From Bacteroidota bacterium (GTDB lineage Bacteria; Bacteroidota; Bacteroidia; B-17B0; Aurantibacillaceae): a DNA stretch of 64,000 bases. The notes under the pieces are model-generated. The model was not told the DNA's origin. It did not search any database and saw nothing but the letters and a program-made list of their open reading frames with translations. This document shows positions 1 to 64,000 of this stretch, in pieces. The stretch's first letter is position 1. Each line of letters opens with the position of its first letter. Position numbers and translations under genes: made by a program. The stretch is from assembly GCA_030684395.1 (NCBI GenBank), contig JAUXTT010000025.1, forward strand, positions 62,001-126,000, read 5' to 3'.

Positions 1-86
1 CGACTTATAAATTGCCCGGGATCAAAAGTAAAAGTTTGTCCGCAGGCATTAATTGCAAACAAGAGAAGTAAAAGGGTTTTTTTCAT
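1..86 (-). CDS. Secreted protein, N-terminal fragment (cut by window edge)
   Basis: The minus strand opens with ATG at 86 and reads 28 complete codons to the window edge. The start MKKTLLLLLFAINACGQ is a typical Bacteroidota export signal: two lysines, a run of leucines, then a short polar region. Cleavage could follow the GQ-type site by signal peptidase I, or the Cys could be lipidated. The rest of the protein lies outside the window, so no function can be given. It reads in the same direction as mnmE, about 80 bases downstream of that gene. Confidence 0.6.
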   Translation of the reverse strand, partial: MKKTLLLLLFAINACGQTFTFDPGQFIS

Positions 87-169
87 GGTTTAGTGTTTAG
101 AACTAAAGTAATCAAAATTAACCAAACTATCAGGAGTTCGATTATAACAATTTCAAAAAAAATTAGTAG

Positions 170-1570
170 TTACTTTCCGATACAAAACTTTCCAAAGATA
201 TTTCCAAGCAAGTCATCAGTGGTAACCTGCCCCGTTATTTCACCAAGGGCTTCCAGGGAATAACGGATATCCATCGCAAGAAAATCAGTTTGAATATTTT
301 TACTCAAACCTTCCATTACACGATAAAGCGCAGTATTGGCTTTGCGTAAAGCTTCTACGTGGCGAACATTAGTAACAACTGTTTCAGTAACATTTAACGC
401 ACGATTATCGAACATGGCAACAAGCTTGGTTTTCAGGTCGTCGATATACAAACCTTCTTTTGCAGAGATGTAAATAATGTTCTCAATTTTTTCAAATTCC
501 TTTTGTAACGAATTGAGATCTTCCGTATCAATTTTATTGCACACAACTAACACCTGCGAATCACCGATGTGCTCCTGCAATTTTTCGATCTCTACTTCAA
601 TGTCCTTCACGCTCAATGCATGCCCATCAAACAAATAAATAACAATGGCAGATTTTTGCATTGCCTGCAAAGCTTTGTTTACACCTATTTGCTCAATTAC
701 ATCAGATGTATCGCGTATCCCTGCAGTATCTATAAAACGGAATAATACACCACCAATACTTATTTCATCTTCGATTGTATCGCGTGTAGTTCCCGGGATC
801 TCACTCACAATTGCTTTATCTTCCTGCAACAACATATTTAATAATGTTGATTTACCTGCATTAGGTTTACCAACAATTGCTACCGGAATTCCGTGCTTAA
901 TTACATTACCAACTTCAAAGGATTCTATCAAACGTTCAATGATACGTTGTATAGATATGATGAGATTTTTTAATTCGGTACGATCTGCAAATTCAACATC
1001 TTCTTCGCTAAAATCAAGTTCCAATTCAATAAGGGAAGCGAAGTCAACTAAATTCTCTCTCAGTATCTTTATCTTACTTGAAAAACCACCTCGCATTTGG
1101 CTCATAGCAACCTGATGTGAAACAGTAGAGTTACTTGCGATCAGATCAGCTACTGCTTCTGCCTGTGAAAGATCAAATTTTCCATTTAAAAATCCACGTA
1201 AAGTGTATTCACCAGCATTCGCCATACGAGCGCCTCTTTTTACAAAAAGCTGTAACAATTGTTGTTGAATGAATTGTGAACCGTGGCAGGAAACCTCAAT
1301 TACATCTTCACCAGTATAAGAATGGGGGGTTTTGAAAAGGCTCACTAAAACCTCATCAATAATAACCGAACCATCATAAATAACACCAAAATGAATAGTA
1401 TTTGCCTTTTTATCGGCAAGAGACTTAGGTTTTAACTGTTTAGTGGTGAAACAAGTCTCTAAAATAGCTATTGCATTGTCACCGGAAAGGCGAATAACTG
1501 CAATGGCTCCCATACCCGGAGGCGTTGCCAATGCTACAATTGTGTCTTTATTAAGGGCGCCTATGCTCAC
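170..1570 (-). CDS. mnmE: tRNA modification GTPase MnmE (TrmE)
   Basis: MnmE works with MnmG to place the aminomethyl-type group on the wobble uridine of certain tRNAs in the cytoplasm. The 466-residue length is normal. The N-terminal tetrahydrofolate-binding domain begins with the usual DTIVALATPPG stretch. The G domain carries the P-loop GKPNAGKS at residues 234-241, a DTAGIRD switch motif and an NKID motif. The protein ends in FCIGK, the family's C-terminal cysteine motif. The start codon is GTG. A TAAATTTG box lies 17 bases upstream. The gene stands alone, divergent from sucD. The identification is secure from the motifs. Confidence 0.97.
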   Translation of the reverse strand: MSIGALNKDTIVALATPPGMGAIAVIRLSGDNAIAILETCFTTKQLKPKSLADKKANTIHFGVIYDGSVIIDEVLVSLFKTPHSYTGEDVIEVSCHGSQFIQQQLLQLFVKRGARMANAGEYTLRGFLNGKFDLSQAEAVADLIASNSTVSHQVAMSQMRGGFSSKIKILRENLVDFASLIELELDFSEEDVEFADRTELKNLIISIQRIIERLIESFEVGNVIKHGIPVAIVGKPNAGKSTLLNMLLQEDKAIVSEIPGTTRDTIEDEISIGGVLFRFIDTAGIRDTSDVIEQIGVNKALQAMQKSAIVIYLFDGHALSVKDIEVEIEKLQEHIGDSQVLVVCNKIDTEDLNSLQKEFEKIENIIYISAKEGLYIDDLKTKLVAMFDNRALNVTETVVTNVRHVEALRKANTALYRVMEGLSKNIQTDFLAMDIRYSLEALGEITGQVTTDDLLGNIFGKFCIGK

Positions 1571-1586
1571 TTTTTCAGTTTCTTTT

Positions 1587-1594
1587 CAAATTTA
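1587..1594 (-). promoter_or_regulatory. Candidate -7 promoter box for mnmE
   Basis: The minus strand reads TAAATTTG, a full match to the Bacteroidota consensus TAnnTTTG, 17 bases before the GTG start. No clear TTG at the -33 position was found, so this rests on the -7 box alone. Confidence 0.4.
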
Positions 1595-1675
1595 ACTAAA
1601 AACTTGATTAATCAGCCATAAAATCTTAATTTAGCGTCGTCTTAAATCAGAAATTAAAAATCATACATATATAAC

Positions 1676-2560
1676 ATGAGCGTATTAGTAAACAAAGATT
1701 CAAAAGTAATTGTACAAGGTTTCACCGGAAGTGAAGGAACTTTCCATGCTACTCAAATGATAGAGTATGGAACAAATGTAGTTGGTGGTGTTACACCTGG
1801 AAAAGGTGGTACAAAACATTTAGATCGTCCGGTATTTAATACAGTTGCTGAAGCTGTAAAATTAGTGGCTGCTGATGTTTCTATCATTTTCGTTCCGGCT
1901 CCGTTTGCTGCCGATGCTATTATGGAATCTGCTGATGCAGGTATTAAAGTGATAGTATGTATTACAGAGGGTATTCCTGTAAAGGACATGATCGCTGTTA
2001 AAGAATATATCAAAGGAAAAAACTGTCGTTTAATAGGGCCTAACTGCCCCGGTGTTATTACTGCAGGTGAAGCGAAAGTTGGTATTATGCCGGGCTTCGT
2101 TTTCAAAAAAGGAACTATCGGTATTGTATCTAAATCAGGTACTTTAACTTATGAAGCTGCTGATCAAATTGTGAAAGCAGGTTTAGGAATTACTACTGCT
2201 ATCGGAATAGGTGGAGATCCAATTATTGGAACACCTACTAAAGATGCTATCGAATTATTGATGAACGATCCTGAAACAGAAGCTATCGTTATGATCGGTG
2301 AGATCGGTGGTAACTACGAAGCGGAAGCTGCACGTTGGATCAGAGCTAACGGTAACAAAAAACCGGTTGTTGGGTTCATCGCAGGTCAAACTGCTCCGAA
2401 AGGAAGAACAATGGGTCACGCAGGTGCAATTGTTGGTGGAAAAGATGATACAGCTGAAGCTAAAATGGCTATCATGCGTGAATGTGGAATTCACGTAGTT
2501 GAATCTCCTGCTGTTATTGGTAAAACAATGGCTAAGGTTTTAGGAAAAGTAGCTGTTTAA
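1676..2560 (+). CDS. sucD: Succinyl-CoA synthetase (ADP-forming) subunit alpha
   Basis: SucD is the alpha subunit of succinyl-CoA ligase in the TCA cycle, converting succinyl-CoA and ADP/GDP to succinate and ATP/GTP. The 294-residue length is typical. The N-terminal CoA-binding fold contains [10 protein letters not shown]. The phosphorylated histidine is H248 in the motif [10 protein letters not shown], matching the known active-site histidine of the family. The GPNCPG loop is also present. The beta subunit gene sucC is not adjacent. The gene is a single unit followed directly by a strong hairpin terminator. Confidence 0.97.
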
Positions 2561-2576
2561 GGAATTAATACTTGAG

Positions 2577-2594
2577 TCCCGATAGCTATCGGGA
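2577..2594. repeat. 18-bp perfect palindrome, REP-like
   Basis: TCCCGATAGCTATCGGGA is a perfect palindrome 17 bases after the sucD stop. A diverged piece with the same core (AGCTATCGG) appears near 2998-3005. It looks like a dispersed Bacteroidota intergenic palindrome rather than the main terminator, which follows it. Confidence 0.6.
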
Positions 2595-2600
2595 TAATAA

Positions 2601-2633
2601 TTAAAAATGCAATCATTAAGGTTGCATTTTTAA
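2601..2633 (+). terminator. sucD terminator hairpin
   Basis: A perfect 12-bp stem, TTAAAAATGCAA paired with TTGCATTTTTAA around a 9-base loop. Its right arm supplies the T-run. Confidence 0.75.
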
Positions 2634-2700
2634 TTTATAGAAATAAAAAACTGAGTTGACCCCGTATGAAAGGACAGCCGAAACCATAAAAACAAACCCT

Positions 2701-2940
2701 ATGAAAAAAGTACTATTCGTTTGCACAATTGCCTTAGCAGCTCTATTTGTTGCTTGTGAAGGAAACACTAAAACCGAAGATGTTGGAGTTGGAGCTACTA
2801 AAGGAGTGGAAGCTCTTGAGGCTTTATCAACAACAGAAAGTGATACTACTACCTTTGCCTGCACTTGTGGACATAAATGTAAAACCAAAGAAGAGTGTGA
2901 AAAAAATTGTGGGGAAGATTGCGAGATGGTGAAGAAGTAA
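2701..2940 (+). CDS. Small cysteine-rich lipoprotein, unknown function
   Basis: A 79-residue product starting at ATG 2701; an in-frame TTG further upstream is less likely because the export signal begins here. Residues 1-19 form a lipoprotein-like signal ending LFVAC. A Thr/Ser/Glu-rich linker of about 35 residues follows. The C-terminus holds six cysteines within 21 residues (C54, C56, C60, C66, C70, C74) plus one His, interspersed with Lys and Glu. The spacing CxC-x3-C-x5-C-x3-C-x3-C suggests metal binding or a disulfide knot, which is inference. No family is recognised. The gene stands alone between hairpins. Confidence 0.7.
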   Translation: MKKVLFVCTIALAALFVACEGNTKTEDVGVGATKGVEALEALSTTESDTTTFACTCGHKCKTKEECEKNCGEDCEMVKK

Positions 2941-2948
2941 TTGCTCTT

Positions 2949-2978
2949 CAGGTGGTTTCGACTTCGCTCAACCACCTG
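2949..2978. terminator. Hairpin after the cysteine-rich lipoprotein gene
   Basis: CAGGTGGTT and AACCACCTG form a perfect 9-bp stem around a 12-base loop, eight bases after the stop codon. The TTTCGACTTCGCTCAA core is a common intergenic repeat in Bacteroidota. There is no long T-run, so termination is likely but not certain. Confidence 0.5.
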
Positions 2979-3003
2979 ACATTATCCTTCGATTAAAGCT
3001 ATC

Positions 3004-3029
3004 GGTGACTGAACAAGGTCGAAGTCACC
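3004..3029 (-). terminator. Hairpin spanning the glycosyltransferase stop codon
   Basis: GGTGACT and AGTCACC form a 7-bp stem that includes the TGA stop of the minus-strand glycosyltransferase. With the convergent hairpin at 2949-2978 it separates the two genes. It is also part of the dispersed TCGACCTTGTTCAG-type repeat. Confidence 0.4.
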
Positions 3030-4266
3030 TACTATTCTTCTCCTCGATCCACTTAGCCATATACTTTGTGCCTGTCATGGTATGATGCATAAGCATGGCT
3101 CCGGTGAAATTATTGAGGCGATGATTTTCTAAATTCTCTTGAAGATGAATAATGCGATCGATCAGTTTTTGTACGTGAAGTTCTTTCGCATAAATTTTAT
3201 TAATGATTTTAAACCCATTTTCCCGGGCTTGTTTCCAGGCATTTTCTTCTATGTATAATTTCACTGCTGCTTCTGCAATTTCTTCGGGGCTGTTTTTAAT
3301 AAAACCACTCCACGGTAAATTACCATGCATGGCCTCAGCTCCAATATCAGTTGTAACACTTGGTGTACCGCATTGCATTGCTTCTACTAATTTCCCTTTT
3401 ATTCCTGCTCCGAAACGCAAAGGTGCCAAACATACTTTTGCTCTCCTCATCACTTCTTTAGCATCTGCTGCCCTACCCTTTATTAAAAACCCATCCTTTG
3501 CATTATGTAATGCTTCTACTTTTTGTGATGGATAAGCTCCATAAATGTGCAGCTCAATCTGCGGTAGTTTTTTGCGAATCAACGGCCATATACTTTCTTT
3601 TAAATACTGCACCGCATTCCAATTCGGTTCGTGCAGAAAATTTCCAATACTAATAAAATGTGAACGTTCTGAAAATTGTGAAAGAACTTCTACATCATAT
3701 TGAGTAATTGAATCCAGTAAAAAAGGAACATAATGCAGCAATGATTCATCTACTTTAAATTCCTTCTTCAATATATTCATCTCCACATCAGAAATCATCA
3801 AAGAAAGATCACAACGACATATGCTCGCCACTTCCCGTTTTGCATGATCGCTATGCAGATTGCTTGTTTTAAGCTCACGTTTTTCTTTAAAAGCCAATTG
3901 CCTTGCAACCCGTAAACAATGTAAATCTTCAGTATCAAGCATACGTAGTGCATCCGGGCAGTTTTCAGCTACTCTCCAACCATATTGTTCCTCCGTCATA
4001 AAACGATCAAACAAAACCATTGTTGGTTGCAGTTGTTTTATAAATGTATCAAAGCTTTCATTGTTCAATTCAATGGGTACTCTATCAATACCAATTGTAC
4101 TTACATCAAACATAAACTCACTATCAGCTGCTGCAGAAGCAAAAGTTATTCTATCTTTTCGTCTCAGAAACAAAGAGATCAATTGCATCATACGGCTGCC
4201 TGCTGCAGATGAATCAGGTTCGGGCCACACTGAACCGATAATAAGTATATTGTTTTGTTTGTTCAT
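3025..4266 (-). CDS. Glycosyltransferase, GT-B fold (GT4-like)
   Basis: A 413-residue cytoplasmic protein if translation starts at ATG 4266, which places the first Rossmann strand (NILIIGSVWPEP) at the N-terminus; an upstream in-frame start would add nine residues. The C-terminal half holds the nucleotide-sugar binding signature, FGAGIKGKLVEAM followed by CGTPSV, typical of GT4 retaining enzymes. A preceding segment, HFISIGNFLHEPNWNAV, fits the linker region. Donor and acceptor cannot be told. No other polysaccharide genes are nearby. The start codon lies only a few bases downstream of the T-rich end of the ferritin terminator, leaving almost no room for a separate promoter. Confidence 0.85.
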   Translation of the reverse strand: MNKQNNILIIGSVWPEPDSSAAGSRMMQLISLFLRRKDRITFASAAADSEFMFDVSTIGIDRVPIELNNESFDTFIKQLQPTMVLFDRFMTEEQYGWRVAENCPDALRMLDTEDLHCLRVARQLAFKEKRELKTSNLHSDHAKREVASICRCDLSLMISDVEMNILKKEFKVDESLLHYVPFLLDSITQYDVEVLSQFSERSHFISIGNFLHEPNWNAVQYLKESIWPLIRKKLPQIELHIYGAYPSQKVEALHNAKDGFLIKGRAADAKEVMRRAKVCLAPLRFGAGIKGKLVEAMQCGTPSVTTDIGAEAMHGNLPWSGFIKNSPEEIAEAAVKLYIEENAWKQARENGFKIINKIYAKELHVQKLIDRIIHLQENLENHRLNNFTGAMLMHHTMTGTKYMAKWIEEKNSR

Positions 4267-4273
4267 GAAAATA

Positions 4274-4351
4274 AAAAAGGCTGTCTCCCTCATCCCTTGG
4301 ATACTTCGATAAACTCAGTACTCAGGATAAACAGGACAAGACAGCCTTTTT
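4274..4351 (-). terminator. Ferritin terminator with repeat in its loop
   Basis: AGACAGCCTTTTT and AAAAAGGCTGTCT form a perfect 13-bp stem with a 52-base loop. Read on the minus strand it follows the ferritin stop by 14 bases and ends in a T-run. The loop carries a TCCTGAGTACTGAGTTTATCGAAG-type intergenic repeat, apparently inserted into an older, tighter hairpin. Confidence 0.7.
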
Positions 4352-4365
4352 CTATAATATTTTAT

Positions 4366-4899
4366 TTATTTCCCGCCTTCGTTGGCTCCGCCTGCTTTTC
4401 CTGCTCCGGCTGTAGCACTTGCAGCCATATCTCTATCGAAGAAATAAAGAGCTGCTTTTTCCCCGCCCATAAACTTTAGTTTATCAACACTGGTTCTGGC
4501 TAAGGCTTCTTCTTCAATTTGCTCAGTTACATACCACTGCAAAAAATTATGTGTAGAATAATCTTTTTCTTTCAAACAAAGATCTACCAATTCATTAATG
4601 GATTGAGACACTTTCTCTTCGTGGTGTAAAATAGTTTCGAAAACCTCTGTTACTGATTTGTATTTTACAGGAGGAGCTTTAAGTGCCGGCACAATTCCAT
4701 GCCCTCCACGCTCATTCACAAATTTTAATAATTTGGTTGAATGCATACGTTCTTCATCAGAATGTCCGTACAAGAATGTAGCAACTCCATTTAAACCCTG
4801 AACTTCAGCCCAGGATGCCATAGACAAATAGTAATTTGAACTCGCAGCTTCCAGTTCAATTTGTTTATTTAATGCTGCTTCAATTTTTTTAGATAACAT
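4366..4899 (-). CDS. ftnA: Ferritin (FtnA-type, non-heme)
   Basis: A 177-residue iron-storage ferritin. The diiron ferroxidase ligands align one for one with bacterial FtnA: E17, E50 and H53 (in DEERMH), E94, and Q127/E130 in TEQIEEE. The helical body ends near residue 157. A flexible Gly/Ala tail of about 20 residues follows, longer than in E. coli FtnA. It stores iron in a cytoplasmic 24-mer and limits Fenton chemistry. The gene is monocistronic, with its own terminator. Confidence 0.95.
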   Translation of the reverse strand: MLSKKIEAALNKQIELEAASSNYYLSMASWAEVQGLNGVATFLYGHSDEERMHSTKLLKFVNERGGHGIVPALKAPPVKYKSVTEVFETILHHEEKVSQSINELVDLCLKEKDYSTHNFLQWYVTEQIEEEALARTSVDKLKFMGGEKAALYFFDRDMAASATAGAGKAGGANEGGK

Positions 4900-5000
4900 A
4901 ATGTTTATTTTAGATGTTAGATTTTCGATATCTGATTTAAAGATGAATTTAGAAATAATTTCTCAATCCACATCAGAAATCTAAGATCAAAAATTATAAA

Positions 5001-6902
5001 TTAATAAGCTCTAACCATCTTCCCTTCCATAAAGTGGATATATGATTTATTAGCAACCTGGATACCACCAGGAGTTGGATAATTTCCGGTAAAATACCAA
5101 TCGCCTTTATGATCAGGACATGACTGATGCAAACCTTCTATTGATTGATAAATCACCTCCAGCTCACAGCTTAGGTCAACCGGTTTAATCAACTGTGCAA
5201 TTTTTGCAGAAATCTCCTCGGCCGTAAAAGGTTCATAAATCTCCTTTACCACATTCACCTGTTCTTCCATAGGAAGTGTTACCTGATGTTTTGCTTTTTC
5301 ATAAACCGAATCTATGATCGCTTCTCTGCCGGTTTCCTTCAACAAAGCAATGGCAGCTTCAAAAGCTATAAATTTATTAAGGATGGCCATATCAATTCCA
5401 TAACAATCCGGATAACGGATTTGTGGAGCGGATGAAACAACCACTATTTTCTTAGGCTGTAAGCGATCTAATATTTTTAAGATACTTTGTTTGAGTGTGG
5501 TACCTCTTACAATAGAGTCATCCAACACAACCAGGTTATCCACCTTACTCCTCACAACGCCATAAGTCACATCATAACTCAAACTTACCAAGTCATTACG
5601 ATGCGCGTCATCAGTAATAAAAGTACGTTGCTTGGCATCTTTTAATACCAGTTTTTCTATACGCGGGCGAATGGTTAAAATATCACTTAATTCAGGTTCT
5701 TTAACGTTGGCTCCCATCTTCATGATTTTGGTAGCCTTCACTTTATTTAAGTAACTGTTTAAACCTTCTATCAAACCACCAAAAGCAACCTCAGCTGTAT
5801 TAGGAATGTATGAGAAAACTGAATTACGAAGATCGAAATCAATTGATTTTAAAGTAGCGGGCACCAAATATTTACCGAGGTTTTGGCGCTCTTTGTATAT
5901 GCCGGCATCATTACCTCTCGAGAAATAAATACGTTCAAAAGAGCATGCTTTTTTCTCCAAAGGTTCAATGATCATTGTTTCGCTAATTGTACCATTCTTC
6001 TTTATAATCACAGCATGCCCGGGAATTACTTCCTTCACCTTATTCAACGGAACATTAAATACGGTTTGTATAATTGGTCTTTCGGAACACACAACTGCAA
6101 TTTCATCATCATGGTAATAAAAGGCAGGGCGTATTCCATGTGGATCTCTCAATACAAAAGCGTCGCCATTACCAATCATACCACCCATCACATAACCGCC
6201 ATCCCAACGCTTACTGGATTCTTTTAAAATTGCATCAATTTCAATATTTTCAGAAATACGGCTTGATATTTCCTGATTGGATAATCCCTGAAGTTTGAAG
6301 ATCTTAAACAAGCGATCGTTCTCTCTCTCCAAAAAATGACCTATCTTCTCCATTACGGTTACAGTATCCGTTTTTTGACGTGGATGCTGTCCCAATTCTA
6401 TTAAATGACCAAAAAGTTCGTCAACGTTAGTAAGGTTAAAGTTACCGGCAACTGCAAGGTTTTTAGTCATCCAGTTATTTTGCCTCAGGAAAGGATGGCA
6501 ATTCTCAACATTATTTTTTCCATAAGTTCCATAACGTAGATGCCCCATCAACAACTCACCCAGGTATGGAATGTTCTTTTTCTGCCATTCAACGCTTTTA
6601 TAATCGTCGGGTTGCGTTTGCTGAAAATCCAAAAAGTGTTGATTTACCTGCGTAAATATATCCTGTGTGGCGCGGGTCCTGATTGAACGCAAGCGATCAA
6701 TGTATTGCATTCCGGGTTCAGGATCTAATTTGATGGTGGCAATTCCGGCTCCATCTTGCCCACGGTTCACCATTTTTTCCATTATCAGATACAGTTTATG
6801 TAATCCGTAACGCGCCGAACCGTATTTTTCACGGTAAAAACTAAGCGGTTTAAGTAGTCGGATAACTGCAATACCGCACTCGTGTTGAATTTTGTCGCTC
6901 AT
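5001..6902 (-). CDS. purF: Amidophosphoribosyltransferase, long Bacteroidota form
   Basis: Predicted to catalyse the first step of purine synthesis, making 5-phosphoribosylamine from PRPP and glutamine. At 633 residues it is about 130 longer than E. coli PurF, as I recall for the conserved Bacteroidota form. The N-terminal nucleophile is C9 in HECGIAV, so eight residues would have to be removed to expose it. RGQDGAG and HLRYGTYG are glutamine-amidotransferase motifs. The PRPP loop is VVLDDSIVRGTT. The C-terminal end YPTPGGIQV is typical of this long form. Other pur genes are not adjacent. A TACCTTTG box lies upstream. Whether it is the sole PurF cannot be judged here. Confidence 0.9.
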   Translation of the reverse strand: MSDKIQHECGIAVIRLLKPLSFYREKYGSARYGLHKLYLIMEKMVNRGQDGAGIATIKLDPEPGMQYIDRLRSIRTRATQDIFTQVNQHFLDFQQTQPDDYKSVEWQKKNIPYLGELLMGHLRYGTYGKNNVENCHPFLRQNNWMTKNLAVAGNFNLTNVDELFGHLIELGQHPRQKTDTVTVMEKIGHFLERENDRLFKIFKLQGLSNQEISSRISENIEIDAILKESSKRWDGGYVMGGMIGNGDAFVLRDPHGIRPAFYYHDDEIAVVCSERPIIQTVFNVPLNKVKEVIPGHAVIIKKNGTISETMIIEPLEKKACSFERIYFSRGNDAGIYKERQNLGKYLVPATLKSIDFDLRNSVFSYIPNTAEVAFGGLIEGLNSYLNKVKATKIMKMGANVKEPELSDILTIRPRIEKLVLKDAKQRTFITDDAHRNDLVSLSYDVTYGVVRSKVDNLVVLDDSIVRGTTLKQSILKILDRLQPKKIVVVSSAPQIRYPDCYGIDMAILNKFIAFEAAIALLKETGREAIIDSVYEKAKHQVTLPMEEQVNVVKEIYEPFTAEEISAKIAQLIKPVDLSCELEVIYQSIEGLHQSCPDHKGDWYFTGNYPTPGGIQVANKSYIHFMEGKMVRAY

Positions 6903-6918
6903 GTTTGGTAACTATACG

Positions 6919-6926
6919 CAAAGGTA
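6919..6926 (-). promoter_or_regulatory. Candidate -7 promoter box for purF
   Basis: The minus strand reads TACCTTTG, a full match to TAnnTTTG, 17 bases before the ATG. A TTG is present upstream, but only 12 bases away, so the -33 element is unclear. Confidence 0.5.
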
Positions 6927-7029
6927 CTACTATTACCTCAATTGATGATGCCCGTTTCATAAAAAATGGAAAATTTGCAGACTGATTTTTTTAAATAATT
7001 CAGGTATATTTATACCAAATTCGATTCAA

Positions 7030-9072
7030 ATGAAATATCCTCTAAGGATAGCCTTTTTATTGCTTTGCTTTTTTGTTGCTGAAAGTATGCAGGCAAAAAA
7101 AACAAAAGAACAGTTGTGGAAGGAGTTGAAAGAAACGCCCCTTGATTCAATAAAAGTGGATCGTTATATCAGTTTATCTAATTTATATGAAAAAGATAAT
7201 ATTGACTCAGCTCTTTGGACCGCAAGGGAAGCTCTTAAGCTTTCCTTAAAAATTAATTATACCGAAGGACTTTGTGCTTCAAATCAAAAAATTGGAATTG
7301 TTTATCAAAATTCGGGGAAATATAAAGAAGCAAACGGCTATTTTTTTACTGCACTCAAATATGCGGAACAACTAAACAGCAATGGATATAAGCTGCAGAT
7401 CTTTAATTCTATTGCTAATGCCTGTGCTTATCAAAAAATGTATTCTCAGGCCTTGATCTATTATGAAAAAGCATTGCAGTCTGCAGAAGAATCAGGTTTA
7501 AAAAACAGAACCGGTACCATTTTAATGAATATGGGTAACATTGCTTATAGCAAAGGCTATTACAAAAAAGAGTTTAAAGAAGCAATTGCTTATTTTGACA
7601 AAGCATTAAAAATTGGTGAAGAAACACTGGATTCCAACCTTCTCTCAAGTGTATATGGTAACTATGCCTTGGTTTATACTGATGCCGAACAATTTGATGA
7701 TGCACTAAAAATGGTAGAGAAAGGAATGGCTTTAGCCAAAGCCAGGGGCGTAAAAGAAGATTATGTATTTTTATATTATTATGCAGGTCGGGCCTATGCC
7801 CATAGTAAACAATATGAAAAAGCCGAATATAATTTCAAGGAAAGTATAAAATATTGTTTGGAAATGGAAGACAGGGATTACTTGTCTGAAAATTACCTGA
7901 GCCTTGCAGAGATGTACGATGATATAAAAAACTATAAAGAAGCTTATAACTTTATGTATAAACATAAGGTTTTGGAAGATTCATTACTAAATGAAGAAAC
8001 TACCAATCAGTTGAATGAGCTAAAAACCGTTTACGAAACTGAGAAGAAGGAGAAAGAAATTGAGCTGAGTCATCAAAAATTACAAACTCAGGACGCCAAA
8101 TTAAATACCATCATTTTTTCGGCAATTGGTGGGGCATTAAGTCTTTTGATCCTTGTGTTTTTTATTTATACCCGCTATCAGATAAAACAAAAGGCCAATA
8201 AAAAACTGGAAACAGCATACTCTATAATTGAAGAAAAACAAAAAGATATAACGGATAGCATAAACTATGCTCAAAAAATTCAGTACGCTATTTTACCAAG
8301 CGATGATGATATTAAAAATGCTTTTACTGATTCATTTGTGTTTTTTCAGCCTAGAGATATAGTGAGTGGCGATTTTTACTGGTTTCATTCCATTGCAGGA
8401 AATACTCAAAACACTTTAGGTTTGGAAGGGATTCATACTCTTATAGCAGCAGCAGACTGTACAGGTCACGGCGTTCCCGGAGCGCTAATGAGTATGATTG
8501 GCTCTTCTTTACTTAATCAAATTGTACTTGAAGGGAAAGTAAAAAATACAGGTGAAATACTCGATCTTTTGAGAACGGGAATTAAAGCCGCATTCAAACA
8601 AAAACAGGGAGAAGATAAACGCAGGGATGGAATGGACATTGGCTTACTTGCTTTTTCAAACAATGGAACAAAAGTATTTTTCTCCGGTGCAAATAATGGT
8701 GTGTACCACGTCAGAAACTTGCCTAGCGGACAGACAGGCGCTGAGTTAAAAGATATAAAGCCGGATAAACAACCGGTAGGCCAACATGTTGGAGAAGAAA
8801 AGCCTTTTACCTGTCAGGAAATAGAAGTTCAAAAAGGTGATTGTTTATATTTGTATACGGATGGTTTTGCAGATCAGTTTGGTGGTGAAACAATTCCGGG
8901 TAAACAATCGGGCGGTAAAAAATTTAAGTATGCTAAACTCAAAGAATTATTAGCTCAAATCAGCACTAAAAATATGCAGGAACAAAAATCAATTCTGGAA
9001 AACACATTCAACCAATGGAAAGGTAAATATGAGCAGGTTGATGATGTATTGATTATTGGAGTGCGGGTATAA
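7030..9072 (+). CDS. TPR sensor protein with SpoIIE-type PPM phosphatase domain
   Basis: A 680-residue membrane protein. Residues 1-22 form a signal peptide. Residues 50-320 are TPR helices with repeated A.YYEKAL-like units, predicted periplasmic. A coiled coil spans 325-355 and one transmembrane helix spans 358-381. The C-terminal half (about 430-680) is a PP2C/SpoIIE serine phosphatase with the metal-binding motifs SGDFYW (446-451) and DCTGHGVPG (476-484), and a late TDGFADQFGG. The likely role is dephosphorylation of a cytoplasmic anti-sigma-antagonist-type partner in response to an envelope signal. No partner kinase is adjacent. A paralogue lies at 44193-46643. The amidohydrolase starts 10 bases downstream, so the two are probably cotranscribed. 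Confidence 0.88.
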   Translation: MKYPLRIAFLLLCFFVAESMQAKKTKEQLWKELKETPLDSIKVDRYISLSNLYEKDNIDSALWTAREALKLSLKINYTEGLCASNQKIGIVYQNSGKYKEANGYFFTALKYAEQLNSNGYKLQIFNSIANACAYQKMYSQALIYYEKALQSAEESGLKNRTGTILMNMGNIAYSKGYYKKEFKEAIAYFDKALKIGEETLDSNLLSSVYGNYALVYTDAEQFDDALKMVEKGMALAKARGVKEDYVFLYYYAGRAYAHSKQYEKAEYNFKESIKYCLEMEDRDYLSENYLSLAEMYDDIKNYKEAYNFMYKHKVLEDSLLNEETTNQLNELKTVYETEKKEKEIELSHQKLQTQDAKLNTIIFSAIGGALSLLILVFFIYTRYQIKQKANKKLETAYSIIEEKQKDITDSINYAQKIQYAILPSDDDIKNAFTDSFVFFQPRDIVSGDFYWFHSIAGNTQNTLGLEGIHTLIAAADCTGHGVPGALMSMIGSSLLNQIVLEGKVKNTGEILDLLRTGIKAAFKQKQGEDKRRDGMDIGLLAFSNNGTKVFFSGANNGVYHVRNLPSGQTGAELKDIKPDKQPVGQHVGEEKPFTCQEIEVQKGDCLYLYTDGFADQFGGETIPGKQSGGKKFKYAKLKELLAQISTKNMQEQKSILENTFNQWKGKYEQVDDVLIIGVRV

Positions 9073-9082
9073 AAAACAAAAC

Positions 9083-10798
9083 ATGAAAAGTACATTTCTA
9101 TTTATACTCTCCGTTTGTTTATTTTTTTCCTGCAAGCCCGGCAAACAAAAAGCTGATCTTATTATCCACAATGCTGTAGTTTACACGCTCGATTCTGACT
9201 TTAGCATTACTGATGCTATTGCAATAAAAGATGATAAAATACTTGCGACCGGAAATTTTGAAGAACTGCTGAGTTTATACGATGCAACTGAAAAAACAGA
9301 TGTTCACGGCAAGTTTATTTACCCCGGTTTTATTGACTCTCATTGTCATTTTTATGGTTACGGAATGGGCTTGCAGGAGATTAATCTTGTGGGAACAAAA
9401 TCATTTAAAGAAGTAATTGAACGAATAGTAGAATTCACTAATGTTCACGAAAAAGAAGAATGGATAATTGGACGTGGCTGGGATCAGAACGACTGGGAAG
9501 TAAAAGAATATCCTGACAACAAACTACTTGACAGCTTATTCCCAAATACGCCGGTACTAATTACCCGCATAGATGGGCATGCCGCATTAGCAAATAGTAC
9601 TGCTTTAAAAAGAGCCGGAATAAACAAAAAGACTTTTGTAAATGGCGGAGAATTATTGTTTATAAAACAAACAGAAACAAGTAAAAACCTTTCGGTAAGC
9701 AAAAGCGAATCAAAAAAAGACGCATCCTTATCAGGTATATTAATCGATAACGCTGTAGACCTTGTTACAAAAGTGATACCTCAACGACCTGAAGAAAAAA
9801 TCAAGAAAGCCTTAATGGATGCACAGGCAAATTGTTTTGCGGTAGGTTTAACAACAGTTGATGATGCGGGTCTTTTAAAATCTCAGATCGACATAATAGA
9901 TCAAATGCAAAAACAGGATAAGTTAAAGATCCGTGTGTATGCAATGCTTAGTGATAGCTCCGTGAATTACGATCATTATTTAAAGAATGCCCCCCCGTCC
10001 GAACGGGTAGCCTGGGGGAAATACAAGACCGATTTCCTGAATGTTTGTTCTTTTAAGTTTTATGGTGATGGCGCTTTAGGTTCAAGAGGTGCATGCATGA
10101 AAAAAGATTATGCAGACAAAATAGCTTGGAGAGGTTTTCTCTTGTATCCGATAGAACATTACACGGAAAAAGGTGAGTTACTAAAAGCACATGGGTTTCA
10201 GATGAACAGTCATAGTATAGGAGATTCTTCCTTAAAAGTGTTTGTAGATTTATATGGTAAAGAATCCGTTAAGAATTTGCGCTGGCGCATTGAACATTGT
10301 CAGATTGTAAGTAGTGATGAGCTACCCAAATTTAAAGAGTATGGAATTATTCCCTCTGTTCAACCAACACATGCAACAAGCGATATGTATTGGGCTGAAA
10401 ACCGCATTGGGAAAGAACGATTAAAAACCGCTTATGCCTTTAAAGATCTTCTGTCAGCCGCCGGACTTATTGCTTTAGGAACCGACTTCCCTGTAGAAGA
10501 CATCAGTCCCTTCAAAACATTTTACGCCGCAGTTTTCAGAAAGGATGCGAATGGTTTTCCTAAAGGAGGATTTCAAATAGAAAATGCATTAAGTCGTGAA
10601 GAGGCCATTAAAGGAATGACTATTTGGGGTGCATATGCCAATTTTGAAGAAAAAGAAAAAGGGAGTTTGGAAAAAGGAAAGTTTGCAGACTTAATAATTC
10701 TGGATACCGATCTTTTAAAATGTGAAGAGGAAAAAGTATTAAAAACAAAAGTAATTGCTACATATATTGGCGGAAAAATTGTTTATAGTTATAAATAA
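9083..10798 (+). CDS. Lipoprotein amidohydrolase (YtcJ-like, amidohydrolase 3)
   Basis: A 571-residue product from ATG 9083; an in-frame ATG 27 bases earlier lies inside the preceding gene and would spoil the export signal. Residues 1-17 form a lipoprotein signal with lipobox LFFSC. The enzyme belongs to the metal-dependent amidohydrolases. The metal motif DSHCHF lies near residue 85, SHSIGD and RIEHCQIV supply later ligands, and GTDFPVED carries the conserved Asp. YtcJ-type enzymes deacylate or hydrolyse varied substrates, and the substrate here is unknown. It is likely anchored in the periplasm or outer membrane. Confidence 0.88.
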   Translation: MKSTFLFILSVCLFFSCKPGKQKADLIIHNAVVYTLDSDFSITDAIAIKDDKILATGNFEELLSLYDATEKTDVHGKFIYPGFIDSHCHFYGYGMGLQEINLVGTKSFKEVIERIVEFTNVHEKEEWIIGRGWDQNDWEVKEYPDNKLLDSLFPNTPVLITRIDGHAALANSTALKRAGINKKTFVNGGELLFIKQTETSKNLSVSKSESKKDASLSGILIDNAVDLVTKVIPQRPEEKIKKALMDAQANCFAVGLTTVDDAGLLKSQIDIIDQMQKQDKLKIRVYAMLSDSSVNYDHYLKNAPPSERVAWGKYKTDFLNVCSFKFYGDGALGSRGACMKKDYADKIAWRGFLLYPIEHYTEKGELLKAHGFQMNSHSIGDSSLKVFVDLYGKESVKNLRWRIEHCQIVSSDELPKFKEYGIIPSVQPTHATSDMYWAENRIGKERLKTAYAFKDLLSAAGLIALGTDFPVEDISPFKTFYAAVFRKDANGFPKGGFQIENALSREEAIKGMTIWGAYANFEEKEKGSLEKGKFADLIILDTDLLKCEEEKVLKTKVIATYIGGKIVYSYK

Positions 10799-10806
10799 AA
10801 AAAGAA

Positions 10807-10829
10807 GAGGTTGTTTTTTTAGCAACCTC
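10807..10829. terminator. Bidirectional terminator between convergent genes
   Basis: GAGGTTG and CAACCTC form the stem. A-rich flank is on the left and T-rich flank on the right (ACTATTTTTTTT follows), so it can serve both the amidohydrolase (+) and the type IX cargo gene (-). Confidence 0.65.
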
Positions 10830-10844
10830 CTCTAACTATTTTTT

Positions 10845-13800
10845 TTACTTACTTAATAAAACCCTCACCACCACTTGTTGATCATTCAATACAACCTTTA
10901 TAAAATAAAGGCCATTTTCCTGATCGATAAAATTTATTGAATAAGAGTCGAGGTCTGGTTTAATTTCGTTTACCACTTTTCCTAATACATCACAAACTAT
11001 GATCTTATCAGCAACACTACCTGTTTTTACTATAGCGGTACCTGAAGTTGGATTTGGAAAAACACTTACTTTGAGTGAATTTAGATTCTCCCCTAGTTCA
11101 TCTTCCTTAACTGCATTTTCAGCTATTCTTTCGGAAGATGGTGTAGTTACAGAACAAGCTGGTCCGTAAGGTCCCCAAACTCCGTTTGAATAGGCCCTGA
11201 TACGTACATTATATATTTTTCCGTAGGTAATTTCAGGAACTGTATATAAATAAAAGTTGGATGATGCATTCCCCCTCAGTTTTGTGAACACATCCGCGGT
11301 AAGCACATCTGTGAACTCATATTCGTAATTGCTCACATTTACGACCGGATCAAGATATAATTCTGTGCCTAAACTGCTTACTGTTATTCCGCAAAAATCA
11401 GATCGCAATTGAGTTGGCGGAATACCTAATGTTGTTAATGTGCAACTAGGCCCGTATGGACCCCACACACCTCCAAAAAATGCTCTCACTCTTACATTAT
11501 ATGTTTTGTCGTAATGTACCAGCGGCTCCCAATACAAATAAAAATTATTATAACCGCTACCTCTCAATGTTGTGAACACATTACTTGTGGAAACATCAGT
11601 AAATTCATATTCGTAGTCAGAAACACTATAGAGATAATCGATAAACACTTGTGTACCCATATCAATAGAAGCTCCGCAGAAAGCATCTGATAATTTGGTT
11701 ATTGGGAATTCAGGAGTTGTTATCAAGCAAGGTTGTCCAAAAGAACTCCAAACTCCATTTGAAAATGCCCTTACCCTTACACTGTATGTTTTATCATATG
11801 TAATTTCAGGGATCCAATACAAATAAAGATTATTGGAATTATTGCCTCTAAGTTTCGTAAACACATCATTAGTCAATATATCTGTAAACTCATATTCATA
11901 ATTGGTGACATTTATGATGGGATCGCAAAATAATTGAGTTCCCATACTACTTAATGTTACTCCACAAAAATCAGATCGCAATTGAGTTTGCGGGAAAGGA
12001 GGAGTTTGCAATATGCACACCGAACCAAAGGTTCCCCATTCTCCATTAACATAAGGGCGTACCTGAATTTCAAGGGTTTTATCATAGGTAAATTGTGGAA
12101 CCATATAAAAATAGAAATAGTTTAAAGCACCTACCCTGATAAAAGTATCAATATCCCCGGTTGAAACATCAGTAAAATGATACTCATATTGTGTTGCATC
12201 AGGAACCGGATCACAATAAATTCTTGTGGATAAATCGTCTAATTGCACTCCACAAAATTCATCTGTTAGTTTAGTTGTTTCAGGGCCATGAGGAGGAACT
12301 GTTATTGAAACCGTTGCAGTATTTGAACAGCCATTTTCATCTGTTCCGGTAACAGTATATGTTTCACTTGATGTCAATATCACTGTTACGGGCTTTCCTA
12401 CAAGATCACCCGGAGACCATGAATATGAAACTGCACCTGAAGCACTGAGTGTAGAAAATGTTCCCGCATCCATTGTAGAAGGATCTGCACTTGCAGCTAC
12501 ATTTGGCAAACTATTCACTACAACTAATACTGCAGTACTACCTGTACAACCATTCTCGTCAGTTGCAGTTACAGTGTATGTAGTCGTTTCGGAAGGATAA
12601 ACAACAACATTTGAACCGGACATATCACCTGGCATCCAATGATAACTTAACAAACCTGTACCTCCGTCTGCTATTGCAAACAATGATGCTGCATTGCCCA
12701 AACAAACAGAAGCATTACCTTCAGCGGAAACATTAATAAGACCCGGCTGCGAAATGGAAACTGTTTGAGTATGAATACATCTGTTGGCATCTTTTATGGT
12801 ACAGGTATAAATTCCAACACTCAAACCTGTTGCTGTAGAACCTGTTCCTCCAATCGGCAACCATTTATAAGTGTATGGTGGTGTGCCCCCACTTACATTA
12901 ACTGTTGCAGAGCCATCACTACCTTCATAACAACTCACCGGTATATCAGATACTGTTGACTCCATCTCTGATGGTTGACCAATAGTTACCGTTTGATTTA
13001 AAACACATCCTGCTTTATCTGTAATAGTACAAGTGTAAGATCCTGCTGCCAATCCTGTAGCTAAAGCGCTCCACCCGCCATAAGGTGCCCAGGAGTATGA
13101 ATACCCGCCGGCTCCTCCATTTGGAATCACTAAAGCTGATCCGTTTGATGCCCCATTACATCTTGCATCACGTGTAAAAACCAATGCGCTTAAATTTACA
13201 AGTGCACTATACGAGTGAATAACCAAAGGAGATGTTCCGTTATTCGGACTGTTAGTATTTACACCATGCCAAATTCCATTATGATCTGTAGAGTATCCGG
13301 GGCAAACAATATTTCCTGTAATTACGCTTCGCTCTTCAATGCGTTTCACTCCTCCGTTATCATCGCCATCATTTATCGCCCTATAATAGCCGTCACTCTC
13401 ACCATTCGGAATAATGGCATTCCAACCACCGGAAGAGTTTGTATAACCCGGAATTATATTTGGAATTACCAAACCAATTCCTTCAATCGGAGAAATGTAT
13501 AATGGACGACCTGATCCATGTTCGTTATCGTACAATAGTGCCAAATCCAATGGAGCCCCGTCCGAATGATCTTCCTGAAGGAATGATCCTTTATTCGCTC
13601 CATGATGTGTACTAAAAGTCAAAACCTTAATCCCCAGATTTAAAGCCTTCCTTGAAACAACCGACCCTGTTGAATTGCTACCGATAACAATAACCGGATA
13701 AATAGTTTTACTGGCACTAAATCTGGAATTTCCATCATGAATAAGACCAAACCATCCGGTGTACTGACCACTTCCATTTGTTGTAAAAGTTGCATACCCA

Positions 13801-14120
13801 CCTACTGAAGCGGTATTGGGAGACGAAATAAAGGAGTAACTACTCCCTGTAACCAATAAAGACAAGCCTGCAGAATTAGCTGTCCCGAAATCAGAACTTA
13901 GAGCACCTTGTATAAAATACCTATACGTGGTATTGGCTGCCAAACCCTTTACTGTTGCTCTAAACATAACAGGCAACCTTGTTGTGTTTCCGCTTGCCAT
14001 ATACTTAGGAGTAATGACCGAATTAAAATTCGATTGTGTGATTGTATGACCCGTGCTTGGATGCCAAGACAAAAAAAAGGAAAGGGTCACGAAAACGAGT
14101 AATGAAGTAAGTTTTTTCAT
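10845..14120 (-). CDS. Type IX secreted multidomain surface protein
   Basis: A 1091-residue exported protein. Residues 1-24 form a signal peptide. Residues 25-315 are an unrecognised N-terminal region. Two SprB-type repeats (about 318-460) carry the GGTPPYTYKW and GIYTCTIKDANRC signatures. Two PKD/Ig-like domains (about 460-610) carry ATDENGC. Four tandem 95-96-residue repeats (about 616-1000) each have an FCG near the start and a second Cys near the end. The C-terminal type A sorting domain (about 1015-1091) begins VSVFPNPTSG and ends in GLYFIKVVLN..VVRVLLSK. Export would use the SprA translocon. SprB repeats suggest adhesion or gliding, but the function is unknown. The gene is monocistronic with a TAAATTTG box upstream. 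Confidence 0.88.
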   Translation of the reverse strand: MKKLTSLLVFVTLSFFLSWHPSTGHTITQSNFNSVITPKYMASGNTTRLPVMFRATVKGLAANTTYRYFIQGALSSDFGTANSAGLSLLVTGSSYSFISSPNTASVGGYATFTTNGSGQYTGWFGLIHDGNSRFSASKTIYPVIVIGSNSTGSVVSRKALNLGIKVLTFSTHHGANKGSFLQEDHSDGAPLDLALLYDNEHGSGRPLYISPIEGIGLVIPNIIPGYTNSSGGWNAIIPNGESDGYYRAINDGDDNGGVKRIEERSVITGNIVCPGYSTDHNGIWHGVNTNSPNNGTSPLVIHSYSALVNLSALVFTRDARCNGASNGSALVIPNGGAGGYSYSWAPYGGWSALATGLAAGSYTCTITDKAGCVLNQTVTIGQPSEMESTVSDIPVSCYEGSDGSATVNVSGGTPPYTYKWLPIGGTGSTATGLSVGIYTCTIKDANRCIHTQTVSISQPGLINVSAEGNASVCLGNAASLFAIADGGTGLLSYHWMPGDMSGSNVVVYPSETTTYTVTATDENGCTGSTAVLVVVNSLPNVAASADPSTMDAGTFSTLSASGAVSYSWSPGDLVGKPVTVILTSSETYTVTGTDENGCSNTATVSITVPPHGPETTKLTDEFCGVQLDDLSTRIYCDPVPDATQYEYHFTDVSTGDIDTFIRVGALNYFYFYMVPQFTYDKTLEIQVRPYVNGEWGTFGSVCILQTPPFPQTQLRSDFCGVTLSSMGTQLFCDPIINVTNYEYEFTDILTNDVFTKLRGNNSNNLYLYWIPEITYDKTYSVRVRAFSNGVWSSFGQPCLITTPEFPITKLSDAFCGASIDMGTQVFIDYLYSVSDYEYEFTDVSTSNVFTTLRGSGYNNFYLYWEPLVHYDKTYNVRVRAFFGGVWGPYGPSCTLTTLGIPPTQLRSDFCGITVSSLGTELYLDPVVNVSNYEYEFTDVLTADVFTKLRGNASSNFYLYTVPEITYGKIYNVRIRAYSNGVWGPYGPACSVTTPSSERIAENAVKEDELGENLNSLKVSVFPNPTSGTAIVKTGSVADKIIVCDVLGKVVNEIKPDLDSYSINFIDQENGLYFIKVVLNDQQVVVRVLLSK
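11130..12275 (-). repeat. Four tandem 96-residue coding repeats
   Basis: Units start at 12275, 11987, 11699 and 11414 on the minus strand, spaced 288, 288 and 285 bases. Each begins T[KQ]L[TRS].[EDA]FCG and contains YEYEFTDV, FTKLRG or a close variant, a YLYW/FYLY strand, YDKTY.VRVRA and a closing Cys in P[SA]C.[LV]TT. The alternating strands and paired Cys suggest a beta-sandwich with one disulfide per unit. Confidence 0.85.
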
Positions 14121-14200
14121 GATTTCCGGTTTTTAAAGATGAATTAAGAACCAGATAACAGCTGAAGAGAGATGGTATTATTTCTATTTGAAAATGTATT

Positions 14201-14208
14201 CAAATTTA
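14201..14208 (-). promoter_or_regulatory. Candidate -7 box for the type IX cargo gene
   Basis: The minus strand reads TAAATTTG, a full match to TAnnTTTG, 80 bases before the ATG. This implies a leader of about 75 bases. No -33 TTG at standard spacing was found. Confidence 0.4.
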
Positions 14209-14288
14209 CATCATAAAACCACGAATTGTTAAAATTGCAAAGGTTTTAAAATTGATTTTAACTTAGTTTGGCGCATGGGAAAAATTTT

Positions 14289-15068
14289 CTACACTTCGAT
14301 ACTTCCTTCAAATACAAACTCCGCCGGGCCTTCAAGCCAAATATCAGTATAAGCCTGGTCAGATACTTTTTTAAAAGAAACAGATAAGTTTCCTCCCGAA
14401 GTAATTATATCGCAATGATCTTTAATTCCGAACATATTTACAACAGATGAGATTAAAGCTGATGCTGTAACACCGGTTCCACAAGAATAGGTTTCATCTT
14501 CAACACCTCTTTCATAAGTACGCACATGAAGTTTGTTCCCTTTCTTCTCAATAAAGTTTACATTTGTTCCTTTTTCTTTGAAACGCTCATTGTAACGGAT
14601 CTTCTTTCCTTCTTCAACAACATTAAATGAATCAAGATCTGAAACTATGCGTACATAATGTGGAGATCCAGTATTTAAATAAAAGTCGTTGCCTATCTTT
14701 TCAATTCCATTCACATCATTCATGCGCAACTTAACTGAGTTATCAAAAAAAATACTTTCATGAGGTCCGTCAATTGCCAAAAAATTTGCCTTATCACCAA
14801 CTAATCCCAATCGCTTTGCAAAAGCGGAAATGCACCTTCCGCCATTTCCACACATGCTGCTTTGATTTCCATCGCTATTGTAGTAAACCATTTTAAAATC
14901 AAATCCTGTTTCAGGTTCAAGCAACATCAATCCGTCTGCACCAATACCAAAGCGACGGTGACATAAAGATTTTATTTGCTCCGCAGACAGGATTATTTTT
15001 TTACTCCGATTATCAATCAGTATAAAATCATTTCCGGTTCCCTGATATTTAGAAAATTGAATTTTCAT
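14289..15068 (-). CDS. dapF: Diaminopimelate epimerase
   Basis: DapF converts LL- to meso-diaminopimelate for lysine and peptidoglycan synthesis in the cytoplasm. At 259 residues it is close to the usual 270-280. The N-terminus KYQGTGNDF is the family signature. The two catalytic cysteines are in MCGNGGRC and SCGTGVTAS, both intact. It starts two bases after the sppA stop, so the two genes are probably cotranscribed. Other lysine genes are not adjacent. Confidence 0.97.
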   Translation of the reverse strand: MKIQFSKYQGTGNDFILIDNRSKKIILSAEQIKSLCHRRFGIGADGLMLLEPETGFDFKMVYYNSDGNQSSMCGNGGRCISAFAKRLGLVGDKANFLAIDGPHESIFFDNSVKLRMNDVNGIEKIGNDFYLNTGSPHYVRIVSDLDSFNVVEEGKKIRYNERFKEKGTNVNFIEKKGNKLHVRTYERGVEDETYSCGTGVTASALISSVVNMFGIKDHCDIITSGGNLSVSFKKVSDQAYTDIWLEGPAEFVFEGSIEV

Positions 15069-15070
15069 TT

Positions 15071-16870
15071 TTAGTTAATGATAAACTCGAACGGTAACCG
15101 TGCCTGTACACCTTTCATTCTTATAAGGTTGCGGAGGTGTTGTATGTATTTATAATTTTCACCAAGGTTTTTAGCCATCATTTTTGTTTCTGCCTCATCT
15201 TCCGCTTTTCCTAAAATGGCTTCCAGGGTATTCTTTTGTTTTGGCAATTCAACGGTTTTGTATGTTTTCAGGTTTGCCTTTTCCGCCGCATAAGCAATCG
15301 CTTTATCCAGGCCTCCTAATTCATCAACCAGTTTTATTTTTAAAGCGTCAGTTCCACTCCATACTCTTCCTTGTCCAATACTGTCAACATTTGCCTGAGT
15401 CATTTTTCTTCCCTCGGCAACCCGTTTGGTAAATACATCATATACATCCTCTACTCCTTTTTGAATATATATTCTTTCTTCCTCTGTAACCGGTCTGAAA
15501 ATAGTGCCAATATCAGAATGTTTGTTTGTGTTTACCGTATCAATATTGATCCCGATTTTTTCCGCCAATAATTTTTGTGCATTCGGCATCATTCCAAAAA
15601 CACCGATTGAGCCTGTAATTGTATTGGGCTGTGCATAAATTTTATCAGCAGCACAGGAGATGTAATAACCACCGGAAGCAGCTACATCACCCATCGATAC
15701 AATAAAAGGCTTTGCTTTTTTTGCAAGTAACACTTCTCTCCACATAACATCACTGGCCAGTGCACTTCCTCCTGGCGAATTCACTCTTAAAACAATTGCT
15801 TTTACGGTGCTATCTAAACGGGCTTCTTTAATAGCTCTTGCGATTCTATCCGAACCTATTGTATTATCATCACCCTCTCCGCTCTCAATTGAACCCACTG
15901 CATAAATCACTGCAATTTTGTCCCCCGCTTTTTCTTTTTTCTTAACATTAAAAGGTTTTTTATCTTCTGAGTTGTAATCGGCTAATTTCACGAAGTTTAT
16001 TTTTTTATCAGCTGCTATGCTAACTTTTTTTCTAATCTCATCGTGAACTTCGTCTTCGTATAATAAAGCATCAACCAGTTTTAATGCAACCGCATCCTTT
16101 TGATTCTTCAATACAAGGTTATCTGCAATTCTGTTTAACTCATCAATTGTAACTCCACGTTGTTTTGAGATACCTGTCAATATAGAATTCCAGATTGAGC
16201 CCATAAACACTTCGGTTTGTAATCGGTTTGCCTCACTCATTTTATCTAACATAAAAGGCTCAATTGCGCTTTTAAATTTTCCATGACGGAAGATTTGCAT
16301 TTCAATATTATAATTATCCAGGGCTTTTTTATAGAACATGATCTGCGCACTTAAGCCCTTAAATTCTAACATTCCCTGAGGGTTTAGGTATACTTTATCG
16401 GATACAGATGCCAGATAGTATGTTTTTTGTGAATACACTTCACTGTATGCGTATATAAATTTTTTAGATGTTTTGAAATCCAACAAAGTATTTCTTATTT
16501 CTTCAACTGTTGCTATTCCGGCATTTAGTTCTGTTAGATTCAAATAAATTCCTTTAATCGCAGAATCTTCTTTTGCTTTCTTTATGTTTTCTACAATTTT
16601 ATCCAAACCAAGTCCTTCTTCTCCCATACCTGAGAAATTGAAATTTGCAAAAGGATTATCAATAGTCCTGTCAGAAATTGGTCTTTTAAAATCAACAAAC
16701 AAAACCGAATTGGCTTTTACTTCTTTCTTCGGGCCTCCATCTTCACCCAAAGCTTCCCTTAAACCGCCAAACATCCCTACTATGGACGAAATAAATAACA
16801 GGGTACAAATAACCATAGCCAAAACAACTCCGATTATTGCTCCAAAAAAAGATGTAAAAAAATTTTTCAT
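15071..16870 (-). CDS. sppA: Signal peptide peptidase SppA, 67K type
   Basis: SppA is a membrane-bound Ser/Lys peptidase that degrades cleaved signal peptides. The 599-residue length matches the long two-domain form. Residues 5-33 form an N-terminal transmembrane anchor. The Lys base lies in the first domain (GKFKSAIEPF), equivalent to E. coli K209. The nucleophile Ser lies in the second domain (GDVAASGGYYIS), followed by GSIGVFG. SPGGSALASD, a ClpP-like glycine motif, precedes it. The start ATG at 16870 faces folK across a short divergent promoter region. Confidence 0.95.
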   Translation of the reverse strand: MKNFFTSFFGAIIGVVLAMVICTLLFISSIVGMFGGLREALGEDGGPKKEVKANSVLFVDFKRPISDRTIDNPFANFNFSGMGEEGLGLDKIVENIKKAKEDSAIKGIYLNLTELNAGIATVEEIRNTLLDFKTSKKFIYAYSEVYSQKTYYLASVSDKVYLNPQGMLEFKGLSAQIMFYKKALDNYNIEMQIFRHGKFKSAIEPFMLDKMSEANRLQTEVFMGSIWNSILTGISKQRGVTIDELNRIADNLVLKNQKDAVALKLVDALLYEDEVHDEIRKKVSIAADKKINFVKLADYNSEDKKPFNVKKKEKAGDKIAVIYAVGSIESGEGDDNTIGSDRIARAIKEARLDSTVKAIVLRVNSPGGSALASDVMWREVLLAKKAKPFIVSMGDVAASGGYYISCAADKIYAQPNTITGSIGVFGMMPNAQKLLAEKIGINIDTVNTNKHSDIGTIFRPVTEEERIYIQKGVEDVYDVFTKRVAEGRKMTQANVDSIGQGRVWSGTDALKIKLVDELGGLDKAIAYAAEKANLKTYKTVELPKQKNTLEAILGKAEDEAETKMMAKNLGENYKYIQHLRNLIRMKGVQARLPFEFIIN

Positions 16871-16888
16871 GTAAATTGATTTGAGAGA

Positions 16889-16906
16889 TTAACTTTGCAA
16901 AGTTAA
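16889..16906. promoter_or_regulatory. Palindromic divergent promoter core between sppA and folK
   Basis: TTAACTTTGCAAAGTTAA is a perfect 18-bp palindrome. Each half reads TAACTTTG on its own strand, a full TAnnTTTG match, so abutting -7 boxes point in opposite directions. The sppA-facing box has a TTG 22 bases upstream on the minus strand; the folK-facing box lacks a clear -33. Confidence 0.55.
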
Positions 16907-16936
16907 AAGGTAATTTAATAAGTTGGGCAATTTGGT

Positions 16937-17416
16937 ATGAATACTGTGTTTTTATGTTTGGGTGGCAATTTGGGTAACAGGGAGGAAAACCTGAAGAATG
17001 CAATTCAATTAATTAAAAGCAAATTAGGTACAATTACAGCAAGATCTTCCGTATACGAAACTGCTTCCTGGGGAAATGCTGATCAACCTGCATTTTTAAA
17101 TCAGGTACTTGAGTTAAAAACAGTTCTTTCTGCAAATGATGTGCTTGATGCCTGTCTTAAAATTGAAAAAGATCTAGGAAGGACAAGAAATATTAAATGG
17201 GAGAACAGGTTAATTGATATTGATATTCTGTTCTTCAATACTGAAATAATTAATCAGGATGAGCTAAAAATACCACATCCATTGATGCATGAGCGGATGT
17301 TCGTTTTGAAACCATTAAATGAAATTGCCCCACACTATGTGCATCCGGTTTATAACAAAACTGTGAAAGAACTCTTTGAAAGTTGCAGCGATCAGTTAAA
17401 AGTTATGCGCCAATGA
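16937..17416 (+). CDS. folK: 2-amino-4-hydroxy-6-hydroxymethyldihydropteridine pyrophosphokinase
   Basis: HPPK transfers pyrophosphate from ATP to 6-hydroxymethyl-dihydropterin in folate synthesis. The 159-residue length is typical. The N-terminus LCLGGNLGNRE and the signature ENRLIDIDILFF with IPHPLMHER are diagnostic. The active-site Asp pair is in DIDILF. Its stop codon overlaps the start of the following kinase (ATGA), so the two are translationally coupled. Confidence 0.97.
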   Translation: MNTVFLCLGGNLGNREENLKNAIQLIKSKLGTITARSSVYETASWGNADQPAFLNQVLELKTVLSANDVLDACLKIEKDLGRTRNIKWENRLIDIDILFFNTEIINQDELKIPHPLMHERMFVLKPLNEIAPHYVHPVYNKTVKELFESCSDQLKVMRQ

Positions 17417-18036
17417 TAAAGTATGTTTGTATAGAAGGTAATATTGGTGTTGGTAAAAGCAGCATAGCATTCAAACTGACTGAGGAACTCGGGGGTGCTT
17501 TTCTCCCTGAAGAGTTTGAGGAAAACCCTCTTTTGCCTTTGTTTTATAAGGAGCCTGAAAAATTTGCCTTCCCTGTTGAGTTTTCCTTTTTGCTTGATCG
17601 TTTTCGTCAACAAAAAAAATGGAACGAAACCATTAGCAACGGCCTCGTAATAAGTGATTATTACTTTGAAAAATGTCTCTATTTCGCAAAACTTAACCTT
17701 ACTGAGAAGGACTATCTGGTTTTCGAAGAGAAATATACCACCTTAGCTAATGAAATCAAGCATCCTGATTTACTTGTTTTCATAAGACTAGACATTGAAT
17801 TACTTCAAAAAAACATAAAAAAACGTAACAGGGCTTACGAACAATCCATTCCGGATGATTATCTCATGCGTCTCAATGAACAATATTCAAGAGCAATAAA
17901 TATAGTACGCAAGCATAAGGTATTAAGCTTTGTGTTGTCAAACAATGAACAGAGCAGTTATGACAGCTTGTATAGGGAGTTAAAATCCTATATTTTAAAT
18001 CCTTCCAACAATCATTTCATCGAAATTCATTTATAA
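17413..18036 (+). CDS. Deoxynucleoside kinase (dGK/dAK type)
   Basis: A 207-residue kinase of the deoxynucleoside kinase family, which phosphorylates salvaged deoxynucleosides. The P-loop is GNIGVGKSS near residue 8, only reached early if ATG 17413 is used. That start overlaps the folK stop by four bases, and the upstream in-frame start lies inside folK. Later motifs include the substrate region DRFRQQKKW and KRNRAYEQ near the lid. The exact base preference cannot be read. Pairing with folK is common in Bacteroidota. Confidence 0.9.
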   Translation: MIKYVCIEGNIGVGKSSIAFKLTEELGGAFLPEEFEENPLLPLFYKEPEKFAFPVEFSFLLDRFRQQKKWNETISNGLVISDYYFEKCLYFAKLNLTEKDYLVFEEKYTTLANEIKHPDLLVFIRLDIELLQKNIKKRNRAYEQSIPDDYLMRLNEQYSRAINIVRKHKVLSFVLSNNEQSSYDSLYRELKSYILNPSNNHFIEIHL

Positions 18037-18154
18037 AAAACTATAAATGAGCGTTTTAGACCAAAAGCTGATTTTAACACATTAATTTTTTTTATTTAAA
18101 AACTATCGCTAATATTGTGCCTGTTAATTAAAGAATTAAAATAATTATAACATC

Positions 18155-19888
18155 ATGCAAACCAATACGTTAAAAGTATTATCACTTGCCCTAGGTACAT
18201 CGGTATTATTTACCGCTTGCGATGGCTTGGGTAAAATGATTAAGAAGCAAAACCTTATTACATATGAGGTAACTCCAAAACCACTTGAAATGCACGGAGA
18301 TAGCGTTGCTGTTTCTATTTCAGGAAAATATCCGGCAAAACTTTTTGCTAAAAAAGCTGTTGTTACAGTTACACCGGTTATTAAATACAATGGTGGTGAG
18401 AAAAAACTGAAAGAAGTTGTATTGGTAGGTGAAAAAGCTACTGCTAGCGGAACTAAAATTGGTTACGAAAAAGGGGGTACATTCGCATACACTGATAAAG
18501 TTGGTTACGAACCGGGAATGAAAGTTGCAAAACTTGAGATTCAGGCTAAAGGTCAGGTAAAGAAAAAAGTAAAAGAATTCAAACCTACTGAAATTGGTGA
18601 AGGAACAATAGTTACTCCACTATTGGTTCGTAATGATGAAAAAGCTATTATGGCTAAAGATGCATTTGTAAAATCTGTATCTGCAAACCAATCAGCAAGC
18701 ATTTATTATGTAATCAATCAGTCAGTTGTTCGTCCTGCTGAATTGAAAAGCGAAGAAGTAAAGAATTTAACTGTTTTTATTGCTGCAAACGCGAAAAATA
18801 CAACCTGGTATGAATTCAAAGGAATCGAAGTTTCTGCTTATGCTTCTCCGGATGGTGAATTAAGCCGTAACCAAAATTTAGCTACTGATCGTGCTAAGTC
18901 AGGTTCTAATGCATTAGCAGGTGAATTCAAAAAAGATAAAAACAAAGACAATACTTTTGGTAAAGACATCGCTACATATAAAACAGGTGTTACTGCTGAA
19001 GACTGGGAAGGTTTTAAATCTTTAATGGAGCAATCTTCTATCGCTGATAAAGATCTTATCTTACGTGTATTAACAATGTACTCTGATGGAGAGCAACGTG
19101 AAAAAGAGATCAAAAATTTATCTAAAACTTACAAAGAAGTTGCTGATAAAATTTTACCGAAATTGCGTCGTTCAGTATTGACTGTTATCGTTGACAAAAA
19201 ATCCCGTACTGATGATATGATCAACCGTTTAGTAGATACTAATCCTGATTCCTTATCTGTTGAAGAGCTTTTGTATGCTGCAACCTTAACTCAGGATGTA
19301 AACAGACAAATGAACATTTACAAATCAGCTGAGAAACAATATCCAAACGATTGGAGAACTTCAAATAACTTAGGTGGTACTTATTTAATGACCAACAAAG
19401 TTGCTGATGCTAAATCTGCTTTCGAAAGAGCTGACAAAGCTTCTCCAAACAATCAAACTGTTCAAAACAACTTAGGTGCTTGTGTTGCTAAAAACGGCGA
19501 CAGAAAAGCAGCTATGGCTTATTATGAAAAAGCAGGTTCAACTCCTGAGGTTAACTACAACAAAGCTATTGTTTGGGTTAGAGATGGAAAATACAGCGAA
19601 GCAGTTTCTGGTTTTGGTACTTATAAAGGATTTAACATGGCTTTAGCTCAATTATTAAGCGGTGCCCCTGAGTCAGTTAACGGAACTATTGATGCAAGCA
19701 ATGAAAAAGACATGGCTTTAAGTTTCTACTTAAAAGCTGTTGCTGCTGCAAGAAAAGGTGATGCTTCAGGTTTGGCAAGCTTAAAAACAGCTATCGAAAA
19801 AGATGGTTCTTTAAAAGCAATGGCTAAAGATGATGCTGAATTCATCAAATGGAGAGACAACGCTGAATTCAAAGGAATGACAAACTAA
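18155..19888 (+). CDS. Lipoprotein with OmpA-like region and TPR repeats
   Basis: A 577-residue envelope protein. Residues 1-21 form a lipoprotein signal with lipobox LFTAC. Residues 30-155 look like one or two beta-sandwich domains starting ITYEVTPKPLEMHGDSV. Residues 170-260 include an OmpA-like motif (SAYASPDGELSRNQN, then ATDRAKS). Residues 385-500 hold TPR units (NDWRTSNNLGGTYL, NNQTVQNNLGACVA). The likely location is the periplasmic face of the outer membrane. The function is unknown; a role in envelope organisation is inference. Codon use looks even and Ala-rich, unlike the low-expression neighbours, hinting at high expression. Confidence 0.8.
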   Translation: MQTNTLKVLSLALGTSVLFTACDGLGKMIKKQNLITYEVTPKPLEMHGDSVAVSISGKYPAKLFAKKAVVTVTPVIKYNGGEKKLKEVVLVGEKATASGTKIGYEKGGTFAYTDKVGYEPGMKVAKLEIQAKGQVKKKVKEFKPTEIGEGTIVTPLLVRNDEKAIMAKDAFVKSVSANQSASIYYVINQSVVRPAELKSEEVKNLTVFIAANAKNTTWYEFKGIEVSAYASPDGELSRNQNLATDRAKSGSNALAGEFKKDKNKDNTFGKDIATYKTGVTAEDWEGFKSLMEQSSIADKDLILRVLTMYSDGEQREKEIKNLSKTYKEVADKILPKLRRSVLTVIVDKKSRTDDMINRLVDTNPDSLSVEELLYAATLTQDVNRQMNIYKSAEKQYPNDWRTSNNLGGTYLMTNKVADAKSAFERADKASPNNQTVQNNLGACVAKNGDRKAAMAYYEKAGSTPEVNYNKAIVWVRDGKYSEAVSGFGTYKGFNMALAQLLSGAPESVNGTIDASNEKDMALSFYLKAVAAARKGDASGLASLKTAIEKDGSLKAMAKDDAEFIKWRDNAEFKGMTN

Positions 19889-19968
19889 TTAATAGTTTCA
19901 TTATATGAAAATCCCCCTGACCCTACAGGAGTCCACTGAAAAAGTCCATTAAGACTTAAATGTTAATT

Positions 19969-20008
19969 AAAAGGAGCAGCAATCAAAAAGATTCTGCTCC
20001 TTTTTTTT
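19969..20008 (+). terminator. Strong terminator hairpin after the TPR lipoprotein gene
   Basis: AAAAGGAGCAG and CTGCTCCTTTT form a perfect 11-bp stem around 14 bases, followed by a run of T. It lies 80 bases after the lipoprotein stop and may belong to the insertion-sequence relic rather than to the lipoprotein gene. Confidence 0.75.
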
Positions 20009-20039
20009 GATCTTGTACGTGCGTTAAAAGCTGATACAG

Positions 20040-20228
20040 ATGCTAGCTCTACAAGAAAAATTACAATTCAGTGAATACAGTTCTTTATACGAATTGATAG
20101 TTCCAAAAGATAATCTTCTTAGAAAGATTAATGATTTAATAGATTTTTCATTTATCCATGATGAGTGGAGGTTTAGGTTTATTATTTTCTTCCCTTTCAA
20201 GTTACTTTCTATTGTTGTTTGCGTTTAG
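20040..20228 (+). pseudogene. IS1182-family transposase, N-terminal fragment
   Basis: A 62-codon frame whose first 40 or so residues (LQFSEYSSLYELIVPKDN then LLRKINDLIDFSFIHDE) match the conserved start of IS1182-family DUF772 transposases. After about residue 42 the sequence becomes hydrophobic and unrelated (WRFRFIIFFPFKL) and stops. The DDE catalytic core is absent, so it cannot transpose. It is a decayed remnant. Confidence 0.75.
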
Positions 20229-20374
20229 CAGAGTAAAAAAAACACTAATCTTATCCTTTGCTTTATTCCCCTGTATTTTCCTTTCTTGCATATTGATGTA
20301 TACTGCCTTTTTGTTTTTGACAGGAATGTAGTTTTATTGTGCCATCAGAAATAATAAAGATTAAGAAAACCAAA

Positions 20375-20971
20375 CTAGGTGTTTTCAATCTTCAATTTTC
20401 TGAAAATTTCTTCCTCTTTGATCTCCCTCACTTCTCCCGGGACTAAATCTCCAATTTCAAGATCATCAATTGAAACGCGTACCAATCTTCGAACAGGATG
20501 TTTAACTGAAGTAAGCATTTTCCTGACCTGATGGTATTTCCCTTCCGTTAAGCTTATTGTTAGCCAACTATGAGGAATATCCTTTTTGTATGCAAACATA
20601 CCTTCCGGTAAATTTTCGGGCTTACTAACCTCTTCAACTTCACAGGGTAAAGTTGTATAATGTAATCCCCCTTTTATTTTTATACTTACTCCCTCTCGCA
20701 GTAACTTTAAACTCTCGCGAGAAATTACATTTTTAACCAAGACCAAATACTTACGTCTATGAGGTTGTTTGCTTAAAAACAACAAACGCTGCACTTTTTT
20801 ATTAGTAGTTAAAATTAATAAGCCTTCCGAATGATTATCCAGTCGGCCAACCGCATAAGTTCCATCAGGAAAATCAAATTGCAGGTCTCCTAATAAGTTT
20901 ACTTTCTCAGAGCTGAGAAACTGAGAAACCATGTTAACCGGTTTATAAATAATAAAATAGCGATTAGTCAA
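20375..20971 (-). CDS. 23S rRNA pseudouridine synthase, RluE/RsuA type
   Basis: A 198-residue pseudouridine synthase without an S4 domain, as in RluE. The catalytic Asp is in AVGRLDNHSEGLL. HRRKYLVLVK and GKYHQVRKML are further family motifs, and HPVRRLVRVSI closes the core. Translation must start at the TTG at 20971, because the first core strand (RYFIIYKPVNMVSQF) begins at residue 4. This start overlaps the end of the patatin gene by 8 bases, implying coupling. It likely modifies one uridine in 23S rRNA. Confidence 0.9.
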   Translation of the reverse strand: MTNRYFIIYKPVNMVSQFLSSEKVNLLGDLQFDFPDGTYAVGRLDNHSEGLLILTTNKKVQRLLFLSKQPHRRKYLVLVKNVISRESLKLLREGVSIKIKGGLHYTTLPCEVEEVSKPENLPEGMFAYKKDIPHSWLTISLTEGKYHQVRKMLTSVKHPVRRLVRVSIDDLEIGDLVPGEVREIKEEEIFRKLKIENT

Positions 20972-23273
20972 TAGAGCGCTTATTGAAAATGGTGTACCCG
21001 AAGTGAAACAGAAATGAGAAGGGAACTTTTTCTCCGTGGTAATAATTTACCGAAACCGACAATGGCCCAACTGGTGTGTGATACACCAGTGCTGCCATTC
21101 CTGTGAAATACCTGTACAAAAACTCTGTGCTGTATTGCGCCTCATTAAACTCATCTTTCACAATAGATTGTACCGGTTGAAAAATGTACCCCTCAATTCT
21201 AACATCAAATTTTTTGAAGGGAGAAACAATAAATTTTATACCTCCTGCAAGGTATTTTTGCGCTCTGAATTTCTCAAGAAATAAAGTGCGGCTTTCGGGT
21301 GTTGGTGTAAATGCAGGGGCACTGAGTATTGAAGATGTATAGTTTTTAAAGAAGTTTTGTGAAGAAAGAACTCCTTCTCCAAGGATCCCAATCTTAAAAT
21401 GGCGGCTGGTTTTTAAATAATAATCAATCTTTCCACTAGCTAAAAACCACGAATGAGGCACATTTGAAGTAATAGAATCTTTTGATGTTGTTCCCGGTTT
21501 GTAAAATTCAAAACCATTAAAATATTGTGTTCTAAAATTCATAAACAAACCTTCAGAAGCATATAGCTTTCTATTAAGAGTGTTCAATTCATATTCTATT
21601 TTCCCAAACCCAAAATTAAAATCAGTTCTGTCTGAAGTATCTTTACTGGTATAATTATCGGTTTGATAATAGATACTTGCCAGATTAGCAATGCCCCCAC
21701 CCGCACGTATTTTAGCCCTATTTCCAAAAGGGAGTCCTAAATTCATGTCGGCAAAACGATCTTCCTGAATTAAAAATGCTGGCTTTAACAAATCATAAAA
21801 CAATGTGCTGCTTTTAAAATAATCCCAGCGTGAATAAGTAGCAGTACTCTCAATAAAGAAAGGAGTTTTTCCCGGAAAATCTACCTTTATTCTTCCATGG
21901 CCTGATGTATTTAGTTTACCAAAATAGGCATTCCCGTATAGCGTTAACGCTTGCCTACCCAGGTATTTATATTGTAAGCCAATGAATCCTTCACTTATAG
22001 GGCGGTTAGAAAAGTTCCCTCCTAACTCCATAGCCAGGTCCTTTTCTTTTTTTATGATTACTTTGAGTTTGTATTTTCCTGTGATCGAATCAAAAGTGGT
22101 AATAGGAAAAATAGATTTTATCTTATCATCTTCTGCAAGCCTAAAATACCTTTTACGCATTACATTCAAAGGAATGTCTTTGTTTTTTGAAACCAGCGAA
22201 CGTTGTATATACATGGCTTGTTTAGGCTTTAATCCCTCAATTTCAACCGACTCAAAAACAATAGGTTTAAATTCCTGCTTAAATTGTTTTCGTTTTTCCC
22301 TTAGTTTTTCCCTGGTAATTCTACTGGTAATTCTTTCCTTAATCAACTGCATGTTTGAAATAGTGCAGGCATATCCGCTATCAATAAGGCGTTGTGATTG
22401 ATCAAAAGCAAAAATTCCAACAGCACTCCAGGGTTTAAGCACAACTCCATTTTCACAATCAGGATTAAAATCAGTTTTGGTCATCAACATATTTCTTAAT
22501 TGTAGATAGATATTATCATCGTTTGGATTTGGGCTATTACCAGTAACAATACTTCCAATTAAAAAATCAGGGTTAAATTCTTCAGTCATAATATTGGAAG
22601 GAAAATTATTGTACAAACCTCCATCAAACAATAGCTTACCATCAACTAAAATAGGTCTCAAATAAAAAGGGTAGGTCATAGATGCCCGAATTGCTACTGA
22701 TAAATTCCCCTTTTCAAACACAACCGATTTTTTATCTTCAATATCAGATGCAACACACCTGAATGGAACAAACAAACTATCAAAATTGTAGTTGGCCCTT
22801 GCAGAGACAGGAGAAAACATTTCCATCATATACTGATCGATTGGAACAGAATTGATCAGATTAGTAGGAATATTAGTGACTAATAAACTGTCGAAGCTAA
22901 ATTTATAAGAGAACCAGGAAGCATTCTCTTCACTCCTCCTGAAATAGTAACGGTATTTCCCTTCTACTTCTCCTTTTGTAAACCCCTGGAATCTGTCGGA
23001 TTTCACAAATTGTTCGATCTCTTCAGGACTGTAGCCTGCCGCATAAAAACCGCCAATAAGAGCTCCTATAGATGTTCCTGTTATATAATCAATTGGGATT
23101 TCATTTTCTTCCAATGCTTTTAACACACCAATATGTGCAATACCGCCACCGCCGCCGCCGCTCAATACAACACCAACTTTTTGGGCTTTTAACTGAAAAC
23201 TAAAAGATAAGGTAAAAAGAACAAGCAAACCTTGCAATAAACCAATAGGTATAGTAAAGTTCTTTTTAAACAC
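20964..23273 (-). CDS. Patatin-like phospholipase with outer-membrane barrel domain
   Basis: A 769-residue exported protein starting at GTG. Residues 1-31 form a signal peptide. The patatin domain spans about 33-310, with nucleophile S68 in GTSIG and catalytic Asp in FDGGLYNNFP. A POTRA-like stretch (about 340-410) and a C-terminal BamA-type barrel (about 420-769) follow, giving a PlpD-like layout in which the lipase is fused to its own Omp85 barrel. The glycine-rich oxyanion loop reads VVLSGGGGGGIAH: six consecutive glycines where many patatins have a Lys or Arg before the last Gly. The six Gly codons form a GGC/GGT triplet run. Confidence 0.9.
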   Translation of the reverse strand: MFKKNFTIPIGLLQGLLVLFTLSFSFQLKAQKVGVVLSGGGGGGIAHIGVLKALEENEIPIDYITGTSIGALIGGFYAAGYSPEEIEQFVKSDRFQGFTKGEVEGKYRYYFRRSEENASWFSYKFSFDSLLVTNIPTNLINSVPIDQYMMEMFSPVSARANYNFDSLFVPFRCVASDIEDKKSVVFEKGNLSVAIRASMTYPFYLRPILVDGKLLFDGGLYNNFPSNIMTEEFNPDFLIGSIVTGNSPNPNDDNIYLQLRNMLMTKTDFNPDCENGVVLKPWSAVGIFAFDQSQRLIDSGYACTISNMQLIKERITSRITREKLREKRKQFKQEFKPIVFESVEIEGLKPKQAMYIQRSLVSKNKDIPLNVMRKRYFRLAEDDKIKSIFPITTFDSITGKYKLKVIIKKEKDLAMELGGNFSNRPISEGFIGLQYKYLGRQALTLYGNAYFGKLNTSGHGRIKVDFPGKTPFFIESTATYSRWDYFKSSTLFYDLLKPAFLIQEDRFADMNLGLPFGNRAKIRAGGGIANLASIYYQTDNYTSKDTSDRTDFNFGFGKIEYELNTLNRKLYASEGLFMNFRTQYFNGFEFYKPGTTSKDSITSNVPHSWFLASGKIDYYLKTSRHFKIGILGEGVLSSQNFFKNYTSSILSAPAFTPTPESRTLFLEKFRAQKYLAGGIKFIVSPFKKFDVRIEGYIFQPVQSIVKDEFNEAQYSTEFLYRYFTGMAALVYHTPVGPLSVSVNYYHGEKVPFSFLFHFGYTIFNKRSID

Positions 23274-23365
23274 AGGTAGAAGTTAAGAGGTAAAGTTAAG
23301 AATTTTTGTTTATTGTAGAAGACCTTTGGCGTTAAAGCTAAGTAACAACAAAAGTTAAAATCCTA

Positions 23366-24502
23366 TCACAGCAAGCTATACATTTTACCGGGAAGTGACT
23401 TAACCACATTACTAAATTCCAGTTGTAATAAAGTGGAGGCAACATCACTCATTGTCAATCCTGTTTTATAACATACTTCATCTATATGAACGCCTGAGTT
23501 TACACTAAATAAACTTACTATTTTTTTCTCCTTCGCTGATAAATCAGGCAACAATTGAATTTGTTTATTTCTATTTTCATTAGGCTTAAGGTTTTCGTCT
23601 TGCCAATTCATCACGTACAACAGATCGGCTGCATTTTCTATTAGCACTGCTTTATTACGTTTTATAAATGCATTGCAACCTGCAGAAAATTCATCACCCG
23701 TTCTTCCCGGAAAAGCAAAGACATCTTTATTATAAGAATTTGCAATTTCTGCTGTAATTAAAGATCCACCTTTTAGTTTGGTTTCAACCACTACAAGTGC
23801 ATCGCATATGCCCGCAACTATTCGATTTCGTTTAGGAAAATTTTCCCTATCTGGATTAGTATCACTAATAAAGTCAGTTAAAACCCCTCCCTGCTTTTCC
23901 ATCTTTCTGGCTATAGTACTATGAACCGCAGGATAGATCCTGTCTAAACCATGGGCAACTACACCTATGGTATCAAGCCCTTTATCCAATGCTGTTTTAT
24001 GCGCCAACACATCTATGCCATATGCGAGCCCGCTTACAATCAAAATTCCGGAATTACTTAATTCATCAATAAATTGCTCGGTAGCATGAATGCCATACGA
24101 ACTCGGCGTTCTGGTTCCTACCACAGAAACTACTTTAGCCGTATTTAAATCAGCATTCCCTTTATAATACAAAAGTGCAGGGCTATCATTTGAGAATTTT
24201 AATCGGGAAGGGTAATTTCCATCCGTAAAAAAAATAGCTTCGATTTTGTTTTCTTCAATAAATTGTATTTCTTGCTCCGAACGCTTTAATATCTCAACGT
24301 TTCTTAATTCAGCTAATATATTTTCCGCAGTTTTATTTGCAATACCCGGGATTTTTATAAGCGCTTTCTTTTTTTCTTTAAAAACCGCCTCTGCACTTCC
24401 ACAATAAGTAACAAGGTTTTTTGCAATAACATCTCCTACATCAGGCAACAAGGTTAGTGCAATTTTATAGAGTAGATCCTTATCTGTAATGCTCTTATAC
24501 AT
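23366..24502 (-). CDS. dprA: DNA-processing protein DprA
   Basis: DprA loads RecA on incoming single-stranded DNA during natural transformation. The 378-residue length is typical. An N-terminal helix-hairpin-helix (IPGIANKTAENIL) precedes the Rossmann-like fold with VVGTRTPSSYG, SGLAYGIDVLAHK and FPKRNRIVAG. The C-terminal winged helix (HIDEVCYKTGLTMSDV) is present. A TAATTTTG box lies eight bases upstream. comEC at 53128 supplies another part of the DNA-uptake pathway in this window. Confidence 0.96.
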   Translation of the reverse strand: MYKSITDKDLLYKIALTLLPDVGDVIAKNLVTYCGSAEAVFKEKKKALIKIPGIANKTAENILAELRNVEILKRSEQEIQFIEENKIEAIFFTDGNYPSRLKFSNDSPALLYYKGNADLNTAKVVSVVGTRTPSSYGIHATEQFIDELSNSGILIVSGLAYGIDVLAHKTALDKGLDTIGVVAHGLDRIYPAVHSTIARKMEKQGGVLTDFISDTNPDRENFPKRNRIVAGICDALVVVETKLKGGSLITAEIANSYNKDVFAFPGRTGDEFSAGCNAFIKRNKAVLIENAADLLYVMNWQDENLKPNENRNKQIQLLPDLSAKEKKIVSLFSVNSGVHIDEVCYKTGLTMSDVASTLLQLEFSNVVKSLPGKMYSLL

Positions 24503-24509
24503 ATAAAAA

Positions 24510-24517
24510 CAAAATTA
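24510..24517 (-). promoter_or_regulatory. Candidate -7 box for dprA
   Basis: The minus strand reads TAATTTTG, a full TAnnTTTG match, eight bases before the ATG. Such spacing implies a nearly leaderless transcript. Confidence 0.4.
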
Positions 24518-24570
24518 CTCCTTTTTATAGTAAATTGCTGCTATACTTTGTAGCATTTTATAATTACAAT

Positions 24571-27500
24571 TTACTGAGCCAGGCTAAATCTTAAACTGAA
24601 ACCTGCATTTGTATTAGCAGTTGGGAAAGAAGTAGAAACAACAGGTTTATTAATGATCTTATCAAAGTACAAACGGAGGTTGATATTTTGTGAAAGCGCA
24701 TAGTCAACCGATGTCTTTAATGTTATAATATTTTGCCCTTGTGAAGGAACACTCAAGCCATCAATTACACGACGTTGCGTAGTAACATTATTTCTCAACG
24801 AAAGATCTACTTTACAATTCAAGTCGCTTTCCAATGGTTTGCCTTTTATCTTGATCTTATTCAATTTTAATTTAGGATAACGATAACCTGCTCCGATTAT
24901 ATATTCTTGCCCCCGTGTTTCGGTGATCTGCGGTATGTTTGCATTTAAACTAACCGTACGGTCTTTACGCATTTCGAAATTGGCCGTAAGCGAACCCTTT
25001 GATTTAGCATCTTTTTTATCCGTTTTTTTGCCTTTTTTCTCAGCAAAAACAATATCAATTTTTACTAAAGGAGAAAAACTTTCCTGAATAGTAACCGTGT
25101 TAATTAAATACTTAGATACCAAATTTGAATTTGGATTTGAAGGATCAACCCTGCCCGGTGAATACTGCGTTTTTTCAAAGTCCTGTCCGGTTGGCACTGT
25201 AAACAAAATGTTATTACTAAACGAACCAACATTGTAAGTTGATTTGTAACTGTGCCGTAAAGTAATGGTTTTAAAATGCCTTTTCATGAACTTGAATTTA
25301 CTCAATCCATCATAAGTCAAAGTCCAGTTTGGAAGTGGCATTTTTGGGAAAGCGCTTTGGTTTGCACCAGAACCTTTGCCTGTGTATGCTGCCACAAACG
25401 AATTCAGAATTACATCCTGCTGATTTCTTGAATAACCATCATAGCCTTCTGTTGTTTGTGCTTTGGATGAAAACGGGTTCTCATCAGATAAGCGTTTCGC
25501 ATAGGTTTCTCGGTAACTGAGAAAATTATCAAACACGCTGTTCGAATAAGTAACCTTGTCATCTTTTGCAAAAGCCGACTTTATAGTAATAGTTGAAATG
25601 CTAAAATTACCTGTTTGAGTAAATGTATTAGTTGTGTACCTTCCTTCGGTAGAATTCCAGCCTACATATTGTGAACTATTATAACCTTCTGATTTAGTTC
25701 CGGTAAGATCAATCCTAAAATCCTTAAAAGGTTCAAGTTTAGCCGTAAAATTAATTTGCTTGCTTTTTGTTTGAGCAAAAGGACTGTTTAAATTATCTCT
25801 CCTGATAAACAAACTATCTTTCATTGCATTAGCCATTACATTTTGCTGGCCTCCTGAAACAAATCGAATGCCCGGATGGAAATTACCATTGGGGTTCATC
25901 CCCAATATACGTGTAGAATCAGTATAACCCGGCAATGTAGTTCCGTTATTTTCCGTGTAAGTAAACTGCGCTTGTTTCAATGTCATAATTAATCGTGCAA
26001 TGTGCTCAAATAACTTAATGTCCTTTTGCTTTTTTGTAGTGTCATTAGCACCTGATGATGATTTCGATTTGTCTTTATTCTTCTTAGACGCCCCTGTGTT
26101 TACCTTTTTAAAATATGGTATCTTATTATAAAGTGTTACCATATTAAACTGGGTATTTAACGACTTTGTGTTACCATTCATAATGGTATTACCCATACTA
26201 TCTGCTGCAAAAGGCCTGCGTGTAAACTGATAATTGGTTTTGTAACTTGCATTTGCCGTAACCCAATCAAATATTGGTATTTTATTAATTGGAACAGCAT
26301 AAGTTAAGTTAGCTGAATGCCGGTAACCAATATTAATACCTCCGGCCAATATATTTTTCTTTATAACATCTTTTTCATCCTGAGTATCTACTTCACCAAT
26401 TATTTGTGACTCCGGCTCGAGTACACGGGCATCGTTACCTGCCGTGAAATCAAACTTCAATGCTTTGGTAAAATCCCATTTAAAATCGTAAGTACGATTC
26501 ATAATAAATGTTTTGTTGTAACGTGATGGTAAAGAAAAAGCGTCAGAAGAAATATTTCTGCTCTTGTACTCATTGTAGTTACGTGTAATATCGGTATTAA
26601 ACCCTAAGCGCGAAGGCATAGGGGTAAAATTAAAATCCTTAATTAAAGCAAACCATTTGTTATTAATCCATTTTGCTTTTGACTTTGCAAATGGCTTAAT
26701 GTTTTTTGGATTTGCAGTGAAGCCATAAGTAAGTGCTGCGCGATAATTTTTAGTAAGATTTAACTCCTGCGTTATGTTACGCTTAAACTGTTCGCTGAAA
26801 GCATAAGTAACTGAGAAATTTTCTATATCCCAAAAGTGGCTCTTTGTTTTTGTTGCACTCTTCTGCTTACTGATATTGGTAAAATTAAATCCACGCCGTC
26901 TTGTATAATCCTGTGCCCGGTTCCTGATCACTGTTAACTGATCATCGGTTACATCTTTATAGTTTCTGATATCAGTCATCAATACATCAGGGTTAGAAGG
27001 GTCAAACTGAGGAGTAGCAATAACTTCACCTCTGTTCAAATAAACAGGCAAATTAATTTTCCAATCAGCAGGGAAGAATTTCCCCAATTGTAAAGTTGTG
27101 CTTGCATCATATTGAATATTTGTTTCACGGCTACGCTCGCTTACTTTTTTCTCAATGCTTCCAAAGAAAGGGGTCATGTATGAACCTGACAAAGCAAGCT
27201 GCCCGAAGTCAGCCAACTTAGCTGTAACACGCGCGTTAGCCGCCCAACCTCCTTTTTGTATAAAGTCGGTTAACCTTAATTCATTTATCCAAACTTCAAC
27301 GCATTTAGCTTCATTTCCAATGTCTTTTGGATTGCGTATACCTACCATTATAGTTCGCAAATCCGATATGGTTGGATTACCAACCAATTTAATAGTTTTA
27401 CCTCCATCAATTCCTTCTGTAACAGTTTCAATACTGCCTGCTTCGCGTTTAAATTTAAGATTGATCATTTGTTCAAAATCGATCTCTACTTTATTTGCTG

Positions 27501-30500
27501 TTGGCCATACAGCTTCGCGGTCACCATCACTGTTTCCGTCGTAATTACCTGCAGCAGTTAATTTTAAAGGAACAATGTACTCATAATAGTTACCAACGAA
27601 ATCGGTACCGAAACGAACAAACATTTGCATTTCGCCATCCTGCAATGGATTCTCTCCTAATTTTTCGGCGTGTACAAACATTTGCATTTTTTTGTACGAA
27701 CGTACGTCGTTTGATACGTTTTTATATGCTGCTTTTGCATAACCATCTGCCAAACCACATGTTCTTAATACCAAAGCCTGCTCATTTAATAAAACCAAAT
27801 TAGTCGTTTGAACGTTTTGCTGTTGATTAATTCCGGGAGGAATTACATAGTTAACAGGTGTTTTTGTTCCATTTTCTTGCACGTTAACCGCTGAAATATC
27901 AAAAGTTGCTCCATCCTCGGGTCCGCCAATATAATCTCCCGGCTGGGCTCCAACACCATCATATCTTCTCCAGTCGCTTCTAACTAATTCCATGCGGGCC
28001 ATACGACATACTACCGGCGCGCTAAATCCCTGAAGAATAGTACGCATAAAACGAATAGAGTTAAAACCTTCTATAGATCCTACTTTTTGTTCGTAGTTAG
28101 CAACCGGCACTTTAAATAAATACCAATTCACGCTTTTCGCATTACCACTTGCATCCGTAAAATTAGAAGTGTAAACATTGGTAATATAATTGTTTCCCAC
28201 ATTAGCGGGCGTAATATCCTGAGGTGTTATCTTAATTCTGTACTGGTAATAGGCTTCGGTTTCACTGAGGGTATTATCTTTATTTACATCTTCCGTGTTA
28301 GGAATAGTAGTTGCAGTAGTTGGGTACTTGTCATTATTTAAAGCTTCGTATTGAGCAACAGTTGGAGAGTTTCCTTCCATATTGTTAAACCATTTATAGC
28401 GATATAATGTATTTGCTTCAGCATTATTATCAAAATCATCTCCCCTGTAAAAATGATAATTATCTCCTGATGGATCAGCATTAGCCGCATCAAAAGTGCT
28501 TCCTGATAGTGAACTTAAATAAGCAGTAAAATAAGTTCTTTCATCGCTGTTCTTTACTCCATCATAACCAACATCCTGGTTTTCCCTAATAGATTCATCA
28601 ATATCAAATGCCGGAGTTATAATTGGTAAGCTTGGCATAAAACCCCATGGTGTTCCTACTACTTTTTCCGGGTCAGCATAAGAACCGGATTTTGGAATTC
28701 CATTTTCAAAAGCCATTCTTCCATCTTTCAAAATATCTTCGGATACGTTACCTATATTAATAATCATTTCCCCATTGGCGGGAGGTGTATAGCCCGGAAA
28801 AGCACCAGAGTAATCCGTATTAAATGGGTCCATCATCCAAAACTGGATAAACTCAATGTTGGCAGTTTGAAAATCGGGGTTTTCCATACGGCGCATGATG
28901 CCACCCCAACGACTCTCCGGATTATTTAATCGAATTCCATTACTTGTGTTTGAATTTGCGAAATCAATTCCGCTCGAAAAAGAGGTTGGATTTACATCAA
29001 AATTATAAGGTCCCCTTTCATTCGGATAAAACGCCAGATCCAACACAGGAAGTAAAACCGGTTGCCCGTTTGGCGGTTGTTTGTTAGGGAATAATTCAGT
29101 TTCAACAACTGAACGCATAAAATTATTTGATTGAATTGCTTTGGTAATGTTACCGGGTTTGATATTACCATCTAAATAAAACACAGATTGATCAACCGTG
29201 TACCATGCAAATTTTGCTCTGTTATAGCCTGAAAAACTACTGTCTAAATTTGCTTCAGGGAAATCATCCGTATTACCTTGTGGTATGCTTGCTAAACTCC
29301 ACGCACCTGCACTTCGCAAATCAATTAAAGAAACACTTCCTTCAAAATCATCTAAATAAGAGTTCCCGCCTTTATCCCCTGTTGTATTAATGGCCTTTGA
29401 GTGGCCTGCAATTAATTGTGCAAACTCTCCTGATGTTTGAATAGAGGATTTTTCTTTAGTATTGATTAATGGAATTTTATCAACCAAACGAGTTAACCAC
29501 GGTGCATCTGCACGGTGACTAAAATCGGCTCCCCACATAATATTAGAAACGGGCTCATCTCCAAAATTTACTTTTTGAGTAAGAGGTCTTTCAGTTAAGC
29601 GTAAAAAGGTTCCTCCAAAACTGAAGTCTTTATTTACTTTATAATCCAATCGGGTACCTATCAAACTTTTTTGCTGAATATTAAACATCGAATTACTTTC
29701 AGAAGAAACCTTAATTGGTTGCCCTGAATTCATAATACTCTCATTAATTATTTTTACTCTTCCCAAAGTATAATCTACTGTATAATCTACATTCTCAGTT
29801 AGCGGAACACCTCCCGCTGTAACCTTCACTGAGCCTTGCGGGACGTTCATTGCATTTAGAGAAATTTCAGAACTACTGGATGATTTGTATTGCCCTTTAA
29901 TTTTGTAAACATTCTTTTTAGTTTGCTGTTGAGCAATAACTTTGGTTGAGTCATAAAGTTCTTGAAAGATATAATCATTTGTTTCGTTGGATGAACCGAT
30001 AAGGCTCTTTAAGTCATTTCCGAAAGGTTCTACCAACGGCATATAAACTCTTCCATTGGATGCTATAATTGTTGTTCCTTCTACAAAATCAAAATATCCA
30101 TCGGGAGATTTATCTCCATTCACATTTATCTGATCTAAACCAAACACTTGTAACAAAGGCGTACTCGCAACAGGCGACACATTGATATAAGGAAGGTCAA
30201 CTCCTTTGGTCATTCTGAATACCTCAAATTTAAAATCCTGTGGATTGATCTGATAACCACCAATAGAGTAAACGTTTTTCATCATCAGATCCCACATTGC
30301 TACCTTTGTGTTTAGAACAGTACTCTTCAACAATTTCAAATATAAAGGTTGGTCACCTGTAGGAAACTGATCCGAAAATTCACCCACCTGATAAGTTTGT
30401 CCACCCGAAGTATATTGATAGGCAACACACAATACCTCATCATAATTCAAGGCCTGATTTAACGAGATAAACCCTAATCTTTTATTAAAAATATACTCTG

Positions 30501-31983
30501 TTGGTTTTAATTTGCGGGCACGGTTTACAACATCAAAATCACGACCTTGCTCCATAAATTGGTTATCGAAATTACAAGTATTTTGAAAAAGCGTTGATTC
30601 CTTCATTTTATTGGCAATCGACGAGAAATCCCTGTCCTTGATGATACCATTTACTTCGTTTGTAAGAATATTATACAAACTGTTTGATCCATTTCTTGGC
30701 AAAGCTCCCGAACTGTCAATGATTGTATAAGGTGCCGGCACACATCCCGAATTGGTTAAATTACCAATGATCTTCGATTGATCTTCTCCTAAATCAGCGA
30801 AACCTGCTATATTACGTACCTCGTCTTGTTGGTTACTTCTATTGGTTACCCATACTTCAATTTTGGTAATAACAACATTTGAACTTACCAATGGTATAGT
30901 TTTCATAGAAGCATTATAATTATCTCTGAAGTACTGCCCTAAGAAATAGTGGCGGTTTGCCTCGTAATTATCAGCAGTAACAACATAATTTGTACTTTGT
31001 GAACCTCCCTGAAGTGTAACCTCTGTTTTCTTACCGCGCTCCTGTGATAATACTGTTGTTGCAGTAAGCCTTCCAAACTGCATTTTCGTTTTAACACCAA
31101 ACAAACTCTGACTTCCTGGAATCAATGAAGTAGTTAAAGGCAATGTAACGTTACCTGCTTCAATAGTTTTTAAGATCTCATCTTCCAATCCATTGTACTC
31201 GATCTTCATTTGATTTTCGAAATCGAAAGAAGCTTCTGTATTATAGTTTGTGGTTAGTTTCAATTTCTCCCCGATCTTTCCAACAAGGTTCAACTGAACC
31301 TTCATGTTAAAATCAAAATTGGTTATCTTACGCTGTTTTACGGGAATAGCAGGGTTTCCATTTTTATTGGTAACCAAACCAAAAGATAATTCCGCAGAGC
31401 CATTCGGCCTAATGTCAACTGTGTTACCACCAAAGATCCTATCGAATAACTCACCACCAACATTGAGTGTAGGAATTAATTTGTTTGGATTTGTTTGATT
31501 GGTAGCATCATCAGCTTTGATCCTTGACTTAAAATATGTTTTAACCTGCTTTCTAAATAAATAATCCTGATACTCTTCTTCCGACATGTAAATAGGCGGG
31601 CGATAATTGGTATTACCCATTTTTTGCTCGAATAGAAATTGATTTTTTACAGTATCATTGGCACCTCTGTTTTTAATTTCATAGGTGGTAGTATTCTTTA
31701 TATTACCCGGGCTATTTAACTCTAATGGATGTTGATTCTGATAAATGTATTCGTCATATCCTGTTTGATGAATCGGATAATGAAGGTCCGCATTTGTGAT
31801 CGGGGTATCAGTTTCAGGAGTGTCTGTTAATGCAATATTGTTTCCATTAAATCCTTTTACACGATATTTTGGCAATGGAGTATTACTATCGGCATGCGAC
31901 TTGGTAATTACCGCCAGCATTGATAAAGACAATGAACCAACAAGTGTATATTTAATGAGTGCCTTCAATATTTTATCTTCCAA
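24571..31983 (-). CDS. sprA: SprA, type IX secretion outer-membrane translocon
   Basis: At 2470 residues this is the size of SprA, the giant 36-strand barrel that passes type IX cargo across the outer membrane. A hydrophobic export signal covers residues 6-31 (ends ITKSHADS). The body is made of alternating beta strands with frequent aromatic residues, and the protein ends in GFSLRFSLAQ with a C-terminal aromatic as in outer-membrane barrels. ruvA and malic enzyme lie upstream on the same strand, a common Bacteroidota order. The start used here is TTG at 31983. An inverted repeat arm ends only five bases upstream, so the native start or leader may have been altered. Confidence 0.95.
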   Translation of the reverse strand: MEDKILKALIKYTLVGSLSLSMLAVITKSHADSNTPLPKYRVKGFNGNNIALTDTPETDTPITNADLHYPIHQTGYDEYIYQNQHPLELNSPGNIKNTTTYEIKNRGANDTVKNQFLFEQKMGNTNYRPPIYMSEEEYQDYLFRKQVKTYFKSRIKADDATNQTNPNKLIPTLNVGGELFDRIFGGNTVDIRPNGSAELSFGLVTNKNGNPAIPVKQRKITNFDFNMKVQLNLVGKIGEKLKLTTNYNTEASFDFENQMKIEYNGLEDEILKTIEAGNVTLPLTTSLIPGSQSLFGVKTKMQFGRLTATTVLSQERGKKTEVTLQGGSQSTNYVVTADNYEANRHYFLGQYFRDNYNASMKTIPLVSSNVVITKIEVWVTNRSNQQDEVRNIAGFADLGEDQSKIIGNLTNSGCVPAPYTIIDSSGALPRNGSNSLYNILTNEVNGIIKDRDFSSIANKMKESTLFQNTCNFDNQFMEQGRDFDVVNRARKLKPTEYIFNKRLGFISLNQALNYDEVLCVAYQYTSGGQTYQVGEFSDQFPTGDQPLYLKLLKSTVLNTKVAMWDLMMKNVYSIGGYQINPQDFKFEVFRMTKGVDLPYINVSPVASTPLLQVFGLDQINVNGDKSPDGYFDFVEGTTIIASNGRVYMPLVEPFGNDLKSLIGSSNETNDYIFQELYDSTKVIAQQQTKKNVYKIKGQYKSSSSSEISLNAMNVPQGSVKVTAGGVPLTENVDYTVDYTLGRVKIINESIMNSGQPIKVSSESNSMFNIQQKSLIGTRLDYKVNKDFSFGGTFLRLTERPLTQKVNFGDEPVSNIMWGADFSHRADAPWLTRLVDKIPLINTKEKSSIQTSGEFAQLIAGHSKAINTTGDKGGNSYLDDFEGSVSLIDLRSAGAWSLASIPQGNTDDFPEANLDSSFSGYNRAKFAWYTVDQSVFYLDGNIKPGNITKAIQSNNFMRSVVETELFPNKQPPNGQPVLLPVLDLAFYPNERGPYNFDVNPTSFSSGIDFANSNTSNGIRLNNPESRWGGIMRRMENPDFQTANIEFIQFWMMDPFNTDYSGAFPGYTPPANGEMIINIGNVSEDILKDGRMAFENGIPKSGSYADPEKVVGTPWGFMPSLPIITPAFDIDESIRENQDVGYDGVKNSDERTYFTAYLSSLSGSTFDAANADPSGDNYHFYRGDDFDNNAEANTLYRYKWFNNMEGNSPTVAQYEALNNDKYPTTATTIPNTEDVNKDNTLSETEAYYQYRIKITPQDITPANVGNNYITNVYTSNFTDASGNAKSVNWYLFKVPVANYEQKVGSIEGFNSIRFMRTILQGFSAPVVCRMARMELVRSDWRRYDGVGAQPGDYIGGPEDGATFDISAVNVQENGTKTPVNYVIPPGINQQQNVQTTNLVLLNEQALVLRTCGLADGYAKAAYKNVSNDVRSYKKMQMFVHAEKLGENPLQDGEMQMFVRFGTDFVGNYYEYIVPLKLTAAGNYDGNSDGDREAVWPTANKVEIDFEQMINLKFKREAGSIETVTEGIDGGKTIKLVGNPTISDLRTIMVGIRNPKDIGNEAKCVEVWINELRLTDFIQKGGWAANARVTAKLADFGQLALSGSYMTPFFGSIEKKVSERSRETNIQYDASTTLQLGKFFPADWKINLPVYLNRGEVIATPQFDPSNPDVLMTDIRNYKDVTDDQLTVIRNRAQDYTRRRGFNFTNISKQKSATKTKSHFWDIENFSVTYAFSEQFKRNITQELNLTKNYRAALTYGFTANPKNIKPFAKSKAKWINNKWFALIKDFNFTPMPSRLGFNTDITRNYNEYKSRNISSDAFSLPSRYNKTFIMNRTYDFKWDFTKALKFDFTAGNDARVLEPESQIIGEVDTQDEKDVIKKNILAGGINIGYRHSANLTYAVPINKIPIFDWVTANASYKTNYQFTRRPFAADSMGNTIMNGNTKSLNTQFNMVTLYNKIPYFKKVNTGASKKNKDKSKSSSGANDTTKKQKDIKLFEHIARLIMTLKQAQFTYTENNGTTLPGYTDSTRILGMNPNGNFHPGIRFVSGGQQNVMANAMKDSLFIRRDNLNSPFAQTKSKQINFTAKLEPFKDFRIDLTGTKSEGYNSSQYVGWNSTEGRYTTNTFTQTGNFSISTITIKSAFAKDDKVTYSNSVFDNFLSYRETYAKRLSDENPFSSKAQTTEGYDGYSRNQQDVILNSFVAAYTGKGSGANQSAFPKMPLPNWTLTYDGLSKFKFMKRHFKTITLRHSYKSTYNVGSFSNNILFTVPTGQDFEKTQYSPGRVDPSNPNSNLVSKYLINTVTIQESFSPLVKIDIVFAEKKGKKTDKKDAKSKGSLTANFEMRKDRTVSLNANIPQITETRGQEYIIGAGYRYPKLKLNKIKIKGKPLESDLNCKVDLSLRNNVTTQRRVIDGLSVPSQGQNIITLKTSVDYALSQNINLRLYFDKIINKPVVSTSFPTANTNAGFSLRFSLAQ

Positions 31984-31988
31984 TCTTT

Positions 31989-32030
31989 AAACACAGAGTA
32001 CACTGAGTTAACAGAGTTGCACTGAGTTTT
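31989..32030. repeat. Inverted repeat arm, sprA side of the GxxExxY cassette
   Basis: The arm begins AAACACAGAGTACACTGAG and continues as about four roughly 10-base units of C-A-C-[AT]-GAG type. It pairs in inverted orientation with the arm at 32478-32517. An AT-rich stretch and a short degenerate region follow, up to the gene at 32089. Confidence 0.75.
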
Positions 32031-32088
32031 ATTTTTTTTATTTTTTGAGAATTCAGAGTAAGTGAGTTTGCCTAAAGGCAATCTTTGA

Positions 32089-32522
32089 TCACACCGCATT
32101 CAAATCTCCATTTATTCTTCTATAAATCCCTTCTTTTAAAAGTGGGACATTAAAATTTATTAATAAACCAAGCTTTTTATCTGCCAATTTTAAATATGTT
32201 ACTAACTGAGCTTCATGAACAGGTAAAACTTGTTCAACTGATTTAAACTCAATAATAACTTTATCATTCACAAGAGTATCTATGATAAAATCCTTATTCA
32301 TTTTTTCCCCTTAAAAACAACAGGCAATACAACTTGCCTTTTTACATTTAATCCCTCCTTCTTCATTACTTCAACTGCACAAATTTCATATACCGATTCC
32401 ATTAAACCAGGTCCAAGCTCTTTATGAACTTCAATACAACATCCAATGATTTTCTGCGACAAGGCATTATAATCATCCTCTGTGTAACTCATTCTACTCT
32501 GCGAACTCAGTGTTGACATCAT
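32089..32522 (-). pseudogene. GxxExxY protein gene split by a one-base frameshift
   Basis: Two frames together make one GxxExxY-family protein of about 140 residues. The first (32298-32522) carries IIGCCIEVHKELGPGL then MESVYE. The second (32089-32301) carries DFIIDTLVNDKVIIEFKSV and HEAQLVTYLKL. They meet in a run of six A at 32301-32306. One extra A would join them cleanly as KGKK-MNKDF. The family is widespread in Bacteroidota; its function is unknown, and a nuclease-like fold has been suggested for it. The first 11 or so codons are built from repeat-arm sequence. The gene is broken, mis-sequenced or frameshifted during translation. Confidence 0.8.
32478..32517. repeat. Inverted repeat arm, ruvA side of the GxxExxY cassette
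   Basis: The arm reads CTCTGTGTAACTC, then CTCTGCGAACTCAGTGTTGAC. Its reverse complement resembles the 31989-32030 arm unit by unit. It lies inside the GxxExxY reading frame and ends 10 bases from the ruvA stop codon. Confidence 0.75.
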
Positions 32523-32527
32523 GTCTC

Positions 32528-33121
32528 CTAAACGTTCTTTAATGCTGCTTTAACTAATTGTTCTACATTATCGCTCGACACTCCTTGTTGCTTAATAGAT
32601 TTCTCTATTGCTTTTTCTGCTACTTGTTTGTTGAACCCTAACATTACCAGTGCCATTAACGCCTCCTCTTTGCTTTTATTGTACGATGGAGTCAAAATGG
32701 TTGAAATACCTCCTTCGTGTTTTCCCAATTTTCCTTTCAAATCAACAACAATACGTTGAGCAGTTTTTTCACCAATTCCTTTGATACTTTTTAGCATAGT
32801 TACATTGGCTGTATTAATAGCTCCGATTATTTCCATTGGCTCCAAAGAAGACAACATTAACAATGCACTTCCCCCACCTACTCCTGAAACAGAGATCAGC
32901 TTTCTGAACAATTCTCTTTCTTCATAATCGGAAAAACCATAATAACGCGGATTATCGTCACGCACATATACCTGTTCAACAAACAACTTAAAGTTTTTGT
33001 GATCACCAATTTTTGAATAAGTATTCAAAGATATATTTAGTCCGTAACCAATACCACCGGTTTCTAACACCGCATGAGCAGGACCTAATTCCACGATTTT
33101 TCCTTCAATATAACTAATCAT
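32528..33121 (-). CDS. ruvA: Holliday junction branch migration protein RuvA
   Basis: RuvA binds Holliday junctions as a tetramer and recruits the RuvB motor. The 197-residue length is typical. The N-terminal OB domain starts MISYIEGKIVELGPAHAVLE. Two helix-hairpin-helix motifs follow (VSGVGGGSALLML and GIGEKTAQRIVVDLKGK). The C-terminal RuvB-binding domain ends LVKAALKNV. It follows malic enzyme by eight bases, so the pair is probably cotranscribed. Confidence 0.97.
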   Translation of the reverse strand: MISYIEGKIVELGPAHAVLETGGIGYGLNISLNTYSKIGDHKNFKLFVEQVYVRDDNPRYYGFSDYEERELFRKLISVSGVGGGSALLMLSSLEPMEIIGAINTANVTMLKSIKGIGEKTAQRIVVDLKGKLGKHEGGISTILTPSYNKSKEEALMALVMLGFNKQVAEKAIEKSIKQQGVSSDNVEQLVKAALKNV

Positions 33122-33129
33122 TGCCGCTT

Positions 33130-35400
33130 CTATCGTTTGGTTTGCGCGTCAATAACGGCAATAGTTATCATATTAACAATTTCTCTAACTGAGCTTCCTA
33201 ACTGAAGCACATGCATTGGCTTTTTCAATCCCATTAAAACAGGTCCTATTGCTTCTGCTCCTCCTAATTCTTGCATCAATTTGTAAGTAATGTTACCTGA
33301 TGCCAGATTGGGGAATATCAAAGTATTTACATTTTTATCCACTAGTGCTGAAAATGCAAATTGCTCTTTCAATAAACTATTATTTACAGCAAAGTTTGCT
33401 TGTAAATCACCATCTACAATAAGCCCGGGATAATCTCTGTGTAAAATGCTAACTGCTTTTGAAACTGTATCAGGAATTTCGCCTCTTGCTGATCCAAAAT
33501 TAGAATACGAAAGCATGGCAATACGGGGAATAAAATTAAATTGTTTTACTGTTTTTGCAGTTAAAGCCGCAATCTCCACCAATTGCTCGGCGGTAGGCTC
33601 CACATTCATAGTACAATCAGCAAAAAAGAACGGACCTTTTTTTGTCATCATTATATACAAACCTGCAACAAGTGAATTTCCTTCCTGAACACCAATACAC
33701 TGCAAAGCAGGTACAATGGGTTGAGAATATTTTCTGGTAAGACCTGAGATCATAGCATCAGCATCACCGGTTTCAACCATCATTGCGCCGTAATAATTTC
33801 TCTCACGCATTAGTTTTCGTGCATCATATTGTGTTAATCCCTTGCGCTGACGTTTTTTCCAAAGTAAATCGCCATAGATATGGCGTTTATCTTCTTCTTC
33901 GTTGCTGTACGGATCAATAACCGGAACATCCTGCAATTCCAAATGATGTTCTTTAATCAATGCTTCAATTTTTTCCTTGTTCCCTAATAAAATAGGTTTT
34001 GCAATTCCATCATCTTTTGCAACCTGAGCTGCCTTTAATATTTTGTAAGTATCTGCTTCCGCAAAAACAACACGTTTTGGTGCAGACTTAGCTTTTGTCG
34101 CCAGTGAACGTACTAATTTATTGTCTTTACCCAAACGGTTTTCTAATTCCAAACGATATGCATCCCAATCGGTAATGATGTGCTTAGCAACTCCGGAATC
34201 AATTGCGGCTTTTGCAACAGCCGGAGAAACTGTCCAGATAAGGCGGTTATCAATTGGTTTTGGAATAATATATTCAGGACCAAATGAAAGATTTTTTGAG
34301 TTGTAAGCTACATTTACATAATCAGGAACAGGTTCTTTTGCAAGGTTTGCGATTGCATAAACCGCGGCAAGTTTCATAGCTTCGTTGATCTGTGTTGCGC
34401 GAACATCTAATGCGCCACGGAAAATAAATGGGAATCCCAATACATTATTTACCTGATTAGGATGATCGCTGCGGCCTGTAGCAACTATAATATCAGGGCG
34501 GGCAGCAATTGCCTCTTCATAAGAAATTTCGGGAGTTGGATTAGCTAAAGCGAATACAATACAATCTTTCGCCATGCTTTTGATCATATCCTGATTAAGA
34601 ACGTTTCCTTTGGAAAGCCCCAAAAACACATCAGCTCCTTTCATTGCTTCTGCCAATGATTTTACATCTGTTCTGGAAGAAGCAAAGAATTTTTTATTCT
34701 CATCAAGATCTGTTCTATCAATAGTGATGGGGCCTTTACTATCGCACATCAAAATATTTTCCTTCTTCACTCCAACACCAATATGTAATTTGGCACAAGA
34801 AATAGCCGAAGCTCCTGCTCCATTGATAACCACTTTAACCTCACCCATTTTTTTACCCGAAACCTCTACTGCGTTTAGTAAGCCTGCCGCAGAAATAATA
34901 GCGGTTCCGTGCTGGTCATCATGCATCAAAGGAATATTCAATTCTTCTTTTAATCGTCGTTCAATTTCAAAACATTCAGGTGCTTTGATATCTTCCAGAT
35001 TGATGCCGCCAAATGTTGGGGCAATTGCTTTAACTGTTTGAACAAAAACGTCAATATCCTTTGTGTCTACTTCAATATCAAAAACATCGATATCAGCGTA
35101 GATCTTAAACAACAACCCTTTTCCTTCCATTACCGGCTTTGAGGCCAATGGGCCAATATCCCCTAAGCCTAAAACGGCAGTTCCATTAGAAATAACTGCC
35201 ACCAAATTACCTTTAGCCGTGTATTTGTACACATCTTCAGGATTGTCTGCTATTTCTAAACATGGATCAGCTACTCCCGGCGAATAAGCCATTGTTAAAT
35301 CCCGTTGGGTACTATAGGGTTTTGTAGGTACCACTTCAATTTTCCCTGGTTTTCCCTGAGAGTGGTAATCTAATGCGTCTTGTTTTCTGTAATTGGCCAT
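33130..35400 (-). CDS. maeB: NADP-dependent malic enzyme with phosphotransacetylase-like domain
   Basis: A 756-residue two-domain malic enzyme that decarboxylates malate to pyruvate with NADP. The N-terminal malic domain (1-430) has [12 protein letters not shown], the acid motif [10 protein letters not shown] and the NAD-binding [10 protein letters not shown]. The C-terminal domain (430-756) resembles phosphate acetyltransferase and acts in regulation, since acetyl-CoA inhibition is known for MaeB. The starting Met at 35400 fits the family N-terminus [10 protein letters not shown]. Placement next to ruvA and sprA is typical of the phylum. Confidence 0.96.
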
Positions 35401-35674
35401 AGTTCTAAAAAATACGAACTGCGAAAATAAGCATTAAAGACGAATAAAGCACGTGATGTCAAAAGTGTAACAAACTGATATTCAGTACATAAATCCTTTT
35501 AACTCAATTGTTTCTTGTGAAAATCAGTAAGAATAATACGCTACCGAGTTTAAGTAAAAAAATCCGAAGGCTTCCCTTAATTACAAAAGGTTTTAGGTCT
35601 TTTTTAAATCAAAACGATTATTCATGCTAAAAAAGGTAATTTCGTTCTAAGTAAAAACTATCCCGGCACACAAA

Positions 35675-36484
35675 ATGAGGTCACTTTTAATAATTTGTTT
35701 TATATCATTCAATTTGCTGCTTTGCTTTTCTCAAAAGTCGCAAACAGAGACCCGCAATGATCTTAAAAAATTCTTTGAACAAAATAAAGTAGAAGGTACT
35801 TGTGTGGTTTATGACCAAAACAAGAATAAGTATTTTGTATACAATGAGGAACAAAGCAAAAAAGGATTCATTCCCGCTTCTACTTTTAAAATACTAAACT
35901 CTCTGATTGGTTTGGAAACGGGCGTAATAACGGACGAGAACTTTGTGATCAAATGGGATTCTGTTGTTCGTTCCAACACAAAATGGAACAAAGATCATGA
36001 CCTTAAAAATGCTTTTAAAAACTCTACAGTTTGGTACTACCAGGAATTAGCCAGGCGTGTTGGTGGCAAACAAATGAAACATTTTTTAGATACTGTTCAA
36101 TACGGAAATGCAGACACAACGGGCGGAATAGATAAATTCTGGTTAAGCGGTAACACTCGGATATCAGCTTTACAACAGATCGAATTCCTTAAAAAACTGC
36201 GTAACAATAAACTCCCATTTTCAAAAAGAAATACAGACATTGTTAAGAAGATCATGATCTATAAAGACACTGCAGGCTATATAATGAGATGTAAAACAGG
36301 ATGGGGATTTCAGGAACAAAAAAACATTGGTTGGCTTGTTGGATACATAGAAAAAGGAAATAATGTTTACTATTTTGCTAACTGCATTCAGTCACCATTG
36401 GAAGATGAAAAAGATTTTGCTAAAAAGAGATTTGACATTGTATATGCCATTTTAAATGAACTGAATATTATTAAATCAAAATAA
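35675..36484 (+). CDS. Class D (OXA-type) beta-lactamase
   Basis: A 269-residue exported protein with signal peptide at 1-20. All class D active-site elements are intact. The nucleophile is S69 in S-T-F-K (69-72), whose Lys is normally carboxylated. The S-T-V triad is at 117-119, Y-G-N at 143-145, a Trp at 156 in FWLSG, and K-T-G-W at 207-210. This argues for a working serine beta-lactamase rather than only a penicillin-binding sensor, though BlaR-like sensor domains share these motifs. No transmembrane or sensor region is present. A small secreted gene starts two bases after its stop. No mobile element flanks it, so it looks chromosomal and intrinsic. Confidence 0.88.
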   Translation: MRSLLIICFISFNLLLCFSQKSQTETRNDLKKFFEQNKVEGTCVVYDQNKNKYFVYNEEQSKKGFIPASTFKILNSLIGLETGVITDENFVIKWDSVVRSNTKWNKDHDLKNAFKNSTVWYYQELARRVGGKQMKHFLDTVQYGNADTTGGIDKFWLSGNTRISALQQIEFLKKLRNNKLPFSKRNTDIVKKIMIYKDTAGYIMRCKTGWGFQEQKNIGWLVGYIEKGNNVYYFANCIQSPLEDEKDFAKKRFDIVYAILNELNIIKSK

Positions 36485-36485
36485 C

Positions 36486-36995
36486 ATGCTGCCACAAATA
36501 AAAAAACTCACCCTTATTTTCATTGCAGTTCTATTATCTGTAAATAGCATGCATGCACAAAAAACAGCGGAAGAAGCGAAAACCTATTTCAGTTCTTATA
36601 AAAGCACAAACACCATAATGGAATTGATTTCAACATCACTCCCTACTTTGGAGGAATGCAAATTTGTTTTTAAAGAAGAATTTGCTCAAACTTATTTAGA
36701 TTATGCCAATGATATGAAAGGGCAATTAGCTAATTCAGGCAACATAAAGAATGAAGATTTTGTAGATATTGGAATAGAAACATTTACAATTCAGGACCTG
36801 AAAGATTTCAAAGGAAATTACGCAGGGGGAATGACGAGCGTGCTCCCGAAATTAAACGATGGACTTACTTTTTTCAAAGTAGAACAATTAAGAACTGTTG
36901 GCGCCGAAAGAGGAATATCTTACAATTACTGGGTTTATATAAGAGAGCGCTGGGTGTTTTTCCCTAAGCCCTGGAGAGCGTTCAAAGAAAATTAA
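36486..36995 (+). CDS. Small secreted protein, unknown function
   Basis: A 169-residue protein with a signal peptide (1-24, ending SMHAQ). The rest is Lys/Glu-rich with aromatic residues near the end (YNYWVYIRERWVFFPKPW). No family is recognised. Its ATG lies two bases after the beta-lactamase stop, so the two are almost certainly one transcript. This suggests a linked periplasmic role, which is inference. Its end overlaps the convergent CAP gene by four bases. Confidence 0.7.
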   Translation: MLPQIKKLTLIFIAVLLSVNSMHAQKTAEEAKTYFSSYKSTNTIMELISTSLPTLEECKFVFKEEFAQTYLDYANDMKGQLANSGNIKNEDFVDIGIETFTIQDLKDFKGNYAGGMTSVLPKLNDGLTFFKVEQLRTVGAERGISYNYWVYIRERWVFFPKPWRAFKEN

Positions 36996-37570
36996 TAAGC
37001 TTTCTCGCCCATCATATTTCCTGCAGGGTCGTAATTTGCAACAATGATGTAACTACCGTCTTTACATTTTGCAACACCCATTCCAACATGTTTCGTTTTC
37101 CTCCAGATCATTTGAGAGTAATGTCCGGCTTTTGACCAGTTTGAAGAAGATAAAGGAACATTTTTAAAACTCTTCTTTTCCTTAAACCAGGACTTTGATG
37201 CATCGAGTGCAGTATAAATTCCTCCTTTGCCCCAATATATATTTTCACCATATAACTGAGCCCATTTACCCGAATCAGGTCGGTGATCAAAATCACAATT
37301 TGAATTGGCAAGATGATCTGCCCATTCCTGAGCGTATTTAGAAAGTTCATGTGACCATTGCAAAGGTTCAATACCCAACTCCTGCCTGGCTTTATTATGA
37401 AAATCTAATGCTTCCTGTGCTTCCTTTACACTTACTTTGGAGCCGGTTTTTTCCACTGCCACAGCCATTGCTGTTGATTTGACTGTGTTTGTTTTGTGTG
37501 CTTTCCTTTGAGCAGAACAATTGGTGAGAATAAAAAACAGTAGTACCGCTATTAAGAAGTTAAGTTTCAT
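36992..37570 (-). CDS. CAP (SCP/PR-1) superfamily lipoprotein
   Basis: A 192-residue exported protein with a lipoprotein signal ending ILTNC. The CAP domain spans about 55-190: ALDFHNKARQELG, the LQWSHELSKYAQEWAD helix, GENIYWG and HYSQMIWRKTKHVGMG, ending in VANYDPAGN. Cavity residues typical of the family (His in HYSQ, Glu in GENIYW, and a second His in KHVGMG) are all present. The role of bacterial CAP proteins is mostly unknown. A TACCTTTG box lies 22 bases upstream. It is convergent with the beta-lactamase pair. Confidence 0.92.
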   Translation of the reverse strand: MKLNFLIAVLLFFILTNCSAQRKAHKTNTVKSTAMAVAVEKTGSKVSVKEAQEALDFHNKARQELGIEPLQWSHELSKYAQEWADHLANSNCDFDHRPDSGKWAQLYGENIYWGKGGIYTALDASKSWFKEKKSFKNVPLSSSNWSKAGHYSQMIWRKTKHVGMGVAKCKDGSYIIVANYDPAGNMMGEKAY

Positions 37571-37592
37571 AAAAGATCTTTATCACCTATCT

Positions 37593-37600
37593 CAAAGGTA
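37593..37600 (-). promoter_or_regulatory. Candidate -7 box for the CAP gene
   Basis: The minus strand reads TACCTTTG, a full TAnnTTTG match, 22 bases before the ATG. Confidence 0.45.
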
Positions 37601-37650
37601 CCAAATCCTTTTAAGTGAAAAAAGAAAACTGAACTAATTACTGCAATTTC

Positions 37651-38559
37651 TTACTCAATATTCCATAATATAATCCTTCTGTCGTCTCCTGCACTTACCA
37701 AACAATTATTCTTTTGACTCCAGAAAAGGCTATTTACAGAATGTGTATGCCCCTCGTACTGTTCTTTGTTTATCCGAAGCAGAAAATCCAGGGATTGAGC
37801 ACCCCAAAGTTTCACCGTTTTATCACGACTGGCCGTTGCAAAATAATTAGTTCCCGTTAAAAATTTAATATCGTAAATAGCATAATTGTGAGCAGGAATT
37901 GACTTGACTAATTGGTAATTTTTTACATCGTATACATTTAAATAAGCATCCCTTCCCCCCGTAAGGATCCACGCTTCCGAAGGATGTACTGCAACTATAT
38001 TACATGATAATTTATTTGCGGAAAAAGAATGAATACGCTCCAGTGTTTGTGCATTAAAAACATGCAAGTCTCCGGTTCCATCTGTTACATACAATATAGT
38101 TTCTTCAGCACCTAAACAACAACTACGTAATTTTAATTTAGATACGTTGATTATTTTTTCTACCAAAAAATCTTTCGCATCCAATACGATCAACTTACCG
38201 CCTTCAGTAGCTAAGAATATTTTTTTTCTGAGAGATGAGTATTGAATTGCAAAAATTCCCTTTGAATCCAATACTAGATTTTTAACCTCCTTCTTTTCCT
38301 GAAGGTCGAACACGTGAAAAGATCCGGCTGCCGTTCCAACCAATAATTTATTTTGTTCTTTAAGATAAAAAGTAGCATAAACGATGGCTTGCATCTTCAC
38401 CGAAAAAGTATCGGGCTTACCTGTTTCTATATTCCATTGCGCCACAAATTTGTCTCCGCTTGCACTTAATACCATATCATCACTCAAGCCTTGTGACAAA
38501 CTGTACACAGCGCCAACATGGCCTTTTAACTCAGTTCTTTTTGTTACTATAGGAATCAA
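37651..38559 (-). CDS. WD40 repeat protein
   Basis: A 302-residue protein that is almost entirely WD40 blades, about seven, with typical endings such as KTVKLWGAQ, ILWNIE and ATASRDKTVK. No signal peptide is present, so it is probably cytoplasmic. The start is TTG, overlapping the stop of the upstream ATP-pyrophosphatase gene by four bases (TTGA). Translational coupling ties it to that enzyme, and a partner or scaffold role for it is inference. WD40 propellers usually mediate protein contacts. Confidence 0.88.
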   Translation of the reverse strand: MIPIVTKRTELKGHVGAVYSLSQGLSDDMVLSASGDKFVAQWNIETGKPDTFSVKMQAIVYATFYLKEQNKLLVGTAAGSFHVFDLQEKKEVKNLVLDSKGIFAIQYSSLRKKIFLATEGGKLIVLDAKDFLVEKIINVSKLKLRSCCLGAEETILYVTDGTGDLHVFNAQTLERIHSFSANKLSCNIVAVHPSEAWILTGGRDAYLNVYDVKNYQLVKSIPAHNYAIYDIKFLTGTNYFATASRDKTVKLWGAQSLDFLLRINKEQYEGHTHSVNSLFWSQKNNCLVSAGDDRRIILWNIE

Positions 38560-39245
38560 ATGTGTTTAATATTTAAAAAATAAAATTCACTATCATGACC
38601 TCCATCAACAGATGCGTAATGCTTCCTTACAGTTTCACTCAATTCAAAATTGATTTTTTTATTGAATATGGGTCCGTCGTAAACAAAGGAATGGTACTCC
38701 CCGTTTTCTCCACAAACATCCACATCATCAGGAAGCTCGTTTACAAAATCTTTATCAATTGTTCTTCCAATAAACGATTTATTCAACTTCTTTGCATTTA
38801 CGCACACTATTACTGCTTTAAAACCCCTGTCAATAAATTCAGTTATCAATTCCCTTGTATCTCTCTTCCACAGAGGGAACACGGCCTTCATTCCAATAGA
38901 AGCCAATTGTTTTTCTCTGTACTCTTTCAGATCTTCCAGAAAAACATCCCCGAATACAGCAGTATTAATTTCACGTGCCTGCATTAGTTTCATTTCGTGC
39001 AACAAATGTTTATTATACACTTCCATGTTCATTTCAACAGGCAGGTAAAGTTTTCTGCTATGAATGCCCAACGACATTGCCTGGCGGGTAATCAACTCTT
39101 TGGAAGTACCGTGCATACTTACACGATTTGTTTCTTTGGATAAAGTGGTAAATAAAAAATCGACTGACTGTTTTTGTTCCAATAACTTGAAAAGAGCCAT
39201 GGTACAATCTTTCCCTCCGCTCCAGTTCAAAAACAGTTTACTCAT
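38556..39245 (-). CDS. ATP-binding amide synthase of the Dph6/DUF71 family
   Basis: A 229-residue protein with the N-type ATP-pyrophosphatase loop SGGKDCTMAL at residues 9-18, VSMHGTSKELI and FGDVFLEDLKEYRE. The C-terminal GENGEYHSFVYDGPIF is the family's signature. In archaea and eukaryotes Dph6 amidates diphthine on EF-2. Bacteria lack diphthamide, so this homologue acts on some other substrate, which is unknown. It starts three bases after the CcmF-like gene and overlaps the WD40 gene, forming a three-gene operon. Confidence 0.88.
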   Translation of the reverse strand: MSKLFLNWSGGKDCTMALFKLLEQKQSVDFLFTTLSKETNRVSMHGTSKELITRQAMSLGIHSRKLYLPVEMNMEVYNKHLLHEMKLMQAREINTAVFGDVFLEDLKEYREKQLASIGMKAVFPLWKRDTRELITEFIDRGFKAVIVCVNAKKLNKSFIGRTIDKDFVNELPDDVDVCGENGEYHSFVYDGPIFNKKINFELSETVRKHYASVDGGHDSEFYFLNIKHI

Positions 39246-39248
39246 AAT

Positions 39249-41891
39249 CTATTCGGAAGCTTTAGTTCTAAATAATTTAATTCGGTGATAGATCGCTATC
39301 ACTGTTCCGAAGAACATCACTACACAACCTAACCAAAGTATATTGATGTAAGGAAACAAATACGCTTCCATCACAATAAAATCTTTGCGATTTGCCTTCT
39401 TTTCGCTGTGCTGGATTTCAACCGAACCTTCTTCCGGATTAATCTTCCAGAAAACAAATTTTAACCCCAGGTTCACAATGCTATCAGCAACCGGTTCTAC
39501 TTCGTTTTTCTTTAACTGATATTTCGGATATATTTTGTACACTTTTTTCTCTATATCAAATGCTCTTAAAACGGCTGTAACCACAATAGAAGTATCGTTT
39601 TTTTGATACTCTTCTTTAGACATATTGGTTGTAAGTGAATCTAAAATAACAATGGAGTTAGATGTAAAAATAGTATCACCCACATGAATAACATTGTTGG
39701 TTGGCTCCAAATATCCCGTCTTGTCCTCATCCATTGTTTTTAAAGTATTCAGATCAGCATAGGTAACGTGCGTGTAAATATCTTTATCATAATAATGCCG
39801 AGTATCGGGTTCCGCAGCATTACCCATACGTTCGTTCAACTGTACACGTGGAAAAAGATCAAACGATTTCACAAGTTTATTTTCCGCATCCTTTTCAAAA
39901 TATTCTACATGAAATAAAATATGAATTCCGTCTTTCTCTTTGCCTTTATAACTTGCATAATAAGGTCCCATTTTCAGCGTATCGCCTTGCGTCATCAATA
40001 AACTCTTTTTATTGCTGTATTCCTTACCAAGGCTTTCTACATTCTTGGTCGAAGTGTTTTTTGAAAGCGTAACTTTTTTAGATGTAGAGATCAAAGCTCC
40101 CAGCATAATTAAGGCAAAACCAATGTGTGCAATGCTTGGCCCTGCAGACTTTATTCTTCCTTTCAATACACGCAACCAATAATCGGCATTCGAAAAAACG
40201 CTGTATACACAACACACCAATAAAACTGCATAACTCAAATAAAAACTTCTTTGTTTATCAACTGCAAGATCATATGCTTTTGAAGAATACAATGCTAAAG
40301 CGGCAATAGTTCCAATGCATAATGAAAGCACCAAGGCAATCAAATTACTTTTAAAGAACTGTTTCATATCTGTTTTGCTATACTTTAAATACTGTGCAAA
40401 ACCTGTAAGCAACATAATGATAATAGCGAAAGGCAATGTCCATTTATTGTAATCATAAGCATCGAACGGCGCACCTTTTTTATCCATGAATTGCGCTAGG
40501 AGTTTATTGAAGATCGGGATTGATGTAAACAAGCTGATAACTACGGCGCTCATCAACAACATCAAAGATCCAATGAACATCCAGAATTCGCGGCTATTTA
40601 AATTATCCTCTGTTTTATCTTTTGGAAAGAATTTAGTGTAACCTATCACTATAAAGATACTGCTTAATACTCCCCAACTAATCAAAATATAAGAAGGATA
40701 GATATTAAATACGAACACACAAGCTGCTGCTAAAAACGAAGCACAAGCATAAATAAGCAAAAGAGTTTTCTCTTTTAATAAAGCAACAATGGCACTAAAA
40801 ACAAAGATTAACAGGAACAACAATAGTTGCTTCTGCATTCCCAGATCAGTAAATGCGTGAACGGATGAATCACCTAAAATTCCACTTCGTGTAAGGAATG
40901 TAGAATATAACACCAGAATGAAAGAAGCAACACATAAGAAATAGGTAATAAATAACGAGCCCTTTTTATTCTTATTAATGATCATAACATGACCTGCTGC
41001 CACCAATGTTATCCACGGAACGAGAGAAGCATTCTCAACCGGATCCCATGCCCAAAAGCCTCCGAAACTCAGTGCTTCATAGGCCCATGCTCCACCCATC
41101 AAAATTCCTATGCCCAAAATAGCTACACCTACAAAGGTCCATGGCAATGCTGATTTTTGCCAGCTTTCGTAATCCTTTTTCCAAACACCGGCAAATGCAT
41201 AAGCAAATGGTACAAGCGTTAATGCAAATCCTAAAAATAATGTTGGAGGATGAATTGTCATCCAGTAATTTTGTAATAATGGATTTAAACCTCTACCATC
41301 CAATTTCGCTAAATAATTTTCGAATTTCACCATAGGTAAATTCATAAAATCCGGATGCTCACGTAATAAAAGAAATGGGTTACTTCCGATCTTCACATCC
41401 ATAATAATAACACCCAATAGCATACTCGCCAAAAACACCTGAACGAAGGAAACCATAAACATAACAGGAGCTTCGTGGTTCTTTGCTGTTTTAATTAAGA
41501 TGTTTCCAATTACCACATGCCAGAAAGTCCACAGCAAAAAACTTCCCTCTTGTCCCTCCCAAAAACACGAGAAAATGTATTTCATTTTCATCGACATATT
41601 GGAATGCTGCCACACATACTGATACTCAAAATAATGATTGTACAGCATGAAAAACAAAGTGGAAACAATACCTAAAACACCTACTGAATGTAATCTGAAT
41701 CCGAAACGTGCCAGTTTTTTCCAGCTTTCATCAAGTGGATTTTTTGCAGAGAAATAATAAGATATGGTTGATAATAAAGCCGCAACAAAAGAAAGTACAA
41801 CAAAAAAGTTTCCCAGTTTCCCTGCCCACAAATGCTCGCCGATGTAATTTATTTGTTCGCTCGTATTCAAAATTTCTAAAAAGTTTGGCAA
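39249..41891 (-). CDS. ccmF: CcmF-like cytochrome c heme lyase
   Basis: An 880-residue multi-spanning membrane protein of the CcmF/CcsA cytochrome c assembly family. The WWD heme-handling motif is GGFWAWDPVENASL near residue 275. FWEGQEGSFLLW and the YWMTIHPPTLFLGF segment are typical of CcmF. A long extracytoplasmic region (about 620-840) precedes the last helix. The TTG at 41891 lies inside a TAAATTTG promoter-like box, so the true start is more likely the in-frame TTG at 41870, eight residues in. Other ccm genes are not adjacent here. Confidence 0.92.
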   Translation of the reverse strand: MPNFLEILNTSEQINYIGEHLWAGKLGNFFVVLSFVAALLSTISYYFSAKNPLDESWKKLARFGFRLHSVGVLGIVSTLFFMLYNHYFEYQYVWQHSNMSMKMKYIFSCFWEGQEGSFLLWTFWHVVIGNILIKTAKNHEAPVMFMVSFVQVFLASMLLGVIIMDVKIGSNPFLLLREHPDFMNLPMVKFENYLAKLDGRGLNPLLQNYWMTIHPPTLFLGFALTLVPFAYAFAGVWKKDYESWQKSALPWTFVGVAILGIGILMGGAWAYEALSFGGFWAWDPVENASLVPWITLVAAGHVMIINKNKKGSLFITYFLCVASFILVLYSTFLTRSGILGDSSVHAFTDLGMQKQLLLFLLIFVFSAIVALLKEKTLLLIYACASFLAAACVFVFNIYPSYILISWGVLSSIFIVIGYTKFFPKDKTEDNLNSREFWMFIGSLMLLMSAVVISLFTSIPIFNKLLAQFMDKKGAPFDAYDYNKWTLPFAIIIMLLTGFAQYLKYSKTDMKQFFKSNLIALVLSLCIGTIAALALYSSKAYDLAVDKQRSFYLSYAVLLVCCVYSVFSNADYWLRVLKGRIKSAGPSIAHIGFALIMLGALISTSKKVTLSKNTSTKNVESLGKEYSNKKSLLMTQGDTLKMGPYYASYKGKEKDGIHILFHVEYFEKDAENKLVKSFDLFPRVQLNERMGNAAEPDTRHYYDKDIYTHVTYADLNTLKTMDEDKTGYLEPTNNVIHVGDTIFTSNSIVILDSLTTNMSKEEYQKNDTSIVVTAVLRAFDIEKKVYKIYPKYQLKKNEVEPVADSIVNLGLKFVFWKINPEEGSVEIQHSEKKANRKDFIVMEAYLFPYINILWLGCVVMFFGTVIAIYHRIKLFRTKASE

Positions 41892-41896
41892 ATTTA
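41889..41896 (-). promoter_or_regulatory. Candidate -7 box overlapping the annotated ccmF start
   Basis: The minus strand reads TAAATTTG, which includes the TTG of the first possible ccmF start. If it is a promoter, translation must begin downstream. Confidence 0.35.
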
Positions 41897-41947
41897 CGTA
41901 AACCTTCTGATTCTTAAGGGAAAATACGGAGGATTATTTCAAAACCA

Positions 41948-42047
41948 GCCGCGGATTTACGCAGATTTCGCAGATTTTTAATCCATTTGAATAAAAATCG
42001 CCTTTTAAAATAATCAATTATCCGCGTAATGTGCGTGAATCCGTGGC
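41948..42047. repeat. Paired inverted repeat, GCGGATTTACGCAG family
   Basis: Left arm 41948-41980 starts GCCGCGGATTTACGCAGATT. Right arm 42018-42047 ends GTGCGTGAATCCGTGGC. The arms match in inverted orientation at about 23 of 30 positions and enclose a roughly 37-base AT-rich spacer. The units repeat every 9-11 bases. The element fills most of the gap between the acetyltransferase stop and the ccmF start. The same sequence type is common between Bacteroidota genes. Confidence 0.75.
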
Positions 42048-42063
42048 AAAAAAAGGTGAAATA

Positions 42064-42564
42064 CTATTTCTTCCTCCAGATCATCACAAAATCGTTCATC
42101 AAATAGCCGTTATCAATGTCAAAATCAGCTACTTGTTCGATTATAAAGCCCAGTTTGAAATAAAAATTGATGGATTTAAAATTCTGTCGGTTAACAGTTA
42201 ATCGAATTGAGTTGACATTTGGCATCAAAGCCTTTATTCCTTCAAACACTTGCGCTCCAACACCTTTTCCCTGATAAATATCCAATACATAAAATTTATG
42301 GATCCAGTAATCATGCTCATTCTCCTTACTTATGGAGATAAATCCAATTGGTATTAGGGCAGCAACATGCTGTATCATAAAAAAGCGATGATGCTTTACT
42401 TTTTGTTGTTCAGTTAGGCTTTCCTTAGAGTACATTTTCCCCAGCATGTAATCTACCTGCTTCTTTCCAATGATGGGAACATAATGTTTATGCCAGATTA
42501 TTTCAGCAAGTTCTGCAATTACAGGAAAATTATCCTGTGTAGCCGGGATTAATTCAATTTGCAT
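42064..42564 (-). CDS. GNAT family N-acetyltransferase
   Basis: A 166-residue acyltransferase from ATG 42564. The open frame extends further upstream but overlaps the smpB start region and carries no family sequence there. The acetyl-CoA motif A is FYVLDIYQGKGVGAQVF, with the pyrophosphate loop QGKGVG. NRQNFKSINFYFKLGF is the later GNAT strand. The N-terminus MQIELIPATQDNF is typical. The substrate is unknown. Confidence 0.88.
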   Translation of the reverse strand: MQIELIPATQDNFPVIAELAEIIWHKHYVPIIGKKQVDYMLGKMYSKESLTEQQKVKHHRFFMIQHVAALIPIGFISISKENEHDYWIHKFYVLDIYQGKGVGAQVFEGIKALMPNVNSIRLTVNRQNFKSINFYFKLGFIIEQVADFDIDNGYLMNDFVMIWRKK

Positions 42565-42625
42565 AACCAAATGTAAGTAAACTGTGGAGATTCTCCCTAT
42601 ATTTACATCCTTAATTTCTTTAGAA

Positions 42626-43081
42626 GTGGCAGACCTTAAAAACAATATTACTATCCTTAACCGAAGAGCTTCGTTCGAATACAGCTTTTTGGAAAAGTAT
42701 GTAGCGGGTCTCATGCTTACCGGTACAGAAATTAAATCTATCAGAGCTGGTAAAGCCAACATTAATGATGGTTATTGTTTTTTTAAAAATAATGAACTCT
42801 TCATTAAGAACATGCACATCACTGAGTACGAACAAGGCACTTACAATAATCATGAACCTAATCGTGACCGTAAACTTCTCCTGAATAAAGCTGAAATAAA
42901 TAAACTCTTGAAAAAATTAAAGGATCAGGGCTTAACCATTGTTCCCTTGAAATTATTTATTTCAGAAAGTGGCTATGCGAAATTAGAAATTGCTTTAGCA
43001 AAGGGAAAAAAACTCTTTGATAAACGTGATGACATCAAGAAACGTGATATTCAAAGGGAAACAGCCAGGAAGATCAAGTAA
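42626..43081 (+). CDS. smpB: SsrA-binding protein SmpB
   Basis: SmpB binds tmRNA and delivers it to stalled ribosomes. From the GTG at 42626 it is 151 residues, matching the family start ADLKNNITILNRRASFEY; an earlier in-frame GTG at 42584 adds 14 unlike residues. Motifs are AGLMLTGTEIKSIRAG, YEQGTYNNHEPNRDRKLLL and the basic tail KRDDIKKRDIQRE. No ssrA gene is visible nearby. It is divergent from the acetyltransferase. Confidence 0.94.
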   Translation: MADLKNNITILNRRASFEYSFLEKYVAGLMLTGTEIKSIRAGKANINDGYCFFKNNELFIKNMHITEYEQGTYNNHEPNRDRKLLLNKAEINKLLKKLKDQGLTIVPLKLFISESGYAKLEIALAKGKKLFDKRDDIKKRDIQRETARKIK

Positions 43082-43100
43082 ATTGAAATTCTACATTTCT

Positions 43101-43133
43101 TTGCCTATAAACTCGATTTTTTTTATATCTTAG
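43101..43133 (+). promoter_or_regulatory. Candidate promoter for the 320-residue lipoprotein
   Basis: TTG at 43101 and TATCTTAG at 43126-43133 are 22 bases apart, close to the Bacteroidota -33/-7 layout with one mismatch in TAnnTTTG. The ATG follows 27 bases later. The same TATCTTAG octamer precedes two other starts at 44180 and 60412. Confidence 0.4.
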
Positions 43134-43160
43134 CATTCCTAATACGAAAACAGTAGATCC

Positions 43161-44123
43161 ATGAAAATAAAAATCAATCTTTTGCTTTTAGCTTCAGCAA
43201 GTATCATTTTATTTGCTCAGTGTAAAAAAGAAAAAAATGAAGACCCTGCTCCAACAACTACCACAACAACAGGTTCTACAGCACCGGCAACTATTACTGA
43301 GTTGTTTACTCAGAACGGAGTTCAGGTACAAAGCGGCACCGCACTTACGGTTTCTTCTCAAACAGTTTCCCTATCAGGTGTTAAAATAGAAATCCCGGCA
43401 AATGCCTTTGTTACTATAACTGGTGCCCCGGTTACCGGAACAGTTGATCTTGCCATAAAAGGAATTTTCACAAAAAAGGATATTATCCTTTCAGGTGCTC
43501 CTGCCAACTCTTCAGGAAAATTAATAGCGACAAAAGGATGCGTGAAAGTAGGTGCGTCTCAAAATAGTCAAACACTAAGAATTGCTCCGGGTGCAAATGT
43601 TTATGTAAACGTACCGGAGCCAGGAACAACACCTGTTATGAATCTTAAAAAATTCTATGCAGCGCAAATTTCCATTACTGATACAAGTAAAAAATGGAGG
43701 CCTGCTACGGATACCGCAGCCATAGTTCCACAGTTTGACAGCACCACTATGAAATACTATTATCCTGCAAAATTAGATTCTGTTGCCTGGTTAAATACCG
43801 GATACGAATGGGATACGGTAGCGGCAAAAACAAGTGTTACTATTGTGTTGGATAGTATATATACAGCAACCAATTGTGCTGTTTATATTTCGCTAAATGG
43901 CAAAGTGGTGGTAGGTGCGCTTTATTCACAAGGGATGGGATATTATTCAATAAATAATATTCCAATTGGACAGAATGTGAAGTTTGTTGCTATTTCTATT
44001 ATAGGCGGCACTTATTATGCTGCTTATTTGCCAGCAACAATCACAAATGGTTTCTCTTCACCAATGACTTTACAAGCAACAACACTTTCGAATATTCAGG
44101 CTCAATTACTTTTACTCCCGTAA
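43161..44123 (+). CDS. Lipoprotein with ZU5-like beta domain, unknown function
   Basis: A 320-residue protein. Residues 1-21 form a lipoprotein signal (LFAQC). A Thr-rich linker (35-45) follows. Residues 60-130 resemble a ZU5/CARDB-like beta domain with VSLSGVKIEIPANAFV. Residues 150-320 look like a further beta-sandwich with carboxypeptidase-regulatory character (YSINNIPIGQNVKFVAIS). The surface- or periplasm-facing lipoprotein type is common in this phylum. No function can be given. It ends in a very strong terminator. Confidence 0.75.
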   Translation: MKIKINLLLLASASIILFAQCKKEKNEDPAPTTTTTTGSTAPATITELFTQNGVQVQSGTALTVSSQTVSLSGVKIEIPANAFVTITGAPVTGTVDLAIKGIFTKKDIILSGAPANSSGKLIATKGCVKVGASQNSQTLRIAPGANVYVNVPEPGTTPVMNLKKFYAAQISITDTSKKWRPATDTAAIVPQFDSTTMKYYYPAKLDSVAWLNTGYEWDTVAAKTSVTIVLDSIYTATNCAVYISLNGKVVVGALYSQGMGYYSINNIPIGQNVKFVAISIIGGTYYAAYLPATITNGFSSPMTLQATTLSNIQAQLLLLP

Positions 44124-44144
44124 ATGTGGGGATAAAATTATTTT

Positions 44145-44174
44145 AAAAGTCCCGCCTACTCAGGCGGGACTTTT
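44145..44174 (+). terminator. Strong terminator after the ZU5-like lipoprotein
   Basis: AAAAGTCCCGCC and GGCGGGACTTTT form a perfect 12-bp stem with a 6-base loop, followed by more T. Confidence 0.9.
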
Positions 44175-44192
44175 TTTGTTATCTTAGTGCCA

Positions 44193-46643
44193 ATGCTACT
44201 GATAGGAAATTTAAAAAAACACATTTTTTATATTGCTTGCACATTAACATGTGTACTACTTTCCTTCTCCTGTTCCAACAACAAAAAGGAAAATAATGGC
44301 ATTGTAAATAAAGTGATTCCTTCAACTGATATTGATGAGATTCTTAAAGATACCAATCATGTAAATCCTTTGGTAGATAGTTTGAGAATTTCATTTTATA
44401 ACTCAACAGATTCTTCGCGGATTTATATTTTATCAGAATTATCAGAAAACTGGAGAGAATTTGCCTACCCTCTTGCCCAGGAAGTGTTGATTCAAAGTAA
44501 AAAACAAAACAACATTTACGGTGAAGGGCTTGCTTATTGTAAGATGGGGATTTTTTATTACAGAAATGCAATGCTAGATTCTGCAAACTTTTTTTTGGAC
44601 AAAGCTAATCAGCTCGCGCAAAACAACAAACTCGACAAAATAAAAGTAGAAGCACTTGGTTGGAAAGGTGAAGTTTTAAGAAATTCAGGAGATCCGGAAG
44701 CCGGAATTAATTTACAGAATACCGCACTCGATTTAGCACTTAGTATCAACTACCAAAAAGGTGCGGCACTTTGCTACATGTCACAGGGAGAAGCTTATAG
44801 ATACCTCACTAAATATGATAAAGCTATTGAGTGTTACAACAAGTGTATTTTAATGGCTCAACAGGTAAACGATTCTTATAAGATCATTATATGCAATAAT
44901 GGTCTTGGCGATCTGAACCGTGTACAGGGAAACTATGTAAAGTCGTTGGAGTATTTTAACAAATCATTGGAGTTAGCAAAGCAAACCGGGTATAAGAGAC
45001 CTTATGCTTATTGTTTAAAAACCATTGGAGACATCTATAATGCACAAAATGAATTTAAAAAAGCTCTTGAGTATTTTAAGGAAGCAGAAGCTATTGCAAT
45101 TGAGATAGGCGATAAGCAACGGATCTCAAATATTTACAACAGTATGGGACAGATATACCTCAATCTTGACGATAAAACTAAAGCCTTAGAGTACTTTAAT
45201 AAATCACTTAAGATTTCTGAAGAAATAGGAAACACGGCTGAACTTACTGTTTCGCTTGGCCATATAGCAGATATTCATTTTTATAACAAAGACATAAAAG
45301 AAGCGTTGGAATATTATGAAAAGGCTTATGCAATTTCTGTTGAAACTGACGACTTATTTCAACAGTGTGCCTTACTCTTAAGTTACGGATCATGTTATTA
45401 TGAGTTAAAAGATTATTCAAAAGCTAAAAACTACACGCAACAAAGCTTCAACATAGCGAAAGAAACTCATTTGAAGGATTACCTTAAAGAAGGTGCTTTT
45501 TTACTTTATAGAATAAACTCTGTTCAAAACAACTCCAGGGAAGCTTTAGATATGTTATCGTTATATATTGAAACAAAAGACTCGATTGGGAATGAAGAAG
45601 AGGTGAAAAAGTTTGCAGCAGTTGAGTACCAGGCAAAAGAACAAAGTTTAAAAGCAGAGCAAAAAGCCAAAGAAGAAACGTACAAAGCAGAACAAGCGCG
45701 CAAGGAAGAAGAATTAAAACGTCAAAAAACAATTCGTTATGCATTTACAATTGGATTTGTACTTGTACTTGTTTTAGTTGTTGTTGTATATCGGAACCTT
45801 CGTGAAAATAAACGTAAAAACAAGATCATTGTTGAACAGAAAAAGGAAGTAGAGCATGCAAAAGAATTAGTAGAAGAAAAACATAAAGAAATTACCGACA
45901 GTATTAATTATGCAGAAAGAATTCAACGAACTTTTCTTGCAACAAAAGAAATTCTAAATGAGAACCTGCAAGATTACTTTGTTTATTTTCAACCGAAAGA
46001 TGTTGTTTCAGGAGACTTTTACTGGTCGGGTAAACTGCAAGATGGGAATTTTATTTTAGCAACTGCCGATAGCACGGGTCATGGTGTTCCGGGAGCAATT
46101 ATGAGTTTATTGAATATTACCAGCTTAGAAAAAGCAAGTGAACACAACACTGAACCTGCCGAAATTTTAAACCACACACGTAAAACAATTATTGAGCGAT
46201 TAAAAAAAGATGGGAGCATTGATGGCGGAAAAGATGGTATGGATTGTAGTTTGATCAGCTTTGACTTCAAAAATAAAATCATCAAATATGCTACTGCAAA
46301 CAACCCCATTTGGATTGTGCAGGAAAATGGAACAAAGCTCTTAGAACTGGCTCCGGATAAAATGCCGGTTGGAAAACACGATAAGGATTATATCCCTTTT
46401 ACTCAAAACACAGTACAATTACAAAAAGGTGATGTCGTATATACTTTAACTGATGGGTTACCGGATCAGTTTGGTGGCCCCAAAGGAAAAAAATTCATGT
46501 ATAAACAATTAAAAGGATTGTTACTTTCCATATCAATGCTTCCAATGCGGGAACAACAGGAAAGGCTTGAGTTCATTCTTAATACATGGAAAGGAAACCT
46601 TGAACAGGTAGATGATATTACATTGATTGGTATAAGAGTATAG
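44193..46643 (+). CDS. TPR lipoprotein-like sensor with SpoIIE-type phosphatase
   Basis: An 816-residue product from ATG 44193 (a GTG two codons earlier is possible). A signal with lipobox LSFSC puts the first Cys at residue 27. About ten TPR units follow (YNKCILMAQQ, YFNKSLELAKQ, EYYEKAYAIS), then a Lys/Glu/Gln-rich coiled coil and one transmembrane helix near 510-532. The PPM/SpoIIE domain (about 566-816) has SGDFYW, DSTGHGVPGA and TDGLPDQFGG. Layout and domain sequence closely match the gene at 7030-9072. A lipidated N-terminus and an inner-membrane helix together imply both ends tethered, with TPRs in the periplasm. Partner proteins are not adjacent. Confidence 0.86.
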   Translation: MLLIGNLKKHIFYIACTLTCVLLSFSCSNNKKENNGIVNKVIPSTDIDEILKDTNHVNPLVDSLRISFYNSTDSSRIYILSELSENWREFAYPLAQEVLIQSKKQNNIYGEGLAYCKMGIFYYRNAMLDSANFFLDKANQLAQNNKLDKIKVEALGWKGEVLRNSGDPEAGINLQNTALDLALSINYQKGAALCYMSQGEAYRYLTKYDKAIECYNKCILMAQQVNDSYKIIICNNGLGDLNRVQGNYVKSLEYFNKSLELAKQTGYKRPYAYCLKTIGDIYNAQNEFKKALEYFKEAEAIAIEIGDKQRISNIYNSMGQIYLNLDDKTKALEYFNKSLKISEEIGNTAELTVSLGHIADIHFYNKDIKEALEYYEKAYAISVETDDLFQQCALLLSYGSCYYELKDYSKAKNYTQQSFNIAKETHLKDYLKEGAFLLYRINSVQNNSREALDMLSLYIETKDSIGNEEEVKKFAAVEYQAKEQSLKAEQKAKEETYKAEQARKEEELKRQKTIRYAFTIGFVLVLVLVVVVYRNLRENKRKNKIIVEQKKEVEHAKELVEEKHKEITDSINYAERIQRTFLATKEILNENLQDYFVYFQPKDVVSGDFYWSGKLQDGNFILATADSTGHGVPGAIMSLLNITSLEKASEHNTEPAEILNHTRKTIIERLKKDGSIDGGKDGMDCSLISFDFKNKIIKYATANNPIWIVQENGTKLLELAPDKMPVGKHDKDYIPFTQNTVQLQKGDVVYTLTDGLPDQFGGPKGKKFMYKQLKGLLLSISMLPMREQQERLEFILNTWKGNLEQVDDITLIGIRV

Positions 46644-46884
46644 TCATTATTACTTTTAGGCAGTTTCCGGAATGTTAAATTATTTTTCTTCAGATCCAGT
46701 TTAGGTTCCTTTCGCTTTCTTGAAAGTTTTTGATCCCTTAAAGAAGATAATTACCTGCTTCTCTGGATTTTTTTTGTTAAAAACCAGCTCCTTATAGCTT
46801 AAAATTTATTGCAACCTTTTCGATGGAATTACTTAAATTTATCTTCTATTTATAAAATTCTTAATGTGTTTTAAAACATTTGTA

Positions 46885-49518
46885 ATGAAAAAAATTTACT
46901 TCTCACTTCTGGTTCTATTTTCATTTAATCAATTTGCTCAACAGCTCAATAATTGGGATTCTGTTGTTGTAGATGGGTTTGGTGTGAATTTCAGAATTCG
47001 TCAGATGGCTACCTTTAATAATCAATTATACTCCGGATTAGAAAGTCCTACTGCTAGCCCGGCATTCATCTACTCATCCTCCACTGGAAATATGTTTGAT
47101 TGGTCGCAAACAAATTTTGATCTATCTGCAATTGCCGGTGACTCTATTGTTAATCAATTAGTAACAGATCCAAGTACCAATGGCGATCTTTTTGTAGGTG
47201 TTTCCAATTGGCAAAATGGGGTTAGCATTTACAATTACGATGGTGCAACATGGAATTCTTTAAGTGGAGCCACTCCTCCATGGGGAGCGATGTATAACAT
47301 TATTCCAAAAATATTTTTCTATTCAGCCAGTGGTGGAACAGATTCTGTATTCATAGTAATTGGTAATTATGACAACCTGGTTCCTTATCAAATATGGAAA
47401 TCAGCAAAAGATAATTCTTCGTGGTCACAGGTGCTAACATTGCCTACCGGGGTTTATGGAGTATCGGATGCCATTGTTTATAACGACAGTATTTTCTTCA
47501 CAACCTTCAATAGTTTTTCAATGGAGAGTTTTGTTTACAAATGTACCAACGGATCTGACACAGTAAGAACACACGCAAACCCAGGTATCACAGACGTCTC
47601 CAATGAATTCACCGGATTTGGGATTTTTAATAATGAACTATATGTTGGAACATACAATTGGAATGCTGCTAATATGTTCAGGTATTCCTCTGCCAATGGT
47701 TGGGCAACAGTTACTTCTGATGGCTTTGGTAATGGAAGCAGTATGGCCTCAATAAATAAAATTTACTCATTCAGAAAAAAACTTTGGGTTGAATGTACTG
47801 TACAACACGGATCTTTTCCAATGAACAGAACTCATGATCCGAAAAATTCTATTTTGGGCGGGCCAATAAGTACAATTGTATTTCGCTCTGACGACGGAAT
47901 AAATTTCACTCAATCATCTCCTTCCGGGTTTTATGAATATTATAACTATGGTGGAAAATGGCATTTCACTTCTCTGGGAACAGATTTGTATGCCGGCGGG
48001 ATTCTTGATAATGGTTTGGGAAGTCAGATATACAGGCTTACTGTTCCGGAAGCAGGTTATACAGGAAACATTGGTACCACTAATGTTTGTCAGGGTACTG
48101 TAGAAAATTTCACTAATACTTCATCGGGAGCCACTTCCTACAAATGGTATGTAGATGGTTCTTTATACAGCACGCAGCCAAATCCTTCTTTTACTTATTC
48201 CGTAGTTCATACTTATACTTTAGCTTTAGTATCCTTTTCAACCGACCTTACTTTAAAAGATTCTATCAGCTTTATAAAAAATGTACTTCCTGCACCGGCG
48301 ATTACAGGGCTCGGAACAAGTTTAACTATTTGTGAAGGAACAACATTAAACCTTGGAGATTATGTTTACCCTACGAGCGGAACAGCCCCATTTAGCTATA
48401 ACTGGTTCAGCGGATTCAATACCTACACAACGGCTAACCCTTCACACTTCGCCAATATCTCTCAAAACTTTACGATTACAATTGTTGATGCAAATGGTTG
48501 TGCAGGAAGCCCCGGAGCCTTATTGACCAATGTAACTACAAGTACTGATGCCTGGGGGCATATTTCAACTCCAACAATAGATACAGTTGCTTTAGGATCG
48601 GGATTGGTGTACGCATTTAAATATCAGCCTGGATCTGCCGGAGGTGACACCGTTGATATAGCTGGCATTAACGCTTCAGGTGATTACTATTTTTATAGCC
48701 TGGATAGTGGACAATACCTTATTAAAGCAATTCTTGACACTGCTTTTTATCCTCTTTCAGTTCCCACATATTATGGAAATACTTTTCAATGGGATTCGTC
48801 CGTAGTGCTGAACCATAGTTGTTTACTGGAAGACACTGTTACTATACAAGTGCTGGAAGCTTTAACACAAACGGGGCCGGGAGCTATTTCGGGCTACATT
48901 ATTGAAGGTGTAGGATTTGGAACCAACAGGCTTAATGGTGGGATAACTAATCCAAATATTCCTTTTGCCCCGGGCGGTCCATTAAAAGGAGTAGACGTTA
49001 AACTTGGGAAAAATCCGGGAGGTGGAATCCAGGCACGTACTATGTCGGATAGTACAGGTTTCTACGTATTCGACAGCCTCCCTGTTGGCGGGTATAAAAT
49101 CTACGTCGACATTCCAAATTTGCCTATGGATTCAACAAGAGAAATAATTATTGCCGCAAATGATTCAAGTATTCAAAATAATTACTTTGCCGACTCAGCT
49201 ACTATATATGTAAATACTAATATTATTGGTATCTATTCATCAACCATCATTTATGAAAACAAATTCAGTATTTACCCTAATCCTGCAAAAGAGAATTTAT
49301 CTTTAAGCTTCGAATTAAGCGAAGAAACTAAAGTTAGTTTTGAATTAACCAATGCTTTAGGACAATTAGTCATGCGTGAGCCTACCCGTAATTATGAAAA
49401 AGGTTTGAACATACATAGTTTAAACATTGAATCATTAAACCTTAATGGTGGAGTTTATTTTATAAGTATCCTATCAAATAATAAAAAATATACTCAACGA
49501 ATTATTATAATAAATTAA
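46885..49518 (+). CDS. Type IX cargo protein with PKD-like domains
   Basis: An 877-residue protein from ATG 46885; an in-frame ATG 21 bases earlier precedes the signal peptide and is unlikely. A signal peptide covers 1-19 (FNQFAQ). Residues 20-385 form a repetitive beta-rich domain, possibly a propeller. PKD/Ig-like domains (about 391-555) include CQGTVENF. Residues 575-770 form a module shared with the next gene, including FAPGGPLKGVD, LGKNPGGGIQAR and YVDIPNLPMDSTR. The type A sorting domain (791-877) starts FSIYPNPAKENL. It lies 23 bases before the next cargo gene, so both are probably one transcript. Confidence 0.85.
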   Translation: MKKIYFSLLVLFSFNQFAQQLNNWDSVVVDGFGVNFRIRQMATFNNQLYSGLESPTASPAFIYSSSTGNMFDWSQTNFDLSAIAGDSIVNQLVTDPSTNGDLFVGVSNWQNGVSIYNYDGATWNSLSGATPPWGAMYNIIPKIFFYSASGGTDSVFIVIGNYDNLVPYQIWKSAKDNSSWSQVLTLPTGVYGVSDAIVYNDSIFFTTFNSFSMESFVYKCTNGSDTVRTHANPGITDVSNEFTGFGIFNNELYVGTYNWNAANMFRYSSANGWATVTSDGFGNGSSMASINKIYSFRKKLWVECTVQHGSFPMNRTHDPKNSILGGPISTIVFRSDDGINFTQSSPSGFYEYYNYGGKWHFTSLGTDLYAGGILDNGLGSQIYRLTVPEAGYTGNIGTTNVCQGTVENFTNTSSGATSYKWYVDGSLYSTQPNPSFTYSVVHTYTLALVSFSTDLTLKDSISFIKNVLPAPAITGLGTSLTICEGTTLNLGDYVYPTSGTAPFSYNWFSGFNTYTTANPSHFANISQNFTITIVDANGCAGSPGALLTNVTTSTDAWGHISTPTIDTVALGSGLVYAFKYQPGSAGGDTVDIAGINASGDYYFYSLDSGQYLIKAILDTAFYPLSVPTYYGNTFQWDSSVVLNHSCLLEDTVTIQVLEALTQTGPGAISGYIIEGVGFGTNRLNGGITNPNIPFAPGGPLKGVDVKLGKNPGGGIQARTMSDSTGFYVFDSLPVGGYKIYVDIPNLPMDSTREIIIAANDSSIQNNYFADSATIYVNTNIIGIYSSTIIYENKFSIYPNPAKENLSLSFELSEETKVSFELTNALGQLVMREPTRNYEKGLNIHSLNIESLNLNGGVYFISILSNNKKYTQRIIIIN

Positions 49519-49541
49519 ATCAGGAATTTAAATACATCAAA

Positions 49542-52500
49542 ATGAATAAAAAAATAAGTGCACTGATATGTGCAACCACTCTACTTTTTTCTTCCACCAT
49601 TTTAGGTCAGGCACAACCTGTGTTAATGGGAACCTGTTCTGCAGGTGGCTCCAATTCTGCAGGAACCATCTTCTACCTTAATACAGGCTCGTCAACTATC
49701 AACCAAACTACAAGTGCGCCCGGTGGTGTAAATGGTTCTGTACTTAATGGTTCTATCGTAAAAGCTGCCAATGGTAAATTTTATGGAATGACTAGTGCAG
49801 GAGGCGCGAACACCTATGGATGTATTTACGAAGTAGGTTATACCGGACCATACACTGTTAAGTATAGTTTTTTAACAGCTGACGGTATTCAACCTGATGG
49901 TGCACTTTGTCAGGCTAATGATGGTTTGATGTATGGTTTACTGAGACAGGGTGGCGCAAACGGCTACGGCGTGTTATTTAAATATACTCCTGGCTCGGGA
50001 ACCATAACTCCAATGCGTCATTTTAGCGCTCCTGATGGATCTTACCCATCAGGTTCACTTATTCAGGGATCAAACAATAAACTATATGGAATGACCAGCA
50101 GTAGTGGTGCTTATGGTTACGGAACACTTTTTTCATTTGATCCTAGTACAACTACTTATACAGTATTACATGATTTCAACTTAACCCCTGATGGCGGCAC
50201 CCCAACAGGGTCATTATTTGAAGCCGCAAATGGTAAGTTATATGGAATGACAAGTAGCGGTGGTGCAAACAACAACGGAACAATTTTCGAATACAATATT
50301 GGCCTTACACAGTTTACTAAACTACACGATTTTTCGGGGTCAGGAACAGGAGCCAACCCACAAGGCGACTTAATTGAAACAAGTGCCGGTTTATTATATG
50401 GAATGACCATGAACGGAGGAATATATGGTTATGGCTGTATCTTTGAATACAACATAGGTAGCACTGTTACAACTAACAAATTTAATTTTCAAAATGCAAT
50501 TGCCGATGGGGGAACTCCTGAAGGGACCTTACTGAAAGCATCCAATGGTTTGTTGTATGGTGTAACCAGTGCAGGAGGAGCAAACAGCACGGGAACATTA
50601 TTTGAATTTAATCCTGCGGGAAGTGTATACACAAAAAAGATCGACTTCACCGGTGCAGTTGGAGGCGCTAGTCCTATGTTTGTAAAACTTATGGAATATA
50701 TGCCTTTAGATGCTTCTATTAGCTCTAACAGTGTATTATGTAACGGAATGTGTAATGGCTCTGCAACAGTAACACCAAGCGGTGGCACTCCACCCTACAC
50801 ATACAGTTGGGCACCCATTGGCGGAACAGCAGCTACAGCTACAGGTTTATGTGCAGGAACTTATACCTGCGTAATAACTGAAGCGAGTGGTTTTCAGGTT
50901 ACCAAAATCACCTCGGTAACACAACCATCTCTGCTTGTAAATACTACTAATGTAACAAATGCAACTTGTTTTGGATTGGCCAATGGAACAGCAACCATCA
51001 CTCCTTCAGGTGGTACAGGTGGATATACATTTAACTGGTCACCGGGTGGCATGACAAGTGCCATGGTAGCCGGTCTTTCAGCTCCCACAATTTACACAAC
51101 TACTGTTACTGATGCAAACGGTTGTACCAGTAACAATATAGCAAACATCACTCAACCTACTGCTATTACTTCCGGCCTTACAACCAGCTCAGTTACCTGC
51201 AACGGTGGAAATGACGGATTTGCAACTGTGAGCCCTTCGGGTGGAACGCCTTCTTATTCTTATAACTGGGCACCTGTTGGCGGAACATCCGCATCCACAT
51301 CCGGTCTTTCAGCAGGAAATCATACCTGTACAATTACAGATGTAAACGGATGTACACTCAATGAGATAGTAACTATATCACAACCTTCGGCTGTAGGTGT
51401 ATCCCTAATTCCAACTGATCTTACCTGTACCGGAAATATGTCGGGTGCAATAACTGCAACAGGTTCAGGAGGCTTAGGTGGGTATAGTTTTTTATGGTCG
51501 CCGGGAGGAATGGCAACTGCAACCATAACCGGGCTTAACGCAGGTACGTACACCTGCAATATTATGGATGTTAATGGTTGCACCTCTAACTCAAGCACAA
51601 CTTTAATAGAACCTAGTAACATTATTACCTCGCCAACAGGAACAGATCCAACTTGCAATGGAGGTTCAGATGGAACAGCAACAAACAACCCTTCCGGAGG
51701 AACACCACCTTACACATATTCATGGACGCCATCAGGGCAAACAACACAAACGGCTGTTGGTCTTTCCGTAGGTAATCATACTGTTACCATAACAGATGCT
51801 AACGGTTGTGTAGTCAGTGATTTTTCTACTCTTGGAGAACCTGCCTTATTAACTGTTTCAGTTAGCCAAACGATTACAGGTTGTTCAGGAACTTCTTCTA
51901 ATGAAATTACTGCAAATCCTTCAGGAGGAACAGCTCCATACTTTTATGTTTGGAATGATGTCAGTACCGGAGAAAGTTTAATTAATGTTCCTTCCGGACT
52001 TTACTACTGCACAATAGCTGATGTAAACGGTTGCGCTGCAAGCGATACCGTTATTGCAATAGAAAACCCAAGCACAGATGTTAGCGGAGCAATCACGGCA
52101 TCAACGCTTAACACCAACAATGGATTTGTATATGCGTTCAAACAGCAGTTATCTACCAATGGAATTGATACTGTTGCTATAACGCCAATTGTTCCGGGCG
52201 CTCCAAACACATACACCTTCACCGGATTACAAGCTGATAATTATTTTATTAAAGTAGTACCTGATGCTACAACATTCCCAACTGCAGTTCCTACTTATTT
52301 TGGTAATGAGTTTCAGTGGGACTCTTCAACAGTTGTAATACATGGTTGTTCAGTTACTGATAATGCAGATATTAATGTGATTGAATTGAATGGCGGTAGC
52401 GGAACAGGATTTATTTCCGGGTTTGTAATTGAAGGTAACGGGTTCATAGGTTTACGTATCAAAAGTAATGGTGGAAATCCAAACATGCCATTTGCACCGG

Positions 52501-53051
52501 GCGGACCATTAAAAGGAGTTGATATTAAATTAGGGAAAAACCCTGGTGGTGGAATACAGGCCCGCACAACAAGCGACTCTACCGGTTATTACGATTTTAA
52601 AGATATTCCCGACGGAGATTATACAGTTTATGTAGACATTCCGAATTTACCGATGGATTCGACCAGAACAGTTAATATTGCAGGTGCAGATACAAGCATT
52701 CAAAATAATTATTACGCAGATTCATTAATGATCTTTATTGATACAGCTCAATCTATCGGAATTTATTCTTCTGAAAAAGTTTACGAAAATAAATTCAATG
52801 TTTATCCTAACCCCGCAAAAGATCTATTGAATCTGAAATTTAGTATTACAGAAAAAGCTTCTGATGTTGCATTTGAAATATCTGATGCTGCGGGCAAAGT
52901 AGTTTATGCTACAAGAGAAGAGAAATACAAACAGGGAGATCATACCTACACATTGAATACTTCAGCGATAAATCTGAAACCGGGAGTGTATTTTATGAGT
53001 ATTATAAATGATACTAAAAGGTACACGCAACGTTTGGTTGTTGTAGAATAA
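49542..53051 (+). CDS. Type IX cargo protein with GloVer-type and SprB repeats
   Basis: An 1169-residue exported protein. A signal peptide covers 1-22. Residues 70-380 hold tandem repeats of the GloVer kind (ANGKLYGMTSSGGANNNGT and relatives, about 45-70 residues each). Six SprB repeats follow, starting near 389, 463, 543, 620, 692 and 768, each with GGTPPYTYSW- and YTCTITDANGC-like parts. Residues 860-1075 form the module shared with the preceding gene. The type A sorting domain (1082-1169) starts FNVYPNPAKDLL. SprB itself is a gliding adhesin of flavobacteria. An adhesive role for this protein is inference. A strong terminator follows. Confidence 0.88.
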   Translation: MNKKISALICATTLLFSSTILGQAQPVLMGTCSAGGSNSAGTIFYLNTGSSTINQTTSAPGGVNGSVLNGSIVKAANGKFYGMTSAGGANTYGCIYEVGYTGPYTVKYSFLTADGIQPDGALCQANDGLMYGLLRQGGANGYGVLFKYTPGSGTITPMRHFSAPDGSYPSGSLIQGSNNKLYGMTSSSGAYGYGTLFSFDPSTTTYTVLHDFNLTPDGGTPTGSLFEAANGKLYGMTSSGGANNNGTIFEYNIGLTQFTKLHDFSGSGTGANPQGDLIETSAGLLYGMTMNGGIYGYGCIFEYNIGSTVTTNKFNFQNAIADGGTPEGTLLKASNGLLYGVTSAGGANSTGTLFEFNPAGSVYTKKIDFTGAVGGASPMFVKLMEYMPLDASISSNSVLCNGMCNGSATVTPSGGTPPYTYSWAPIGGTAATATGLCAGTYTCVITEASGFQVTKITSVTQPSLLVNTTNVTNATCFGLANGTATITPSGGTGGYTFNWSPGGMTSAMVAGLSAPTIYTTTVTDANGCTSNNIANITQPTAITSGLTTSSVTCNGGNDGFATVSPSGGTPSYSYNWAPVGGTSASTSGLSAGNHTCTITDVNGCTLNEIVTISQPSAVGVSLIPTDLTCTGNMSGAITATGSGGLGGYSFLWSPGGMATATITGLNAGTYTCNIMDVNGCTSNSSTTLIEPSNIITSPTGTDPTCNGGSDGTATNNPSGGTPPYTYSWTPSGQTTQTAVGLSVGNHTVTITDANGCVVSDFSTLGEPALLTVSVSQTITGCSGTSSNEITANPSGGTAPYFYVWNDVSTGESLINVPSGLYYCTIADVNGCAASDTVIAIENPSTDVSGAITASTLNTNNGFVYAFKQQLSTNGIDTVAITPIVPGAPNTYTFTGLQADNYFIKVVPDATTFPTAVPTYFGNEFQWDSSTVVIHGCSVTDNADINVIELNGGSGTGFISGFVIEGNGFIGLRIKSNGGNPNMPFAPGGPLKGVDIKLGKNPGGGIQARTTSDSTGYYDFKDIPDGDYTVYVDIPNLPMDSTRTVNIAGADTSIQNNYYADSLMIFIDTAQSIGIYSSEKVYENKFNVYPNPAKDLLNLKFSITEKASDVAFEISDAAGKVVYATREEKYKQGDHTYTLNTSAINLKPGVYFMSIINDTKRYTQRLVVVE

Positions 53052-53065
53052 TTATCCATTAATAG

Positions 53066-53100
53066 AAAGCCCGACCTGATTTGTATTTTGGTCGGGCTTT
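53066..53100 (+). terminator. Terminator after the paired cargo genes
   Basis: AAAGCCCGACC and GGTCGGGCTTT form a perfect 11-bp stem with a 13-base loop and T-rich tail. A possible comEC promoter (TTG near 53081 and TATTTTTA at 53103) overlaps it. Confidence 0.88.
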
Positions 53101-53127
53101 TGTATTTTTACAATAACCAAATACATA

Positions 53128-55182
53128 TTGCAAACCTTTTTAAATAAAACACCATTTGCACGTTTTCTCCTGCCATTTGCAGCAGGAATTACTATTAGCA
53201 TTTTGTTTGATATAAATCAGGCAGCACATTGGCAATTATTGCTAAGCTATTTTGTTTTATTGATTATTTATTTACTCTTATTTAAAACAGGGAAAACAAA
53301 ATTCATTTTTGGATTAACGCTTAACTTCTTTCTTTTTGTACTTGGAGTAGAATCTTGTTATTTAAGAAAGGAAACCAATGATACCAAACACTACTCCTAC
53401 TCTATCCAAAACAAAGACCAACGTTATATTGGATATATAAGTGAGATTCCTCTGCTAAAAGAAAAGTCAGTAAAGTGTAAAATTGAAATTCTAAAACAAG
53501 AAGTAAACCATGCATTTCAAAATGCTAATGGTGAATTGCTTGTATATATTGAAAAGAATGATTCAGTAAGCATTCCCAAATACGGTGACAAGATTATTTT
53601 CATAGGACAACCGCAACTGATTGCTGAAGCGAAGAATCCCTACGAGTTTAATTACAAGAGGTATTTATCTTTTAAAAACATCTTTCATCAGGTCTATTTA
53701 AAGAAAAGTGATTTCGCTATTGACGGAAAACACCAATCAAATGCACTCTTCGACTTCGCAACCAATCTCAAAATAGAATTATTACAAACTCTAAAAGCAA
53801 ATGGTTTAACAGGTAATGAATATGCCATTACCGCAGCACTCATGCTCGGCTATGATGATGAGATCTCGGGGGATCTGATGACTGCTTATTCCCACACCGG
53901 AACTTTGCACGTATTATCCGTTTCGGGGTTGCATGTGGGTGTGCTTTTTATTGCGCTCACTTTTTTATTGCGATTTCCAAATAAAAGAAAATGGATCATT
54001 TTAAAAACGATCATCATATTGACTTCACTTTGGTTTTATGCTTTACTCTCCGGACTTTCTCCTTCGGTTGTACGATCAACAGCTATGTTTAGTTTTGTAC
54101 TATTCGGAACAATCATCAATAAAAAAGGACAGATCTACAATTCCATTTTTGCAAGTGCATTCCTTATGTTACTGTTCGACCCTTTTTTATTACTGGATAC
54201 AGGGTTTCAATTATCCTATCTCGCGGTTGCAGGCATTGTTTTCTTTTATCCTTACATCTACAATTGGTATTTGCCCCGCAACCCTATCGACACAACGCTT
54301 TGGAAAATGTTTGCTGTTTCATTAAGTGCGCAAATCATAACGCTTCCAATCACTTTGTACTATTTTCATCAGTTTCCTGTTCTATTCTTTATTGCTAATT
54401 TGCTTGTCATTCCTTTATCTTATGTGGTAATGTTTGGCTCCGTGCTTATTGTTATTTTCTCGAAAGTAAAAGTTATTGCGGGTATCTTAGCTTTCATTGT
54501 AGCAAAAAGCGTTTGGATCATGAACACCTTTACTGAATGGCTCGACAAAGTTGAGTTTTCCTATATCTCCGGAATCAACACAGGTTTTGTAGATATGCTT
54601 CTTTTATTCTTATTACTTGGAACCATTACTTATGGCTTATTGTACAAAAATTATATTTCTTTTGTTGCCTCCTTCCTTATTATGATCTTTATGCTTGGTT
54701 CAGGCATTTTCTTTTCACTTTCAGGAGCTGATAAAAACCAATTACTGGTGTTTCATTTTAATAAGGAAAGTGAAATTGGTTTGATCAATAATAGGTCCGC
54801 GAATTATTTTATTAGCACAAATAATCAAGATAATAACAGAAGCAAACAAACCATCAGCAATTTTAATAGTTCATCGTCTATCAATCAAGCAAAGGAAAGA
54901 ATACTGAGTGAAGGAGTATACTTGTTTAACTTCTCCGGTAAAAAATGGTGCTGGACCATTGGCGGAGATCTCTCAAAATATGAGCTAAACAAGTTAAATT
55001 GTGATTATTTAATTATCTCTAAGGACACACGTATCAAAAAAATTGAAGATATTAGTGCTTTGAAGATCATAGCCGACGGGAGCAATAACTACAAAACACT
55101 TAATTTTCTGAAAAAGAAATTTGAAAACAGTCCTCAAAAGCTATGGATCACCAAAGAAAAAGGAGCGTTTGTATACGAATGA
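53128..55182 (+). CDS. comEC: ComEC/Rec2 DNA-uptake channel
   Basis: A 684-residue inner-membrane protein that brings single-stranded DNA into the cytoplasm during transformation. It starts at TTG; the following PFARFLLPFAAGI is the usual family start, and no better start exists. A DUF4131-type region (about 20-180) is followed by the competence domain with HTGTLHVLSVSGLHVGV and GLSPSVVRSTAMF. The C-terminal 150 residues stand where other ComECs have a beta-lactamase fold. No HxHxDH motif is visible, as in many Bacteroidota ComECs. dprA is also present in this window. Confidence 0.93.
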   Translation: MQTFLNKTPFARFLLPFAAGITISILFDINQAAHWQLLLSYFVLLIIYLLLFKTGKTKFIFGLTLNFFLFVLGVESCYLRKETNDTKHYSYSIQNKDQRYIGYISEIPLLKEKSVKCKIEILKQEVNHAFQNANGELLVYIEKNDSVSIPKYGDKIIFIGQPQLIAEAKNPYEFNYKRYLSFKNIFHQVYLKKSDFAIDGKHQSNALFDFATNLKIELLQTLKANGLTGNEYAITAALMLGYDDEISGDLMTAYSHTGTLHVLSVSGLHVGVLFIALTFLLRFPNKRKWIILKTIIILTSLWFYALLSGLSPSVVRSTAMFSFVLFGTIINKKGQIYNSIFASAFLMLLFDPFLLLDTGFQLSYLAVAGIVFFYPYIYNWYLPRNPIDTTLWKMFAVSLSAQIITLPITLYYFHQFPVLFFIANLLVIPLSYVVMFGSVLIVIFSKVKVIAGILAFIVAKSVWIMNTFTEWLDKVEFSYISGINTGFVDMLLLFLLLGTITYGLLYKNYISFVASFLIMIFMLGSGIFFSLSGADKNQLLVFHFNKESEIGLINNRSANYFISTNNQDNNRSKQTISNFNSSSSINQAKERILSEGVYLFNFSGKKWCWTIGGDLSKYELNKLNCDYLIISKDTRIKKIEDISALKIIADGSNNYKTLNFLKKKFENSPQKLWITKEKGAFVYE

Positions 55183-55197
55183 GCAAGCAAAAATTTT

Positions 55198-55340
55198 AAC
55201 ACAGAGATACAGAGGAGCACGGAGCAACACAGAGATTTGATTTTGATGCTTCGGAATTTATATTAAAAAAAACGCTTTGTGCTGAAATAAAATTAAAAAA
55301 AGACTCTGTGAAACTCAGTTGCCTTTGTGCCTCTGTGTTG
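55198..55340. repeat. Paired inverted repeat, CACAGAG family, nearly empty
   Basis: Left arm 55198-55236 starts AACACAGAGATACAGAGGAG. Right arm 55304-55340 ends GTGCCTCTGTGTTG. They match in inverted orientation and enclose only about 67 bases of AT-rich DNA. The arms are of the same family as those around the GxxExxY gene at 32 kb. The element fills the space from 16 bases after the comEC stop to 15 bases before the next start. A minus-strand frame through it (reading FNTEAQRQ) is a by-product. Confidence 0.8.
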
Positions 55341-55355
55341 AAACAAATAAATGAA

Positions 55356-56363
55356 ATGAAACTACGCATTGGAGATAAAGTAACTTTCCTCAACGAAAAA
55401 GGTGGAGGAACCGTTGTTCGCTTAAAGGACAAAGACACTGCCATTGTGGAGGATGTTGATGGTTTTGAGATTCCTTACCTCATTAAATACCTGGTACCTA
55501 TTCATAACGAATTGGTAATTAATAAAGATGCGGAAAACTTAGACATTGAACCTGAACGTTCCATAGAAGAACGTGTGTATTTTGTTATTGAACCCGATCA
55601 TGAATTACCGGGATTGATGAACGAATTACAATTATATATTTACAACAGTTCATCTTACAATATGCATTTCAGTTATTCCATTAAAGACGGGCATTTATAC
55701 CAAACCCTGAAACATGGAGAGATCGGGCAGTTTCAGAAACTGGCCATCAAAAAAATAAACAAACGAAATTTAAAGGAATACGCTTTTCATAAAATTGATC
55801 TGCTCTTTTATAAGAACACCCACTACCCTGCTCAGTTACCAACTGCAGAGATCGTTCACTTAACCGAACAACTCTTCGTGAAAAACAATCTCATTAAACA
55901 TCACGAATTCAAATATCCAATACTTGCCTTTCCTATAAAGGAAAATTTCATGCGTGCCAATCAGATCAAGTATCACATGACCGAATACGATATGGAACGC
56001 CTGAAAGAACTAAAGGAATTTAATCCCGATAAAAAACAATCGAAATCTTCCAGCGATTACATTGCTACCAAAGAAAAAGAAGTAGATCTGCATATTGAAG
56101 TGCTATTAGATTCTTACAAAGGAATGACCAACGCACAGATCATTCAACACCAACTAAGGCATTTTCAAAAAGAGCTGGACACTGCCATCAGTAATAACTT
56201 TTATAAAATTGTTTTTATACACGGTGTAGGAAACGGAAGACTGAAACAAGAAATCCTGGCCATCCTCCGCAACTACCCTGAACTACAGGTGCAGGACGGT
56301 TCGTTTAAAAAATATGGCTTTGGTGCGACGGAGGTTATTATTCAGAGTACGGGGAAGAAGTAG
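55356..56363 (+). CDS. DUF2027/Smr domain protein
   Basis: A 335-residue protein from ATG 55356; the frame opens earlier inside the repeat arm, but that part lacks family sequence. The N-terminal DUF2027 domain begins MKLRIGDKVTFLNEKGGG. The C-terminal Smr domain (about 250-335) has EVDLHIEVL and the FIHGVGNGRLKQEI loop, as in MutS2. Smr domains cut or bind branched DNA or RNA. No MutS core is present, so this is the stand-alone Bacteroidota form. Its leader is made of repeat-arm sequence. Confidence 0.9.
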   Translation: MKLRIGDKVTFLNEKGGGTVVRLKDKDTAIVEDVDGFEIPYLIKYLVPIHNELVINKDAENLDIEPERSIEERVYFVIEPDHELPGLMNELQLYIYNSSSYNMHFSYSIKDGHLYQTLKHGEIGQFQKLAIKKINKRNLKEYAFHKIDLLFYKNTHYPAQLPTAEIVHLTEQLFVKNNLIKHHEFKYPILAFPIKENFMRANQIKYHMTEYDMERLKELKEFNPDKKQSKSSSDYIATKEKEVDLHIEVLLDSYKGMTNAQIIQHQLRHFQKELDTAISNNFYKIVFIHGVGNGRLKQEILAILRNYPELQVQDGSFKKYGFGATEVIIQSTGKK

Positions 56364-56467
56364 TGCATGAAAAATATCAATTTAACAAACGTATGAGTTC
56401 AAATACAGCCTGGAATGTAAGGCTTTGGTGGTAAAACAACTCAACTAAAAAAGTTAATGCCAATACT

Positions 56468-57013
56468 ATGAGAAAGCATATTAAACACTTTTTGAACCTT
56501 TCAATTATTCTTATTATTCAATTGAATACTTCATCAATTGTTTTTGGGCAGAATAAAATTCATCTTGATAAATATATAAATGGAATAGAGTATATAAAAA
56601 AGAATACTGAAGTAACAAAATACAGAAACAACTACTATGATAGAAAATCTGTTAAGTTTAGGGTTTCTGAAAATATAATCTCCAATTATAAGCCACTTTC
56701 TTACTTAAAAAATCAAACAGACAAAATTGAAATAACCCAAAATCAAATAGACTCTCTGGTAACGTTAAAAAAAGATTCTGCTCTTACTATTCCCTCTCTC
56801 ACCAAATACACAGTTGATCCAAAAGCTAATTACATACTTTATTTTGGAAAACCATACAGAAACACTTTATTAACTGTAATAGAATATAGTTCGAGTAAAG
56901 AAAAAGACAGCAAGTATGACGGCTTGGGGAATCACCCTTTTATTATCTTATTAGTGTTTGACTCCGAAAATAAAGTCAAAACCGCTTTGTTTGCTTCCCC
57001 AATATTTGATTGA
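56468..57013 (+). CDS. Secreted protein, unknown function
   Basis: A 181-residue protein with a signal peptide (about 1-27, ending SIVFGQ). The mature part is Lys- and Tyr-rich with no recognised motif. Its AT content and codon use look higher than those of neighbours, with many AAA and ATA codons, which could point to recent gain; this is by eye. It stands alone, about 100 bases after the Smr gene. A weak CCGCT/AGCGG hairpin follows at 57028-57056. Confidence 0.6.
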   Translation: MRKHIKHFLNLSIILIIQLNTSSIVFGQNKIHLDKYINGIEYIKKNTEVTKYRNNYYDRKSVKFRVSENIISNYKPLSYLKNQTDKIEITQNQIDSLVTLKKDSALTIPSLTKYTVDPKANYILYFGKPYRNTLLTVIEYSSSKEKDSKYDGLGNHPFIILLVFDSENKVKTALFASPIFD

Positions 57014-57027
57014 TTTTTTCAAAAAAA

Positions 57028-57056
57028 CCGCTGACAATAAACAAATTCACTAGCGG
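57028..57056. terminator. Weak hairpin between convergent genes
   Basis: CCGCT and AGCGG form only a 5-bp stem around 19 bases, between the secreted-protein gene (+) and lepB (-). The flanking TTTTTTC/GGAATT is modest. Termination is possible. Confidence 0.3.
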
Positions 57057-57081
57057 AATTAAATTACCTGTTTGAAAACTA

Positions 57082-58137
57082 TCATTTCACCTTCTCAAAA
57101 CATCTTTCCCACCTTACGCCTTCATCAGCTTTATCGTAACTGTAAAAGATCACCCAGGCTTTCCCTACAATGTGATCCTCCGGTAAAAAACCCCAGTATC
57201 TTGAGTCCATTGAGTTGTGTCGGTTGTCACCCATCATAAAGTAGTAATTCATTTTAGTCACGTACTTATTGGTAGTGTCGCCATTAATTACAAATTTGTT
57301 ATCGATGTTCTCAAATTTATTTCCTTCATAAACTGAGATCAAACGCTCGTATAAAAACACGGAAACAGAATCAAGTATAAGCGTATCCCCCTTTTTAGGA
57401 ATGTACAATGCACCAAAATTGTCTACATTCCATGGATAAGCATTTTTGTATGGGAATACGGTTTCGTCCCACAATTCATTTTTTTCTACATTCATAGTTA
57501 CTTCACTTACGGCAGGAAGTGTTTTTATATTAGCAAGACTTTTTTGTGTTAGACTAAATGAATAATCTCCTTTCTCAGAGATCAATCCACCTTCAGTAAT
57601 ATTGTTTGCTTTTAAAAACGTTGAATCTATAGGGATTTTACCGTTTGCTTTACTTGCATCCGTTTGTATGGTATAGTTGTATTGAATTCCATCGGGTTTA
57701 TCTAAGGGTTTTCCGTTTATAAAAACTTCTCCATCAATAATACCAATAGAATCTCCCGGCAAACCTACACAGCGTTTTATAAAATGTGTTCTATGATCTA
57801 CAGGAAATTCTTCTTCCACCGGGTAATTAAACACCAAAACATCATTACGGTCTACAGCCGGTTCACCAAAAAACCGATAATAGGAAAACGTAAAGAGTTC
57901 ACTAAACCACTTCTTTTCTACAAAAGGAGTACTGAGCGGTGTTCTTACCAAACGCGGACCGTAACTTAATTTATTTACCAATACAAAATCACCTGCCAAT
58001 AAGGTTTTTTCCATGGAAGGTGAAGGAATGGTAAACGGTTCAAGCACAAATCCCCTAAACGTAAGCACAATAACAAAAGCGATTGAAAATGCCTTCAACC
58101 AATCAAACCACTTTTTCTTATTTATTCCTGAGAGCAT
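57082..58137 (-). CDS. lepB: Signal peptidase I
   Basis: LepB cleaves signal peptides at the outer face of the inner membrane. From ATG 58137 it has 351 residues; the longer frame from TTG at 58155 begins inside a TACCTTTG promoter box and is unlikely. A transmembrane helix covers about 15-31. The catalytic Ser is S41 in IPSPSMEKTL, and the catalytic Lys is K121 in HFIKRCVGLPGD. MMGDNRHNSMDSRYWG is the last family box. A roughly 100-residue insert between the Lys box and the end is usual in this phylum. Confidence 0.95.
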   Translation of the reverse strand: MLSGINKKKWFDWLKAFSIAFVIVLTFRGFVLEPFTIPSPSMEKTLLAGDFVLVNKLSYGPRLVRTPLSTPFVEKKWFSELFTFSYYRFFGEPAVDRNDVLVFNYPVEEEFPVDHRTHFIKRCVGLPGDSIGIIDGEVFINGKPLDKPDGIQYNYTIQTDASKANGKIPIDSTFLKANNITEGGLISEKGDYSFSLTQKSLANIKTLPAVSEVTMNVEKNELWDETVFPYKNAYPWNVDNFGALYIPKKGDTLILDSVSVFLYERLISVYEGNKFENIDNKFVINGDTTNKYVTKMNYYFMMGDNRHNSMDSRYWGFLPEDHIVGKAWVIFYSYDKADEGVRWERCFEKVK

Positions 58138-58152
58138 CTTTTTCACTTGATT

Positions 58153-58160
58153 CAAAGGTA
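58153..58160 (-). promoter_or_regulatory. Candidate -7 box for lepB
   Basis: The minus strand reads TACCTTTG, a full TAnnTTTG match, 15 bases before ATG 58137. A near copy (ACGACCTTT) lies 20 bases further upstream. Confidence 0.45.
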
Positions 58161-58187
58161 CGACATTTTTAAAGGTCGTAAAAAATG

Positions 58188-58201
58188 TTAGATTAATCTA
58201 A
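58188..58201. promoter_or_regulatory. Candidate DtxR/MntR-type operator upstream of mntH
   Basis: TTAGATTAATCTAA is a perfect 14-bp palindrome flanked by A- and T-runs. It sits just upstream of the candidate mntH promoter and between the divergent lepB and mntH genes. Its form resembles sites bound by DtxR/MntR-family metalloregulators. No regulator gene is in the window. Confidence 0.5.
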
Positions 58202-58229
58202 TTTTTAATTTATATAAGCAAAATTATGC

Positions 58230-58237
58230 TACTTTTG
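58230..58237 (+). promoter_or_regulatory. Candidate -7 box for mntH
   Basis: TACTTTTG is a full TAnnTTTG match. It lies 191 bases before the ATG, implying a leader of about 185 bases. No clear -33 TTG is present; the palindrome at 58188-58201 lies where an activator or repressor could act. Confidence 0.45.
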
Positions 58238-58340
58238 TAGTGAAAGGGCTAAACATTGCAATTTTAACCATCTAGATTCATAGAAATTGTTTGCTTAATT
58301 TAAAACAAAGAAAGCTGGCTTTTACACGTAGAGAGTCTCT

Positions 58341-58397
58341 ATGCAAAGGCAAAACTTCTTCACAAACATGAAAAGAAAAAAACCTATGTGCATATAG
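58341..58397 (+). CDS. Possible 18-residue leader peptide upstream of mntH
   Basis: An ATG at 58341 opens an 18-codon frame (MQRQNFFTNMKRKKPMCI) ending TAG at 58397, 31 bases before mntH. It lies directly after a TAGAGAGTCTCTA palindrome. Short frames arise by chance in AT-rich DNA, so this is only a candidate for translational control. Confidence 0.2.
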   Translation: MQRQNFFTNMKRKKPMCI

Positions 58398-58428
58398 TGG
58401 TTAAAAAAATCGGAGCCTACATTTCAAT

Positions 58429-60297
58429 ATGAGTACCAAACAACAGAGCAAATCGCTAGATAATATTAACGCATCCGTTAGCACTTCGCACATAAAAGGG
58501 TGGCGACGGCTGTTTGCTTTTATGGGCCCTGCTTATATGATCAGTGTTGGTTATATGGACCCGGGAAACTGGGCAACCGATATTGCTGGCGGAAGTTTAT
58601 ATGGATACAAGCTTATTTGGGTATTAGCAATGAGTAACCTGATCGCTATTTTGCTTCAGAGTTTAAGTGCACGTTTAGGTATTGTTACAGGAAGAGATCT
58701 TGCACAGGCTTCGCGAGAAAGTTATCCTCCTTTTGTAAATTTTATTTTATACTTATTGGCAGAGTTAGCTATTGCAGCCTGTGACCTTGCAGAAGTAATA
58801 GGTATGGCAATTGGTATCAAACTACTTTTTGGATTACCATTGATATGGGGTGTTTCTATTACAGTATTAGATACTTTTCTTTTACTTTTTCTTTTAAACT
58901 TTGGTGTACGAAAAATGGAAGCCTTTATCATTGCATTAGTTGTTTTAATAGGTTGTTGTTTCGGCGTGGAAATGTTTTTTGCTCATCCCGATGGAGCGGA
59001 AATAGTAAAAGGTCTTATTCCTTCTTTGCCTGATGCACAGGCTTTAGCTATTGCAACCGGAATTATTGGCGCAACGGTAATGCCACACAATTTATACTTA
59101 CACAGTTCATTGGTTCAAACACGAAAAATAGAACGAACTGAACCCGAAATAAAAAAAGCTATCAAGTTCAATATCATCGATTCGGTAATTGCGTTAAACC
59201 TTGCTCTTTTTGTAAATGCCGCTATTCTTATTTTAGCAGCCTCTTCATTTAATAAAGTAGGATTAAAAGTAACGGGAATAGAACAAGCCCACGAACTCCT
59301 CACGCCTTTAATGGGAACAGGATTGGCTGCAGTTTTATTTGCCATTGCACTAATTGCCGCAGGGCAAAGCAGCACCATCACTGGGACGCTGGCAGGACAA
59401 ATAATAATGGAAGGTTATTTGAATTTGCGTTTGCAACCCTGGGTGCGAAGGATCATCACACGTTTACTTGCTATTGTACCTGCCATGGTAACCATACTTT
59501 ATGCTGGAGAAAGTGTAACAGATGAATTGCTGATAGCCAGTCAGATCATTTTGAGTATGCAGCTTGGCTTTGCCATTGTTCCGCTGATTCATTTTGTCAG
59601 TAATAAAAAGAAAATGGGAACCTTTGCTATTAAAACCTACACAAAAATTCTTTCCTGGACATCAGCCGCAATTATTGTGGGTTTAAATATTGCGCTTGTT
59701 TATGATGCTGTTAAAGGAATTATTTCCTCCAGCTCAAGCCCAATATTAATGGGCTGTTTATTGATTCCTCTTTGTGTATTTTTTCTCTCTGTACTTGTTT
59801 ATATTATTATCAAGCCTATTGTTTCCAAACATCAGGAAAAAGAATATACCGCGCACGGGGAACCACAAACGCTTCAATTGAATACCGATTTTACTTACAA
59901 TAAAATTGCTATTCCCGTTGATTTTTCAATAGTTGATTCCAAAGCGATCAGCAAAGCATTAAGCTTAGGTGGAAATTCCTGCGAGTATATTTTGATCCAC
60001 GTGGTGGAATCTACCAATGCCATGTTATATGGAAAAGACAGTGGCGACCTCGAAAGTAACGAGGACAAAAAGAAGCTGGAAAATTATTGTGATCAGATCA
60101 AAGCTATCGGTTACACCTGTAAAGTTCAATTGGGTTATGGGAATGCTGCTAAAGCGATTGCCACAATAGTAAACGAAACTGAATCAAATTTAGTGGTGAT
60201 GGCCGCTCATGGACATAAAGGAGTAAAAGATATTTTATTCGGTACTACTTTGGATAAAGTGAGGCACGGAATAAATGTCCCTTTGATGATTGCTTAA
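58429..60297 (+). CDS. mntH: Nramp metal-ion transporter fused to a UspA domain
   Basis: A 622-residue proton-coupled divalent metal importer, probably for Mn2+ or Fe2+. The Nramp core (about 25-470) has the metal-binding motif DPGN at 44-47 in TM1 and M-P-H at 218-220 in TM6, both needed for transport. A universal stress protein domain (about 490-622) follows, starting NKIAIPVDFS and ending with the nucleotide loop GHKGVKDILFGTTLDKV. The fusion places a likely nucleotide-binding regulator on the cytoplasmic face. Upstream are a palindromic operator candidate, a promoter box and a long leader. Confidence 0.93.
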   Translation: MSTKQQSKSLDNINASVSTSHIKGWRRLFAFMGPAYMISVGYMDPGNWATDIAGGSLYGYKLIWVLAMSNLIAILLQSLSARLGIVTGRDLAQASRESYPPFVNFILYLLAELAIAACDLAEVIGMAIGIKLLFGLPLIWGVSITVLDTFLLLFLLNFGVRKMEAFIIALVVLIGCCFGVEMFFAHPDGAEIVKGLIPSLPDAQALAIATGIIGATVMPHNLYLHSSLVQTRKIERTEPEIKKAIKFNIIDSVIALNLALFVNAAILILAASSFNKVGLKVTGIEQAHELLTPLMGTGLAAVLFAIALIAAGQSSTITGTLAGQIIMEGYLNLRLQPWVRRIITRLLAIVPAMVTILYAGESVTDELLIASQIILSMQLGFAIVPLIHFVSNKKKMGTFAIKTYTKILSWTSAAIIVGLNIALVYDAVKGIISSSSSPILMGCLLIPLCVFFLSVLVYIIIKPIVSKHQEKEYTAHGEPQTLQLNTDFTYNKIAIPVDFSIVDSKAISKALSLGGNSCEYILIHVVESTNAMLYGKDSGDLESNEDKKKLENYCDQIKAIGYTCKVQLGYGNAAKAIATIVNETESNLVVMAAHGHKGVKDILFGTTLDKVRHGINVPLMIA

Positions 60298-60375
60298 ATT
60301 GCCAAAATAGGTTGACGAAGATAGAAGTTTAACAACTTATGCATTCTTTAGCTTCACATTTAAACTAAAAAAAGT

Positions 60376-60404
60376 CCGTGAAACTCTGAGTTCTCTGTGG
60401 TGAG
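60376..60404. repeat. Single repeat arm, CTCTGTG family
   Basis: CCGTGAAACTCTGAGTTCTC, then TGTGGTGAG, matches the arms at 32 kb and 55 kb. No partner arm was found, so this is a solo arm. It lies 33 bases before the next gene; a TATCTTAG box (60412-60419) sits between. Confidence 0.6.
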
Positions 60405-60436
60405 TTTTTCGTATCTTAGCAGCACACAAAAATCAC

Positions 60437-61879
60437 TTGCTTAAACAGATCATCATACTCACTTTCATCGCTGCTATAGCGATTATTGCTGCTTGTACAA
60501 AAGACAGTGACCGTATTGATACAAAAGATTACCCTACAGAAATCGGAAAAATCTTTCGTGGTCGTTGCGCTACATCAGGCTGTCATAATGATGTGAGTTA
60601 TAAAAATGCCGCAGGATTAAATTTAAGTTCATGGGAAAATTTATTTAAAGGAAGTAATAGCGGATCAACCATAATTCCTTTTCGTTCTGATTTTAGTTCT
60701 TTATGCTATTTCATAAACACCTTTGCAGATCTTGGTCCTGTTAATTTACCAACCATGCCGGTAAACAACGACCCTTTAGACAGAGATGAAGTAAAGAAAA
60801 TAAAAGACTGGGTAGATGCAGGCGCCCCTAATATAGATGGAGAAGTTGCATTTCCTACCGATGCCAATCGAAGAAAATTTTATGTAGCACATACAGCCTG
60901 CAAAGTTGTGTGTGTGTTTGATGCAGAAACACGTTTGCAAATGAGATATATTACCGTTGTGAATGCAGGTGAAAGTTGTACACCACACGTGGTGAAAATT
61001 TCTCCCGACAAAAAGTACTGGTATGTTTGTTTTAATAGCAACGGAAGTTATTTAAGAAGATACAATATTTCTGATGATTCTTATGCAGGCCAAATTTATA
61101 TTGGAGGCGGCGAATGGAATAGTTTAACCATAAGTCCCGATTCTAAAAAAGCTTTTGTTGTTGACTGGACCTCCTCCGGAAAAATAGCCAGTTGTGATCT
61201 GGATAATATGACCGTAACCGATACCACACGTTATAATTTTATGCCACACGGCTCGTCTGTTACGCCAAACGGGCAATATGTTTATTTTACTGCAACAACA
61301 GGCAATTTTATTTACAAAAAAGAAATTTCTACAGGCAACATCGACTTCGTTTCGCTTAATTCTTCAGAGAGTCCGGGGCTCCCAAGCAATACATACAATC
61401 CGCATGAAATTTTGTTTGCACCCGACGGAAGTAAATATTATGTTACCTGCCAGAACGAAAAAACAGTTCGTGTATTTGATGCTGCTACGGACAATAATAT
61501 TGCAACAATTCCAATTAACGGAAGTGCTTTGGAAATGAGTTTAGCTCCTTCAAAAAATTTACTATTTGTTACCAGTTGGGATGCAAGTCAGTTTTCAAAT
61601 ACCATTGGGGCTGTTGCCATTATTAATACTTCAACAAACTCATTGCAGGGATACGTGAATGTAGGAACCCAACCGCACGGCATTGCTGTTGACGAACAAA
61701 AAGGTGTAGTATATGTTGCCAATAGAAATATTGATGTAACAGGCCCATTACCACATCATAGTAGTGTATGTGGCGGAAGGAATGGTTATATTACTTTTAT
61801 AGACCTGAATACATTGTTGTTAACAGGAAAAAAAATTGAAGTGAGTGTTGATCCTTATTCTATTGGGTTGAAGGATTAG
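60437..61879 (+). CDS. Lipoprotein with CX4CH cytochrome domain and beta-propeller
   Basis: A 480-residue protein from a TTG start that immediately precedes the export signal; lipobox IIAAC. The cytochrome c-like domain (about 30-130) has C-A-T-S-G-C-H, a CX4CH variant of the usual CX2CH heme site, with a candidate axial Met in LPTMPVNNDP and the WVDAGAPN end. A seven-bladed YVTN-type propeller (140-480) follows, with blades such as SPDGKKAFV-, VRVFDAATDN- and VGTQPHGIAV-like units. It is probably an envelope electron-transfer or sensing protein. The substrate is unknown. Confidence 0.85.
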   Translation: MLKQIIILTFIAAIAIIAACTKDSDRIDTKDYPTEIGKIFRGRCATSGCHNDVSYKNAAGLNLSSWENLFKGSNSGSTIIPFRSDFSSLCYFINTFADLGPVNLPTMPVNNDPLDRDEVKKIKDWVDAGAPNIDGEVAFPTDANRRKFYVAHTACKVVCVFDAETRLQMRYITVVNAGESCTPHVVKISPDKKYWYVCFNSNGSYLRRYNISDDSYAGQIYIGGGEWNSLTISPDSKKAFVVDWTSSGKIASCDLDNMTVTDTTRYNFMPHGSSVTPNGQYVYFTATTGNFIYKKEISTGNIDFVSLNSSESPGLPSNTYNPHEILFAPDGSKYYVTCQNEKTVRVFDAATDNNIATIPINGSALEMSLAPSKNLLFVTSWDASQFSNTIGAVAIINTSTNSLQGYVNVGTQPHGIAVDEQKGVVYVANRNIDVTGPLPHHSSVCGGRNGYITFIDLNTLLLTGKKIEVSVDPYSIGLKD

Positions 61880-62871
61880 TTAAACACATTATTATTAATT
61901 GAGCCCGTGATCTGCTCAAACAGATTCTGTCCGAAAAGTGTATAAAAACCGGCTTCTACATAAAAACCCGGGTTCATTTTATAACTTGTTTTGTGAACAT
62001 TAATATCGCTCAATTTTACGCGCTGAACAATGTTGTATCCTCCGTTCAGTCTAAATCCAAACGATTTATTTATCTTTAATTTATAGGTGGTAAAGGCAGA
62101 TAAAGTTCCGTAGCTAAAATTAACGCGCTCATTTTTGTATTGAATTCCATAACGGTAACCATCCAGTGTTATACCTGAGCTCAATGAATTCTTATTATCT
62201 ATTCGTAATTGAACATACATTTGGGCAGGCAAAGTATAATTAAACGTCCAGCGCTCACCAATTGGTTGCATCCCTCCAAAAAACGGCACAGGAAAAAACT
62301 TACCATCACCATAAGTTGCAGCAACACCGTAATAATAATTTTTACGTAAACCTCTTATATGAAATTGTCCGATCACTGCATTGGCACGTAATGCCATTGT
62401 GTTAAGTGTTTTATCCTGCTCATTAAATCCCCCGTTCAATGAATAAAAAAGGATTCTGTACTTTTTTGTGAGCTTTAATCCAAACACACCCGCACTTGCA
62501 TAATATAAATTACGATTAGAAATACTATCGAGCCCGGCATGAACCTGCTTCGCTCCGAACTTAACACTTCCCATTACCTGTGACGCATTTATGCGAACAC
62601 TGTTCCTTAAAATATCTTTTGTATTCAGAGAAGTCAGGCTCAGTTTCAGATCTGCAGAAAATTTAGTTTTAATAGGAAAAGTGATCACGCAATTTTGATC
62701 GGTAGAAGAAAAACTACCGGTTGTATCACTATACTTTGCATTACCCACATAACGAAAATCTGCTTTTATACGTGGTCGCCAAATCTGCTCCACCTGATCC
62801 ATTTCAAAAGATTGAGCATTTGTACTTACAACGCTAACAATAAATAGCAAAACTAAAACTACCTTTCTCAT
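61876..62871 (-). CDS. Outer-membrane beta-barrel protein (DUF6268-like)
   Basis: A 331-residue protein with a signal peptide (1-20, STNAQ) and many short amphipathic strands ending in aromatic residues, as in outer-membrane barrels (MNPGFYVEAGFYTLFG near the end). I place it with DUF6268-type barrels with moderate confidence. Its role is unknown. It is convergent with the cytochrome/propeller gene, overlapping by four bases. Confidence 0.7.
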   Translation of the reverse strand: MRKVVLVLLFIVSVVSTNAQSFEMDQVEQIWRPRIKADFRYVGNAKYSDTTGSFSSTDQNCVITFPIKTKFSADLKLSLTSLNTKDILRNSVRINASQVMGSVKFGAKQVHAGLDSISNRNLYYASAGVFGLKLTKKYRILFYSLNGGFNEQDKTLNTMALRANAVIGQFHIRGLRKNYYYGVAATYGDGKFFPVPFFGGMQPIGERWTFNYTLPAQMYVQLRIDNKNSLSSGITLDGYRYGIQYKNERVNFSYGTLSAFTTYKLKINKSFGFRLNGGYNIVQRVKLSDINVHKTSYKMNPGFYVEAGFYTLFGQNLFEQITGSINNNVFN

Positions 62872-62944
62872 TGATGTAAAGGTAATGCAATCCCAAAATC
62901 AAACAAAATGGTCTTCTTAAAATTTCTTAAATATCGATGCATCT

Positions 62945-64000
62945 TTACTTTCCGATATAACTCACCGCTATGATCTGGATTTTCCTTTCTGCTGCGGCGT
63001 ATGGACTATAAACGGAGTTACGTGTGTCTTTTACATCATCACTCACTTTACTTTGAACAAGTTCCCCAATATCTTCCTCAAAAAACTCTATACTTCCTTC
63101 TTTTTCAATTGTGTTGTTGATGAACTTCACAAACATCCCTTTCTTGTATTCTTTAAAATAATTTTGCAAACTACTCACTCTTCGTTTAGCCAGGTTCACA
63201 TTATAATCCGTTGATGCCAAAGGGCTACAGAAGCCCTTCATTGTTATTTTCACCTTCTCCCCTCTTGCCAATACTTTCTCCAGCAATTCCGCAAACTTAT
63301 CCAAATCACGCATTCCGGCATCCACACTATCTTCAAAAAAATTTTCCACTCTGTTTTCTGCCAATATTTTTGCTTCTACATCCAGGCCTTTAGGGTATTC
63401 ATCAAGATACTTAGGCTGCAAGTGCTTGTATGCTTCATAAGTAGTTTTGTAATTTAATGTAGTAGTAATTACTTTTGTTTTTGGATTAGGTTCATCGTTG
63501 TGAAAGAATAAGGTAAGTGGAACCAATACTTTCATTTCGTTGATCAACATTGTAGAAGTATCAACCGGTACTGGTGGCTCTTCCAAAGGCGGGATCGTGA
63601 AACGGTAAATATCATTACAACAACTTTGTTTTTCTTCAAAATAAGAGCCTTTTCTGTTAGAAGAAATATATGCCATGTTTTTTCTGCTACTCACACTATA
63701 ATAAATGTCGTTTAAAGAAGAATTAATTGGGTAACCGGCATTCACAGGCTCTTCAAATTTACCTTCTTTATATTCAGATTTAAAAATATCAAAGCCTCCC
63801 AAACCTTTATGCCAGGTAGAACTGAAGAATAACATTTTTTGCTGATGTACAAAAAAAGGGGTGATCTCATCCTCCGTACTATTTACTTTTGGCCCGGCAT
63901 TTAGTGGCATGCCATAAGTTCCGTCTGCATTTATTTTACTGTACCAGATGTCTTGTCCTCCAATACCTCCGGTGCGGTTTGATGAAAAGAATAAATACTC
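62945..64000 (-). CDS. OmpA-family protein with PD40 repeats, partial
   Basis: The frame runs off the right edge, so the N-terminus is missing; 351 residues are visible. PD40-type beta-propeller units come first (LFFSSNRTGGIGGQDIW, FFSSTWHKGLGGFDIFKSE, AYISSNRKGS). A proline-rich linker and a helical region follow, then a C-terminal OmpA-like domain with KGFCSPLASTDYNVNLAK and RRVSSL, ending IIAVSYIGK. PorE of the type IX system has a similar order (TPR, WD40-like, OmpA). Whether this is PorE or another OmpA protein cannot be settled without the N-terminus. Confidence 0.8.
   Translation of the reverse strand, partial: EYLFFSSNRTGGIGGQDIWYSKINADGTYGMPLNAGPKVNSTEDEITPFFVHQQKMLFFSSTWHKGLGGFDIFKSEYKEGKFEEPVNAGYPINSSLNDIYYSVSSRKNMAYISSNRKGSYFEEKQSCCNDIYRFTIPPLEEPPVPVDTSTMLINEMKVLVPLTLFFHNDEPNPKTKVITTTLNYKTTYEAYKHLQPKYLDEYPKGLDVEAKILAENRVENFFEDSVDAGMRDLDKFAELLEKVLARGEKVKITMKGFCSPLASTDYNVNLAKRRVSSLQNYFKEYKKGMFVKFINNTIEKEGSIEFFEEDIGELVQSKVSDDVKDTRNSVYSPYAAAERKIQIIAVSYIGK

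Follow-up and report, generated by a model that had tools for sequence, protein, structure and literature searches.

What is a small GxxExxY gene enclosed by inverted repeats doing in the gap between two ordinary genes? The locus lies in the 64,000-nucleotide stretch of Bacteroidota DNA analysed here (the window), between ruvA and sprA, and a sequence-only reading of it had proposed that the repeats (arms) and the gene move or are copied together. The observation is real, and the phenomenon is larger than that reading described. We favour, with a probability of about 0.55, a system of the REPIN/RAYT kind built around an unrelated nuclease, in which the gene and its cognate arms would be the autonomous element and arm pairs without a gene its dependents, bound and copied through the action of the protein.

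An insertion between ruvA and sprA

Relative to the congener G001, the window carries an insert of ~550 bp that, as had been claimed, fills the interval between the ruvA and sprA ORFs (31984-32527, 544 bp; Table 1). By blastn, window positions 23609-31975 correspond to 1921-10279 of the congener locus L312 and positions 32535-35487 to 10282-13231, with 2 bp between the two blocks in G001. The ends of the insert are accurate to ~10 bp only, because the final ruvA codons lie in the unaligned stretch. RuvA was searched for in the window genome and 20 relatives and matched in all; 19 relatives gave the locus (G020 gave none), and in all of these 19, two of them congeners, the junction between ruvA and the next gene could be read and is free of the element. 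The sequence-only reading had pointed to this comparison, and the relatives turned out to lack the element rather than to share it. Visual inspection of the ruvA-sprA site showed no target-site duplication, the relatives being too diverged for proof at the level of single bases. Outside the block 23609-35487, a single short blastn match connects the window with the 60 kb of G001 that were fetched (L310-L312). In a distant relative (L027), the ruvA-sprA spacer contains a run of 7-nt units (TCTCTAT type) resembling one arm of the S23P class described below.

The arms, 37 bp each and inverted, are indeed made of the CACAGAG/CACTGAG type of unit noticed before, which we read as 7-nt units: CACTGAG-TT-CGCAGAG ... 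GAGTT-A-CACAGAG in the upstream arm (gene strand, 32514-32478) and CACAGAG-TA-CACTGAG ... CAGAG-TTG-CACTGAG in the downstream arm (+ strand). The arms therefore stand as first described; the single small gene between them does not. It consists of two overlapping ORFs in different frames, one matching the first and the other the second half of the family model, and since they meet at a run of six A residues, it is probably either a gene broken by a -1 frameshift or the product of a homopolymer assembly error, the latter being possible at such a run. The first ORF starts just outside the upstream arm and its first codons pass through it. A programmed frameshift was considered and rejected: in the seven loci with an in-frame stop in the core, the stops are scattered (residues 1, 22, 29, 44, 44, 56 and 87), which makes ordinary decay the likelier cause. 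At E 0.001, the window ORFs of the gene matched PF13366/TIGR04256 only and no known transposase family.

Table 1. Features of the ruvA-sprA insert, its neighbours and a gene-less arm pair (window coordinates).
Feature	Position	Strand	Basis
Insert between sprA and ruvA (559 bp)	31976..32534	.	blastn bounds against congener G001
Upstream arm, units inward on gene strand	32478..32514	-	Sequence, unit scan, inverted repeat I1
Downstream arm, inverted copy	31990..32026	+	Sequence, unit scan, inverted repeat I1
GxxExxY (PDDEXK_3), N-terminal part, 74 aa	32298..32522	-	PF13366 E 3e-15, TIGR04256 E 2e-15
GxxExxY, C-terminal part, 70 aa, -1 frame, with D and ExK motifs	32089..32301	-	PF13366 E 4e-18, TIGR04256 E 1e-19
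Six-A run at the frame break (T-run on + strand)	32301..32306	-	Sequence and ORF list
ruvA, upstream neighbour on gene strand	32528..33121	-	TIGR00084 E 1e-55
sprA/sov, downstream neighbour on gene strand	24571..31983	-	TIGR04189 E 0; start codon per ORF list
Gene-less inverted arm pair of the window arm type (REPIN/MITE-like)	55194..55343	.	Sequence, pair list

Arms around GxxExxY genes in the genome and beyond

The window genome has six GxxExxY loci (from seven matches, two of which are the halves of the window gene), all of them within arms that are inverted by eye and lie ~390-450 nt apart around the gene. The units differ by locus: CACAGAG in the window and at L001, where an open GxxExxY gene has the window's arm type, CACAAAG at L002, CACGGAG/CACAAAG at L003, CATATAAGG at L004 and ACGAATA at L005. 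A profile search with the L001 protein at a cutoff of E 1 gave only PF13366.

GxxExxY matches were found in 45 of the 61 genomes of the same family. The family set comprises 94 loci (5 from the own genome, 29 from the search and 60 fetched), leaving out the window gene and the lower-scoring listed matches. We have scored the double unit CRYNNAK-N1..3-CRYNNAK in the inward and in the opposite orientation. Inward double units flank 47 of the 94 loci on both sides (2 in the opposite orientation) and 67 on at least one side (14 opposite); the remaining 27 have no arm on either side by this strict pattern, some of them showing arms of another spelling by eye. Beyond the family, at least 582 relatives were confirmed in named genomes, of which the best 80 were taken and 78 had enough flanking sequence: 48 have inward units on both sides (10 opposite) and 70 on any side (24 opposite), the control being higher here because some of the arms are hairpins themselves (by eye). 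The expectation that GxxExxY genes mostly carry arms is thus borne out in both sets. By their record titles, GxxExxY genes occur in at least 10 phyla, the best 80 including Bacteroidetes, Ignavibacteria, Verrucomicrobiales, Acidobacteria, Planctomycetes, Chloroflexi, Cyanobacteria, several Proteobacteria, Cloacimonadota, Armatimonadetes, Neomarinimicrobiota, Nitrospinota and others. Five loci on viral contigs were left out of the counts.

In a best-word test per locus, the inverted arrangement was better in 64 of the 94 loci and worse in 20. The flanks of the same 94 loci repeat at lags of 9 and 10 nt (z 8.0 and 7.6, against mononucleotide shuffles) and also at 4 (z 6.4) and 3 (z 4.5), the distant flanks having mainly periods that are multiples of three. 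The elements mostly lie in the same direction as their neighbours: among the 143 of 174 loci that could be scored with mechanical ORFs, the upstream gene is on the same strand in 133 and both neighbours are in 117. We found no description of arms around GxxExxY genes in the literature searched, which did not extend to preprints; the available part of PMC8934634 reports a reverse transcriptase gene adjoining a GxxExxY gene and says nothing on arms, and in that of PMC10910872 the 23S rRNA IVP is named in a legend only.

Arm type and protein relatedness

Arms were compared across sides and between loci, an upstream arm always being set against a downstream arm from elsewhere, which keeps common surroundings from raising the similarity. 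Arm similarity grows with protein identity (Mantel r 0.34, p 0.001, 165 of the 174 loci; r 0.11, also p 0.001, in an opposite-strand control), p-values here and below being optimistic because the genomes and loci are related. Membership of the same genome contributes nothing (coefficient -0.1; 80 same-genome pairs, 3661 others, 87 loci). When the best arm match was sought in other genomes, it ranked among the top 10% by protein identity for 71% of the loci, compared with 55% in the opposite-strand control. On a protein tree of the 113 loci with clear units, position 7 of the unit (G/T, 108 loci) requires 4 changes, against a mean of 19.5 and a minimum of 15 in 200 shuffles, and position 2 (A/G, 104 loci) requires 20, against a mean of 33.9 and a minimum of 25. 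Arm type thus tracks the protein rather than the genome.

L097 and L050 (88% protein identity), for example, have alike arms and L112 and L113 (70%) very alike ones, and in both pairs the surrounding genes are unrelated, which indicates that gene and arms travel as a unit; other close pairs are plain orthologs at one site. The proposal that arms and gene move or are copied together is thereby supported, the movement itself being what we infer from these placements. L112 and L004 are related CATATAAGG elements from two genera, with the right-hand neighbour gene in common and the left-hand one not.

Arm pairs without a gene

The claim that the same family of arms occurs elsewhere in the window without a gene holds for the pair listed in Table 1, and the genome has many more. 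The double unit CACDRAGDNCAYDRAG occurs 107 times in it and the reversed control pattern 4 times, which cannot be due to chance. In 70 partly overlapping stretches around arms of the own genome (30 + 40), a unit scan found 44 with a pair no more than 160 nt apart, one (L268) with a pair 302 nt apart and single arms in the rest. A stricter list, drawn from the window and the 70 stretches, has 30 distinct gene-less pairs of ~65-190 bp, one of them in the window, adjoining assorted genes. That these are shrunken gene-bearing copies was rejected, a tblastn search of the 70 stretches with 87 GxxExxY proteins as queries having been negative at E 0.01.

The numbers of units appear to vary with the GxxExxY content of the 61 genomes. 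After subtraction, CAC-type units number ~20 in the genomes with a CAC-type GxxExxY gene (10 genomes) and ~1 in those with other types only (35; p 0.001), a comparison among typed loci, some GxxExxY loci being untyped. The corresponding figures for CGC.GAT units are ~15 with the matching type (18 genomes) and 6 with other types (27; p 0.01), and at most 2 in the 16 genomes without GxxExxY. The median density of CGC.GAT double units, in counts that include the genes' own arms, is 3.7 per Mb in the 45 genomes with GxxExxY and 0.24 in the 16 without (p 5e-6). This difference is also found among genomes at least 90% complete (p 3e-4) and within genus g6 (13 vs 4, p 0.006), and has the same direction in g2 and g9, two genera in which 2 and 3 genomes lack the gene (p 0.1). 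For CAC.RAG alone, presence versus absence gives p 0.054 over the 61 genomes and 0.018 at 90% completeness or more. The number of GxxExxY genes predicts the unit total beyond genome size and S23P number (partial correlation 0.53, p 2e-4), the S23P number giving 0.15 (p 0.12); the former is 0.35 (p 0.003) after subtracting 2 hits per gene and 0.17 (p 0.10) after subtracting 4, and with 4 per gene subtracted in every genome, presence versus absence still has p 0.03.

Gene-less pairs are, in short, abundant and apparently more so in genomes with GxxExxY genes, but there are clear exceptions and the dependence is not strict. The window genome has 90 CGC.GAT double units and arms of this type at none of its six GxxExxY loci; these units are possibly relics of a lost gene. 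CAC.RAG units are present without any GxxExxY match in G004 (22 units, genome 96% complete), G002 (15, 66%) and G046 (9, 82%). The congener G001 has 113 CGC.GAT double units together with a GxxExxY gene of that arm type.

A pair of inverted arms may be maintained for its sequence or for the stem that it forms, and the variable columns between the 7-mers bear on this choice. In 13 type-A pairs of the genome (5 of the 30 pairs, nested or irregular ones, having been left out, and two more in a follow-up) these columns match between the arms less often than in shuffled combinations (z -3.9); in 12 type-B pairs, 14 CGC.GAT pairs and 6 CAC.RAG pairs of other genomes, z is -0.1, +1.2 and -0.3. The 7-mers match between the arms and the variable columns match no better than those of another element in all four sets, which argues for sequence reading over a selected stem. 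The exception is the pool of 44 gene-bearing loci from several clades, in which the linkers do match better (z 3.3). Conserved stem mismatches, seen in type A and in none of the type-B, CGC.GAT and CAC.RAG sets, were not built on.

Some pairs have unusual contents. The type-A arms at L268 254-624 (G000:C23) enclose a 61-aa ORF that is not GxxExxY and has no match in NCBIfam or Pfam; it is perhaps another cargo, antitoxin-like by eye. At L282 583-762, a gene-less pair of the CATATAAGG type lies within a mosaic of CACAAAG/CACAGAG arms, as if inserted there, and at L002 1852-1951 and L277 727-917 the palindrome CCCGATAGCTATCGGG, or a close form of it, lies within an arm or pair as an insertion of another repeat family.

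S23P genes in arms of another class

The window genome also has five S23P genes (the '23S intervening sequence' protein), sitting between ordinary genes, four of them within arms that are inverted by eye. The flanks of 34 S23P loci repeat at lags of 7, 14, 21 and 28 nt (z 18.8, 12.5, 7.5 and 5.4), and none of the 34 has the CRYNNAK double unit on both sides, one having it on either side. The best-word test is flat (inverted better in 14, worse in 14), so the case for S23P arms depends on the period and on an alignment test, in which 20 of the 34 loci reach p <=0.05 and 7 do in the direct control. The arms of S23P genes form a separate class, in which the period is 7 nt. As S23P, a non-enzyme, is similarly arranged, catalysis may not be the point of such systems.

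The GxxExxY protein

GxxExxY proteins are ~130-140 aa long. An alignment of 57 loci has G28, G30, Y36, D73, E83, K85, N114 and F115 invariant and E33, Q97 and Y101 nearly so. The pattern of D, ExK and QxxxY is that of RecB/Cas4-type nucleases. The modelled structure (pLDDT 93.9) has as its top PDB match 4ic1 (Foldseek E 6e-4), the structure of SSO0001, a Cas4; the superposition gives Z 8.9, modest by the tool's own note, with rmsd 4.1 over 102 aligned residues, and PADLOC returned a weak Cas4 profile match (E 0.012). Cas4 proteins have Fe-S cluster cysteines, whereas no cysteine is found among the invariant or nearly invariant columns of the 57 sequences. Genes that share a site are under purifying selection, frequently with dS >0.5 between them: in 15 pairs, 14 with a finite value, dN/dS is <=0.12 in 12 and 0.21 and 0.56 in the others. 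The fold and the motifs identify GxxExxY as a predicted minimal PD-(D/E)XK nuclease of the Cas4/RecB kind with conserved catalytic residues. A nuclease of this fold is not known to join DNA by itself.

Comparison with known systems

REPIN/RAYT systems consist of inverted doublets with a short, variable and foldable spacer and a gene tied to the repeats; repeats are more numerous where the gene is present, and the gene is kept vertically and not seen on plasmids, according to the available sections of PMC8049555. The GxxExxY system likewise has inverted doublets with a short variable spacer in its 30 gene-less pairs, same-site orthologs under purifying selection, and few plasmid matches (7 of 72,556 plasmid records, with one query). 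The differences are that the protein is a putative nuclease (PF13366/TIGR04256) and not a Y1 HUH tyrosine transposase, that each arm strings together about four 7-nt units, spelled differently from one protein clade to the next, and that the arms enclose the gene. The element would thus work like REPIN/RAYT without the enzyme that defines it.

With the 23S intervening sequences carrying S23P (PF05635) it shares the short insert, inverted ends, one small gene and tandem repeats beside the gene. In the case described in the part available of PMC4990558, tandem heptamers (GACAGAT) precede the S23p gene, the ends of the insert are inverted and RNase III cuts it in vitro. The resemblance fails in place and in protein: the insert is between ruvA and sprA and not in 23S rRNA, it has GxxExxY instead of S23P, and its unit period is 9-10 against 7. 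The TAACTGA heptamer repeats of Beggiatoaceae, Cyanobacteria and some Bacteroidetes are tandem 7-nt units that lie between genes close to start codons, with a patchy distribution and a possible horizontal spread by an unknown mover; a term search of the main text of PMC4679880 found no mention of an S23P or nuclease gene. As described there, they resemble S23P arms, but are direct and not inverted sets of one fixed heptamer. Finally, inverted ends, patchy insertions and gene-less forms are also found in MITEs and insertion sequences; here no known transposase family was matched and no target duplication was seen by eye.

How the element may work

The window insert would belong to a widely distributed kind of small mobile repeat system, in which a GxxExxY gene is enclosed by two inverted arms. 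About four 7-nt units, of the general form CRYNNAK and spaced 8-11 nt, make up an arm, and the protein would recognise the units of its own arms. It would act on these in cis and, like a RAYT transposase on its REPINs, also in trans on pairs that lack a gene; cutting would provoke copying by host repair, and the copies would be joined at new sites. Gene-bearing copies would settle in short intergenic gaps, mostly along the direction of the upstream gene, from which they are probably read through. Since its enzyme gene is broken, the window copy would now itself be a dependent. If the arms are recognition sites, GxxExxY, a family label without a function, gains one, short repeats dispersed over many genomes can be assigned to it, and naturally occurring combinations of protein and address become available for studying how specificity changes in a small nuclease. 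The REPIN/RAYT way of life would then also have arisen with a second, unrelated enzyme, and the S23P intervening sequences could be placed within a general type. More tentatively, GxxExxY proteins would be the engines of mobile repeats that as a class have had no name, the minimal Cas4-like nuclease and its private 7-nt address, present several times in each arm, co-evolving as lock and key and the address having been rewritten many times; S23P would be a sister class having an address of 7-nt period and a non-catalytic binder, both copying DNA without a classical transposase.

The arms might instead function in RNA, as transcript stems for end protection, termination or RNase III excision in the manner of 23S intervening sequences, with mobility rare or past. 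Co-directional placement between genes (both neighbours in 117 of 143) fits this, as do the S23p insert cut by RNase III (PMC4990558, in its available part) and the folding of four gene-less pairs, each of which, as single-stranded DNA, folds better than all 200 of its shuffles. We nevertheless consider it rather unlikely, because the variable columns in the four sets, unlike the linkers of the pooled gene-bearing loci, fit sequence recognition more than pairing and a plain stem would not need a unit sequence that follows the protein. A purely regulatory role, in which the protein would bind its arms for no purpose but control of its own operon and arms without a gene would serve as additional operators, is very unlikely: the long purifying selection at one site and repeat arrays adjoining the start codon would agree with such a role, but the arms are inverted around the gene and not upstream alone, gene-less pairs lie beside assorted genes, the distribution is patchy and the conserved residues are those of a nuclease.

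A passenger role for the protein, the arms being mobilised by an enzyme encoded elsewhere and GxxExxY (and S23P) being cargo kept between them, would account for two unrelated proteins in similarly built arms, for the common gene-less pairs, for genomes with such units and no GxxExxY match and for the other ORF at L268. It seems improbable to us all the same, since the two cargo families differ in arm class (CRYNNAK at a 9-10 nt period against a 7-nt period, on both sides in 47/94 against 0/34 loci) and the arms follow the protein. A system driven by GxxExxY itself remains our preferred reading. The RAYT-type genes of the genome were considered as the mover and rejected, none of its four Y1_Tnp matches (two strong, two weak) having a CRYNRAG double unit in the fetched stretch (0/4). 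Y1_Tnp (RAYT-like) genes at L306, L307 and L309 are flanked, by eye, by palindromic repeats of another sequence.
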